A program made the translations under genes and the position numbers. A stretch of DNA of 43,461 nucleotides from a virus, in IMG/VR virus record IMGVR_UViG_3300006810_000094, positions 1 through 43,461 of that record; one strand, given 5' to 3'. The notes beneath the pieces are model-generated. The model saw only the letters and a program-made list of their open reading frames with translations, was not told where the DNA came from and made no database searches. The number at the start of each line of letters is the position of its first letter. Positions within the stretch are counted from its first letter, which is position 1. Shown piece by piece: positions 1 to 43,461 of the stretch.

Positions 1-556
1 GTTTATCTTCTTCTGTGTAATTTATTGCATCATCATTTATAAACTTGAATGCAAAACTACAATTTTGTATATTATTTGATTCTATTTTATCGGCTAATTC
101 TAAACATTTTTGTTTGTATGCAGGATTATACATAATAAACACATTTGTAATGTATTTTGAGGACAAAATTTTTGTAATATTCAAAAAATGATCTACATCA
201 GCAAATTCGGCATGAAACGAAAGATAAATTCTATCCAAAGGGGCTTTGAAAGACTTCCAATACCTTAAAGTACGAGAACCATTTGAACTAAAACTAATAT
301 CTGCTATGTCCTTTAACGCTTCACAAAAAATCTCTAAGCTAGGCCATAGTGTTGGCTCTCCTCCCATAATATCAAACGCAATTTTTTCACCGTTACTGAA
401 ATCCTTTACTAAGTTTATGATCTTATCAGTTTGTTTAGATGAAGGCCACCTATATTTACTATCATGCAATTCAGGTGCACAATATGAACAGGCATAATTG
501 CATACTGTTGTACATTCCCATGTAATATGCTTATATGGATTTGCAAGCTCAATCAT
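1..556 (-). CDS. Radical SAM protein, C-terminally truncated by the window edge
   Basis: The reading frame is open from an ATG at 556 to the first base of the window, so about 185 N-terminal residues are visible. The radical SAM cluster motif CNYACSYC gives C19, C23 and C26, expected to bind a [4Fe-4S] cluster and S-adenosylmethionine. GGEP follows near residues 65-68. These motifs, and their spacing, match the short radical SAM proteins at 9883, 10815, 11702, 16670 and 28594, so this belongs to the same subfamily, whose C-terminal half carries a GW-x-C motif and a Cys-rich tail. That half lies outside the window. The start overlaps the stop of the upstream 74-aa gene by 8 nt, which suggests translational coupling in the operon running from 3886. 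The substrate is unknown. Confidence 0.88.
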   Translation of the reverse strand, partial: MIELANPYKHITWECTTVCNYACSYCAPELHDSKYRWPSSKQTDKIINLVKDFSNGEKIAFDIMGGEPTLWPSLEIFCEALKDIADISFSSNGSRTLRYWKSFKAPLDRIYLSFHAEFADVDHFLNITKILSSKYITNVFIMYNPAYKQKCLELADKIESNNIQNCSFAFKFINDDAINYTEEDK

Positions 557-773
557 CAAGAACTAACCTAATGTTTTTTCCGGGTCCTGTTTTGCTAGGC
601 AAGTCACCGTATTGGTCAATATACCAATGTATAACAGCACAATACCAATTCCAACTGTTATGATGTGCTTCTTTGTTAAACATCCAAATATTGTTATTTG
701 TTGCTTCCATTGTGCTTAATGCTCTTGCACTTTCTAATTGTAACTGTCTTACTGAAAAATTACTTAAATCCAA
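549..773 (-). CDS. Small protein of unknown function (74 aa)
   Basis: I do not recognise this protein. It is 74 residues long, rich in Asn, Trp and His (for example NNNIWMF and HHNSWNWYC), with no signal peptide or membrane segment visible. It sits between the methyltransferase gene, overlapping it by 14 nt, and the partial radical SAM gene, overlapping it by 8 nt. That arrangement supports it being a translated operon member rather than a chance frame. Its position directly before a radical SAM gene makes it a possible partner or substrate, but it lacks an obvious leader-core layout. It could equally be a small accessory protein. Confidence 0.6.
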   Translation of the reverse strand: MDLSNFSVRQLQLESARALSTMEATNNNIWMFNKEAHHNSWNWYCAVIHWYIDQYGDLPSKTGPGKNIRLVLDD

Positions 774-1674
774 TTCTCATAAACCTTGTGTATTTTGGTA
801 AATCTCTTTTACCATTATATAAAACTTTACGCATAGTAGTCATTGCTTCAAACTCTTGCAAACTATTTACACAGTTTACATGATCATCTATATCAAAGTA
901 ATCATTATTTTGTAAAACTACTAATTTTCCATCTGGAATTTTAGCATACCAATCTGAGAAATTTTGTATATGTTCGCAGCTGGTGTTTATTATTGTATCT
1001 GGTTTATCAAGAATAGGCTTACTCATTCTATTATTAGCATTGCTCCAACTTTCCCACCAATGCTCATCATATGTTATATGCATGATATCTTTGGTAACTG
1101 ATTTAAAACGCCAGTTGTCTACAAACCATGGCTTGTTAAATGTTTCAGCAATGTCAACACAAGTTGGATCAATATCAAAACTTCGTATCTTGTCTACTTT
1201 CATACCACTTTCAAAAAGCATTGTAGCAAGTGTAGCATACCATCCAGCACACAAATACACTGTTCCTAAATCTACTTTTTGTTTTTTAAGTTCTTCAACT
1301 AACCATAATTTACTTTGTAATTGTCCTCTACTAAAACAATCGTCCCAAATTTCAGTTTCATTTACAAAAAAGTTTTTAAATGCTGCAATAAATTGTGTAT
1401 CTACATATCTTTCAAGAATAGGCCACAGTTTCCACGTATTGTCTTCCAAGATAAGTTTTCTTAAATCATCATCATTGGCCAATCTAAAAATACTATGCAA
1501 ATTATTTTCTAAAACTGCTTTACGTAAATCATCTTTTGTGCCGTTAACATCATCCGGAAGCAATCTAAATATACTTGATAAATCTTTGTCTGTATATGCC
1601 CTACGTAAATCAGAAATTTTACTATTTGTTGGAAATAACAATTCAAATCTATCTAATAACTCAAATGTTTGCAT
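760..1674 (-). CDS. SAM-dependent methyltransferase-like protein with N-terminal repeats
   Basis: This 304-aa protein resembles class I methyltransferases. A glycine-containing motif I-like loop (AGWYATLA, about residues 143-150) is followed by an acidic strand SFDIDP (about 165-170). The C-terminal domain is clearly paralogous to the 201-aa protein at 18951: both share GQ-x-QSK-x-WL, DIDP-x-C, INTS-x-EHI and LVLQNN. The first 90 residues hold three short repeats (DLR...IFRL...DD, about residues 22-42, 49-69 and 70-90) that the paralogue lacks. I chose the ATG at 1674 because AGGAG stands 10 nt upstream and the overlap with the preceding gene is then 14 nt. An upstream in-frame ATG at 1707 would overlap more and has a poor ribosome site. 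The substrate is unknown; the neighbouring glycosyltransferase suggests a sugar. Confidence 0.72.
   Translation of the reverse strand: MQTFELLDRFELLFPTNSKISDLRRAYTDKDLSSIFRLLPDDVNGTKDDLRKAVLENNLHSIFRLANDDDLRKLILEDNTWKLWPILERYVDTQFIAAFKNFFVNETEIWDDCFSRGQLQSKLWLVEELKKQKVDLGTVYLCAGWYATLATMLFESGMKVDKIRSFDIDPTCVDIAETFNKPWFVDNWRFKSVTKDIMHITYDEHWWESWSNANNRMSKPILDKPDTIINTSCEHIQNFSDWYAKIPDGKLVVLQNNDYFDIDDHVNCVNSLQEFEAMTTMRKVLYNGKRDLPKYTRFMRIGFK
1405..1611 (-). repeat. Three short protein repeats within the methyltransferase gene
   Basis: This stretch encodes about three 21-27 residue units that each begin with DLR. The first two share the IFRL core and end in DD; the third is more divergent. They form an N-terminal module absent from the paralogous methyltransferase at 18951. 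Confidence 0.65.
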
Positions 1675-3886
1675 TTTCAAACTGCTCCTGTAACCAATCA
1701 AAGTCATTGATCTTTTTCAATGCTTGTAAATCTCCTTGGTGCAACATACCATATGCAGCGCCTGCTTTTGCTCCTGCAATAGCATACTTACCATATTGTC
1801 TTTGTTCTCCAACACTGCACCAAATTTTCAAACGCTCATTTGTTTCATCGTCTTTTTGTCTGTCAATTACTTTACTAGATAATTTACAACACTCTCTAAA
1901 TCCACTTTTAAAACTGTTGAATGCATCTGTATTAAATGCAGTGACATTACTAATATCATGCACTGCTTTAAACTTGCCACTAATACTAGTTGTCATATCA
2001 GGTTTGCTAATATCCATGTTTATGGTTAATTCTTTTGGAAAAAGTTTTACACCGCCATACCCGTATACCATGTCATTAATTGGATTTTGACTACGCCATA
2101 CATGAACTGTTTCTTTGTCCCAACGTGCAACTTGATAATCAAATTTAAAATCATCTACTATGATTGCATCACCGTCAACGATCCAAAACATATCAGTATC
2201 ACATAATTTTGCTGCTTCAATGTGTGCTTGGTGGATGCCTTTTACTCCATGCACACGTTTACAGTTTGGAAAACGTTCTAATATACGATTATAATTTTCA
2301 TCAGCATTAGGTTCTTGGTAACTAATAAAAACAATATCATAAGGCTTTGGTGTTGATATAACTATGTTTACTTCTTTTTTAGCAGCAATAAATTTGTATT
2401 CAAATTCTCTTTTGCTAAACTTTGCCTGTTTGCTACATAACACAATACCATCGTGATACTTGCCATTTAGATAAGCATGATTGATTGATCTATCGTAATG
2501 ACGATCATGACTAAAATAGGTATCGAATTGAAATCTACTAGTAGGATTTACATAATCAGGTATAATCCAAAACATTTCTGTTTTGCTGTTTTTCAATGCT
2601 TTCAAATAATCATCATAGGTTTTTGGTTTAAATATTTCATACTTACCTGGCCCGCTTGCTTCGATATCCCATTCCTTTGCATTGACTAAAAATCTATGTT
2701 CAACTTCACGCTGTGTTAGAGGACGATGCTTGCTGCAAAGGAACAATCCGTTATACAAATCTTCACCTTGCACCTTGTGTATAAATGCATGATTTTGTTT
2801 TCTATCATACTCGTTGTCGTGTGTGAAATAAACATCAGGAATAGTTGACGAAATATTAGCACTACCCATCCAAAACATTTCAGTTGAACTACTTTCTAAC
2901 GCCTCTAAGTATTCATCATAACTATCTATATCAAAATAATCATATGCTTTAGGACCACTACCTACTACATCCCATTCCTTTGCATTAACTAAAAATCTAT
3001 GTGTAATTTCTTTTTCATTAAGCGGAGCATGTTTGCTACATAAGAACAAGCCATTACGTTTATCTCCGCAATGCAAAAAATTGTGATTTGTTTTTCGATC
3101 ATATTCGTTATCATGCGGAAAATACAAATCAGGAATATCTGCTTTAATATTAGCACTACTCATCCAAAACATTTCAGTTTTGCTATTAGCAAATGCATGT
3201 AAATAATCTTCATAATTATCAATTTCAAAAACATCATAGTTTGTCCGTGTGCTACCTACAATGTCATGTTCAATCCTATTTACTAGAAATCTATGTTCTA
3301 TTTCACGCTTGCTTAATTTTGCACGTTTACTACACAAAAATAAACCATTATATGCTTCAAATTCAGTTAAAAATGCATGATTTTGTGCTCGTAGCTGCGA
3401 TTCATGATGTGTAATATAATAAGAATTAACTAACTCTTTGTTGTGTTGTATATTTTTTGTGCTGATCCAAAACAAATCAGTTGCAGTATGTTCAAGAGCT
3501 TGTAAATATTGATTATAAGTGTCTACGTAAAATAAATCAAACGGTTTAGGTTTACTTGCAACAACATCTACTTTTTTTTGCTGCACAAAAAATCTATGCT
3601 CTAATTCTCTAGAGCTAAAATTTGTATTTTTAGGAACTAAACATATTCCGTCATAAGTTTTATCATTTAAAAAAACATGTGCAATATCTTGGCTGTAATC
3701 ATCAGGCACATAATCAAAGTTAAAATCTTTTTCAACTTCTATGTCATCAAAAACAATCCAAACAAATTTAGTCAAACTGATTTGCTGTGCTTTTTGCACA
3801 GTGTCGGCTTTTTTTGCTACGAAAACTCTTTGCTTGAGTTGGTTATATTGTTCTTGGTTGTTTCCTACAAACACAATGTCAAACAT
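1661..3886 (-). CDS. Large repeat protein with C-terminal glycosyltransferase-like domain (741 aa)
   Basis: Residues 1-515 hold five tandem modules of about 100 residues. Each runs F-x-Y-x-x-YL-x-AL, then TEMFW, a HD-x-x-YDR-x-x-NHAF segment, NGLFLCSK, and finally RE-x-EHRFLVN. The first copy is the most divergent. Residues 516-741 match the separate 309-aa protein at 34580 in ISYQEPNA, RVHGV-x-G, a D-G-D metal-binding-type motif (D571, D573), YG-GG-x-K and FREC/FREG. This suggests a GT-A-fold nucleotide-sugar transferase; that fold is inferred from motifs. It is the first gene of an operon with the methyltransferase, the 74-aa protein and the radical SAM gene. A consensus sigma-70 promoter lies immediately upstream, with only 5 nt between TATAAT and the ATG, and no ribosome site is seen. 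The repeats could bind glycan or several acceptor sites. Confidence 0.78.
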   Translation of the reverse strand: MFDIVFVGNNQEQYNQLKQRVFVAKKADTVQKAQQISLTKFVWIVFDDIEVEKDFNFDYVPDDYSQDIAHVFLNDKTYDGICLVPKNTNFSSRELEHRFFVQQKKVDVVASKPKPFDLFYVDTYNQYLQALEHTATDLFWISTKNIQHNKELVNSYYITHHESQLRAQNHAFLTEFEAYNGLFLCSKRAKLSKREIEHRFLVNRIEHDIVGSTRTNYDVFEIDNYEDYLHAFANSKTEMFWMSSANIKADIPDLYFPHDNEYDRKTNHNFLHCGDKRNGLFLCSKHAPLNEKEITHRFLVNAKEWDVVGSGPKAYDYFDIDSYDEYLEALESSSTEMFWMGSANISSTIPDVYFTHDNEYDRKQNHAFIHKVQGEDLYNGLFLCSKHRPLTQREVEHRFLVNAKEWDIEASGPGKYEIFKPKTYDDYLKALKNSKTEMFWIIPDYVNPTSRFQFDTYFSHDRHYDRSINHAYLNGKYHDGIVLCSKQAKFSKREFEYKFIAAKKEVNIVISTPKPYDIVFISYQEPNADENYNRILERFPNCKRVHGVKGIHQAHIEAAKLCDTDMFWIVDGDAIIVDDFKFDYQVARWDKETVHVWRSQNPINDMVYGYGGVKLFPKELTINMDISKPDMTTSISGKFKAVHDISNVTAFNTDAFNSFKSGFRECCKLSSKVIDRQKDDETNERLKIWCSVGEQRQYGKYAIAGAKAGAAYGMLHQGDLQALKKINDFDWLQEQFENANI
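2342..3886 (-). repeat. Five tandem ~100-aa (about 300 bp) modules
   Basis: The modules show at the protein level as recurring TEMFW, CSK and HRFLVN blocks. The two middle units also remain close at the DNA level: near-identical stretches begin at about 2666 and 2969, some 303 bp apart. That implies fairly recent duplication or gene conversion inside one gene. Confidence 0.85.
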
Positions 3887-3891
3887 ATCAT

Positions 3892-3920
3892 ATTATATAT
3901 GTTCTAAATAACATTGTCAA
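3892..3920 (-). promoter_or_regulatory. Consensus sigma-70-type promoter for the minus operon starting at 3886
   Basis: On the minus strand TTGACA (3920-3915) is followed by a 17-nt spacer and TATAAT (3897-3892). Both hexamers match the consensus. Only 5 nt separate TATAAT from the ATG at 3886, so transcription should begin at or next to the start codon. Confidence 0.75.
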
Positions 3921-3933
3921 GACCTAATTGACC

Positions 3934-3941
3934 GATAAATA
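3934..3941 (+). promoter_or_regulatory. T4-late-type promoter box GATAAATA
   Basis: GATAAATA differs from the T4 late consensus TATAAATA only at the first base. It lies 18 nt before the ATG at 3960, with a ribosome site AGGAGA at 3948-3953 between them. The divergent sigma-70 promoter lies just to its left. Confidence 0.55.
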
Positions 3942-3959
3942 TACTATAGGAGACATGCT

Positions 3960-5816
3960 ATGGAATTATATGAAGGTGGCCAATATCGCATTGATATTGT
4001 AGGAGGCGATAGCTCGCTGATTGTTGATAGTAGTTCAGGAACAATTAGAGCAAATATTGAAAATCACAATGGCGAAATTGTTTTTGATTTAGATATTAGA
4101 AAATTTTATGGTTCATTTCAAGGAAATGTTTATGATATTGATAGTGATATAGCATACGATTCGTCTCTAAAAACATTTCATGGAACATTTGACGGAACAT
4201 TAACCAATAAAGGCTATGTAGTGATTAATCAGCATAGCTCTAACGTTCCATTAGCATCTGACATCTACGGTCCTGGCAATGTTCTTTCTTATGATAGATT
4301 ACAAAACAAATTTTATGGGAACTTTACAGGTAACATTGTTGATTCCAACGGTAATGTTTTGCTTTCAACAGATTCAGACTTTCCAAAAATAATTGCTGAT
4401 GTCCAAGGTAACGTTTTTGATAGCAGCGGTGTTGTAATATTAGATGTTGAAAACAATCGTTTGAATAACATTGCATACTCAGGAAGTATACAAAAGCAAA
4501 TCACTCCAGGAAACTATGATTACGCATACAATCAAGCTACAGATATTTTTAAAGGTAAGTTTTACGGAAATATAATTGACGAGTCTTCAAACATTCTAAT
4601 AGATGTTGACACTCATAAAATTAATATTCCTTTATATAGCGATATTAGAAGTTTAATAAACGGCCAAGTTATATATGACGCAAATACCGAAACCTTTGCA
4701 GGAAATGTATCAGGCGATATTGTAGATGACGGATACGATATAGTTTTGAACCCAAGTTTGAGAATGTTACAAGCTAGTGTATACGACGACCAAGGCAATA
4801 TATTGTTAGATTTTGAAACCGGCGAGTTCCACGGATCTATAGTATCTCAATCTTCAACTACACTTGAAGGTAATATTGTAGACGGTGGCGATGTGATTTT
4901 TGCATTGCAAACCAGAACCTTTTTAGAAGATATATCTGGTAATTTTGTTGGCAGCTTTAAGGGTAATCTTTTAAACGGTGATGACAACTATGTTTTTGAC
5001 TATTCAGCTAATCAGTTAAATGCAGAAATTGTTAGTGCAACAACATTAAATGGACACCATGTAGGAACGCATTCAGGTAATTATACACATTCAGACGGTG
5101 TTTTATTTGATGCAACATTGAAACACTGGAGCGGTGTTAGTCTAAACGGTAATATTTTTGCAGATAATGGGTTAGAAGTTTTTGATCCTTCAGCAAATAC
5201 ATTATCTACAACTACTGTATATGCAGATAATATCGTTGCTACAAGTTTAGATCTTGACACTATCGAAATAACATCGGAAGGTATAAGTGTAATTGTTGAA
5301 AGCGCATACAGTATCCCAGCATTAACCGGAAAATTTTACCGTGCTACACAGCCAAATATTCCCGACTGGTATCAACAAGGTTTTAGAGTAGAAGCTATTG
5401 GTGGTTCATGGTTAGACCCATTACCAATTACAGCAGGAACAAAACTACCTGCCCTTGCATTTAATGCAGCAATTGCAATCAATCCTGATCCAGAAGATTC
5501 TACTTACGAAAACGATACCGAAATGCAATTTGCCACTATTGCAGGCATTTATGCAAAAGTTCCTGATGATGCAACAATTAGCTTATCGGCAGGTGAGCAT
5601 AGAGGTTGCCCAGGCGAATTAATCTTTGCTACACAATCACCAACCTATGGTAGCAATTACATGATATTTGATTCTAATGGACAACTTGCGGTATCATTAA
5701 AAGATTTTAAAGTTCATGGAGAAACAGGAGTAATACCTAGTAATACAAGCACACCTGATAGTTGGTTACAAGCAACTGTTAACGGCGAAACAAAGTTTAT
5801 TCCACTTTATAGCTAA
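3960..5816 (+). CDS. Repetitive tail-fibre or other virion structural protein (618 aa)
   Basis: The protein is low in Cys and rich in Gly, Asn, Asp and Ser. Through roughly residues 1-430 it repeats a loose pattern of a short beta-like strand, F-x-G-x-x-x-GN, a D-containing turn, and V-x-x-D, as in GSFQGNVYD, GNFTGNIVD and GKFYGNIID. Such patterns fit an elongated beta-rich fibre. The C-terminus ends in PDSWLQATVNGETKFIPLY, a style of ending I associate with marine myovirus virion proteins. The ATG at 3960 has AGGAGA 6 nt upstream and a late-type promoter. The stop overlaps the next start (TAATG). An exact virion position cannot be given. Confidence 0.75.
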   Translation: MELYEGGQYRIDIVGGDSSLIVDSSSGTIRANIENHNGEIVFDLDIRKFYGSFQGNVYDIDSDIAYDSSLKTFHGTFDGTLTNKGYVVINQHSSNVPLASDIYGPGNVLSYDRLQNKFYGNFTGNIVDSNGNVLLSTDSDFPKIIADVQGNVFDSSGVVILDVENNRLNNIAYSGSIQKQITPGNYDYAYNQATDIFKGKFYGNIIDESSNILIDVDTHKINIPLYSDIRSLINGQVIYDANTETFAGNVSGDIVDDGYDIVLNPSLRMLQASVYDDQGNILLDFETGEFHGSIVSQSSTTLEGNIVDGGDVIFALQTRTFLEDISGNFVGSFKGNLLNGDDNYVFDYSANQLNAEIVSATTLNGHHVGTHSGNYTHSDGVLFDATLKHWSGVSLNGNIFADNGLEVFDPSANTLSTTTVYADNIVATSLDLDTIEITSEGISVIVESAYSIPALTGKFYRATQPNIPDWYQQGFRVEAIGGSWLDPLPITAGTKLPALAFNAAIAINPDPEDSTYENDTEMQFATIAGIYAKVPDDATISLSAGEHRGCPGELIFATQSPTYGSNYMIFDSNGQLAVSLKDFKVHGETGVIPSNTSTPDSWLQATVNGETKFIPLYS

Positions 5817-6484
5817 TGTTTGAATACTACTACAACACAGTGCCAGGCAAAGGCCTGTGTAGAAATAATCTTGTATATACAAGCAAGATAGACAGACAAA
5901 ACAATCTGTTTAGTGTTCATTACACAGTAGATCAAAACTATCACAAAAATCAATGTTTACCTCAAAGTGTGCTGAACGAAAAATGGCGTAGAGAATTTAA
6001 GTATACACTAGAAGCACCTCATACACTAGATGTAAAAGAACTAGACAGTATTAAACGTAGAATAATTTTTAACATACAAGGCGACGACTTTTGGCAACTT
6101 GCTAATTGTGATTGGCGTAATTTTGATAAAGTATTGCCAGACTGGCAAGAACAAATGCTCACTATACTACAGGACTATAGAAATAAAGGCATTTGGAAAT
6201 ACAGTTTACATCCAAGCAGTTTTTTTATCATAGATGATCAGCTTAGAACTATAAATCATTTTTTTTGTTACAGTGATGACGAACCAGAAGTAAGTATAGA
6301 AAGTGTGCTAGATCATATTAGCAAAGATAGACAAGCAAAACTTTTTGAATATTTAAATTACAACGGAATAGATCCAAGCAAAACCTTTTCTTTTAAGTTT
6401 TATGGAGGTGTCGTGTTAGATAACTTTAATAACGATTACCCTAAAGAATTTATTGAGTTAGCAAAGAAAATTTATATGGCATAA
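5816..6484 (+). CDS. Unknown phage protein, possibly a degenerate kinase-like fold (222 aa)
   Basis: The start codon shares a base with the previous stop (TAATG), so the gene is translationally coupled to the fibre-like gene. I do not recognise the family with certainty. The segment HPSSFFIIDDQLRTINHFF (about residues 138-156) loosely resembles the HP-x-N-x-hydrophobic-D...D block of phosphotransferases such as aminoglycoside kinases. The expected Asn is Ser and the second Asp is not clear, so a catalytically dead relative is the most I would suggest. A structural or assembly role is equally possible given its neighbour. The 3' end overlaps the facing gene by 35 bp. Confidence 0.65.
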   Translation: MFEYYYNTVPGKGLCRNNLVYTSKIDRQNNLFSVHYTVDQNYHKNQCLPQSVLNEKWRREFKYTLEAPHTLDVKELDSIKRRIIFNIQGDDFWQLANCDWRNFDKVLPDWQEQMLTILQDYRNKGIWKYSLHPSSFFIIDDQLRTINHFFCYSDDEPEVSIESVLDHISKDRQAKLFEYLNYNGIDPSKTFSFKFYGGVVLDNFNNDYPKEFIELAKKIYMA

Positions 6485-7106
6485 CTTGACGTAATTCATT
6501 TATCCAAAAATCATTTGTTATAAACTTTACACCTGTAGTAGTAATACAAAATTTATTCATTGCTCCGCGTCTGTTGATTTCGTTTAATAACGGTGAAATA
6601 TATTTGTCAAATACAAATCTTGGATTTTCTCCGGCACCAATAATTTCTACTGGTTTGTTTACCCAAGTCGATCTTTTAAGTAAACATCTAACTACCAATT
6701 GATATCTTGGAAATTGGCCAAAATTAGCAGCACTGTGATTACGTCCAGCATCCATTAGGTAGTATTTGCCGTCTGATTCTAAAGGATACATTTTGTTATT
6801 GTTTAGGTCAAATAATGCTGCTTGATCTCCTGATATATTCAAATGATATCTGTTGTCAATATCACTGTGAGCAAAATAACAAGTTCCAGACTCTTGACGT
6901 ATAATTCTTGCTTCGCCTATGTTTTGTAAAGGTTGTAACAAACGTTCAAATACTGTGCCGCTATATTCAGGCAATATTTCCCATGGATCATAGAAAAAAT
7001 CTCCTTTAGGTTTGTTTAAAACAGTTTTACCTGTCATTTCTTGGCATAGCGCATTGGCTTCTAAAAGTGTAGCAGGAGTTGTTGTAAATTCAGTGTTAGT
7101 TAGCAT
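6450..7106 (-). CDS. Fe(II)/2-oxoglutarate oxygenase-like protein, aspartyl-hydroxylase style
   Basis: In this 218-aa protein a possible facial triad reads H80 and D82 (AHSD) with H124 (NHSAANFG), followed by R134 or R140 as a 2-oxoglutarate-binding arginine. The layout H-x-D, about 40 residues, H, then R within 10-16 residues is that of double-stranded beta-helix oxygenases of the aspartyl/asparaginyl hydroxylase group. The substrate is unknown. It is a single-gene minus block, overlapping the facing 222-aa gene by 35 bp and divergent from another oxygenase-like gene at 7133. No ribosome site is visible; the box TTAAATAC lies 3 nt before the ATG. Confidence 0.62.
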   Translation of the reverse strand: MLTNTEFTTTPATLLEANALCQEMTGKTVLNKPKGDFFYDPWEILPEYSGTVFERLLQPLQNIGEARIIRQESGTCYFAHSDIDNRYHLNISGDQAALFDLNNNKMYPLESDGKYYLMDAGRNHSAANFGQFPRYQLVVRCLLKRSTWVNKPVEIIGAGENPRFVFDKYISPLLNEINRRGAMNKFCITTTGVKFITNDFWINELRQVMPYKFSLLTQ

Positions 7107-7109
7107 AAA

Positions 7110-7117
7110 GTATTTAA
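7110..7117 (-). promoter_or_regulatory. Late-type box TTAAATAC abutting the start codon at 7106
   Basis: On the minus strand the TAAATA core ends 4 nt before the ATG. The same octamer at the same distance stands before the plus-strand genes at 21606 and 24749. There is no recognisable -35 element and no room for a ribosome site. Confidence 0.5.
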
Positions 7118-7132
7118 TGAATAAGTATTTGT

Positions 7133-7939
7133 ATGATACGTGGTTTCGAAAACTTACCCTACATCGACTTGGATCCTTTTTTAGACATAGAAGGATTTAA
7201 AAATTTGAATGCAGAAATCTGTAGAGGCATGGCTCAAGCAAGACCATTCGCCAAAGAAGGCACATGGATGCCAGCAGGGTTTGACTTAAAAGACATGAGC
7301 TATATTGGCAATTGGAAGCCTGTATACAAAGCATTTGAAGAATACCAAGCACTAGAAGCAGATAATCCTATACGCATAGAAGGCGATAAGATTTTTCCTA
7401 CAGACTTTACAAATTATACCGAACGTAATCAATTTGTTAGATATTTGAAAAGTGCCATGGGCGCACATGATCCGTATACTTACTATGTGCTACAAGAAGA
7501 AGGCACTAATATGAAAGACAGAGGTGCTGAACAAAGAGCAGCAACAGAAGAAAGTGATTACTTTCCAGGTGTTATGCGTTGGATAGCACAACTACAAGAA
7601 AAATCAATTGTAGAACACGTAGGTAGAGTTATGTTTTTTGTAAGTGAAGCAAGTAGTAGACCTTTTGAACATAGAGATTTAGATCCAGAGGTCAAAGACT
7701 ATACTGATCACAACATCGAGTTTATTCATATACGTCCAAACACCAAGCGTGGCTTTTATATTTGGGATCCAGAGCACAAACGCAAGCATTATGTAAATTC
7801 ACATGCTTGTTTTTTCAATGATCAAGACTGGCACGGTGGTGAATTTTCTATGGAACAAGAATATGGACTACGTATTGACTGTAAATTTACTCAAGAATTC
7901 AAAGAACGCATAGGAATAGGACACTTGACACATTACTAA
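7133..7939 (+). CDS. Fe(II)/2-oxoglutarate dioxygenase-like protein (268 aa)
   Basis: The C-terminal half carries H180 and D182 (EHRDLD), H234 (DWHGG) and R247 (LRID). This is the expected order of the iron-binding triad and the 2-oxoglutarate-binding arginine in a double-stranded beta-helix oxygenase. The strand IEFIHIRPNTKRGFYI between them fits such a core. The N-terminal 110 residues have no motif I recognise. The gene opens a six-gene plus block with the PP-loop ATPase and four radical SAM genes, although a separate promoter serves those. Only 26 bp separate it from the divergent oxygenase-like gene. A weak box AATAAGTA lies 5 nt before the ATG and no ribosome site is visible. Confidence 0.68.
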   Translation: MIRGFENLPYIDLDPFLDIEGFKNLNAEICRGMAQARPFAKEGTWMPAGFDLKDMSYIGNWKPVYKAFEEYQALEADNPIRIEGDKIFPTDFTNYTERNQFVRYLKSAMGAHDPYTYYVLQEEGTNMKDRGAEQRAATEESDYFPGVMRWIAQLQEKSIVEHVGRVMFFVSEASSRPFEHRDLDPEVKDYTDHNIEFIHIRPNTKRGFYIWDPEHKRKHYVNSHACFFNDQDWHGGEFSMEQEYGLRIDCKFTQEFKERIGIGHLTHY

Positions 7940-7952
7940 AATGTGTTATAAT
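7925..7952 (+). promoter_or_regulatory. Consensus sigma-70-type promoter for the PP-loop/radical SAM operon
   Basis: TTGACA (7925-7930), a 16-nt spacer and TATAAT (7947-7952) are all readable. The -35 hexamer lies inside the last codons of the preceding oxygenase-like gene. Five nt separate TATAAT from the ATG at 7958, the same geometry as the promoter at 3892-3920. Confidence 0.75.
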
Positions 7953-7957
7953 TTAGT

Positions 7958-8653
7958 ATGGTAATCGACGGAGTTTACATCCCCCTTAAAAGAAATTGGA
8001 ATAGAATTGGCATCAGTCTAAGTGGCGGTGCTGACAGTGCTTTGCTGGCTTATTTTGTGTTGAGTAATACAAACGCTGATATCTACTTCACTACACAAGT
8101 GCGTATGTGGAAAACACGCCCTTGGCAACGTTGGGTTGCTAAAGATGTGGTTCATTGGTTCCGTGAAAAGTTTCATAATCGCATTGAACATATAGAGGGC
8201 TTTATACCACCAGAGATGGAAGAGCCAAACACAACCTATATCACAGACGAGTATGGACAAAGCAAGCCTGGTAACAGGATTATACTACGAGCTCACAATG
8301 AATACATTGCACACCTACACAAACTTGACGCATGGTATGCTGCTGTGACACTTAATCCAGATGAAAAGTTTGAAGGTGCTCCCGAGGACAGAGAATATGC
8401 TAGATTGCCTGCCGAAACAAAACATATGGGTGTAACAGTGTGTCATCCTTTTAGTATGGTTCGTAAAAATTGGATTATAAAACAGTATGTTGATTATGAA
8501 ATCGGCGAACTGTTGGAAATAACACGTAGTTGTGAAGGAGAATTTGAAGGGCTAGACTATACAACATACAAACCTTATCAACATGTGCCATACTGTAACG
8601 AATGTTTTTGGTGTAAAGAACGTGAATGGGGTATAGCAAATGCATCCAAGTAA
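7958..8653 (+). CDS. PP-loop ATPase, QueC/ExsB-like
   Basis: The N-terminus has the PP-loop SGGADS (residues 22-27) that binds ATP pyrophosphate in N-type ATP pyrophosphatases. Four C-terminal cysteines (C192, C213, C216, C219; SCEG and CNECFWC) match the single-Cys-plus-CxxCxxC zinc site of QueC, the 7-cyano-7-deazaguanine synthase. At 231 aa it is about QueC length. QueC makes a nitrile from a carboxylate at the expense of ATP. I see no QueD, QueE, FolE or DNA transglycosylase here, so the true substrate may differ; an amidation or nitrile-forming step on another acid is plausible. It leads an operon with four radical SAM genes, overlapping the first by 14 nt. Confidence 0.8.
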   Translation: MVIDGVYIPLKRNWNRIGISLSGGADSALLAYFVLSNTNADIYFTTQVRMWKTRPWQRWVAKDVVHWFREKFHNRIEHIEGFIPPEMEEPNTTYITDEYGQSKPGNRIILRAHNEYIAHLHKLDAWYAAVTLNPDEKFEGAPEDREYARLPAETKHMGVTVCHPFSMVRKNWIIKQYVDYEIGELLEITRSCEGEFEGLDYTTYKPYQHVPYCNECFWCKEREWGIANASK

Positions 8654-9899
8654 AACTTTTTGTTTACACCCTTTTACAGGTCTTGCTACTAGAGAAGACG
8701 GTGCAATTAAAGTATGCTGTCGTAGTCAACCAATTGGCTGGATACAAGATGAAACATTGGAAAGTGCATGGAATAACAAAAACATGCTTAGAGTGCGTGA
8801 GCAAGTATTAAATAATGAAATACCAGCCGAATGTGTTCCTTGTTTTGATTTAGAAGCACAAGGTGTAGAAAGTTTAAGGCAAAGACACATACGTGATAGT
8901 TTTCCTGATGCACGTATAAACCTGTATCCTGATGCATTAGACAAACTCAATGATGACTATACCATGCCGTTTGAGTTTCCTACTATTGAGATAAAAATTA
9001 ACAACTTGTGCAATCTCAAGTGTAGAATGTGCAATCCATTAGACAGCACACAGTGGAAAGACTGGGAACAAGTAGAACAGTTTTATGAGGAAGAAGGCAA
9101 CTACCTAGTGGATGCTGTGCGCAAACTAGGATTAACACGAGCACCATACATTGGCTTGTTTGAAGACAGTGTAGAGTTTTGGAGCAATCTTGAAAAATTG
9201 CTTCCATATTTCCGCAGAATTGAGTTTGCTGGTGGCGAACCACTGATGGATCCTAGTCACTATCGCATTTTAGATATGTTAGCACCATACGGCGAAAACA
9301 TTGAAATAAAGTATGCTACAAACGGCACAGTGACTGGTATAAAGGGCGGAAGGACCATACACGACTATTGGCCTAAGTTTAAAAACGTGGTCGTAAATGT
9401 AAGCATAGACGGGCTACACGATGTGTATGAATACATTAGAGGCAATGGTAAGTTTGAAGAAGTGGAAGAAAATGTCAAAATCTTTAAGAGCTTTCCCAAT
9501 GTTAAATATGTTGTAGGTGCTTGCACTGTCCAAGCAGGTAATGTTTTACAATTGCCACAGATTATCGATTATTTTTTAAACACAATGGGCATTGTGTTTT
9601 ACTCGCACAGAGTAAACTATCCAAATGTTTTAAGTGCTCAGTGTTTACCAAACACATACAAGCAAAAAGTTGTAAAAGAATTAATTAAAATTAAAGAAGA
9701 TGTAAAAAATTATCCTATTATGAGTATAAACGATAAGTTACTACCTATTACATTACGACAAATTGATGATAACATTAACTTTCTATTAGCCAAGGACTTG
9801 TCTCACAAATGGCCACAAACTGTAGAGTTCAATCGTAGATTAGACAAAAGCCGTAATCAAACAAATTTTGAAGACTTAATTAATGATTACGCAAATTAA
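8640..9899 (+). CDS. Radical SAM protein with N-terminal twitch/SPASM-like Cys domain
   Basis: This is a 419-aa enzyme. The N-terminal module holds C8, C26, C27, C65 and C68 (FCLHPF, VCC, CVPC), the pattern of an auxiliary iron-sulfur cluster domain placed before the core. The radical SAM motif CNLKCRMC gives C124, C128 and C131, with AGGEP at about 197-201 and a SIDG strand further on. The same architecture recurs in the proteins at 17575, 29555, 30831, 32048 and 33195. Marine T4-like phages are known to carry such twitch-type radical SAM genes, but their reactions are unassigned. It overlaps both neighbours by 14-17 nt within the operon led by the PP-loop ATPase. Confidence 0.88.
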   Translation: MHPSKTFCLHPFTGLATREDGAIKVCCRSQPIGWIQDETLESAWNNKNMLRVREQVLNNEIPAECVPCFDLEAQGVESLRQRHIRDSFPDARINLYPDALDKLNDDYTMPFEFPTIEIKINNLCNLKCRMCNPLDSTQWKDWEQVEQFYEEEGNYLVDAVRKLGLTRAPYIGLFEDSVEFWSNLEKLLPYFRRIEFAGGEPLMDPSHYRILDMLAPYGENIEIKYATNGTVTGIKGGRTIHDYWPKFKNVVVNVSIDGLHDVYEYIRGNGKFEEVEENVKIFKSFPNVKYVVGACTVQAGNVLQLPQIIDYFLNTMGIVFYSHRVNYPNVLSAQCLPNTYKQKVVKELIKIKEDVKNYPIMSINDKLLPITLRQIDDNINFLLAKDLSHKWPQTVEFNRRLDKSRNQTNFEDLINDYAN

Positions 9900-10827
9900 A
9901 AATAATATCAATGACGATACACTAATGATAGATATGAGTATTGGTAATATTTGTAATTATCAATGCTGGTATTGTTTTGAAGGAGCACACGAAGGTAATT
10001 ATAAATGGTTTGATTACGATCTATTAATTAAGAATACAGACAGACTGCTCAAATGGTATATGAGTCAAGGTAAAACTAAATTCGATATTCATTTTGTAGG
10101 CGGTGAACCTACACACTGGCCAAAGTTACTAGATTATATAAAATATTTAAAAGATAATTACACTTGTTTGATAAGCATGACTAGCAATGGTAGTAAAAAA
10201 TTAGACTTATGGAATAATTTTGCCAAATATTTTGACAAAATACATCTAAGTTATCATCATCAACAAGCCAATCTACAGTCATTTATTAACGTTGCTGATT
10301 TACTATATAAAAATAAAGTTATTGTAAGTGCTAGTGTAATGATGGATCCGTTAGCTTGGGACAAATGTATATCAGCAGTTAAACAAATGAAAAAAAGCAA
10401 ATATCGCTGGACTATTAGATATACAGAAATTCTAAGTCATGAAAAATATACAGAAAAACAAAAAATTATTTTAAAAAAACATAAAGCTCGTAGTGCTAAT
10501 CCTTTTTGGTTTTTTATTAATAACAAATACAAATCAACTAAAATATATGTAGACGAAAAACGTGTGCCAGACAATTATATTTTAGTAAATAAACTTAATA
10601 CTTTCAAAGGTTGGAAATGTAATTTAGGATTAGACTGGATACATATTAGCCCAAATGGTGAATTAAGTGGAACATGTGGACAACATTTATTTGGCAAAGA
10701 TAAAAATTATAATTTTAGACAAAAAACATTTTATAAAAAATTTAATCCCACATTACAACCTGTTATTTGCACTCAATGCGAGTGTAAATGTATGCCGGAG
10801 ACTAATATTAGTAAATGTTTAGTGTAG
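9883..10827 (+). CDS. Radical SAM protein, GW-x-C subfamily (314 aa)
   Basis: CNYQCWYC gives C24, C28 and C31, and GGEP lies at 73-76. The C-terminal third has FKGWKC, a predicted strand and turn (HISPNGELSGTCG) and the Cys-rich CTQCECKC, which could hold an auxiliary cluster as in SPASM/twitch domains. The closest relative in the window appears to be the protein at 16670, with which it shares F-x-GA-x-EG after the cluster motif and W-x-CNLG-x-D in the tail. The gene overlaps the previous one by 17 nt and the next by 13 nt. The substrate is unknown. Confidence 0.87.
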   Translation: MITQIKNNINDDTLMIDMSIGNICNYQCWYCFEGAHEGNYKWFDYDLLIKNTDRLLKWYMSQGKTKFDIHFVGGEPTHWPKLLDYIKYLKDNYTCLISMTSNGSKKLDLWNNFAKYFDKIHLSYHHQQANLQSFINVADLLYKNKVIVSASVMMDPLAWDKCISAVKQMKKSKYRWTIRYTEILSHEKYTEKQKIILKKHKARSANPFWFFINNKYKSTKIYVDEKRVPDNYILVNKLNTFKGWKCNLGLDWIHISPNGELSGTCGQHLFGKDKNYNFRQKTFYKKFNPTLQPVICTQCECKCMPETNISKCLV

Positions 10828-11711
10828 AAAACAGATGGCCGCATTACAGAGATAGTGTAAAAGTAGAATGGAATTTAGGAAAACGTTGCAACCTAGATTG
10901 TTCCTACTGTCCTCCTGAAATACATGACCAGCACAGTCCACATACAAACATAGGCAAACTTTTTGAAACTGTAGATAGATTATCCGAAATTGAAAATGTT
11001 AGGATAAGTTTTACAGGAGGCGAACCTTGTGTGCATCCACAATTTGAACAATTGATAGAATATGCTAGACCAAAGATCAAATGGCTTAGTGTAACTACTA
11101 ACGGAACAAGGAAGTCAGACTTCTATTTAAATTTACGTGTAAATTATATCGTTTTTAGTTTACATCTTGAAGATGTTGATTGGAGTGTAAGACTTGATAA
11201 CATAATTTATCTTGCCGGAACATTAGGAGGCACGAAATTTCCAAAAGATTATCATGTAATGTTAATGGCTCATCAAGATTATATGCCTGAAGTAAAATTA
11301 GCCACAAGATGGTTAACTGAACACAATATTCCATTTAGTATTAGACGTATACGTTGGACTGAAAAACATGACTGGTTTGACGATATGCGTTATGATTTAA
11401 AAGATTTAGAATGGATTAAAAGCACAGAAACAACTGCGAAACCAAATACACTTGTTGATAGCAAAGAACTAATGCATACAAATGATATATTAAAAAATAA
11501 ATTAAATATGTTTAAAGGATGGCAATGCAGAGCAGGAATAGAAAGTTTAATGATCAACTGGGACGGTGAAGTGCATAGAGCAACCTGTAGAGTTGGTGGC
11601 AGTCTGGGAAATATATACGAAGGAACATTTGTTAGGCCAGATCAGCATGTTATTTGCACCAGAAATTGGTGCACTTGTGCAGCAGATGTAAATATTACAA
11701 AATGGAAGTAG
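10815..11711 (+). CDS. Radical SAM protein, GW-x-C subfamily (298 aa)
   Basis: CNLDCSYC gives C25, C29 and C32, and TGGEP follows at about 67-71. The C-terminal part repeats the subfamily signature: FKGWQC, a MINWDGEVHRATC strand-turn, and a CTRNWCTC tail ending in NITKW. It is slightly shorter than its neighbours. GGAG occurs about 14 nt before the ATG, too far to be a strong ribosome site, so coupling with the upstream gene probably drives translation. It is the third radical SAM gene in a row. Confidence 0.87.
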   Translation: MFSVENRWPHYRDSVKVEWNLGKRCNLDCSYCPPEIHDQHSPHTNIGKLFETVDRLSEIENVRISFTGGEPCVHPQFEQLIEYARPKIKWLSVTTNGTRKSDFYLNLRVNYIVFSLHLEDVDWSVRLDNIIYLAGTLGGTKFPKDYHVMLMAHQDYMPEVKLATRWLTEHNIPFSIRRIRWTEKHDWFDDMRYDLKDLEWIKSTETTAKPNTLVDSKELMHTNDILKNKLNMFKGWQCRAGIESLMINWDGEVHRATCRVGGSLGNIYEGTFVRPDQHVICTRNWCTCAADVNITKWK

Positions 11712-12763
11712 ATGCAATCAAACTAACAAACCCCGAACCAATGATGGTTACTTGGGACATCGGCAGAAGGTGTAATTTTGATTGCACTTATTGTGAAAGC
11801 ACACGACACAATACATACAGTCCTCCTACTAGTTGGCAAAATTTATGTTCTACATTAGATTTTATAAAACAATACACAAGATTATACAATCAACCCAATG
11901 CTAACATTGGCTTTACTGGAGGTGAGCCAACTGTAAATCCACGCTTCTGGGACTTTGTAGAAAAAATAAACAACGAAACCGAGTTTCAAGTTGGTATGAC
12001 CAGTAACGGAACATGGCCAGAAAAGCATATTGACTTTATAAAAAATAACTTTGTGGGTATAACACTGAGTTACCATGCCGAAGCTAATCTTTTTAGCAAA
12101 GAACGCACTATTAATAATGCTATACTTGTAAAACAAGCAGGAATGTGGCTTACTGTGAATGTAATGATGCACACCGACCACTGGGATGAGTGTGTAGAAG
12201 TTCACGAAAAACTTAAATCACACGGAATAGACAGCAAGCCTACTATGATCGGCGATGGTAATCTAGGTGTCACAGATTGGTTTGCGGACACAGAAGGTGT
12301 TCAGCGTAGGACAAGCCATCCATATAACAAACAACAACAAGAATGGTATTTACAAGAAAAAGGATTGCCAACAGATATAGTGGAAAAAATCACCGAAGGC
12401 TATGAATTGCCTAGAGGATGCTGTGGTGCTAGAAGTATAGAAGGTAGTTGTAATGGCTGTTGGCAGAATGTAGAAGCAGTGAACACCAACTTCAAAGGCT
12501 GGTATTGTGCTGTTAATCGTTATTTTCTACACATTGATCAACACACAGAAAAAGTATATCACCATCAAACCTGTCAAACCAGTTTCAGTGGCAGGAAAGG
12601 TCCAATAGGCAGGCTAGGTAATCCTGATGGTATACTAAACTATGCTTATGAAAACAGAAATAGGATCATACGCTGCCCACACAATAGATGTGGTTGCGGT
12701 ATGTGTGTGCCCAAAGCTAAGTCACTTGATGTTTTTCAACAAATTGTTGGCTCGGGTTTGTAG
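11702..12763 (+). CDS. Radical SAM protein, GW-x-C subfamily with Cys-rich insert (353 aa)
   Basis: CNFDCTYC gives C24, C28 and C31 counted from the ATG at 11702, and TGGEP follows. I prefer this start to the in-frame ATG at 11654: it gives a 10-nt overlap with the previous gene, typical of this operon, and avoids 16 residues unlike the related N-termini. The C-terminal half carries an extra CCGA...CNGC block before FKGWYC, then CQTSFSGRKGPIG-x-L-x-NPD and CGCGMCVPKAK. The same additional block occurs only in the protein at 15628, so the two are close paralogues. The 3' end overlaps the facing gene by 47 bp. Confidence 0.87.
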   Translation: MEVDAIKLTNPEPMMVTWDIGRRCNFDCTYCESTRHNTYSPPTSWQNLCSTLDFIKQYTRLYNQPNANIGFTGGEPTVNPRFWDFVEKINNETEFQVGMTSNGTWPEKHIDFIKNNFVGITLSYHAEANLFSKERTINNAILVKQAGMWLTVNVMMHTDHWDECVEVHEKLKSHGIDSKPTMIGDGNLGVTDWFADTEGVQRRTSHPYNKQQQEWYLQEKGLPTDIVEKITEGYELPRGCCGARSIEGSCNGCWQNVEAVNTNFKGWYCAVNRYFLHIDQHTEKVYHHQTCQTSFSGRKGPIGRLGNPDGILNYAYENRNRIIRCPHNRCGCGMCVPKAKSLDVFQQIVGSGL

Positions 12764-13763
12764 TTAGATTGCCACAGGTTCTAGCACAGGTATACAGTTT
12801 ATGTGTGGTCCAATAGCGTTTCCACACTGATGTATATCCGGGCTTGCTGATAACTTGTTTGATGCTTTGTTTGTGTAAATTTGTGTTGCCCATGTCTGCT
12901 ATCAAAAACTCATATTGACTTTTGATTTTTTGTTTTGCTTCATACAGCGGATCTTGTCGTATATGATAGTTGTAGGGTATACTGGCTAAAAAGCAGCAAG
13001 GCATTAAATCTAAGTGTGCGTCTATGTAAACTTCACGTTGCTTTTTTGCCCAACAGTCTATTACACTTGCTGATACTAGTTCGGGTATTTGTTTAGGATC
13101 AATAGGTTCTGTAGGTGTGTGTGGTTCCAGTGTGTCTATAACATGTCCTAGATTGTTTTTTACATCAAAGCTGTTTTCAAAAGCAAATCTACTGCTGTCT
13201 TTCACAGTGAAATATTTGAATCCATAATATTTTGCAACTTCCTGTGCTGCAATTACTTGATCAGCATTGTGCTTGAATCTTATCATGCTCCATTCTGCGG
13301 TGCCGCCAGCATTGATAAATGCTCTAGCATTGTTTATAATTTTGTTGAAGTCGGTGTTGATTCTATATTTGCTGTGGGTATCAGCTAATCCGTCTATGGC
13401 AAAAACAACTTTGTGTTCTGCGGGCAAATGTTTAGGCAATTCTTTCCACCAACGTTCATTTCGCAAACTACCATTGGTGTGTATATCAACATATATGCCG
13501 TCATCTTTTATCCAGTCTAACATTTTAACCAAATGAAAGTTTAGCAACGGATCACCAAAGTTTCCACAAAATGTGATTTTTTCAATTTGGCTCTTGACTT
13601 CTTGCTCAAAAACCTGTATAAAGTCATTAACAGTCCAGTCTGCTTCACGTAGCAAAGGATTTTCAATGCCACCATGATAATTCCTGCTACACATAGGACA
13701 TTGTGCTTGGCAACGATTTGATATTTCTATGTGGACGCTTTTGAGATCTGTAAAACTAAACAC
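12717..13763 (-). CDS. Radical SAM protein of the SPASM type (348 aa)
   Basis: CQAQCPMC gives C18, C22 and C25. The usual GGEP is replaced by GNFGDPL, a variant seen in some radical SAM/SPASM enzymes. An IDG strand follows, and the C-terminal half has CWAKKQ and LMPCCF, then a CARTC segment, consistent with auxiliary cluster ligands. It differs in type from the other radical SAM genes here. The start codon is GTG at 13763, directly after a perfect late box TATAAATA with a 4-nt gap and no ribosome site. It forms a single-gene minus block overlapping the facing radical SAM gene by 47 bp. Confidence 0.85.
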   Translation of the reverse strand: MFSFTDLKSVHIEISNRCQAQCPMCSRNYHGGIENPLLREADWTVNDFIQVFEQEVKSQIEKITFCGNFGDPLLNFHLVKMLDWIKDDGIYVDIHTNGSLRNERWWKELPKHLPAEHKVVFAIDGLADTHSKYRINTDFNKIINNARAFINAGGTAEWSMIRFKHNADQVIAAQEVAKYYGFKYFTVKDSSRFAFENSFDVKNNLGHVIDTLEPHTPTEPIDPKQIPELVSASVIDCWAKKQREVYIDAHLDLMPCCFLASIPYNYHIRQDPLYEAKQKIKSQYEFLIADMGNTNLHKQSIKQVISKPGYTSVWKRYWTTHKLYTCARTCGNLTTNPSQQFVEKHQVT

Positions 13764-13767
13764 TTTT

Positions 13768-13775
13768 TATTTATA
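13768..13775 (-). promoter_or_regulatory. Perfect T4-late promoter box TATAAATA
   Basis: On the minus strand TATAAATA ends 4 nt before the GTG start at 13763. It is a full match to the T4 late consensus and predicts an mRNA with essentially no leader. Confidence 0.65.
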
Positions 13776-13789
13776 TGCGCACTTAATGA

Positions 13790-13797
13790 ACTAAATA
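13790..13797 (+). promoter_or_regulatory. Late-type box ACTAAATA abutting the start codon at 13802
   Basis: The TAAATA core (13792-13797) ends 4 nt before the ATG, the same spacing as on the opposite strand for the gene at 13763. No -35 element is seen. Confidence 0.48.
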
Positions 13798-13801
13798 CCA
13801 T

Positions 13802-14551
13802 ATGGATCATATAGAATTTTATCAGCAGCACAAAGATGCCGCAACAGAATTACATCCACTTCCAGATTATGATTTAGAAGATCAAGCACGTTGGATTATT
13901 TCAGGACATGGCTATCAATATCTAGAACTAGACTGGATGTTTCCTACTACTCAATGGCAGAAAGAAAGCAATTTAGCTGAACCTCATTATGTAGCACATA
14001 GAGATGAAGCCACAGGAGAAGGCACACACAACGGATGGAGTAGTTGTGTGCTACACGGTATAGGCATAGACAAAACCAATGTGTATCAAACATATGGATA
14101 TGAAACAGAGCCTAAATATTCATGGACTGAACTAGGTGTTAAATGTAAAAGCATACGTATGTTTTTTGAGAGTGTGTTTCCAGCAGAACGCTTTGCTAGA
14201 ATACGCTTTATGCGATTAGCACCCGGTGGTTGGATATCACCGCACAATGACTTTTCACCCATGGTAACTTCAGAAAATCTTTTTGATTTTCCTATTCCTG
14301 TTAACATTGCTGTGGATCATCCTGACGATTGTCACATGACCTTAAAGGATGCTGGTGTAGTTCCTTTTGAGTCTGGCAAGATGTGTTTGGTAAACATATT
14401 CCGTGATCACAGTGTAGTAAACTTTAGTGACCGTCCAAGAATACACATTATAGCACACTGCTATTTGGGCAATCGTAAGAAAGAATACTGTCAACTAATT
14501 GTAGATAGTTATCGTAAACAACATGAACGTATATCCAAGCAAATTCACTGA
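13802..14551 (+). CDS. 2OG-Fe(II) oxygenase of the aspartyl/asparaginyl hydroxylase type (249 aa)
   Basis: The motif LAPGGWISPHND supplies H148 and D150. H203 (RDHSVVN) completes the iron triad and R211 or R213 (SDRPRIH) would bind 2-oxoglutarate. This order and the PGG...H-x-D context closely match aspartyl/asparaginyl beta-hydroxylase-like proteins; it is the clearest of the three oxygenases here. The hydroxylated substrate is unknown. It overlaps the next gene by 29 nt. The start follows a late-type box by 4 nt with no ribosome site. Confidence 0.78.
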   Translation: MDHIEFYQQHKDAATELHPLPDYDLEDQARWIISGHGYQYLELDWMFPTTQWQKESNLAEPHYVAHRDEATGEGTHNGWSSCVLHGIGIDKTNVYQTYGYETEPKYSWTELGVKCKSIRMFFESVFPAERFARIRFMRLAPGGWISPHNDFSPMVTSENLFDFPIPVNIAVDHPDDCHMTLKDAGVVPFESGKMCLVNIFRDHSVVNFSDRPRIHIIAHCYLGNRKKEYCQLIVDSYRKQHERISKQIH

Positions 14552-15680
14552 TCGTAAAACCTGTGTATGTATTGTCAACGATGTTGCTGAATACACAGTG
14601 GACCGAGAACTGGTTGTAAACCGTGCTGACTACACAATCAGCAACTTAACTGGCCAGGGCTATACTGTTTTTGAACATACCAATGTAGACAAACTGCTAC
14701 AACGTGCCTGTGGCAAATACGATCATGCTGTTGTTATCAGTGCTGGCACAGAATTTATCAACGGCACACAGTTTTTTGACACCCATCCTGAAGAATATGA
14801 TTTGCTGTGTCACATACTGGACGGTGGAGATGCTTACTATGGCATACACCCACAGTGTTTCAGCATCAACTTACAAACATATGTTGACCTAGGCTGTCCT
14901 AAGTTTGGAAAATCACAGTTCTTTACTGATTACCAAGCACTTGAACCAATGCGTAGTCATGATAGCATACATGACGACTACCTACCAACATGGGTAGGCT
15001 CTGGAAAAATCATTGTAAACTACAAACACAAACAAGCAGGTTGGAATCTAATCAAAACACTGCTGGACAACCATCGCACCATAGAAGCGTATAGCAAAGA
15101 TCAACGTGAGGGCAAGTTTTATCAATACAGGTCAGGAGAAACTTCTAGCTATATCTATCAAAAATACAACTACTGTTTGACCACACATGTTCACACACAA
15201 GCAACAGGCAAGCCCAACTATCCAAGAGTGTATGACACACCTGTTATGCGTCTTGTAGCACCTGCTAATCCTGCTGCTGCGGAACAACGTGGACCTGCTG
15301 CTGAACACATTTACTATGATTACAATTTGGCAGCATTAGAAGCAGCAGGCGGCGGCATACACATTGATCCTGTGAACACACCTGATGACTTTGTAGCACA
15401 CATACCCAAAGACAATCCTCAAGGCACAGTGATTGACATGAGCAATGTTTTTTGCTATGAAGGCACTGCTGCTATGTATAGTTTACGCTATAGAGTAGAG
15501 CAAGAAAATAAATTGATACTTGCTTTACAAAAAGAACTAGGTGATGCTACTGTGATATTTGATCAACGGGCAGCAGAGGGTATACAACCTTGGCAACCAG
15601 AAACAGGGCTTGTGAAAGATCTTACCCTTACTGATTTTGACGGTTTAGATCTGCCATCATGGCATCAAACTGTGATTTAG
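14523..15680 (+). CDS. Unknown protein (385 aa), downstream partner of the 2OG oxygenase
   Basis: I do not recognise the family. The protein appears soluble, with an N-terminal alpha/beta-looking half (CVCIVNDV, HAVVISAGTEF) and a C-terminal half holding GTVIDMSNVFCYEG and a helix-like YRVEQENKLILALQKEL. An Ala-rich stretch (ANPAAAEQRGPAAE) near residues 248-261 may be a linker. The hydrophobic strand followed by ISAGTEFI recalls a nucleotide-sugar or glycosyltransferase-type fold, but no D-x-D motif can be placed. Its start overlaps the oxygenase gene by 29 nt, and its end overlaps the facing radical SAM gene by 53 bp. Confidence 0.68.
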   Translation: MNVYPSKFTDRKTCVCIVNDVAEYTVDRELVVNRADYTISNLTGQGYTVFEHTNVDKLLQRACGKYDHAVVISAGTEFINGTQFFDTHPEEYDLLCHILDGGDAYYGIHPQCFSINLQTYVDLGCPKFGKSQFFTDYQALEPMRSHDSIHDDYLPTWVGSGKIIVNYKHKQAGWNLIKTLLDNHRTIEAYSKDQREGKFYQYRSGETSSYIYQKYNYCLTTHVHTQATGKPNYPRVYDTPVMRLVAPANPAAAEQRGPAAEHIYYDYNLAALEAAGGGIHIDPVNTPDDFVAHIPKDNPQGTVIDMSNVFCYEGTAAMYSLRYRVEQENKLILALQKELGDATVIFDQRAAEGIQPWQPETGLVKDLTLTDFDGLDLPSWHQTVI

Positions 15681-16677
15681 TTCGTGCTTTAGGCGCACAT
15701 ATACCACACCAACAACTTGACTTTTTACAAACTATGCCGCGATTGTGTGCTGATGTGAGCATAGCATCTGGGTTGTTCAAGTTGCCAATAGGTCCTACAC
15801 TGCTTGAATAATTCATCCTACAGTCTTTGTTGGTAAACACTTCGCCTGTGTTTTGTCTAATATACAAAAAGTGATCTGCTACACTACAATGCCAATTTTT
15901 AAATCTGTTGTCTACACGTTTGGTATCACAGCCACTGGCGCACAGTGTTTTGCCACCGCAGCAGGCTCTTCCTTCAGCACTAAGGTTAAGTCCTTTTACC
16001 AGCGCATGAGAAATTTTGTCTTTGATCGAAATCTTACGTCCCAGTAAATATTCTGCTTGTTCAGCAGAGTAGTTCCAACGCATGTCTAACCAATGATGAT
16101 CAATCTGTCTTGGCAGATGTGGTATGTGATAGGCCTTACACCATTCAATCATTTGAACACAGTCCGCCCAGTGTCTTGGATCCATCATGATGTTTACACA
16201 AAAGTTTTTGTCTTTGCCTTTACAATACATGATGTTTTGTCTAACCATGTCTTTTTGTTTTTGGGTAGCACTGGCATGATAACTTATTGTGTAGTAGTCC
16301 ACAAACTCAGATACTCTGGTCCACTGTTTTACGCCAACTACAGCATTGGTTATAAATGCTATGCCCATATACCAATCGTATTTTTGTCTTTTGAAGTTTA
16401 TCCATTTCAGTATATCAACTATGTGTGGATGGAATAAACTTTCACCGCCTTGTATGTTTAAGTTGGCTTGCCTGGCTGACTCAGGACGCTCGGACATTTT
16501 GAGATCAACATAGCGAAATATAAAATCCACAGTCTCATTACACTCTCCTAAACTAGGATGTTCTGTGTTGTTGTCATGGCCATCGCCACAATACGCACAA
16601 TCAAGATTACATTTCAGTGTGCTTTCCCAAGCAACTTGGAATATTCTGTCGTCTTTTGGTATTAGTGTATCAAACAT
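15628..16677 (-). CDS. Radical SAM protein, GW-x-C subfamily with Cys-rich insert (349 aa)
   Basis: CNLDCAYC gives C23, C27 and C30; GGES replaces GGEP. The C-terminal part has CCGGKTLCASGC, then FKNWHC in place of FKGWYC, CRMNYSSSVGPIG-x-L-x-NPD and CWCGICAPKAR. This is the same extended Cys array as in the protein at 11702 on the other strand, so the two are paralogues separated by about 4 kb. It is the last gene of the six-gene minus operon that begins with the epimerase, overlapping the previous gene by 8 nt. Confidence 0.86.
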   Translation of the reverse strand: MFDTLIPKDDRIFQVAWESTLKCNLDCAYCGDGHDNNTEHPSLGECNETVDFIFRYVDLKMSERPESARQANLNIQGGESLFHPHIVDILKWINFKRQKYDWYMGIAFITNAVVGVKQWTRVSEFVDYYTISYHASATQKQKDMVRQNIMYCKGKDKNFCVNIMMDPRHWADCVQMIEWCKAYHIPHLPRQIDHHWLDMRWNYSAEQAEYLLGRKISIKDKISHALVKGLNLSAEGRACCGGKTLCASGCDTKRVDNRFKNWHCSVADHFLYIRQNTGEVFTNKDCRMNYSSSVGPIGNLNNPDAMLTSAHNRGIVCKKSSCWCGICAPKARTKSQFDAMMADLNRQNQ

Positions 16678-17578
16678 GTGCTCTCCACTTGGTGGTTATT
16701 GTTTCGCCGCTACATGGACATGTGTATTTACTACATTTTACAGGTTTGATTTCAATATCGGGTAAATCATAGATGTTGTAGCCAAGATCAGTTCCGCAAT
16801 TGCCGCCGACATTGCCCTGCCTATCTATTTTTACCGTATCAACACCTAAATTACACTGCCAACCCTCAAAGTGATTTAGATCATTAACCATAAAGTAGTT
16901 GTCATCTGTGTGTGCTACTCCGTCTATGTTGAATTCAGTCCTTGGTTTGCGTTGGACTTCTTGATACCAATCCATATCAGGATATTGCTTGATTGGATCA
17001 CGCACATACTCGAGTTGTTCCTCGTTATAGCGATGTTTGCCATCATACAAAACAGTTTTAGCAAGCACTGGAAACAGCTTTATACCGCCCGTTACAGCGT
17101 CTACAAGCGTCTTACAGCGTTCAAAGTGTTCAGGATCCATCAACACGTCAATATTTGTTTCTACACGGTAATCGTATAACAATTCGGCAACACTGAGACA
17201 ATGAGAAGGATTTCCCGATTCATGATGTAGACTGATATGGACCACATCAAAACAATGCCAGTGTCTTCTCCACCAACTGAGACTTTGACTGGCATTGGTG
17301 CTCAAGCATATTTTTATATCATGTGCCATTTTAAGTGTATTACACAACCTCGGTAGGTGTTTCCACAGTGTAGGCTCACCACCAATCAAATACAGTCTAG
17401 TGGGTCTGTCATGTTGCTTGATATATTTCAGCAGTGCTGTTTCTAATCTACCTACGTCAGGCCAGCGCACTGTGCCTTCATTGGCACCAGGAAAACAATA
17501 GCTACACCGGTAATTACAAGTGTTGCCCAAGTCTAATTCAATGACAAAGTCAGTATCGTGATTTTCAATATGCTTCAT
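16670..17578 (-). CDS. Radical SAM protein, GW-x-C subfamily (302 aa)
   Basis: CNYRCSYC gives C21, C25 and C28, followed by FPGANEG and GGEPTLW. The tail has FEGWQCNLGVD, a QGNVGGNCG turn and CSKYTCPC, closely matching the protein at 9883. The start overlaps the previous stop by 4 nt (ATGA). The enzyme lies directly downstream of a twitch-type radical SAM gene, a pairing also seen at 8640/9883 and 29555/28594, which suggests that one long and one short radical SAM protein may act together. Confidence 0.87.
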   Translation of the reverse strand: MKHIENHDTDFVIELDLGNTCNYRCSYCFPGANEGTVRWPDVGRLETALLKYIKQHDRPTRLYLIGGEPTLWKHLPRLCNTLKMAHDIKICLSTNASQSLSWWRRHWHCFDVVHISLHHESGNPSHCLSVAELLYDYRVETNIDVLMDPEHFERCKTLVDAVTGGIKLFPVLAKTVLYDGKHRYNEEQLEYVRDPIKQYPDMDWYQEVQRKPRTEFNIDGVAHTDDNYFMVNDLNHFEGWQCNLGVDTVKIDRQGNVGGNCGTDLGYNIYDLPDIEIKPVKCSKYTCPCSGETITTKWRAHV

Positions 17579-18954
17579 AACAAATGTGCTAATTCAGGAA
17601 ACACTGTTTTAGCATCAACTCCTCTGATAGCATCTAGTTTGTTTACATATTCTTTGAACCCTGGCAGCACGTGGCTCTTGTCGTCTGCGTCCATGTGATT
17701 CAATATTGCTTCCCAGCGTCTCCAACCATAAGGATTGTGTTCCCAAAAGGTAGAGTCCGTTGTCCAATTATCTCGCAGATAGTTTTTAAATTTACCAAAC
17801 AATTCACGTATTTCTGCTTTGTCCTCTTTGGGCAATATTTGTATACTCAAAAACGTTGGTATGTATAGTAGGTGCATGTTCACTAAGCCGCCGCCTGCTT
17901 TTACACCTCGGATTTCTTCTGTGTTGACTTTTTTAAAATCCTGTGATATTTTCCAATGTATAAAATCTGGCAAATGTTTTATGTTGAAAATTTGTATAGC
18001 AGTAGCAATACTTGGGCGTATGTTGTCTGGTGTATTATCCAAAATGTGTAAATTGCGTTCTACTGTATCCCAGTCAGTAGGATAACGTATGTAGTTGTTG
18101 CGTGGTCCAGCAGCGTCCATGCTAACACCTACTTTTACTATTTCAAAATGACTCCACAACTCAATTAAATCTTTATCGACCAATATGCCATTTGTATTGT
18201 AGCGTAGACGTATGCGTTTGTTGTATCCTTGTCTAACAATTTCTTCAATGAACTTTTTGTGTTCAGCAATCATTAGTGGTTCGCCGCCAGCAAAGTATAC
18301 TTCACGTAGATTGGGTATTTGTTTGTATAAGTCGTCCCAGAATATTTCTTGTTCATGCCACTTGTTGTTGAAAGCAGCTTTATCCCACTGCATCTGTCTT
18401 TTGACTTCTGGATCTTCTAGCTGTGGCTCTAATACTTTCCAGTCCTTTACCCACTTGCTACTATCATGTGGCGAACACATTACACACTTGATATTACAAG
18501 TATGCCCAAGACGTAGGTCTAAATATTGTAGTTCTTCTTTGTAGTATCCATTTTTGTGTGTTTCGTTTAATAAATCTTGTATATCAAGGCCACGTTCCAT
18601 CCACGTTCCTGTTTCCCACACACGTTTGCTTACTACACCTTTTGATTCTTCAGCAAAACATTTACTACAACTTGCAGGTATTTTTCCGTCCATCATAGTG
18701 CGTCTAACACTACGCATGTATTCGCTGTTCCATGCTTCCATAGGAGATGTTGTTGCAAAGTTTATATGCTGTCCGCTATCGTCTTTTACAATACCCACTG
18801 TATGATCCGTGCCTGCTCCGCTGGCATTAGCACTACAGCACAAACGCATATCTCCATTAGGTCGTGTTGCCATGTGTATCCAAGGCAAAGCGCAAAATGT
18901 TTCTGTTGCTTCTGCTTTTAGTCTATTGTTGAATAAATCTAAAAAATCTTTCAT
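17575..18954 (-). CDS. Radical SAM protein with N-terminal twitch/SPASM-like Cys domain (459 aa)
   Basis: The N-terminal Cys module has C21 (TFCALPW), C39 and C40 (LCC), C96 and C99 (CSKC). CNIKCVMC gives C153, C157 and C160, and AGGEP follows. The layout F-C-x-x-PW-x-H-x-x-x-x-P-x-G-x-x-x-x-CC followed by a short MDGKIPASC segment matches the proteins at 29555 and 30831. It lies between the methyltransferase gene (4-nt overlap) and a short radical SAM gene (4-nt overlap). The reaction is unknown; the operon context with epimerase, glycosyltransferase-like and methyltransferase genes points towards a sugar or glycoconjugate. Confidence 0.88.
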   Translation of the reverse strand: MKDFLDLFNNRLKAEATETFCALPWIHMATRPNGDMRLCCSANASGAGTDHTVGIVKDDSGQHINFATTSPMEAWNSEYMRSVRRTMMDGKIPASCSKCFAEESKGVVSKRVWETGTWMERGLDIQDLLNETHKNGYYKEELQYLDLRLGHTCNIKCVMCSPHDSSKWVKDWKVLEPQLEDPEVKRQMQWDKAAFNNKWHEQEIFWDDLYKQIPNLREVYFAGGEPLMIAEHKKFIEEIVRQGYNKRIRLRYNTNGILVDKDLIELWSHFEIVKVGVSMDAAGPRNNYIRYPTDWDTVERNLHILDNTPDNIRPSIATAIQIFNIKHLPDFIHWKISQDFKKVNTEEIRGVKAGGGLVNMHLLYIPTFLSIQILPKEDKAEIRELFGKFKNYLRDNWTTDSTFWEHNPYGWRRWEAILNHMDADDKSHVLPGFKEYVNKLDAIRGVDAKTVFPELAHLL

Positions 18955-19556
18955 TTACGTCCGATCAATAGGTATCTATCATATAATGGCAAGTTGAGTG
19001 TATCTTTATACATTATATCTCCTAGCTCACTTGCTTTAACAAATTCGTGTAGGCTATCATAGCACCTAACATGATCTGACACTTCTTTATAATTATTGTT
19101 TTGTAACACAAGCAAACTATTATCAGGCACATTACTCAACCAACGGTTGTATTGTTCTTGGGTAATATGCTCTGTGCTTGTGTTAATAACTACGTCAGGC
19201 TCATACTCATATTTATATTTGCACATGTCTGCGGTAATTGCTGTAAACTTGCCTATCATTTCTTGACGTTTACACATCATGTTTGCTGTTTCTTCGCAGC
19301 TAGGATCAATATCAATGCTGCGTATATCATTAATGTCAAGTCTACTATTGAACAGTAAACTACTTAACACTCCATTCCAGCCGCCGTGGATAACTATGTC
19401 CAAAGGTTTTATGGGTGCATAACCAGTTAGTTTTTCAATAAGCCAAACTTTGCTTTGTATTTGACCTTTCCAAAAACTTTCAAGCACTCCAAAATGATTT
19501 TCACTGTTACGCACAGCGTCCATCCAAAATGCCACATCGTCCAAGTTTACCAGCAT
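18951..19556 (-). CDS. SAM-dependent methyltransferase-like protein (201 aa)
   Basis: IVIHGGWNGVLSS (about residues 54-66) is a motif I-type glycine loop and SIDIDPSC (about 80-87) the following acidic strand. VVINTSTEHI and LLVLQNNNY lie near the expected later strands. It is a shorter paralogue of the protein at 760, lacking that protein's N-terminal repeats. Both copies sit just downstream of a glycosyltransferase-like gene and upstream of a radical SAM gene, so the cassette order is conserved. It overlaps the preceding gene by 10 nt. Confidence 0.72.
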   Translation of the reverse strand: MLVNLDDVAFWMDAVRNSENHFGVLESFWKGQIQSKVWLIEKLTGYAPIKPLDIVIHGGWNGVLSSLLFNSRLDINDIRSIDIDPSCEETANMMCKRQEMIGKFTAITADMCKYKYEYEPDVVINTSTEHITQEQYNRWLSNVPDNSLLVLQNNNYKEVSDHVRCYDSLHEFVKASELGDIMYKDTLNLPLYDRYLLIGRK

Positions 19557-20647
19557 GTTTTAACCATTTCTTTTCTTATTTTTTGGAAGTGTTTAAAATT
19601 GTGTTTACGTATTTCTAATGTAACGCTGTTTAGTTCTTCCACACTATGCTTATTAATTATATTATACAATGTTTCTATAGCTTTGTAAAGTCTTTTATCT
19701 TCAGGCAACTCGTCATAACTTTCGTCCCATATGCTATCAAAAGTTTTAAAGCCAAGCTCACGTAAATATCTTAAACTATATTGAGGTCCAACCATTATAA
19801 ATGCTTGTTTACAAACAATTGGTTTCCATATTTTTTCACTAAAAAATATATGATGATGTAAATTGTGTTCTTTGCCATAATGTGTTTCAGTAACTACATT
19901 TATCAAACATTCGTTGTAAATCATATTATTGTAATCATGAGGTCTACTTCCACGAGAAAAATCTTCTGTATCAAAATTCAATGGTAATTTTGTTTTTGTA
20001 ATTTCTTTTTGATTATTCAGTATAAAACTTATTTCTTGTGTATAATTTTGATTATAAGACATAACATTTTGTTCATATGGCATACGATTGTTAAGAGTTT
20101 CGTATTGTGTATCTAAACACGTGACTATGCCTTTATCTAATAAATCAAAATAATCTATTAGTGTCACCGTTTGTAGTCTGTGAGGGTGAGGACGATTATT
20201 AAGACAACAAAAGTATGTTGGTTTTAGATATTTTATTTTATGTAAACGATAATCTATTAAATTATCATACACTCTATGATACCATTCTGGATAATAAAAC
20301 GTTTTAAAATTTCCAGAAAGCGGCCATTTAGCATATTCTTTTTCTGCATCTAAAAGAGAAGTTGCGAAAAACACTTTTCCTTGTAAATTATTTTTTACAA
20401 CAAAACTATCAATTTTACTAAATCTTCTGTAGGCAAATCCTTCTAAAATATCATGTAGTATCAAAAATACATTTGGTTTGTGCAGTTCTTTTATGTAGTC
20501 CAGTTCTTCTCTGCGTCTAAAATGTTCAATAAAAAAATATTTTCCGTTGCCTTGCCATTCTTCATAGGGGAGATATTGCAAACCAAAAGGGTTTGTATAC
20601 CTTGTATGTTTTTTATTTGAATAAGCTAGGTCAGTATCGATTTCCAA
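19547..20647 (-). CDS. Glycosyltransferase-like protein (366 aa)
   Basis: Two motifs stand out: CLNNRPHPHR (about residues 148-157) and FSEKIWKPI (about 269-277), followed by AFIMVG, a YLRELGFKTF segment and ESYDE. The E-K-x-W/F-x-P-I block followed by a hydrophobic strand and GF-x-TF resembles the donor-binding region of exostosin- or fucosyltransferase-like enzymes. This is a motif-based guess. The protein at 22967 shares both motifs and the one at 26560 shares the second. It overlaps the epimerase gene by 22 nt and the methyltransferase gene by 10 nt. Confidence 0.62.
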   Translation of the reverse strand: MEIDTDLAYSNKKHTRYTNPFGLQYLPYEEWQGNGKYFFIEHFRRREELDYIKELHKPNVFLILHDILEGFAYRRFSKIDSFVVKNNLQGKVFFATSLLDAEKEYAKWPLSGNFKTFYYPEWYHRVYDNLIDYRLHKIKYLKPTYFCCLNNRPHPHRLQTVTLIDYFDLLDKGIVTCLDTQYETLNNRMPYEQNVMSYNQNYTQEISFILNNQKEITKTKLPLNFDTEDFSRGSRPHDYNNMIYNECLINVVTETHYGKEHNLHHHIFFSEKIWKPIVCKQAFIMVGPQYSLRYLRELGFKTFDSIWDESYDELPEDKRLYKAIETLYNIINKHSVEELNSVTLEIRKHNFKHFQKIRKEMVKTCW

Positions 20648-21537
20648 TGGTGGATGGTCCTTTCAATACCTTCTTCATAAGATACTTTAGGCGTCCACCC
20701 TGTTTTACTTGTAAGCAAGTTGTGATTACTGTTGAGCCACCAAATCTCACCATGACGTGGATCTTTTGTATCCCAATTTATTTTTCCTGTCCAATTCAAT
20801 TGTTCAGCAATGTAATCTGCACAGTGTCTAATTTTACGAGGATCATCTGGTCCAATTGTATAGAAGTTTCCTTTACATGCATCTCTGTTTTCAATGACTG
20901 CCATCCATGCATCTAACAAATCACTAATGTAAATAAAGTTTCTATATGGTTCTGCGTATCCTAAATTACAAGTATCACCTTTGATCATTTGAGCAATAAT
21001 TTGTTCTGTCACAAAAAAATCATTGTCCTTACGTCCATAACTGTTTGTTTGTCTAAAACTTGCCCAAGGCAAACCGTATGCTCTACCAGCATATTCTAAA
21101 TATTTTTCACAACCATACTTAGCAACAGCATAAGGAGCATTTGGATTAGGCTGAGTATATTCATCAAAAGCAACGCTTTCTTTATAAGTTCCGGTCTTTT
21201 CTACTTCATCTGAAATAGGTTGCCAGCCATAAACTTCCATTGTGCTTGCAAATACAAAATAAGGTAACGTGCTAAGTTGTCTACATGCTTCGATAAGATT
21301 AACTGTGCCAACATAATTTACTTCACTAAAACTTACTTGTTCATAAAAACTTTTTTGCACTTCAGTTCTAGCAGCAAGGTGAACTACAATGTCAGGATTC
21401 ACTGACTTTACTTCTTGTTGTATTCCTGTGTGATGTGTTAAATCTGTTTTAAGCTCATGGACTTCTCCAATTGCTTGTAATCTTGGCAACAAGTGTTGTC
21501 CGATAAATCCGCTAGATCCAGTTAGTAATATTTTCAT
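20626..21537 (-). CDS. NAD-dependent sugar epimerase/dehydratase (extended SDR)
   Basis: This is a 303-aa protein of ordinary length for the family. GSSGFIG (residues 7-13) is the NAD(P)-binding loop; HLAA follows near 53-56. S98/T99 (ASTMEVYG) with Y136 and K140 (YAVAK) form the catalytic set. RQTNSYG and FIYISD are also family-typical. It probably acts on a nucleotide sugar such as UDP- or dTDP-hexose. I chose the ATG at 21537 over an upstream start at 21567 because AAGGAG lies 6 nt before it and the encoded MKILLTGSSG is the normal beginning. It is the first gene of a six-gene operon. A late-type box TGTAAATA lies upstream. Confidence 0.92.
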   Translation of the reverse strand: MKILLTGSSGFIGQHLLPRLQAIGEVHELKTDLTHHTGIQQEVKSVNPDIVVHLAARTEVQKSFYEQVSFSEVNYVGTVNLIEACRQLSTLPYFVFASTMEVYGWQPISDEVEKTGTYKESVAFDEYTQPNPNAPYAVAKYGCEKYLEYAGRAYGLPWASFRQTNSYGRKDNDFFVTEQIIAQMIKGDTCNLGYAEPYRNFIYISDLLDAWMAVIENRDACKGNFYTIGPDDPRKIRHCADYIAEQLNWTGKINWDTKDPRHGEIWWLNSNHNLLTSKTGWTPKVSYEEGIERTIHHWKSILT

Positions 21538-21553
21538 GTAAAACTCCTTACTA

Positions 21554-21561
21554 TATTTACA
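21554..21561 (-). promoter_or_regulatory. Late-type box TGTAAATA upstream of the epimerase operon
   Basis: On the minus strand TGTAAATA differs from TATAAATA at one base. It is followed by the AAGGAG ribosome site and the ATG at 21537, giving an ordinary leader. Confidence 0.45.
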
Positions 21562-21594
21562 ATCCATTAAGTATATGTTTATTAGATCTGGTGG

Positions 21595-21602
21595 TTAAAT
21601 AC
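21595..21602 (+). promoter_or_regulatory. Late-type box TTAAATAC abutting the start codon at 21606
   Basis: The TAAATA core ends 4 nt before the ATG. It is the same octamer at the same distance as before the genes at 7106 and 24749. Confidence 0.48.
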
Positions 21603-21605
21603 ATT

Positions 21606-22193
21606 ATGTTCGATATTGTAGATGAGTTTGAAAGACAAATAGCAGATTTTTTTGGTGCTCCGTATGCTGTAAGCACCGACTGCTGCACTCATGCTATTGA
21701 ATTAGTTTTGCGTTATAAACAAATAAAACATGTTACGGTTCCAAAACAAACATATTTAAGTGTGCCAATGGCAGCTAAAAAAATAGGAGCAACTGTATCT
21801 TGGGCTAACTGTAGATGGGAAGAATATTATAACTTACACAGCAACATATATGATGCTGCTGTTTTATGGAGACGAAACAGTTATATAAAAGATAGTTACA
21901 TGTGTTTGAGTTTTCAATACCGGAAGCATCTTAGTTTAGGCAGAGGTGGCATGATTTTGTTAAGCAGCAAAGAAGAAAAAGATGATTTAATAAAATTAGG
22001 ATATGACGGTAGACACAGAAATGCTCCTTGGGCAGAACAAGATATTAACAGTATGGGTTACCATTATTACATGACGCCAGAAACAGCACAATTAGGTTTA
22101 GACAAACTGCCAGATGCTATTAGGTCTACTCCAAAATTGTGGACATGGAAAGATTATCCTAATATATATGATCAGGTAGCTCATATGATTTGA
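21606..22193 (+). CDS. Reduced DegT/DnrJ/EryC1-type PLP aminotransferase (195 aa)
   Basis: Family landmarks are all present but compressed. STDCCTHAIEL resembles the substrate-binding TSGT-x-A-x-x-L region. IYDAA places D83 as the Asp that contacts the PLP ring nitrogen. SFQYRKHLSLGRGGM places K107 as the Schiff-base lysine. MGYHYYMTPETAQLGLDKL matches the NYRM-x-x-x-QAA-x-G-x-x-QL segment. Full family members are about 370 aa; this one lacks the C-terminal small domain and part of the large domain. It may still be active as an odd minimal form, or act as a binding protein. I prefer the ATG at 21606; a GTG at 21591 is possible. It overlaps the facing SGNH gene by 35 bp. Confidence 0.75.
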   Translation: MFDIVDEFERQIADFFGAPYAVSTDCCTHAIELVLRYKQIKHVTVPKQTYLSVPMAAKKIGATVSWANCRWEEYYNLHSNIYDAAVLWRRNSYIKDSYMCLSFQYRKHLSLGRGGMILLSSKEEKDDLIKLGYDGRHRNAPWAEQDINSMGYHYYMTPETAQLGLDKLPDAIRSTPKLWTWKDYPNIYDQVAHMI

Positions 22194-22974
22194 ATAATCT
22201 GTGAATAGGTTGGTATTTGTCGTTTTTACGTAGCTCTCTGCACAAATAATCTTGCAATATATGCGAATCCTTAATACGATTTGTTTGAACATATATCTCA
22301 ATATCATGTTGCAATTGGTCTATTAATTTATGTGTAGAGTTAGTTAATGTCCAGCCTAAGTCTTTGTAAACATTTTCAACTAATAAATTTTTATGACTAG
22401 CAATATCTGGATGAATATCTTCTACAACCTTAAAACATAATTTCAAATCGTCAAATTCTCTAACTGTAATATTAGGTAGCTTTTTGTCATATAAATTTTT
22501 TAAGCCTTTTGCAATTTTTAGATCTTGTTGAGAATAATCTATACCAGATAATCCGTGTTCTGCAAGTATTGGATCAAATGCATGGGCTTGCCATAATATG
22601 TTTTCTTTAAAAGATTTATTTACTGATAAAATAGAGGTATAGTTTCTTACAATATCGTTAGTTACACTCCAATTACGTTGATGCCAAAGCCTACGTTCTT
22701 TTGGTGCATGAAACACACTTCCATAATTTTCCCAATGAGTATTTGTTATCCAGTCAAATCTTTCAAAACCAGACCATAGTATTACAATTTTATCATGTTC
22801 TGTAAAATTAAATTTAGCATCTTCTTCAAACACCCTACTTGCAATACCAACATTACCCAAGCCAGCAATTGCAAAATTATAAAAGTCTACACCTTTATCA
22901 AGTGCCATAATATCTGCCCATGTAGGCCAGCCATACCTTGTAAAACTACAACCAAAAGCAAATAATCTATCCAT
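22159..22974 (-). CDS. SGNH/GDSL hydrolase-like protein (271 aa)
   Basis: FGCSFT places the probable nucleophile S10. AIAGLGNVG (about residues 36-43) fits block II. EDIHPD (about 185-190) fits the terminal D-x-x-H block, with Glu at the usual Asp position. The closest relative is the protein at 24022, which shares FGCSFT, WP-x-W, LAG-x-GNVGI, ILW-x-S and HPDI. Such proteins often deacylate or acylate sugars; here that is inference from the neighbouring glycosyltransferase-like gene. The start overlaps the upstream gene by 8 nt, and the end overlaps the facing aminotransferase gene by 35 bp. Confidence 0.72.
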   Translation of the reverse strand: MDRLFAFGCSFTRYGWPTWADIMALDKGVDFYNFAIAGLGNVGIASRVFEEDAKFNFTEHDKIVILWSGFERFDWITNTHWENYGSVFHAPKERRLWHQRNWSVTNDIVRNYTSILSVNKSFKENILWQAHAFDPILAEHGLSGIDYSQQDLKIAKGLKNLYDKKLPNITVREFDDLKLCFKVVEDIHPDIASHKNLLVENVYKDLGWTLTNSTHKLIDQLQHDIEIYVQTNRIKDSHILQDYLCRELRKNDKYQPIHRLFKSYELPDHIY

Positions 22975-24025
22975 TTTGAATAATCCATTTGTTTATACGT
23001 TTTGAATCAAAAAATATTTTATCTTTATAATGATTATTAAAATGTTCATTATTAGTAGTAGAAAAATTTTTATATACTTCTGGAGGAAATATATTTTCAG
23101 TTGATTTAATCATTTCAATTAAATGTTGAAAATTATGTTTTATTTTATATTCGCAAGCATCATATATGCGTGAATAATTATGATCCTTGTATTTTGCTAC
23201 CTGTTGCCACACTGCATCTGCACGGGCTTCATCGTCTTCTATACTGTCAAAACTATAATCAAAAAGATTATCATATAAATCAAATCCTAATTCAACAAGT
23301 GCTTTATGATAGTTAGGCACACTAAATGTAATAAAAGGACGTTGATGTAAGATTGGCACAAAAGTTTTTTCTGTCATAAACAAACATTCTGTGTTGCTTT
23401 CACAAACTACACTCAATGCACTATCACTAAATTGCTCTGGAGGGTATAGTATTTCGCCGTCCCTTCCTTTCCAATCTAATCTTTTAGCAATCATATAATC
23501 AGTAAAATATTTCCATTGGTGTTCTTGTGAAATATTGTTTGTTGACCAAGAAATGTGACCATAATTTTCACATTTGTTTTTATACAACATATCCATAAAA
23601 ATACATCGATGAGGATGCCCTCTATTGTTTAAACTTGTAAACAATTTTTTTGGTTTATTAACTTTATGTAATTTCCAATTTCGATCTATATGAGAATGTA
23701 AAACTGCGTTTGCAAAGTAATGCATAAATTGCACTAAGTTTTTACCTTGTGTAATGTAATGTCTATGATTTAATTTACCTAAGTATGCTGGTCTAAACAA
23801 ATAAACATTTACATTATTTTCATTTGCAAATGCAAGAAATTCTTTCCAAGAGTTTTTATCATTAAAAATGTAAATAATTTCATATTCTTCAAATCCTATC
23901 AAATATAAAGTTTTACATTCAGGACGTTGCATTTCTTTTTTTAACTCGTCAGCCATTTGGACACTCACACTATGAGCCCATACAAACCACCAAATACATC
24001 CATTATTATCAATTGGGAAATTCAT
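22967..24025 (-). CDS. Glycosyltransferase-like protein (352 aa)
   Basis: SLNNRGHPHR (about residues 131-140) and FMTEKTFVPI (about 216-225) repeat the two motifs of the protein at 19547, followed by RPFITF, a LVELGFDLYD segment and DYSFD. The same fold and activity type are therefore likely, probably a nucleotide-sugar transferase of exostosin/fucosyltransferase style. The gene is sandwiched between two SGNH-like genes, overlapping them by 4 nt (ATGA) and 8 nt. The acceptor is unknown. Confidence 0.6.
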   Translation of the reverse strand: MNFPIDNNGCIWWFVWAHSVSVQMADELKKEMQRPECKTLYLIGFEEYEIIYIFNDKNSWKEFLAFANENNVNVYLFRPAYLGKLNHRHYITQGKNLVQFMHYFANAVLHSHIDRNWKLHKVNKPKKLFTSLNNRGHPHRCIFMDMLYKNKCENYGHISWSTNNISQEHQWKYFTDYMIAKRLDWKGRDGEILYPPEQFSDSALSVVCESNTECLFMTEKTFVPILHQRPFITFSVPNYHKALVELGFDLYDNLFDYSFDSIEDDEARADAVWQQVAKYKDHNYSRIYDACEYKIKHNFQHLIEMIKSTENIFPPEVYKNFSTTNNEHFNNHYKDKIFFDSKRINKWIIQNG

Positions 24026-24729
24026 TTCATAAACTCTCTTGGATTAAAATCAAATACATCTTCTATTTTTTTACCATCTTGTATTTGTTTTTGCAAATTT
24101 TGCCAATAATTTTTATTTTCATTGGATACTTCAACGCCTATAATATTTTCAACTATATCTAAATGATCTATAATATCAGGATGTGAATCATCTAAAACAC
24201 CAAAAGATTTACTGCCTTTTTCTGCTTGAAAATATTTCATTTCTGGTAATGTAGCAGCAAATTTATTATACAAATTATTTACAACAGGTCCAGCTATTTC
24301 AGTATCTTCCCAAGAAGACTTAAATGCACTTGCTTGAAATTTTATTAAATCTTTATATGTGCCATTTACTTGATTTATAGCAGTGACATTTTTTACAATA
24401 TCGTGTTCCCAATTCCAAAAATACTTGTGATACTTATTCCAAATACGTTCACCTATATTACTAAAAACATTGCCGTATTGTGCAAATCCTTCGCCAAGTA
24501 TTCTATCCTCTCGATTCCAACTGGTCCATAATATCATAATTTCATCGTCTTCTGTAAATTTATGTTTTACATCAGCTTCCATAATTCTATAGCTAATACC
24601 AACATTACCTATACCTGCTAAACCATAATTGTAAACTTGTGTGTCAGTTAATTCTCTATCTAAAATTTCAGGCCAACAAGGCCAATAGTAATGAGTAAAA
24701 CTGCAACCAAATGTGAATAATCTGCGCAT
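24022..24729 (-). CDS. SGNH/GDSL hydrolase-like protein (235 aa)
   Basis: FGCSFT places S10, LAGIGNVGI (about residues 37-45) provides block II, and DDSHPDI near residue 180 provides an intact D-x-x-H block. The sequence is paralogous along its length to the protein at 22159. It is the first gene of a three-gene minus operon (SGNH, glycosyltransferase-like, SGNH). A perfect TATAAATA late box lies 24 nt upstream of the ATG, with AAGG between as a modest ribosome site. Confidence 0.74.
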   Translation of the reverse strand: MRRLFTFGCSFTHYYWPCWPEILDRELTDTQVYNYGLAGIGNVGISYRIMEADVKHKFTEDDEIMILWTSWNREDRILGEGFAQYGNVFSNIGERIWNKYHKYFWNWEHDIVKNVTAINQVNGTYKDLIKFQASAFKSSWEDTEIAGPVVNNLYNKFAATLPEMKYFQAEKGSKSFGVLDDSHPDIIDHLDIVENIIGVEVSNENKNYWQNLQKQIQDGKKIEDVFDFNPREFMK

Positions 24730-24737
24730 ATATTGCC

Positions 24738-24745
24738 TTAAATAC
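24738..24745 (+). promoter_or_regulatory. Late-type box TTAAATAC abutting the start codon at 24749
   Basis: The TAAATA core ends 4 nt before the ATG of the amidinotransferase gene. The divergent gene's leader, between its late box and its start codon, runs through the same 20 bp on the other strand. Confidence 0.48.
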
Positions 24746-24748
24746 TGT

Positions 24749-25750
24749 ATGAATATTTATAGTGTAAACGAATGGGATCCATTGAAAAAGGTTTGTGTTG
24801 GAGTCGCTGACTATTGCCGCATTCCTGAGATGGACGAAAGTCTACGTGTAATTAATTACGCAGACAGGCAGGATGTAAGTGATGTAAAGGCTGGTCTATA
24901 TCCTGATCAAGTTGTAGAAGAATCAAACGAAGATCTTGAAACTTTTGTAAAGTTTTTAGAAGGCGAAGGTGTCGAAGTTGTCAGACCTAAGCGCACACCA
25001 GAAGTTGAATACTATAACTACTGCCCACGTGATACTGTATTTGTTCATGGCAACAGAGCTTTTGCTGCTCCAATGGCCCTCGCAGCAAGAGAAACAGAAT
25101 GGCGACATCTACTGCCTGGTGTTGCTCCTATTGAAATAGGACACAGCATAGACAGAACAGGATTGTATGACGAATCCTGTGTCGGAGATCCAGATCGCCT
25201 TGCCCTCACTGAAGTAGCACCATGCTTTGACGCTGCTAACGCAATTAGAGCCAACGACGATATTTTGTATTTGGTAAGCAATAGTGGCAACAAAGCAGGT
25301 GCTGCTTATTTAAGCACATGGATAAACAAACCTGAAAATAGTTTTTCTGAGCCAGGCAACATACGTGTTCATCGCCTTGAAGATGTTTACAGTTATATGC
25401 ACATTGACAGCACCATTGCTTTCTTACGTGAAGGACTATTACTTGCTAATCCAAGTAGAATTAAAAGCATGGACGTTTTGCCTGCACCATTCAACACCTG
25501 GGATGTAATTTGGGCACCAGATCCTGTTGATGCTGGACACTATCCTGGACTGTGTAATAGCAGTATATGGACTTGGAATGTAAACTTGTTTAGTGTGAAC
25601 CCTAATCTTGTTGTGTTAGAAGAACATCAAGAACCAACACGTAAAGCATTAGAAGCACATGGTATTGAATGTGCTATGCTACCGCTGCGTCATGCTAGAA
25701 CACTAGGTGGGTGTTTTCATTGTTGCACATTAGATCTTGTTAGAGGCTAA
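24749..25750 (+). CDS. Amidinotransferase (glycine / inosamine-phosphate amidinotransferase family)
   Basis: The 333-aa protein aligns by motif with enzymes that move an amidino group from arginine to an amine. The likely catalytic set is D95 (PRD), D161 (FDAAN), H218 (MHIDS) and nucleophile C325 in GGCFHCC. These correspond to the Asp-His-Cys machinery of glycine amidinotransferase and of StrB-type inosamine-phosphate amidinotransferases. It is full length, so it is probably active. I chose the ATG at 24749 because it yields the family-typical N-terminus SVNEWDPLKKV; an upstream frame start at 24713 would overlap the divergent gene. Nearby aminotransferase and sugar genes make a guanidinylated sugar or cyclitol plausible. 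It overlaps the facing SGNH gene by 21 bp. Confidence 0.88.
   Translation: MNIYSVNEWDPLKKVCVGVADYCRIPEMDESLRVINYADRQDVSDVKAGLYPDQVVEESNEDLETFVKFLEGEGVEVVRPKRTPEVEYYNYCPRDTVFVHGNRAFAAPMALAARETEWRHLLPGVAPIEIGHSIDRTGLYDESCVGDPDRLALTEVAPCFDAANAIRANDDILYLVSNSGNKAGAAYLSTWINKPENSFSEPGNIRVHRLEDVYSYMHIDSTIAFLREGLLLANPSRIKSMDVLPAPFNTWDVIWAPDPVDAGHYPGLCNSSIWTWNVNLFSVNPNLVVLEEHQEPTRKALEAHGIECAMLPLRHARTLGGCFHCCTLDLVRG
24754..24761 (-). promoter_or_regulatory. Perfect T4-late promoter box TATAAATA
   Basis: On the minus strand TATAAATA lies 24 nt before the ATG at 24729. The box itself is inside the first codons of the divergent amidinotransferase gene. Confidence 0.62.
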
Positions 25751-26506
25751 TAATTGATCCACAGTTTGTCTGTGAAATTCAACTCCGTCATGCATACAAT
25801 CTCTAGCCTCCATGCTTCCTGACGTAGGATTAATATATTGCATATCAACACTTAATAAAAAATCTAGTTCTCCTTCCCAAGTAAAGTTTACAACAGGAAC
25901 TCCTAAACTTTGCCATACTAGATTGAAGCTTTCAATACTTGCAAACACAGATTTTTTAAGTTCTCCTATGTCTTGAATGTATCTTTTGCCCCACCATTTT
26001 CCGTCAATTGATCTTGTTCCACTCATATCTTTCCAACGAATACTGCCATCATCATCTTCAAATCCAAATTGTTTTCTTGTAATCTGTGGCCACTGTGCTA
26101 CTACTAATTTTGGCAAGGGTAAATTATTTAACTTCCATAAAAGACTGTTAAAATGTAGAACTTCAGGACTACTAGCTTGTTTTCCTATATTGACTAAATC
26201 AAGTTGCAACTCATTTGCTAACATACTACACCATATATCTTCAGTGTTTAACCCAACACCCTCTGTATAACTACATCCAGTTGCAAGTAGAAAAGGTTTT
26301 GAAATATCATTTATTTCTTGCGTTCGATAACCTAGGCTGTTAAAATTATATTGAATTGTTTCTTTATGATATTTCCAGTCTTTTGGCATTTTTTTACAAT
26401 TCTTTTTATATTCGTCTTGATCGTCGGTTGAGAAAAAATACATGCTTTTACCGTTTGTTTCTCGATCAACTAGCAAAGGACTATTTTTTTGAAAATAGAG
26501 GGCCAT
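25730..26506 (-). CDS. SGNH/GDSL hydrolase-like protein with N-terminal extension (258 aa)
   Basis: ATGCSYTEGVGL (about residues 75-86) holds the likely Ser nucleophile, VNIGKQASSP (about 105-114) resembles block II, and ARDCMHDG-x-EFH near residue 238 gives the D-x-x-H block. The first 70 residues have a Tyr/Lys-rich segment and YNFNSLGYR, a lead-in seen before the GCS-type nucleophile in many SGNH-like proteins. The gene stands alone on the minus strand. GGAGT lies 8 nt before the ATG and a weak late-type box further upstream. The 3' end overlaps the amidinotransferase gene by 21 bp. Confidence 0.72.
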   Translation of the reverse strand: MALYFQKNSPLLVDRETNGKSMYFFSTDDQDEYKKNCKKMPKDWKYHKETIQYNFNSLGYRTQEINDISKPFLLATGCSYTEGVGLNTEDIWCSMLANELQLDLVNIGKQASSPEVLHFNSLLWKLNNLPLPKLVVAQWPQITRKQFGFEDDDGSIRWKDMSGTRSIDGKWWGKRYIQDIGELKKSVFASIESFNLVWQSLGVPVVNFTWEGELDFLLSVDMQYINPTSGSMEARDCMHDGVEFHRQTVDQLLASNKI

Positions 26507-26519
26507 AAAAATTACTCCA

Positions 26520-26543
26520 AATAAATAACTACGTATATTTAAA
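26520..26543. promoter_or_regulatory. Back-to-back late-type boxes between divergent genes
   Basis: AATAAATA on the plus strand (26520-26527) precedes the GTG start at 26560, with GGAG at 26551-26554 as its ribosome site. TTTAAATA on the minus strand (26543-26536) precedes the ATG at 26506. Each differs from TATAAATA at one base. Confidence 0.42.
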
Positions 26544-26559
26544 AAACATCGGAGTCATA

Positions 26560-27912
26560 GTGTCATATAACTGGTTTAATTGTCTTTACTTTAGCCCAAG
26601 AAATAAATGCCTACCTGAGCTAATAATGCAAGACGGTAATAGAGCACCGTTGCGACAAATAAGCAAAATAGAAATGCTGATGGATATTACCAAAGAAAGT
26701 TTTGTTGGTAAATTTAAAGAACCATTAATAATCTACAATGGCACTCATAATATTCCTAATCTAGATAAACTTTTTATAAGTGATACACACACCAACATTT
26801 TGAAAACTCAGCGTGTGCATTTTTTCTTTATGGAAGTGCTTACACACTATATTCCTAATCCTTGGGGAAAACTAGAACCTCATATTCTTAAAATTGACAA
26901 CGAGCCTGAAAAATTAAACAAAATTAGATGCTACGAACTTGATACATTAAATCAATGGGCTAAAGAAAATGACATAGATTTGTATGTATACTGCACTGAT
27001 CATAAAAGTTGGGAATATTATCAAAAAATATATCCCTATATAAAATTAAGAAGCATGGATTTATTTGTAAGTTGGTATAGTAGTAGATTTCAATTACAAG
27101 AAGAATATAACAGAAGTGGCATGCTTCCAGGTGATATCTATCCAGTTATAGAATATAAAAAAATTAGAAAGAAGTTTTTTAGTGGGTCATGGAGATATGA
27201 TCCAAGTAGACATTTTATAATAGCATTTCTTGCAAGCGAAGGATTGACAAAAGATAACGAGATTAGTTTTTATCATAAATCAAGCAACGAAGACATGATT
27301 GCAAATATGTGGTTTGATTGGGAAAAGTTTGCAAATAAACATCCTGCTATGAGTCAATCACTATTAAAAGGAAATGAATTATTGCAACCACAACTTCCTT
27401 TGAGTTTTGAAGTTAAAAATCCTATATCTTGCGATTTAAAACAAGGCGATCCTGATTACAATACGCCAGGTATGTATAACAGACGTAGAACACAAGATCC
27501 ATATAAAACCTACGAACGTGTGTTTTGCGCAATCATAAACGAAAGTAGAGTTACTCAACCTTGGCCAAATGTCAGCGAAAAGACACTCAATGCAATGAAA
27601 AGTTTTAGACCATTTGTTTTAGTAGCAGCACCACACACATTAAAATATTTGAAAGAAATGGGATACAAAACATTCAGTGACTTTTGGCCTGAAGATTATG
27701 ATGATATCCAATGCACAAGCGACAGATTGGTAGAAGTTTGTAATACTATAAAATATATAGATTCATTTAGTATAGAAGATTGTAGGAAAATTTACAAAAA
27801 ATTGATACCAAGGTTGATGCACAATTATAATGTTTTGCAAAAGAATTATAAATGGTTTGATGAATACAATTTAAAATTAGATTCCCAAAGTTCATTAGCC
27901 CAGTATGTATGA
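26560..27912 (+). CDS. Glycosyltransferase-like protein (450 aa)
   Basis: The C-terminal region carries VSEKTLNAM, RPFVLVA, a LKEMGYKTFSDFW segment and EDYDD, the same order of motifs as in the proteins at 19547 and 22967. The N-terminal 200 residues contain SWYSSRF and a HFFFMEVLTHY segment with no family I recognise. The start codon is GTG at 26560, supported by GGAG 5 nt upstream. The 3' end overlaps the facing SGNH gene by 67 bp, the longest convergent overlap in the window. Confidence 0.58.
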   Translation: MSYNWFNCLYFSPRNKCLPELIMQDGNRAPLRQISKIEMLMDITKESFVGKFKEPLIIYNGTHNIPNLDKLFISDTHTNILKTQRVHFFFMEVLTHYIPNPWGKLEPHILKIDNEPEKLNKIRCYELDTLNQWAKENDIDLYVYCTDHKSWEYYQKIYPYIKLRSMDLFVSWYSSRFQLQEEYNRSGMLPGDIYPVIEYKKIRKKFFSGSWRYDPSRHFIIAFLASEGLTKDNEISFYHKSSNEDMIANMWFDWEKFANKHPAMSQSLLKGNELLQPQLPLSFEVKNPISCDLKQGDPDYNTPGMYNRRRTQDPYKTYERVFCAIINESRVTQPWPNVSEKTLNAMKSFRPFVLVAAPHTLKYLKEMGYKTFSDFWPEDYDDIQCTSDRLVEVCNTIKYIDSFSIEDCRKIYKKLIPRLMHNYNVLQKNYKWFDEYNLKLDSQSSLAQYV

Positions 27913-28601
27913 GCAGGCAATCTATGATGCCAATACATTTGTCCTTCAACACTGTGTCCTTGGTTTAGACAATTTTCAAAAAAGCTGTAATTTTCATCAT
28001 CCCAATATAAAAAATTTTCTTTGTCAATTTTATCAGCATAATATTTGTATCTTTTAGAATTTTCACATGCTTGAAAACTATTCCTAAATGTATAACTTAA
28101 ATTATTTGCTTTGAAAAAACTTTGTAATTCAATTATATTCATATACCTGTTTACTTGCCATTGCACAGGATTAATAAAAAGATGTTTACTTAATGAATCT
28201 AAGTTTTTACGTATAGAAACTGGAGCCCAATCAGGATAATGTTGAGGATGCAAATGTAATACATTTTTATCAGGTGTATAAGGAATAAACTTGTTTGTGT
28301 CACTGTGCTCATCCAAATGATCATAAAAATATTCAGTGCGTTCAGCACCTGTCCAATTAATAAAAAAATGTGTGGTTTTTGCTTGTTTAGGATTATCTAA
28401 TATCCAAAGTAATGTTGTTCTTTTGATATAATCATTGCTGCCGCCAGGCATGGCAATATTTGTATATTTCCAATTAAGTTTTTTTGCTATTTGTGCAGAA
28501 TAACAATTTTCTCTGTTATAGTTGCCTTCGCCTATACCACTGCCTTCAATTTCACTTCCAGCTGTATGACTGCACCCGTTAATAAACAAATGATCAATCA
28601 T
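27846..28601 (-). CDS. SGNH/GDSL hydrolase-like protein, divergent (251 aa)
   Basis: FINGCSHTAGSE (about residues 6-17) supplies a probable Ser nucleophile and IAMPGGSNDYI (about 53-63) resembles the block II Gly and block III Asn. A clear terminal D-x-x-H block is missing; the nearest candidate is the HHRLPAHTYWANEL segment close to the end. It is the last gene of the 11-gene minus operon and overlaps the preceding radical SAM gene by 8 nt. Confidence 0.62.
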   Translation of the reverse strand: MIDHLFINGCSHTAGSEIEGSGIGEGNYNRENCYSAQIAKKLNWKYTNIAMPGGSNDYIKRTTLLWILDNPKQAKTTHFFINWTGAERTEYFYDHLDEHSDTNKFIPYTPDKNVLHLHPQHYPDWAPVSIRKNLDSLSKHLFINPVQWQVNRYMNIIELQSFFKANNLSYTFRNSFQACENSKRYKYYADKIDKENFLYWDDENYSFFENCLNQGHSVEGQMYWHHRLPAHTYWANELWESNFKLYSSNHL

Positions 28602-29562
28602 TAATAGGTTCCTTTGGAATAATTATATCAGTTCCACAATGACAATGTTGTTTACTACATATAACTGGTTGCAAATCAAATGTCAAGTCTTTATCTAATA
28701 TATTTCCGTGATTATTACCTACGCCACAACTCGCACTACTGATATCACCACGTGGATTGATAAAAAGTGCATCATCTACAAAACATTTCCACCCAGCAAA
28801 AAAGTTTTGTCGGGCAGCAATAATTTTATTGCTGTTTACAGGTTCTATTCCTGTGTCGTAATGTGCATTGCTAATTGCTTTGTTTTGTCTGTGAGGTTTC
28901 GAAATAGTTTGCACACTTTCAAATTGTGCTTTTTCTAAAAACTCTACTTTTGCAGGATCTTTGTATTCCCACGGGCCTGCATTTACACTCATTTCATCAA
29001 ACAGTGGAGTCCATTCTAAGTTATAGTTTGGCACTTCTTTGCGCACCCGTTCTCCAAACTCTTTTACTTCCCAAAAGCGTTCTTCGTGCATTAGCATCTT
29101 TGTGCAAAGATAATCAACCTTGTCGCATAAAAATTTTGCATTTTCAATATAACGATCTTTTTTGCTAAACTCTACATGAAAACTTGCAACAATGTCATCA
29201 AACAAATGATAATGCTGTTCCCAATAACGTAAAGGCCTTGATAGGTTTGTGTTTACAGCAACAGTAAGACTATCACCTAATTCTTCTTTCAAGTATTCAG
29301 TAAGTGGAATAAAGTTTTCCCAATGAGTAGGTTCTCCTCCGCTGTAAAATATTTTAAAATACTTATAGCCTCGGTCTTGATATTGTTGAAATATATTTCT
29401 TACATTTTCTTTGTAAGTATCAAGAGCTCCATTGTTGCGATTATCACCTGCCCAGTTTCCTGGATTACAATAACTGCACTGGAAGTTACAAAAGTTATTC
29501 ACTTGCCACGTAATGGTAGCATAAGGTTCTGACATTGGTGTGATTTTTAGTAAATTAGACAT
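28594..29562 (-). CDS. Radical SAM protein, GW-x-C subfamily (322 aa)
   Basis: CNFQCSYC gives C25, C29 and C32, then NPGNWAG and SGGEPTHW. The tail has FAGWKC, a NPRGDISSASCG turn and CSKQHCHC, the full subfamily signature. It lies immediately downstream of the twitch-type gene at 29555 (8-nt overlap). The related gene at 9883 likewise follows a twitch-type gene. Confidence 0.87.
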   Translation of the reverse strand: MSNLLKITPMSEPYATITWQVNNFCNFQCSYCNPGNWAGDNRNNGALDTYKENVRNIFQQYQDRGYKYFKIFYSGGEPTHWENFIPLTEYLKEELGDSLTVAVNTNLSRPLRYWEQHYHLFDDIVASFHVEFSKKDRYIENAKFLCDKVDYLCTKMLMHEERFWEVKEFGERVRKEVPNYNLEWTPLFDEMSVNAGPWEYKDPAKVEFLEKAQFESVQTISKPHRQNKAISNAHYDTGIEPVNSNKIIAARQNFFAGWKCFVDDALFINPRGDISSASCGVGNNHGNILDKDLTFDLQPVICSKQHCHCGTDIIIPKEPIND

Positions 29563-30838
29563 ATGCTCTTAGCCACTCCAACTCTGGAAATGTTGCCCAA
29601 AAATCTTCTTTGCGATGTTGATCTAATCCGTGATTTTTTTCAAAGAATTGCTTTAGTTTTACAGTATCAAGTTTGCCAGTGTTCATAAACTGTATAACAC
29701 TATCAATTTTTCCTAATACATCTTTTACAACATCAGGCTTTGTAGCAATACGATCTTTGATTTTATCATATGCCCATGCTTTGTAATCAATATACTTGCT
29801 GCGTAATTCTATTTTAAAATCATTGGGTATACTATCAAGTCTCATAAAGTCAGGATCTGTAAGCATGTTTAATCTACAATTTTCAATGTCTACTAATCCA
29901 CGTTCTACCCAATTCATATGAAAGTCAGGCCAATTCCACACGTTATACAAACTTATAGTAGGAGTAAGTTCAAAGTGTATGTTAGGCAATGCTTCAAGCA
30001 TTTCTTGTCTATTACGCTCTACAGTTTCCCAATGTGTTCCATGACGCATAAATTCTGCTCTTGCACCCATTGCATCTAAACTTGCACTAACTTGAATATC
30101 AGGAAATTCTCTCCAATAATCAATAATACTTTTTTGCTTGAATCTTAAATTACTGAAGTTTGTGGTATAGCGTAATCTTACATCTGTTTTGCCAGTTTCA
30201 ATCCAATGATCTAAAATCTTATAGTGTTCGTTTGTAATCAGTGGCTCACCACCTGCCCAGTATACTTCTTCAACATCAGGCAAGTATTGCTGCAATTCAT
30301 CCCAAAAGTTTTTGTGCTTTGCAACATTAACAATAATGCTGCCGTTGTTTTTGAGTATGTTTGCAACTTCGTGTTTGCCATATAGTTCACCGTGTTCTTG
30401 TGCATGTAAACTGCTTAACTCAGGCCCGCATGTCCTACACTTCATATTGCAAATATTGCTGAAACGTATGTCCATGTATGCCATGCGCATTTCGTCAATG
30501 CTGCCATCAGCATTTGTTTTTTCTACCAAATCAAAATGCTTATCACCAAACCATTGATTGTGATTTTTGCGCAATGTCCAAATGTAAGTGCTGTCTTCAA
30601 GTTCGTAGCAACGTCTACAGCAATCCAGTTTCTCACCTTTTAACATAGCAAGACGTAGTTCTCGATACTTGTCGCTGTTCCATACTTCTGCAATAGTGTT
30701 TTCTTTTACATTGCCAAAAGGTTGATCACTGTCTGCAATACAGCAAGGCATAGCTCTACCATCAGGCCAGGCGTGCATGTGTATCCAAGGCAGGATACAG
30801 AACGCTTTATTCTTTTTTAATAGATGTTCTTTATCCAT
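29555..30838 (-). CDS. Radical SAM protein with N-terminal twitch/SPASM-like Cys domain (427 aa)
   Basis: C14 (AFCILPW), C32 and C33 (PCC), C73/C74 and C77 (CCRRC) form the N-terminal Cys module. CNMKCRTC gives C130, C134 and C137, and AGGEPLI follows. Long blocks are shared with the upstream protein at 30831 (RFSNIC, KCRTCG, LRYTTN/LRYNTN, VSASLD), showing tandem duplication. The start overlaps the upstream stop by 8 nt. Confidence 0.88.
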   Translation of the reverse strand: MDKEHLLKKNKAFCILPWIHMHAWPDGRAMPCCIADSDQPFGNVKENTIAEVWNSDKYRELRLAMLKGEKLDCCRRCYELEDSTYIWTLRKNHNQWFGDKHFDLVEKTNADGSIDEMRMAYMDIRFSNICNMKCRTCGPELSSLHAQEHGELYGKHEVANILKNNGSIIVNVAKHKNFWDELQQYLPDVEEVYWAGGEPLITNEHYKILDHWIETGKTDVRLRYTTNFSNLRFKQKSIIDYWREFPDIQVSASLDAMGARAEFMRHGTHWETVERNRQEMLEALPNIHFELTPTISLYNVWNWPDFHMNWVERGLVDIENCRLNMLTDPDFMRLDSIPNDFKIELRSKYIDYKAWAYDKIKDRIATKPDVVKDVLGKIDSVIQFMNTGKLDTVKLKQFFEKNHGLDQHRKEDFWATFPELEWLRAYV

Positions 30839-32051
30839 TCATTAATCCTGCAAGTTCTGGAAATACTTCAACAAAATTCTCATTGCGAATTTTATCACGT
30901 CTACTAGTATTATGTATAAACTCTTTGCCGTGTTCATCCCAAGTATGAGCACTGGTTGCAAAACGCATTGCATTTTCTACATGCTGCACACACCAATATT
31001 CGTCTTTGATTTGATTGATTAGTTTTAACAATCCCAGTGTGCCTTTTTCTTTTTCTTCTGGTGGCAAATTTTGCGCACTGTAAAAACTTGGATTTAACAA
31101 ATGATAAATGCTGATGTAATCGTGTTTGCGGAGTAAATCTTGATCAATCATGTATGTAAAGAAATCACCCAGTGTGACATAATTCAAGTTGCTTAATACA
31201 CAGTTGAATTGATAATCAATAAAGTCTACATCTCTAATTTTGCGTAGATTGTTTTCTACTGTAAACCATTTAGTGCCATTGCGTATGTATTCGGCTTTTT
31301 TGCCATAATGGTCCAAACTTGCACTGACTTCTACACCTTTGAAATTGCTCCACATATCAAGTATATCATACTTTTTGTATTTAAAGTTGCTCATATTTGT
31401 GTTGTAGCGTAATGTTATATCTTTACAGCTACCATTAGCAATCATTTCTTCAAGTATTGTGTAGTGTTCATCTGTGATCAATGGCTCGCCACCTGCAAAG
31501 TATGCAAGTTCAATATTGGGTATTTGTTCAAGAACTTGATCCAACAACTTGCCGCTTTCGTCAGCATGTTGCACTACACGAAATCCAGGAGGTGGAGCAT
31601 CATGTTCTTTGTGTTCTTGCCCCCATTTGCTGGAAAATTCGCTGCCGCAGGTTCTGCATTTGAAATTGCAAATGTTGCTAAAACGTATGTCATAATAAGC
31701 CATTGTAAATTTATCAAGGCTACCGTCTTCGTTTGTAAAAGGCACTAAATCATCGTATTTGTCAGCAAACTTTTCAATGCTGTATTTTCTAAAACTGTAT
31801 GGTGAACTTTCTTCATGCTTGTAGCAAAATTCACAGGCTTCGTTTTTCCTGCCAGCAAGCATATCCAAACGTAATTTTTTCATACGTTCAGTGTTAAATG
31901 CTTGCTCCAATGTGGTATCTTTTACATTAGCAAAAGGTTCAACATAGTCACTGCTACAACAAGGATATACATCTCCTTTTGGCGTCACGTTTAAGTGTAG
32001 CCAAGGAAACATACAAAAAGTTTTACTGCTTTTTAGATGATCATCTTTCAT
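30831..32051 (-). CDS. Radical SAM protein with N-terminal twitch/SPASM-like Cys domain (406 aa)
   Basis: C13 (TFCMFPW), C31 and C32 (PCC), C73 and C76 (CEFC) form the N-terminal module. CNFKCRTC gives C128, C132 and C135, and AGGEPLI follows. It is the tandem paralogue of the protein at 29555, with the same LR-x-x-ML-x-G-x-K spacing before the second Cys pair. The start overlaps the upstream stop by 4 nt (ATGA). Confidence 0.88.
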   Translation of the reverse strand: MKDDHLKSSKTFCMFPWLHLNVTPKGDVYPCCSSDYVEPFANVKDTTLEQAFNTERMKKLRLDMLAGRKNEACEFCYKHEESSPYSFRKYSIEKFADKYDDLVPFTNEDGSLDKFTMAYYDIRFSNICNFKCRTCGSEFSSKWGQEHKEHDAPPPGFRVVQHADESGKLLDQVLEQIPNIELAYFAGGEPLITDEHYTILEEMIANGSCKDITLRYNTNMSNFKYKKYDILDMWSNFKGVEVSASLDHYGKKAEYIRNGTKWFTVENNLRKIRDVDFIDYQFNCVLSNLNYVTLGDFFTYMIDQDLLRKHDYISIYHLLNPSFYSAQNLPPEEKEKGTLGLLKLINQIKDEYWCVQHVENAMRFATSAHTWDEHGKEFIHNTSRRDKIRNENFVEVFPELAGLMNG

Positions 32052-33208
32052 ACAGAATCTAATACCTTTACTAATTCTGGATGCAAATATGTTTTATAAG
32101 ATTGTTGCCTATTTTTATCAAACTGCATGGTTTCTATTTTTAATTCACGTATTTTATCTACACTATACTTATTATTGTGAATACATGATGCAAGGTAATT
32201 ATTGAAGCTTTGTGTTTGATACCCTAGTCCATTTATCAAAACCCTGCCATACAATAATAAATTATTAGGCAGCCAACAGACATCAATTGCTCGTTCAATT
32301 GGAAATACATTTGTAATTACAATGTCTTCAAAGTTATATTTTTCTGCCCACTTTACAGTATTTCTAATATCAAGAAAGTTGTATACTGTTGCTACAAAAT
32401 TGATTTGCGCAGAATAATTGTCAATCTTGTTAAAAAAGTTTTTGACATTATTTTCTAGTATTTCAAACGAGAAAGGATATCTTGTATATTCATATACTTT
32501 ACCAACACCGTCTATGCTAAAGGTTGCATTTATTTTTTTAAATTTATTCAATCTGTATACATTTGCATTTGAAAATTTTGTTGCATTTGTATGCATCTCC
32601 AAAGTTATATTTTCAGCATATCCGTTGTCAATACAATAATCAAGCAATTCTAAAAACTGGTTTGATAGCAATGGCTCTCCGCCGCTTACTCTAATATTAG
32701 TTATGTCTTTTAACACAGGATATAATATTCTAATATCATGAGGTTCAATATCAGGTATACTGCTCCACCAATATTTGTATCCATTTTTTTCAAAAAGCTC
32801 TGCATCTTTATTGAGTTGATTACTCAACGCAGGGTGGCACATTCTACAACGTAAATTACATTTATTGCCTAAATGGATGTCAAGCCATTCTAATCTGTTA
32901 TCAACTGTTGTGTCCAACATAAGTCTTGGACTATTGCCCATAGTTTTTTCTGCATTATAACAACCTTGGCATGCTTGAGGATATTTTCCTTCCAACATTT
33001 CTGTTCGGATATTTTGCAACTGAGGTAGATTGAATAATTCTTCTACATTATTGTGTATGTTTTTGTTTGTTTGTAGAGGATCAGGATCAACAGGACTTGC
33101 TATATTACAGCATGGATTTACACATTGTATACCGTCTTGATTCCAATGACTGATTGCAAGTTGCTTAAATGGATAATAACAATAAGAATTATCTTTAGAA
33201 GGTTTCAT
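32048..33208 (-). CDS. Radical SAM protein with N-terminal twitch/SPASM-like Cys domain (386 aa)
   Basis: C10 (YCYYPF), C29, C33 and C34, C80 and C83 form the N-terminal Cys array. CNLRCRMC gives C117, C121 and C124; SGGEPLLS and SIDG follow. I chose the ATG at 33208 rather than 33229: AAGGAAG stands just upstream, the overlap with the preceding gene becomes 14 nt, and MKPSKDNSYC resembles the N-terminus MHPSKTFC of the protein at 8640. It is more divergent than the pair at 29555/30831. Confidence 0.86.
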   Translation of the reverse strand: MKPSKDNSYCYYPFKQLAISHWNQDGIQCVNPCCNIASPVDPDPLQTNKNIHNNVEELFNLPQLQNIRTEMLEGKYPQACQGCYNAEKTMGNSPRLMLDTTVDNRLEWLDIHLGNKCNLRCRMCHPALSNQLNKDAELFEKNGYKYWWSSIPDIEPHDIRILYPVLKDITNIRVSGGEPLLSNQFLELLDYCIDNGYAENITLEMHTNATKFSNANVYRLNKFKKINATFSIDGVGKVYEYTRYPFSFEILENNVKNFFNKIDNYSAQINFVATVYNFLDIRNTVKWAEKYNFEDIVITNVFPIERAIDVCWLPNNLLLYGRVLINGLGYQTQSFNNYLASCIHNNKYSVDKIRELKIETMQFDKNRQQSYKTYLHPELVKVLDSV

Positions 33209-34580
33209 TGGCTTCCTTACATAATGCAAAGAAGTCGCTCATTTCAGGAAATGTTTTTTCAAAATCTGTATCACGTCTACGATCATGTTCTTTGAAGAAG
33301 TTCCAAAAGTCTTTGCGACCTTCTCTAATTTTGTTCACATCGTATCTAGTTGTTTTCATGTAATCAACAACACGTCTAAATTTTTCATATTCCATTTCAC
33401 TAAAATGTTCTTTACTACCTTCTTTTACATTGTCTTTGATAAATTGTAAATGGCTTTCCATATAAGGTATATAAGTTTCTTTAGGCAAAATGTTTATATC
33501 ATATTGCAGTGGCTCTTTTAAATAAGGTGTATCAAAATGTATACGTTGCCAACGTCCGCTGTTTACATCATTATACATACGCCTTTGTTCTAATATTTTT
33601 TCAAGCAATGTTTGGAATGTTGTGACACTGAACAAACTAAATGTAATCATGTATGTCACAGGTGCAGTTGTATTACGCATAAAGTAATCAAAATTGCGCT
33701 CAAACACTTTTAAGTCCAATCCATCACGTATATACTCTGCACGTTCGTTCCATGTATCTAAACTTGTAAACAACTTAAAACTTTTTACTTTATTTTGTGT
33801 AAGCAAACTGTTTACACTATCTGTAAATTTTTCCAGTTGTTTTTCTTTGCCGCCAAAATTACTGTTTACATTTAATTCAAGATGTGGCTTTGGATCTTTT
33901 TCAAGTTCATCAAACATCCTATACATGCTTTTTTGCATAGTAGGTTCGCCGCCGGTGATACGTAAAATGTTCAATGTTTTGCTAACTTCAGGCCACCATT
34001 TCCACCAAGCACGTAAATAAGGGTTTGAATCTTCTTCATAGATACGGAACCAGTCAATATCACATCTATGATTCTTACTTTGTGAATACGGCCCGTGTTG
34101 TCTTATTTCATTGTAGTATCTGCTGCTTGCTTTTGGATGACAATATCCGCAACGGAAATTACATTCATTACCAAATGAAATTTCAATATACTCAGGACTT
34201 ACATTAAAGTCCCACTTGTTAAACTTTACCTCTTTTAATCTATCTTCGTTATAAATGCTGCCACTGCGAATATGCCTATCACTGATATAATCATCTCCCA
34301 TGTTTTCAACATTCCAACAATACTGACAACCAGCACATTGTTTGCCTTCTAACATTTCCTTACGTTCTTGTTTTTTATGTTGTGTATTATGCAATGCACT
34401 AGGATTTGTTAACAACTCGTCAATATCAATTTTGTGAGGTGCTGGATGATAACAACTATGTGTTTCACCTGTTTGCAAGTAGATAGTTGTATGATACCAT
34501 TTTGCAAAACAAAAAGTCGGCGAAAAATGCCGCTTTGTGATATCATTGATATATTTTACTCTGTCTGTTTGATTTGACAT
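33195..34580 (-). CDS. Radical SAM protein with N-terminal Cys domain (461 aa)
   Basis: C24 (TFCFAKW), C43 (SCYHPAPHK), C82, C85 and C88 (CAGCQYC) make up the N-terminal array, with the usual CC reduced to a single Cys. CNFRCGYC gives C140, C144 and C147; TGGEPTMQ follows. A long insertion with WRA/WWKWW lies between the cluster motif and GGEP. It is the longest and most divergent of the twitch-type proteins. Its start overlaps the upstream stop by 1 nt (TAATG). Confidence 0.86.
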   Translation of the reverse strand: MSNQTDRVKYINDITKRHFSPTFCFAKWYHTTIYLQTGETHSCYHPAPHKIDIDELLTNPSALHNTQHKKQERKEMLEGKQCAGCQYCWNVENMGDDYISDRHIRSGSIYNEDRLKEVKFNKWDFNVSPEYIEISFGNECNFRCGYCHPKASSRYYNEIRQHGPYSQSKNHRCDIDWFRIYEEDSNPYLRAWWKWWPEVSKTLNILRITGGEPTMQKSMYRMFDELEKDPKPHLELNVNSNFGGKEKQLEKFTDSVNSLLTQNKVKSFKLFTSLDTWNERAEYIRDGLDLKVFERNFDYFMRNTTAPVTYMITFSLFSVTTFQTLLEKILEQRRMYNDVNSGRWQRIHFDTPYLKEPLQYDINILPKETYIPYMESHLQFIKDNVKEGSKEHFSEMEYEKFRRVVDYMKTTRYDVNKIREGRKDFWNFFKEHDRRRDTDFEKTFPEMSDFFALCKEANETF

Positions 34581-35509
34581 TATCGTCCTTTACGTGGTAT
34601 CCTTGAAGGATTCATATACACAGTTTTAAAAAATAAACTTTGATTTCCATTTAGTGGTTCAGCAGCAATAGGCAAATCAAGTTCTTCAATTAGCTTGTAG
34701 CCAAGATCAATTGTATTTTCTTCCATTTGATCTTCATCAATATTTTTGCTATCCCAATATTCATTTAACCATTTAAAATCACGCACATTTACAAAGTCCC
34801 AGTCGGTACACATTGTTTTATATAACCCTTCTCTAGCACCGTATATAGCCCAACGTCCGTTTTCTACATCCGCACCAACCATTAGCCAAATATACAAACG
34901 ATGCAAGTTCTTCCAATGATTTTTTTGAAACGCTTCTACAGTAGGTTTCATGCCTCTGTCCAATGCCATTTTAACACCTTCACGGAAACCAGCACGCCAT
35001 GCTTGATGTGGTGTAGCATTATTCATGATTTCACTATGACATTGATTTATTTGTATGTATTCTAGGTCCCAACAAAAATCTACCTGGGCGTGTGGGTTGT
35101 TAGGATCTGCATTTTCATGCGTTTTCATGTTGAGAACTTTTTGTTTAGGCCAACATTTAATTCCGCCGTTGCCATACATAAGTCCGTTAATTGTGTTTTT
35201 AGCACTCCAACTTACAACACAATTTTCAAATGCAACTTCTCTGTTCCAGTGTGCATCTTCGTGATTATCTAAGTCAAACTCTCTACCAAGGAAGTCTGCG
35301 TTTACAATGTTATCACCGTCAATAGTAATAAATCTATCAGTTTCGCTTAGTTTAGCACATGCTTTGTGTGCTGCATCACTGCCTTCTACTCCATGCACAC
35401 GTTTTGCCCACGGCACTTTACTACACAAGTCTGCATAGTTTTTTTCTGCATTTGGCTCATCATAACTTAGATATATGATATCATAATCTAAAATTCTAAA
35501 TTTACTCAT
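34580..35509 (-). CDS. Glycosyltransferase-like protein (309 aa)
   Basis: LSYDEPNAEKNY, RVHGVEG, an ITIDGDNIV block (D64, D66), GLMYGNGGIKCWP and WRAGFREG-x-K match residues 516-741 of the 741-aa protein at 1661. D-G-D is a plausible metal and nucleotide-sugar site of a GT-A fold; that is inference. Here the domain stands alone, without the five repeats, and has an added C-terminal tail of about 40 residues. It overlaps both neighbours by 1 and 4 nt. Confidence 0.68.
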   Translation of the reverse strand: MSKFRILDYDIIYLSYDEPNAEKNYADLCSKVPWAKRVHGVEGSDAAHKACAKLSETDRFITIDGDNIVNADFLGREFDLDNHEDAHWNREVAFENCVVSWSAKNTINGLMYGNGGIKCWPKQKVLNMKTHENADPNNPHAQVDFCWDLEYIQINQCHSEIMNNATPHQAWRAGFREGVKMALDRGMKPTVEAFQKNHWKNLHRLYIWLMVGADVENGRWAIYGAREGLYKTMCTDWDFVNVRDFKWLNEYWDSKNIDEDQMEENTIDLGYKLIEELDLPIAAEPLNGNQSLFFKTVYMNPSRIPRKGR

Positions 35510-36078
35510 TTTGCAACCTCATACGAATACTTCTCAAATCTTTTTATAGTATATACACTAACTGCCGAAGAGTCAAGTTCTAAATCGGAGGCAAAATTGA
35601 TTTCTATTTTTCCATTTTTTAAATCATCTATTGCACAATAAATGTATTGATATAGCACATGAGGATCGTGTGCTTTTGTAATACTAAATCCCATATCAGC
35701 TCTAAAGCTAAGTTTATTAGATAAAAGATTATCTTGTATTGCTTTGTCTAATTCTATTATCCACTTTTTTTCTTTTTTGTTATGAATAATAACAACGTCT
35801 GGTCTGTCTTGGATATTTACTGGAATTTGATATATCTGGTCATTAATATCAAACTGGTATTCATCTTCGATATATCTATGAGATAATTTATGTTGTTTAG
35901 TCACAGTATCAAACAACACAACATAATTACTTACAACTTCTTTTCCAGTAACTAAATCATAAACGTCATCAATTTCAACAATAATATAATTACCTAACTC
36001 TTTATAATTGTTTTTGATACTGGTAATATTACCGTCGTCATCAAAATATACATAACGCTTTTTGTTTACTTCTAACAT
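35506..36078 (-). CDS. Unknown phage protein (190 aa)
   Basis: I do not recognise this family. The N-terminal half is beta-rich, alternating short strands with Asp/Asn turns (YVYFDDDGNITSIKN, YIIVEIDDVYDLVTGKEV). The C-terminal half has EKKWIIELDKA and an LSFRADMGFSITK segment. It has no Cys-rich motif or membrane segment. The 1-nt overlap upstream (TAATG) and 4-nt overlap downstream show it belongs to the operon. A virion accessory role is possible because similar beta-rich openings occur in phage structural proteins, but that is speculative. Confidence 0.65.
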   Translation of the reverse strand: MLEVNKKRYVYFDDDGNITSIKNNYKELGNYIIVEIDDVYDLVTGKEVVSNYVVLFDTVTKQHKLSHRYIEDEYQFDINDQIYQIPVNIQDRPDVVIIHNKKEKKWIIELDKAIQDNLLSNKLSFRADMGFSITKAHDPHVLYQYIYCAIDDLKNGKIEINFASDLELDSSAVSVYTIKRFEKYSYEVAK

Positions 36079-36917
36079 TATATTCCTAATTTATTTTCAT
36101 ATGTGCTTATTATATGATCATTGCAGAAGTTGTCTTCGGTGTAATGAAATATGCCACTTTGTGTATAATTGCCTATTGCTAGTTTGCAATCATTATCAAC
36201 ATACACGCCTAATTGTTTTTGCCAACTGTCTACCCATAATTTATCCCAATTTTGGTTATGTAATTTCATGTGTGTAAAAGTTGGATAACTGGTTTTTAAA
36301 GTAATTTGATCTTCGCATTGTAAAATTTTTGCTGCAATTGCACTGCTTACATCTACACTAGGCCATTTTTGGAAATATTTTCCTCCAGCATATTGTCCAT
36401 AAAACAATTCCCAATTGTGCATAATTGTTTCAACCCATTTGAAAAATTCATGTGCTTGATCTGATTTTTTGAACCAATGAAACCCAGCATATAAATTAGG
36501 CAAATGATGATTTCTAAATGCTTTTCTATAGTATGTATTATCTGCTACTTCGCCTCTATATGTCAATACACGATCGACATAATATACATTTTTTGTTTTT
36601 AATAAATCATACCAATGGGAAATGTCAGACAAAACCAACATGTCAGTATCAATTACTGCTGTTTCATCAAATGGTGTAGCATGATATATTTTCCAACGAT
36701 TTTCAACTTTCCAAGTAGAATTTTCTGCTTCGTCTTTCCAAGGTATATCTACAATGTGATCATATAAAACTTTATATTTGTCGTCAACTACATCATTTGT
36801 TATAAGAGCAATTTTACATGTAGGATTGGTTAGTTTTAGACTCATTGCAGCAACATTTGCCTGTTGAACATAATTAACATCACTGTTCTGTGCAAATAAA
36901 GTAAAATTAAAGCTCAT
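36078..36917 (-). CDS. GT-A-type glycosyltransferase-like protein, family-8 style (279 aa)
   Basis: ALITND near residue 37 and AVIDTDMLVLSD (D90-T-D92) match the nucleotide-sugar region and D-x-D motif of family 8-like transferases such as glycogenin and lipopolysaccharide galactosyltransferases. NLYAGFHWFKKS fits the following acceptor-side strand. I prefer the ATG at 36917; a TTG immediately before it is also in frame. It overlaps its paralogue at 36907 by 11 nt. The acceptor is unknown; host lipopolysaccharide or a virion protein are both plausible. Confidence 0.72.
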   Translation of the reverse strand: MSFNFTLFAQNSDVNYVQQANVAAMSLKLTNPTCKIALITNDVVDDKYKVLYDHIVDIPWKDEAENSTWKVENRWKIYHATPFDETAVIDTDMLVLSDISHWYDLLKTKNVYYVDRVLTYRGEVADNTYYRKAFRNHHLPNLYAGFHWFKKSDQAHEFFKWVETIMHNWELFYGQYAGGKYFQKWPSVDVSSAIAAKILQCEDQITLKTSYPTFTHMKLHNQNWDKLWVDSWQKQLGVYVDNDCKLAIGNYTQSGIFHYTEDNFCNDHIISTYENKLGI

Positions 36918-37737
36918 CAATCAACCTATTCAAACTAAATTTATTCATAATATGAACATTGCAACCTTCAACTATTGCAGGAAAATAATCTATACTATCT
37001 TTTTTTTGCAATAAAAATTTTACTTTATCGTTTTTGATATCTAAGCAAATATCTTTATCTACGGTATAATATTTCTTACCCGGTAATTGTTTTACAAAAT
37101 TGCCTGACATATGGCCATTCATTATGTGTATTGCAATGCTAAATGCAAAATCGTTCCTAAACGTATTTGCTGTGATTCTATATAAATTTTTGTAATGATA
37201 CCAATATTCTTTAATGTGTGATACAAGATTAAAAAATAATTCTGTTTGTTTACTTTTTCTAAAATATATTACTGTTGCCCAATAAAAATCAATGCCATTT
37301 GCAGATATATGTTTAAATTCCCTCACATCTCTCCATCCTGATAATTCAGTAGAATTTTTATATAACATAATATCATTTGATTGTTCAAAACAATATTTCA
37401 AACAATCATTACACAAGATGTAATCAGTATCCATTAAAATAGTTTCATCATATGGAGATAGTTCATATGCCCGGTGTCTATCTAAATTTTTCCATTGTAA
37501 TTTATACTCTTTATATACACCATCTCTGTATGTTTTATAATTGTTATTCTCGCTTGATATTTCAATTATATTATCAAACTCATGCTTATAGTTTGCTTCT
37601 AAATACGAAGCATTATCTGTGACAAGAGATACTGGAATATTTAAATACTGTTTAATTCTTGCAGCACAAAATATTGCTTGTTTTATGTAATCTACTTGTG
37701 TGTTATTACATGCAATTAATAGAGCACCCTTGCTCAT
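36907..37737 (-). CDS. GT-A-type glycosyltransferase-like protein, family-8 style (276 aa)
   Basis: SLVTDN near residue 37 and ILMDTDYILCND (D103-T-D105) repeat the D-x-D arrangement of the downstream protein. The openings also match (LIACNN-x-x-VDYI against LFAQNS-x-VNYV), so the two genes are a tandem duplicate pair. Its start overlaps the upstream stop by 4 nt (ATGA). The two may add successive residues to one glycan, which is inference. Confidence 0.72.
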   Translation of the reverse strand: MSKGALLIACNNTQVDYIKQAIFCAARIKQYLNIPVSLVTDNASYLEANYKHEFDNIIEISSENNNYKTYRDGVYKEYKLQWKNLDRHRAYELSPYDETILMDTDYILCNDCLKYCFEQSNDIMLYKNSTELSGWRDVREFKHISANGIDFYWATVIYFRKSKQTELFFNLVSHIKEYWYHYKNLYRITANTFRNDFAFSIAIHIMNGHMSGNFVKQLPGKKYYTVDKDICLDIKNDKVKFLLQKKDSIDYFPAIVEGCNVHIMNKFSLNRLIDEL

Positions 37738-38078
37738 GTGTCAAAAATACCTTCAACTGATCTATTTGTTTTTAGCTTATCATATTCTACATAGTATTTG
37801 TTGCTTGCTCTAAAATATGTGTCCGATACGCCTTGTACAAACTCTTGTAAATTTACATTAATAGGAATATCATTGCTGTCAACAATAACTGTATCTTCTT
37901 GTCCTGCGGATATCATACTATAGCAAAACGTTATAAGTTCTTTTGTAGAAATAAATGTGCCTCCGCCATAGTAATATAGTAAATCTTCTTGATATTTTTC
38001 TTTCAAGATACGTTTTTGATTGTCAAGCGTAATCATATAATTACTAAAATCAAGAGCTTTTTTTAATCTGTCATCCAT
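37734..38078 (-). CDS. Small conserved phage protein of unknown function (114 aa)
   Basis: The opening MDDRLKKALDFSNYMITLDNQ and the YYYGGGTF-x-x-x-KELI-x-F block are familiar to me from hypothetical proteins of marine T4-like phages, but no function is known to me. It is the first gene of the 11-gene operon that reaches 27846. A near-consensus sigma-70 promoter and GGAGG, 6 nt before the ATG at 38078, give a strong start. Confidence 0.75.
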   Translation of the reverse strand: MDDRLKKALDFSNYMITLDNQKRILKEKYQEDLLYYYGGGTFISTKELITFCYSMISAGQEDTVIVDSNDIPINVNLQEFVQGVSDTYFRASNKYYVEYDKLKTNRSVEGIFDT

Positions 38079-38095
38079 GGTATACCTCCATTATT

Positions 38096-38124
38096 AGTAT
38101 ACACAGAAAAAGACGATTTGTCAA
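38096..38124 (-). promoter_or_regulatory. Near-consensus sigma-70-type promoter for the 11-gene operon
   Basis: On the minus strand TTGACA (38124-38119) is followed by a 17-nt spacer and TATACT (38101-38096). A GGAGG ribosome site and the ATG at 38078 follow. This promoter has an ordinary leader, unlike the other two sigma-70-type sites in the window. Confidence 0.75.
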
Positions 38125-38127
38125 CTA

Positions 38128-39177
38128 TTACAACAATCCAGAACCTGAATAATCGCCTAAATTGTTTTGAGTTGTTCCTGATGCATTTGTAACAATTCCA
38201 CCTTTGGTAACTCCGGTTAGGTCGACTGCTACTTGAGTTACAGAATTATAGGTAAAACTACTGTCTGGACTGTAACTTGCACATGCACTGTCTAGTGTGC
38301 CATTTACTTCTTCATCAATTGGAGTTCCTGTTCCTGGACCAGCAAGATCTCCTGTTCCAGTGTCTCCATCAAAAAATCTTATACGAAATCTATAAGCACT
38401 GGTGCTTACTACTTTACCATAGATTCTATAGTTGTTATCTGAATAAACACCACTTCCTGACTTTGAAAACATCTGTTGATAAGTGCCTGTTAAATTAGTA
38501 AGTCCTATACCGCTTGATGTTCCTGAGGTTGCGCTGACATCGTATTTGTCAATGTAAACAGTGCCCATTGCAGATAAAAGAGCAGCCCAATCTAATGATT
38601 TTGCGCCTGTGCCGCTGCTTAAACTGGCTGTAAAATGTAATCTACCGTTTGCATCTTGCCAAGCCAACTTTGCAGCCTCTGTTGCCCAATCAACATCAAC
38701 AACATGATAGATATCATTATTACTAGCGGCTGCGCCCCAATTAGTTGTTCTTTGGGCAGTAGCAGTTGATTCTAAACTAAAACTACTAGAATCATAACTT
38801 AAATGACTTGCTGGATAATTTGATACTGCTACATTCAGAGCTTCAAAATCATTAAATCCCATTAATGTGCCATTTGATACTGCACTAAACGCACCTGTAG
38901 ATTGATTGTAATCTTGAGACGTGTCAGCGCCAATTGTTTGTCCAACAGCAGGCACTGCTAAACTTGCTTCAACTGCACCAGTTTGGTGCACCCAACATGA
39001 TTGTAAATCAAGATATAGTTCTTCTAATTGGTCTGCTTCGACTTGATCAACTGAAGCTGCAACATCTGCCGAACGAGATGTTTGTGCCCACTTAGTAACA
39101 TACAAATCATCAATAATGTTTCTTCGGCTATTATAGTCATCAGCGTTGACTCTATCTCCTACATTTACATTTGCCAT
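38128..39177 (-). CDS. Virion structural-type protein (349 aa)
   Basis: The protein begins VNVGDRVNADDYN and shares blocks with the next gene upstream: a QLEELYLDLQSCWVHQ helix, TTNWG, a GTGAKSLDWAAL segment, TVYIDKYD, GIGLT-x-L and RFRIRFFDGD. It is Ser/Gly/Thr-rich with little Cys, as expected of a tail or head decoration protein. The ATG directly follows the upstream stop (TAAATG). The exact virion position cannot be assigned. Confidence 0.72.
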   Translation of the reverse strand: MANVNVGDRVNADDYNSRRNIIDDLYVTKWAQTSRSADVAASVDQVEADQLEELYLDLQSCWVHQTGAVEASLAVPAVGQTIGADTSQDYNQSTGAFSAVSNGTLMGFNDFEALNVAVSNYPASHLSYDSSSFSLESTATAQRTTNWGAAASNNDIYHVVDVDWATEAAKLAWQDANGRLHFTASLSSGTGAKSLDWAALLSAMGTVYIDKYDVSATSGTSSGIGLTNLTGTYQQMFSKSGSGVYSDNNYRIYGKVVSTSAYRFRIRFFDGDTGTGDLAGPGTGTPIDEEVNGTLDSACASYSPDSSFTYNSVTQVAVDLTGVTKGGIVTNASGTTQNNLGDYSGSGLL

Positions 39178-40095
39178 TTATTCACCTAATGTTTGTGTAT
39201 TTGCATACGCAGGACTATCTACTTCAACATAACTACCTGTTGCACGTTGTTGCTCAACAATACTTCTAAATGTTCCACTTACTGCTTCATCAATTCCGGC
39301 TGTGCCGTCGCCTGGATCATTTGGATCACCATCTCTGTAAATAACTTTAAAACTTAACTGATTTCCGGCAGAATTAAGTTTGGCCTGATATGTGATATTA
39401 TTGTTTTCATAAGTTCCTGCGCCTGGTTCATAATACCATATATTAACATAATCTGCACCAGCTGTCAAGTCATATGCACCACGATTATAATCAGTTCCAG
39501 AGCTTGCTGTGGTATCAGTGTAAGCAAATTTTACAACGCCTACGGTTGTAACCATGGCAACCCAACTGGTATATTTTGCTCCAGAACCACCACTTAATGC
39601 TGCTCTAGTTCTTACTTCGCCGCCACTGTTAAAAAATGCTCGTAAATGGTTGTTGTTGTTAAAACTTACAGTCCATTCATGAATAATTGTAGAAACCGAA
39701 GGATGTCCCCATTGTGAAGTTCTTGTAACAGCAAGTTTAGATTCAGGTGCTGTCATTTGATTTATATTATAACTTAAAGCATTTTGCTCAATGTCAACTG
39801 ATACGGTTTCGTATTCTACATATACAGCATCAGTAATATCGTCTTGGCTTACTACATCGGTTAGTGTTGGAAAACTATTATTTTGGTGAACATAAGATTT
39901 TTGTAAATCAGTTTTTAAACTTTGCATATGAGCAGAGTTAACAACGGTTGGATTGTTATTTACGTTAGTAGGTAAGCTACTACTTGCAACTGATTGTCCA
40001 TATCCAAATGTTCCGCTTCCTGTGCCTAAAACTTTTGCAGCTCGTGCTTGCATCTGATTGTATCGTGCAACAGAAATAATGTCGCCAACTGCCAT
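39178..40095 (-). CDS. Virion structural-type protein, paralogue of the gene at 38128 (305 aa)
   Basis: The opening AVGDIISVARYNQMQARA parallels VGDRVNADDYNSRRNII in the next gene. Further shared blocks are a LKTDLQKSYVHQ helix, SQWGHP, a GSGAKYTSWVAM segment, GVVKFAYTD and LSFKVIYRDGD. A perfect TATAAATA late box (40128-40121) and AGGAGTAA precede the ATG at 40095, typical of a late structural gene. Confidence 0.73.
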   Translation of the reverse strand: MAVGDIISVARYNQMQARAAKVLGTGSGTFGYGQSVASSSLPTNVNNNPTVVNSAHMQSLKTDLQKSYVHQNNSFPTLTDVVSQDDITDAVYVEYETVSVDIEQNALSYNINQMTAPESKLAVTRTSQWGHPSVSTIIHEWTVSFNNNNHLRAFFNSGGEVRTRAALSGGSGAKYTSWVAMVTTVGVVKFAYTDTTASSGTDYNRGAYDLTAGADYVNIWYYEPGAGTYENNNITYQAKLNSAGNQLSFKVIYRDGDPNDPGDGTAGIDEAVSGTFRSIVEQQRATGSYVEVDSPAYANTQTLGE

Positions 40096-40120
40096 TGCTT
40101 ACTCCTAAAATATATGCTAG

Positions 40121-40128
40121 TATTTATA
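40121..40128 (-). promoter_or_regulatory. Perfect T4-late promoter box TATAAATA
   Basis: On the minus strand TATAAATA overlaps the final codons and stop of the upstream gene and is followed by an AGGAG ribosome site and the ATG at 40095. Confidence 0.68.
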
Positions 40129-41620
40129 CTTTTAGGACACACTCAACTAACTTGACTGAGATATCTTCGTTGGATTCAAGTGCTACGCCTACTAATGCAC
40201 TAGTAGCAACCGTTTTACATATTCCATTATCCCAGGCATAGACTGCTTGACCTTTCTTTACAGGACCTTCAACTTTAACCGGAACTCGTCCTTTTAGTGC
40301 AATGTATTGCCCATCTGCTTCGCTATTCATCATAATCGCTGGATCAGTTGATACAACACCGATGCAAATATCACTAGCTTTAGCAGGTCCTACTTCACAG
40401 CAATCGTCGGCTATTACTGCTACTGCCGTTCCTGGTTCTAGTTCTGTATCACCAGTTGTGTATTTTTCTGCAAGGTCAGCATAACGAGCTTGAGTTGCTG
40501 TGCCTGTAAAAATATTTGCTGTGATATTTCCGCTTCCGTCTCTAGCAGCGATTGAGTTATTTGCGGCACTTGTTGATGCTGCACGGTAAACTCCTGACAC
40601 TTCTAAAGTATTTGCTTGTGTAGCTGTTCCAACAAAATTGTTTGAATAAATGTTGTTTAATGGACTTCCTGATAAACCAATTGATAATCCGGTTAGTGCT
40701 GGATAAATTGCTAGATTGGTAATATGCCAGACAGTCGTATCATCAGATTTAGCAATAAGTAATTCATCTCTATGTAACTGCAATCTTGGTGTTTCTAAAT
40801 CTGCGCCAATTTTTACAGTCAAATCAGTATCATTACCAACGGTAAAACCATTGTCGCCAAAGTTTACGGTGCTAGAAGTAAAATCAATAGTTGGTCCTGA
40901 TTGAAGGAAATCGCTTGGGCTATATACTGCTGAACCGTCTGTTAATTTAAAGGCTGTTTGTGCCGATCCATAATAAAGATTTACATTACCTCTACTATCT
41001 GTAGTAGATACACCATTTGATCCAACGCCTCTTAGGTTATACCCAGCTTTTAATGTTGCAAAATCGCTTGCTACCCAATTCGTTACATCTGGTTGACTTA
41101 ATGCAGGCACAAAATCTACTTCGCTAATTATAGCAACAATATAATCTTCAACATATGCAGCAGTAACATTATGATCGACTGCTCCAGTATCAGCTAATAT
41201 AATGTTTTTCATTTCTGTAGTGCTGCCAGCTGTTGCTTGCGGGCCAATTAAGTTCCATTCATTGTTAGAATTTTTTCCGTATAACTGGTTAGTTGTGCTG
41301 TTCCACCACAAATCGCCTTCGGCTAAACCTGTTGGCTGTGTAGCACTTACTTCGGCACCTGCAACTGATTTATACGCTGTGCCATCATATACTCTAATTT
41401 TTTCACTAGTTGCATCATACCAAATTTGACCTGTGATAGATTTTGTTGGAGCAACAGTTCCTTGGAAATTTTCTAATAAAAACACAAAGTTTTCATTTTG
41501 TTGTTCTCCATATCCAGCAAAGTTTTTTCCAATAAGTTTTAGTTCGGTTGTTGTATCAACTGTGCCGTCTTCAACTGTAACTAATTGTGATCCGTTAAAA
41601 CTATTAATTATATAAGCCAT
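40124..41620 (-). CDS. Virion fibre/baseplate-type structural protein (498 aa)
   Basis: The N-terminal module (VEDGTVDTTTELKLIGKN, GYGEQQNENFV, QIWYDATSEKIRVYDG, GDLWWNSTTNQLY) is a recurring module in marine T4-like phage structural proteins and is repeated in the gene upstream. The middle is beta-rich. The C-terminal block (YADLAEKYTTGDTELEPGTAV, GVVSTDPA, LKGRVPVKVEGPVKKGQAV) resembles the C-terminal domain of many phage fibre proteins, some of which are self-cleaving chaperone-like domains. A GGTAAATA late-type box and AGGG precede the ATG at 41620. Confidence 0.82.
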   Translation of the reverse strand: MAYIINSFNGSQLVTVEDGTVDTTTELKLIGKNFAGYGEQQNENFVFLLENFQGTVAPTKSITGQIWYDATSEKIRVYDGTAYKSVAGAEVSATQPTGLAEGDLWWNSTTNQLYGKNSNNEWNLIGPQATAGSTTEMKNIILADTGAVDHNVTAAYVEDYIVAIISEVDFVPALSQPDVTNWVASDFATLKAGYNLRGVGSNGVSTTDSRGNVNLYYGSAQTAFKLTDGSAVYSPSDFLQSGPTIDFTSSTVNFGDNGFTVGNDTDLTVKIGADLETPRLQLHRDELLIAKSDDTTVWHITNLAIYPALTGLSIGLSGSPLNNIYSNNFVGTATQANTLEVSGVYRAASTSAANNSIAARDGSGNITANIFTGTATQARYADLAEKYTTGDTELEPGTAVAVIADDCCEVGPAKASDICIGVVSTDPAIMMNSEADGQYIALKGRVPVKVEGPVKKGQAVYAWDNGICKTVATSALVGVALESNEDISVKLVECVLKV

Positions 41621-41647
41621 TTAATCTACCCTATGATGCGTTAGTAG

Positions 41648-41655
41648 TATTTACC
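41648..41655 (-). promoter_or_regulatory. Late-type box GGTAAATA before the structural gene at 41620
   Basis: On the minus strand GGTAAATA lies 27 nt before the ATG and ends at the stop codon of the upstream gene. It differs from TATAAATA at two bases. Confidence 0.4.
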
Positions 41656-43461
41656 TAAACACTGCTGACCAAGTCTTCTTGCCAAACCCATGCTCCTGCT
41701 ACTACTTCAAATCTTTTCAATGTTCTTGTTACCGTTAATGTAACATTATCTGTAATATCACCAAAACTAAAATCAGCAACAACAGATTGGTTTTGAACAC
41801 CGGCACTGTCAACAGCAACAAAACTTTTTGACACACCATCTGTTCCATTATATGTGTATGTTCCTGCATAAGATGTGCAATGAACTCGTGCGCTTACTCC
41901 ATTATTTTTTTGTGCTGACGGTGATATATCGTTTAACAAATCTGCTAATTGAGAATTTGTTAAACCAGTTGAATCAACACTTACCGCTACATCAAGTGTT
42001 TTTGATACATCATCTACATACTGTTTATTAGCTACATCATTAGCTGTTGCTGGAGTTGCAACATTTCTAATTTTTGTTGTTCCAATCATGATAATATCGC
42101 CATTGATATTAGCATTTAAATCATTATTAACCGTTAAAGTGTTTCCATTCAAACTTATATCGTCAACATTTAATGCAGTAAGTGTTCCAATACTTGTAAG
42201 TCCGTTAGCTGTTGTTACACTACTATGAAGTTCGTTTATAGTTAGAACATTTGTTCCGTTAATTCTATATCCATACCCATCAGCAACATCAATATTAACA
42301 TTTGATCTCCAAGCATTTGTCGCATTTTTCCAAACCCATTCTTTGTCAATACCGGTTGATTTTAAAACAACACCGCCGTCGTCAACTGTTGCATCATCTC
42401 CTAAACTACTATCTTCAGTTATACCAAGTTCTATTTGTTTATCTTCTACACGTAGTGTTGCTACTTCTAATGCAGTTTGTGTGCCTTCTACAACCATATT
42501 ACCTGTGACTCGTAAATCACCGGTAATATCAAGTGTATAAGAAGGTGTTGCATCAAAAATTCCAACTCTATTATTTGAAGCGTCAATTGTAATTGCATCC
42601 ACTGCTAAACCACTGTTTGTGACTTGAACTTTAATATTTGCATCTTCTCTTAAAGCACCTAATATAATATCTCTATCTGCTGAAGTTGTGTCTGTGCTAA
42701 TACTAAATCTACTTACATCACCTACTAATACACCTCTATCATTGTTTACATGTAAATGTTGGTTTGTAGTTTGATAAGATGCAATTGGTAGAGCAGGCGA
42801 TACTTGTAAAAAACTACTTGGTGCAAAAACGTTACTTCCAGATATTAAATTTTCAGAATTTGTTGCCGTGCCATTCCATTTAAAATTGCTATATGTAGGA
42901 TTTATATTCACGCCTTGTTTAAATATGAATGGAGATGTGAAACCTGTAAGTAATGCTACATTAGAATCAATAGTAGCTGCTGTGAGATCTTCTGCACAAA
43001 CAATAGCCACAGTTTTATTTCCAACACTCCATCTTCCTACAGTTTTTGTAACACCAAAACTATCAATCAAACTAATTGCATCATATTCAGTTTTTGTTTG
43101 GCTTCTTGTGTAACTAGGACCAACTAGATAGTCAGCTGCTCCGTCACTAAAATAAAGTTGCTTATTGACAGCATCAATCCACAAATCACCAGCCACCAAG
43201 GTTGGTTTGATCGCACTGTAAGTTGTTGTATCAGTTCCTCTAAACTGTTCGCCATCCCAAACTTTTAGTCTACCTTCGCTTGTATCATACCATAGCTGTC
43301 CTCTTAATGGATTTGCAGGAGCACTAGTTGCAGCAAAATTTTCAATAATTTTTACGAAATTTTCGTTAAATGCTTCGCCATACCCTGTATAATTTCTTCC
43401 CACAAGGGTCACATCAGTTGATGTAGAATCTATGGCACCATCAATCAAATCTACTAGTAGA
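41655..43461 (-). CDS. Virion fibre/baseplate-type structural protein, N-terminus beyond the window
   Basis: About 600 residues are visible. The frame is open through the right edge, reading LLVDLIDGAIDST, so the TTG at 43448 is internal and the true start lies outside. The first visible module (DVTLVGRNYTGYGEAFNENFV, GQLWYDTSEGRLKVWDG, GDLWIDAVNKQLYF) is paralogous to the N-terminus of the protein at 40124. Further on come beta-rich segments, LDITGDLRVTGNMVVEG (a fibre-like motif) and an ATANDVANKQYVDD segment typical of phage fibre proteins near a trimerising region. It ends in a region unlike the neighbour's C-terminal domain. Confidence 0.82.
   Translation of the reverse strand, partial: LLVDLIDGAIDSTSTDVTLVGRNYTGYGEAFNENFVKIIENFAATSAPANPLRGQLWYDTSEGRLKVWDGEQFRGTDTTTYSAIKPTLVAGDLWIDAVNKQLYFSDGAADYLVGPSYTRSQTKTEYDAISLIDSFGVTKTVGRWSVGNKTVAIVCAEDLTAATIDSNVALLTGFTSPFIFKQGVNINPTYSNFKWNGTATNSENLISGSNVFAPSSFLQVSPALPIASYQTTNQHLHVNNDRGVLVGDVSRFSISTDTTSADRDIILGALREDANIKVQVTNSGLAVDAITIDASNNRVGIFDATPSYTLDITGDLRVTGNMVVEGTQTALEVATLRVEDKQIELGITEDSSLGDDATVDDGGVVLKSTGIDKEWVWKNATNAWRSNVNIDVADGYGYRINGTNVLTINELHSSVTTANGLTSIGTLTALNVDDISLNGNTLTVNNDLNANINGDIIMIGTTKIRNVATPATANDVANKQYVDDVSKTLDVAVSVDSTGLTNSQLADLLNDISPSAQKNNGVSARVHCTSYAGTYTYNGTDGVSKSFVAVDSAGVQNQSVVADFSFGDITDNVTLTVTRTLKRFEVVAGAWVWQEDLVSSV

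Follow-up and report, generated by a model that had tools for sequence, protein, structure and literature searches.

Arrays of apparently degenerate glycosyltransferase domains, variable in length, in a family of phage proteins

What might a phage enzyme gain from five tandem modules of about 100 residues placed ahead of its glycosyltransferase-like domain? A gene of this kind lies in a viral DNA stretch of 43,461 nucleotides (IMG/VR record IMGVR_UViG_3300006810_000094), hereinafter the window. A reading made from the sequence alone had proposed that the modules either bind carbohydrate or are degenerate versions of the catalytic domain itself. Alignment of the parts of the 741-residue ORF confirmed the architecture noted there, with five modules of 98-114 residues preceding a catalytic-type glycosyltransferase (GT) domain, which we term the CTD (Table 1); the whole protein is referred to below as the array-GT.

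Table 1. Features of the array-GT gene and associated genes in the window
Feature	Positions	Strand	Basis
Whole array-GT gene, 741 aa, ATG start; five GT-A-like modules, then CTD	1661..3886	(-)	ORF
Module 1, aa 1-114, first-type	3545..3886	(-)	Alignment of protein parts
Module 2, aa 115-215	3242..3544	(-)	Alignment of protein parts
Module 3, aa 216-313	2948..3241	(-)	Alignment of protein parts, DNA repeat
Module 4, aa 314-414	2645..2947	(-)	AlphaFold2 prediction of the module alone, Foldseek GT-A
Module 5, aa 415-515	2342..2644	(-)	Alignment of protein parts
CTD, aa 516-741, 226 aa, predicted GT-A (GT2-like) plus C-terminal helical subdomain	1664..2341	(-)	DxD, weak GT2 Pfam matches, Foldseek
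D571-G572-D573, DxD metal/nucleotide-sugar motif	2168..2176	(-)	CTD alignment
Solo GT, stand-alone paralog with its own DGD (ITIDGDNIV)	34580..35509	(-)	Homology to CTD
Methyltransferase-like gene, downstream, overlapping the array-GT gene	760..1707	(-)	By reading only
Fiber-like gene with G-N-V/D repeats, divergent from the array-GT gene	3960..5816	(+)	Recurrent neighbor

Direct DNA repeats with a spacing of 294-303 nt run through the array gene. As had been remarked earlier, two copies are still alike at the DNA level: modules 3 and 4 have 155 nt in common at 77%, and are overall 73% identical in DNA and 67% in protein sequence. The full motif set (TEMFW, HDxxYDR, CSK and HRFLVN) had been described as repeated five times; the five modules are real, but only modules 3 and 4 carry the complete set. 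Module 2 has TDLFW and HHESQLR, module 5 has YKF where other copies have HRF, and module 1 is a distinct first type with FVWIVFDD that lacks both HDxxYDR and CSK. The further claim that the D-G-D-containing domain also occurs alone in the window holds as well: the solo GT is 38% identical to the CTD (E 3e-32) and is a real homolog from a distant sub-family, which the module profiles failed to detect (0.4 and 3.1 bits).

To guard against circularity in comparing modules with the CTD we kept separate profiles for internal modules (n=260 distinct), first modules (n=43) and CTDs (n=42). The internal-module HMM recovered CTDs with up to 34 bits, in a register placing the module TEMFW over the CTD TDMFW, which is the resemblance that the sequence-only reading had pointed out; conversely, the CTD HMM recovered modules with up to 41 bits. 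Profile-profile comparisons with hhalign matched the internal and first modules to the CTD with probabilities of 96.5% and 98.3% respectively. With the module-only HMM, 41 of the 42 distinct CTDs outscored the best of 2100 shuffled CTD sequences (their maximum was 9.5 bits, whereas the real CTDs had a median of 26; the remaining CTD scored 8.8), and no other protein of the window exceeded 3.8 bits. A relationship of the modules to the solo GT instead of the CTD was considered and ruled out (0.4 bits).

Structure prediction points the same way. AlphaFold2 modeled module 4 alone, from an input of 105 aligned modules, with a pLDDT of 89.4, and the full-length chain with a pLDDT of 90.9 and a pTM of 0.62. 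The full-length model has a strand/helix order common to every module and the CTD, from which the internal modules lack beta2-alpha2; module 1 retains beta1-alpha1-beta2-alpha2-beta3, with FDD replacing DxD, and the C-terminal helices are found in the CTD alone. In a Foldseek search of the PDB with the single module all of ranks 1-16 were GT-A enzymes, led by the WrtF fucosyltransferase (a modest E of 0.015, probability 0.98, TM about 0.5) and then beta-1,4-galactosyltransferase (b4GalT), while matches beyond these were mostly GT-A-like nucleotidyltransferases. The full chain likewise recovered GT-A enzymes at the top (probability 0.8-1.0), including K4CP, ppGalNAc-T, WrtF and SunS. The predicted module fold is thus that of the catalytic domain and not an unrelated, non-glycan repeat. 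Accordingly, we regard it as practically certain that the modules are degenerate, miniaturized copies of the CTD. Carbohydrate binding by them is possible and would be compatible with such an origin; in Pfam no known CBM family matches the modules.

Do both kinds of domain retain the capacity for catalysis? A DxD motif (DGD or DAD) is present after the third core strand in 42 of 42 distinct CTDs, and in a wider set it was found in all 265 CTD copies (156 DGD, 108 DAD and 1 DTD). Because the CTD scores against Pfam PF00535 and PF13641 (14.5 and 14.2 bits) fall under the curated cut-offs (23.3 and 27), we label it GT-A, GT2-like rather than a Pfam GT2 member. From its motif and modeled fold the CTD is predicted to be a GT-A, GT2-like domain that catalyzes glycosyl transfer, and the array-GT is probably a glycosyltransferase, most likely a cytoplasmic one. 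The DxD is found in none of the 303 distinct modules (260 internal and 43 first): its first position holds Asp in 0 of 260 internal modules (Ser in 44%, Pro in 36%, Thr in 12%) and in 0 of 43 first modules, where the second Asp is kept in 91%. This loss is what might be expected of decaying duplicates with no function, a reading that we find hardly credible: pairwise dN/dS values are mostly 0.05-0.15 for the modules (0.02-0.11 for CTDs; for one very close pair, the window type and L003, synonymous changes are too scarce for an estimate), motifs are conserved in the 260 distinct internal modules, and one architecture recurs across many lineages. The modules evolve under purifying selection, and twelve columns of their alignment are invariant or at least 90% conserved.

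Copy number had been expected to vary, and a survey of IMG/VR bore this out. A scan for relatives gave 252 confirmed stretches and a CTD-profile scan at least 585 confirmed matches; in the distinct complete proteins among the matches listed, with arrays on contigs cut at an end left out, the number of modules ranges from 0 (37 proteins with a CTD-type domain) to 16. Several relatives differ in length by whole units, namely by one module of 294 nt (with 94% identity elsewhere), by one module of 309 or 321 nt, and, between the window type and L073, by 900 nt or three modules. Thus, copy number varies in part by gain and loss of whole units. Two otherwise identical genes from related samples, L214:7001-11872 (14 modules) and L219:7001-11632 (13 modules), differ by 240 nt, which is less than one unit and could reflect either a module of hybrid origin or the assembly; for this reason the 294- and 900-nt pairs were used in their place. 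Elsewhere, DNA identity among modules 3-10 of L060 is 83-95%, and L049 displays a three-module pattern repeating along the array, a signature of units recombining with one another.

In a quick CTD tree (SH-aLRT support only, midpoint root) the deepest branches are CTDs without modules from bacterial bins, those of Bdellovibrionota among them. One viral group that also lacks modules lies within the module-bearing CTDs, and sister CTDs may have very different arrays (10, 3 and 2 modules in one trio). This topology fits a course in which the GT came first and the modules later, though the root is a midpoint one and the solo GTs have long branches. Since five of the nine bacterial-bin matches belong to Bdellovibrionota, the form without modules may occur in phages or prophages of predatory bacteria. 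In one such locus (L087), on a 140-kb Bdellovibrionales contig, a fusion of solo GT and CTD-GT has tail-fiber-like and trmD-like genes alongside.

The tolerance of 0-16 copies, together with their exchange and homogenization, would suit a role as ligand-free structural spacers that oligomerize or extend the enzyme. We hold this to be unlikely, given the purifying selection and the near-invariant residues specific to the modules, and also because arrays are retained after loss of the CTD, beside another GT. Such separation takes several forms. L200 and L150 encode a four-module ORF overlapping a second ORF that consists of one module and the CTD, while L185-L187, L191, L192 and L210 have an array ORF of about 845 codons with no CTD. 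L187 displays the order S74-type tail fiber, Anp1-like GT (with a DSD motif), array, and then convergent NUDIX and T4 gp15-like genes, the array lying directly downstream of the Anp1-like GT on the same strand. Two genomes with CTD-less arrays (236 and 257 kb) encode a complete array-GT with a CTD elsewhere; in L275 (a 330-kb record) the last module is fused directly to the helical tail of a CTD whose DxD core is absent, and in L277 an Anp1-like GT is followed, with overlap, by one first-type module alone. The persistence of CTD-less arrays beside another GT suggests that the array has a role independent of its own catalytic core.

Two types of gene neighborhood recur in the family. In the first (type A) a divergent fiber-like gene, the array/CTD gene and a methyltransferase-like gene are set in a radical-SAM-rich region, an arrangement also seen with module-free CTDs. 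The second (type B) combines an S74 fiber, a small gene, an Anp1-like GT, the array and NUDIX/gp15 genes; in type B arrays the N-terminal ~130 residues (e.g. L050:4198-6735 and L275:1573-3174) form a very divergent module-like domain, detected at 15-37 bits in some members. The arrays sit at tail-fiber/neck or radical-SAM loci of T4-like phages. Their adjacency to fibers and the existence of CTD-less forms might indicate that the modules are a virion-borne adhesin, i.e. a glycan-binding repeat, with the CTD being secondary. We consider this quite improbable, as most arrays have a CTD with an intact DxD, the neighborhood is rich in enzymes and the models display no fiber-type fold.

The methyltransferase-like gene of the window has no Pfam, PHROG or NCBIfam match and is a recurrent neighbor of CTDs with or without modules. 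Fusions of the solo GT with the CTD occur in L083, L087, L139 and L153, and in others the two are neighbors, so they probably work in concert. The window further encodes a nucleotide-sugar epimerase, a DegT-type aminotransferase, radical-SAM/SPASM proteins and virion or fiber proteins. Its segments 8640-18954 and 28594-34580 contain some thirteen genes that read as radical-SAM-like (two of them checked with Pfam), together with SGNH-like, amidinotransferase-like and Asp/Asn-hydroxylase genes, and constitute a dense modification island. In an Oligoflexia bin (L089:6747-8708) a radical-SAM-like protein is fused to a CTD-type GT, suggesting that the two kinds of enzymes belong to one pathway.

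This context matches the 'host recognition cluster' of T4-like pelagimyophages (PMC7029224), for which the authors there favor modification of the host O-chain. By analogy with this published reading of the cluster GTs, the array-GT could alter a host surface glycan (the LPS O-chain) and thereby exclude competing phages, with the modules binding the growing polysaccharide; the epimerase and aminotransferase genes of the window agree with such a role. We treat it as a possible though doubtful alternative: no membrane or lipid-carrier element was evident on inspection of the array-GT sequence or model, and arrays, including those with no CTD, are associated with fiber genes, in one locus on one strand after the S74 fiber and the Anp1-like GT.

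Taking these lines of evidence together, we somewhat favor reading the array-GT as a GT-A glycosyltransferase in which a row of dead copies holds the acceptor or a partner and serves both the CTD on its own chain and, in trans, another GT. The array would be a pseudo-enzyme scaffold, its modules no longer binding nucleotide sugar and instead binding or aligning a repetitive acceptor, or a partner GT, such that one catalytic domain (the CTD in cis or the Anp1-like GT in trans) could act repeatedly along the acceptor. Since the array adjoins fiber and neck genes and lies among nucleotide-sugar, radical-SAM and GT genes, the acceptor might more likely be a phage adhesin/tail fiber or a surface glycan than DNA. 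Copy number would then tune reach or avidity. Against this explanation, host surface-sugar genes could share the locus with no contact between array and fibers. A ruler, with module number tracking fiber length, is not soundly supported: the correlation (rho 0.53, p 0.03, 17 related points) is weak and confounded, and in one fiber subtype length is nearly constant while modules run from 1 to 4. Only tentatively do we extend the proposal to a new pseudo-enzyme repeat protein, in which a recombining, variable-length array of dead copies would grip a repetitive acceptor and serve a GT in cis or an Anp1-like GT in trans, its length tuning glycosylation of the phage's own host-recognition fibers.

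Searches against Pfam, PHROG, NCBIfam and PDB sequences returned nothing convincing for either the array or the CTD, and tblastn against 50,697 phage records found no relative. Scattered low-E matches of single repetitive members to unrelated families (e.g. Shr-like, TORC) were judged to be repeat artefacts. The best viral structural match of the module, the predicted, uncharacterized phage protein A0A6J5LK21 of BFVD (804 aa), may belong to the array family. A name and a hypothesis are hereby provided for a large family that the searched libraries do not describe. Moreover, one gene family offers a natural series, from the plain enzyme with no modules, through enzymes with up to 16 inactive copies of themselves, to arrays minus the enzyme, in which one can test directly how pseudo-enzymes evolve and how a degenerate catalytic fold might be put to use as a binding repeat.

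Among known systems, the chondroitin polymerase K4CP, which is the best full-model Foldseek match, and other enzymes with two GT-A domains resemble the array-GT in having tandem GT-A domains on one chain. In K4CP both GT domains are active and both bind donors, whereas the modules of the array-GT are all devoid of the DxD. The ppGalNAc-Ts, recovered through their GT-A part, similarly join a catalytic GT-A domain to a non-catalytic, acceptor-binding one, but their lectin domain adopts a beta-trefoil, which has no relation to the fold of the catalytic domain. The GTs of the host recognition cluster also lie in an island with fiber genes, other GTs and radical-SAM genes beside neck genes; in the relevant passages of its description GT8 and LPS-type GTs are described, and a repeat-bearing GT is not mentioned (PMC7029224). 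GT-fold accessory domains that lack catalysis are known singly, while a recombining array of up to 16 is absent from the libraries, records and literature searched; a variable-length array of inactive GT copies seems not to have been described before. The accessory (AC) domain of human LH3/PLOD3 has a non-catalytic GT fold, and the authors of that work suggest that it recognizes the substrate or a partner (PMC6082870; PDB 6fxk). LH3, which is among the full-length Foldseek matches, differs from the array-GT in being a eukaryotic collagen enzyme with a single accessory domain, with neither a tandem array nor copy-number variation, and no sequence similarity was found between the two. Like the array-GT, it carries a non-catalytic GT-fold domain and a catalytic GT on one chain, and the modules fit this type of accessory domain in having a GT-A fold with no donor motif alongside a catalytic domain. 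They would work like the LH3 accessory domain while not being members of it by sequence, and by this analogy it appears to be their best precedent.
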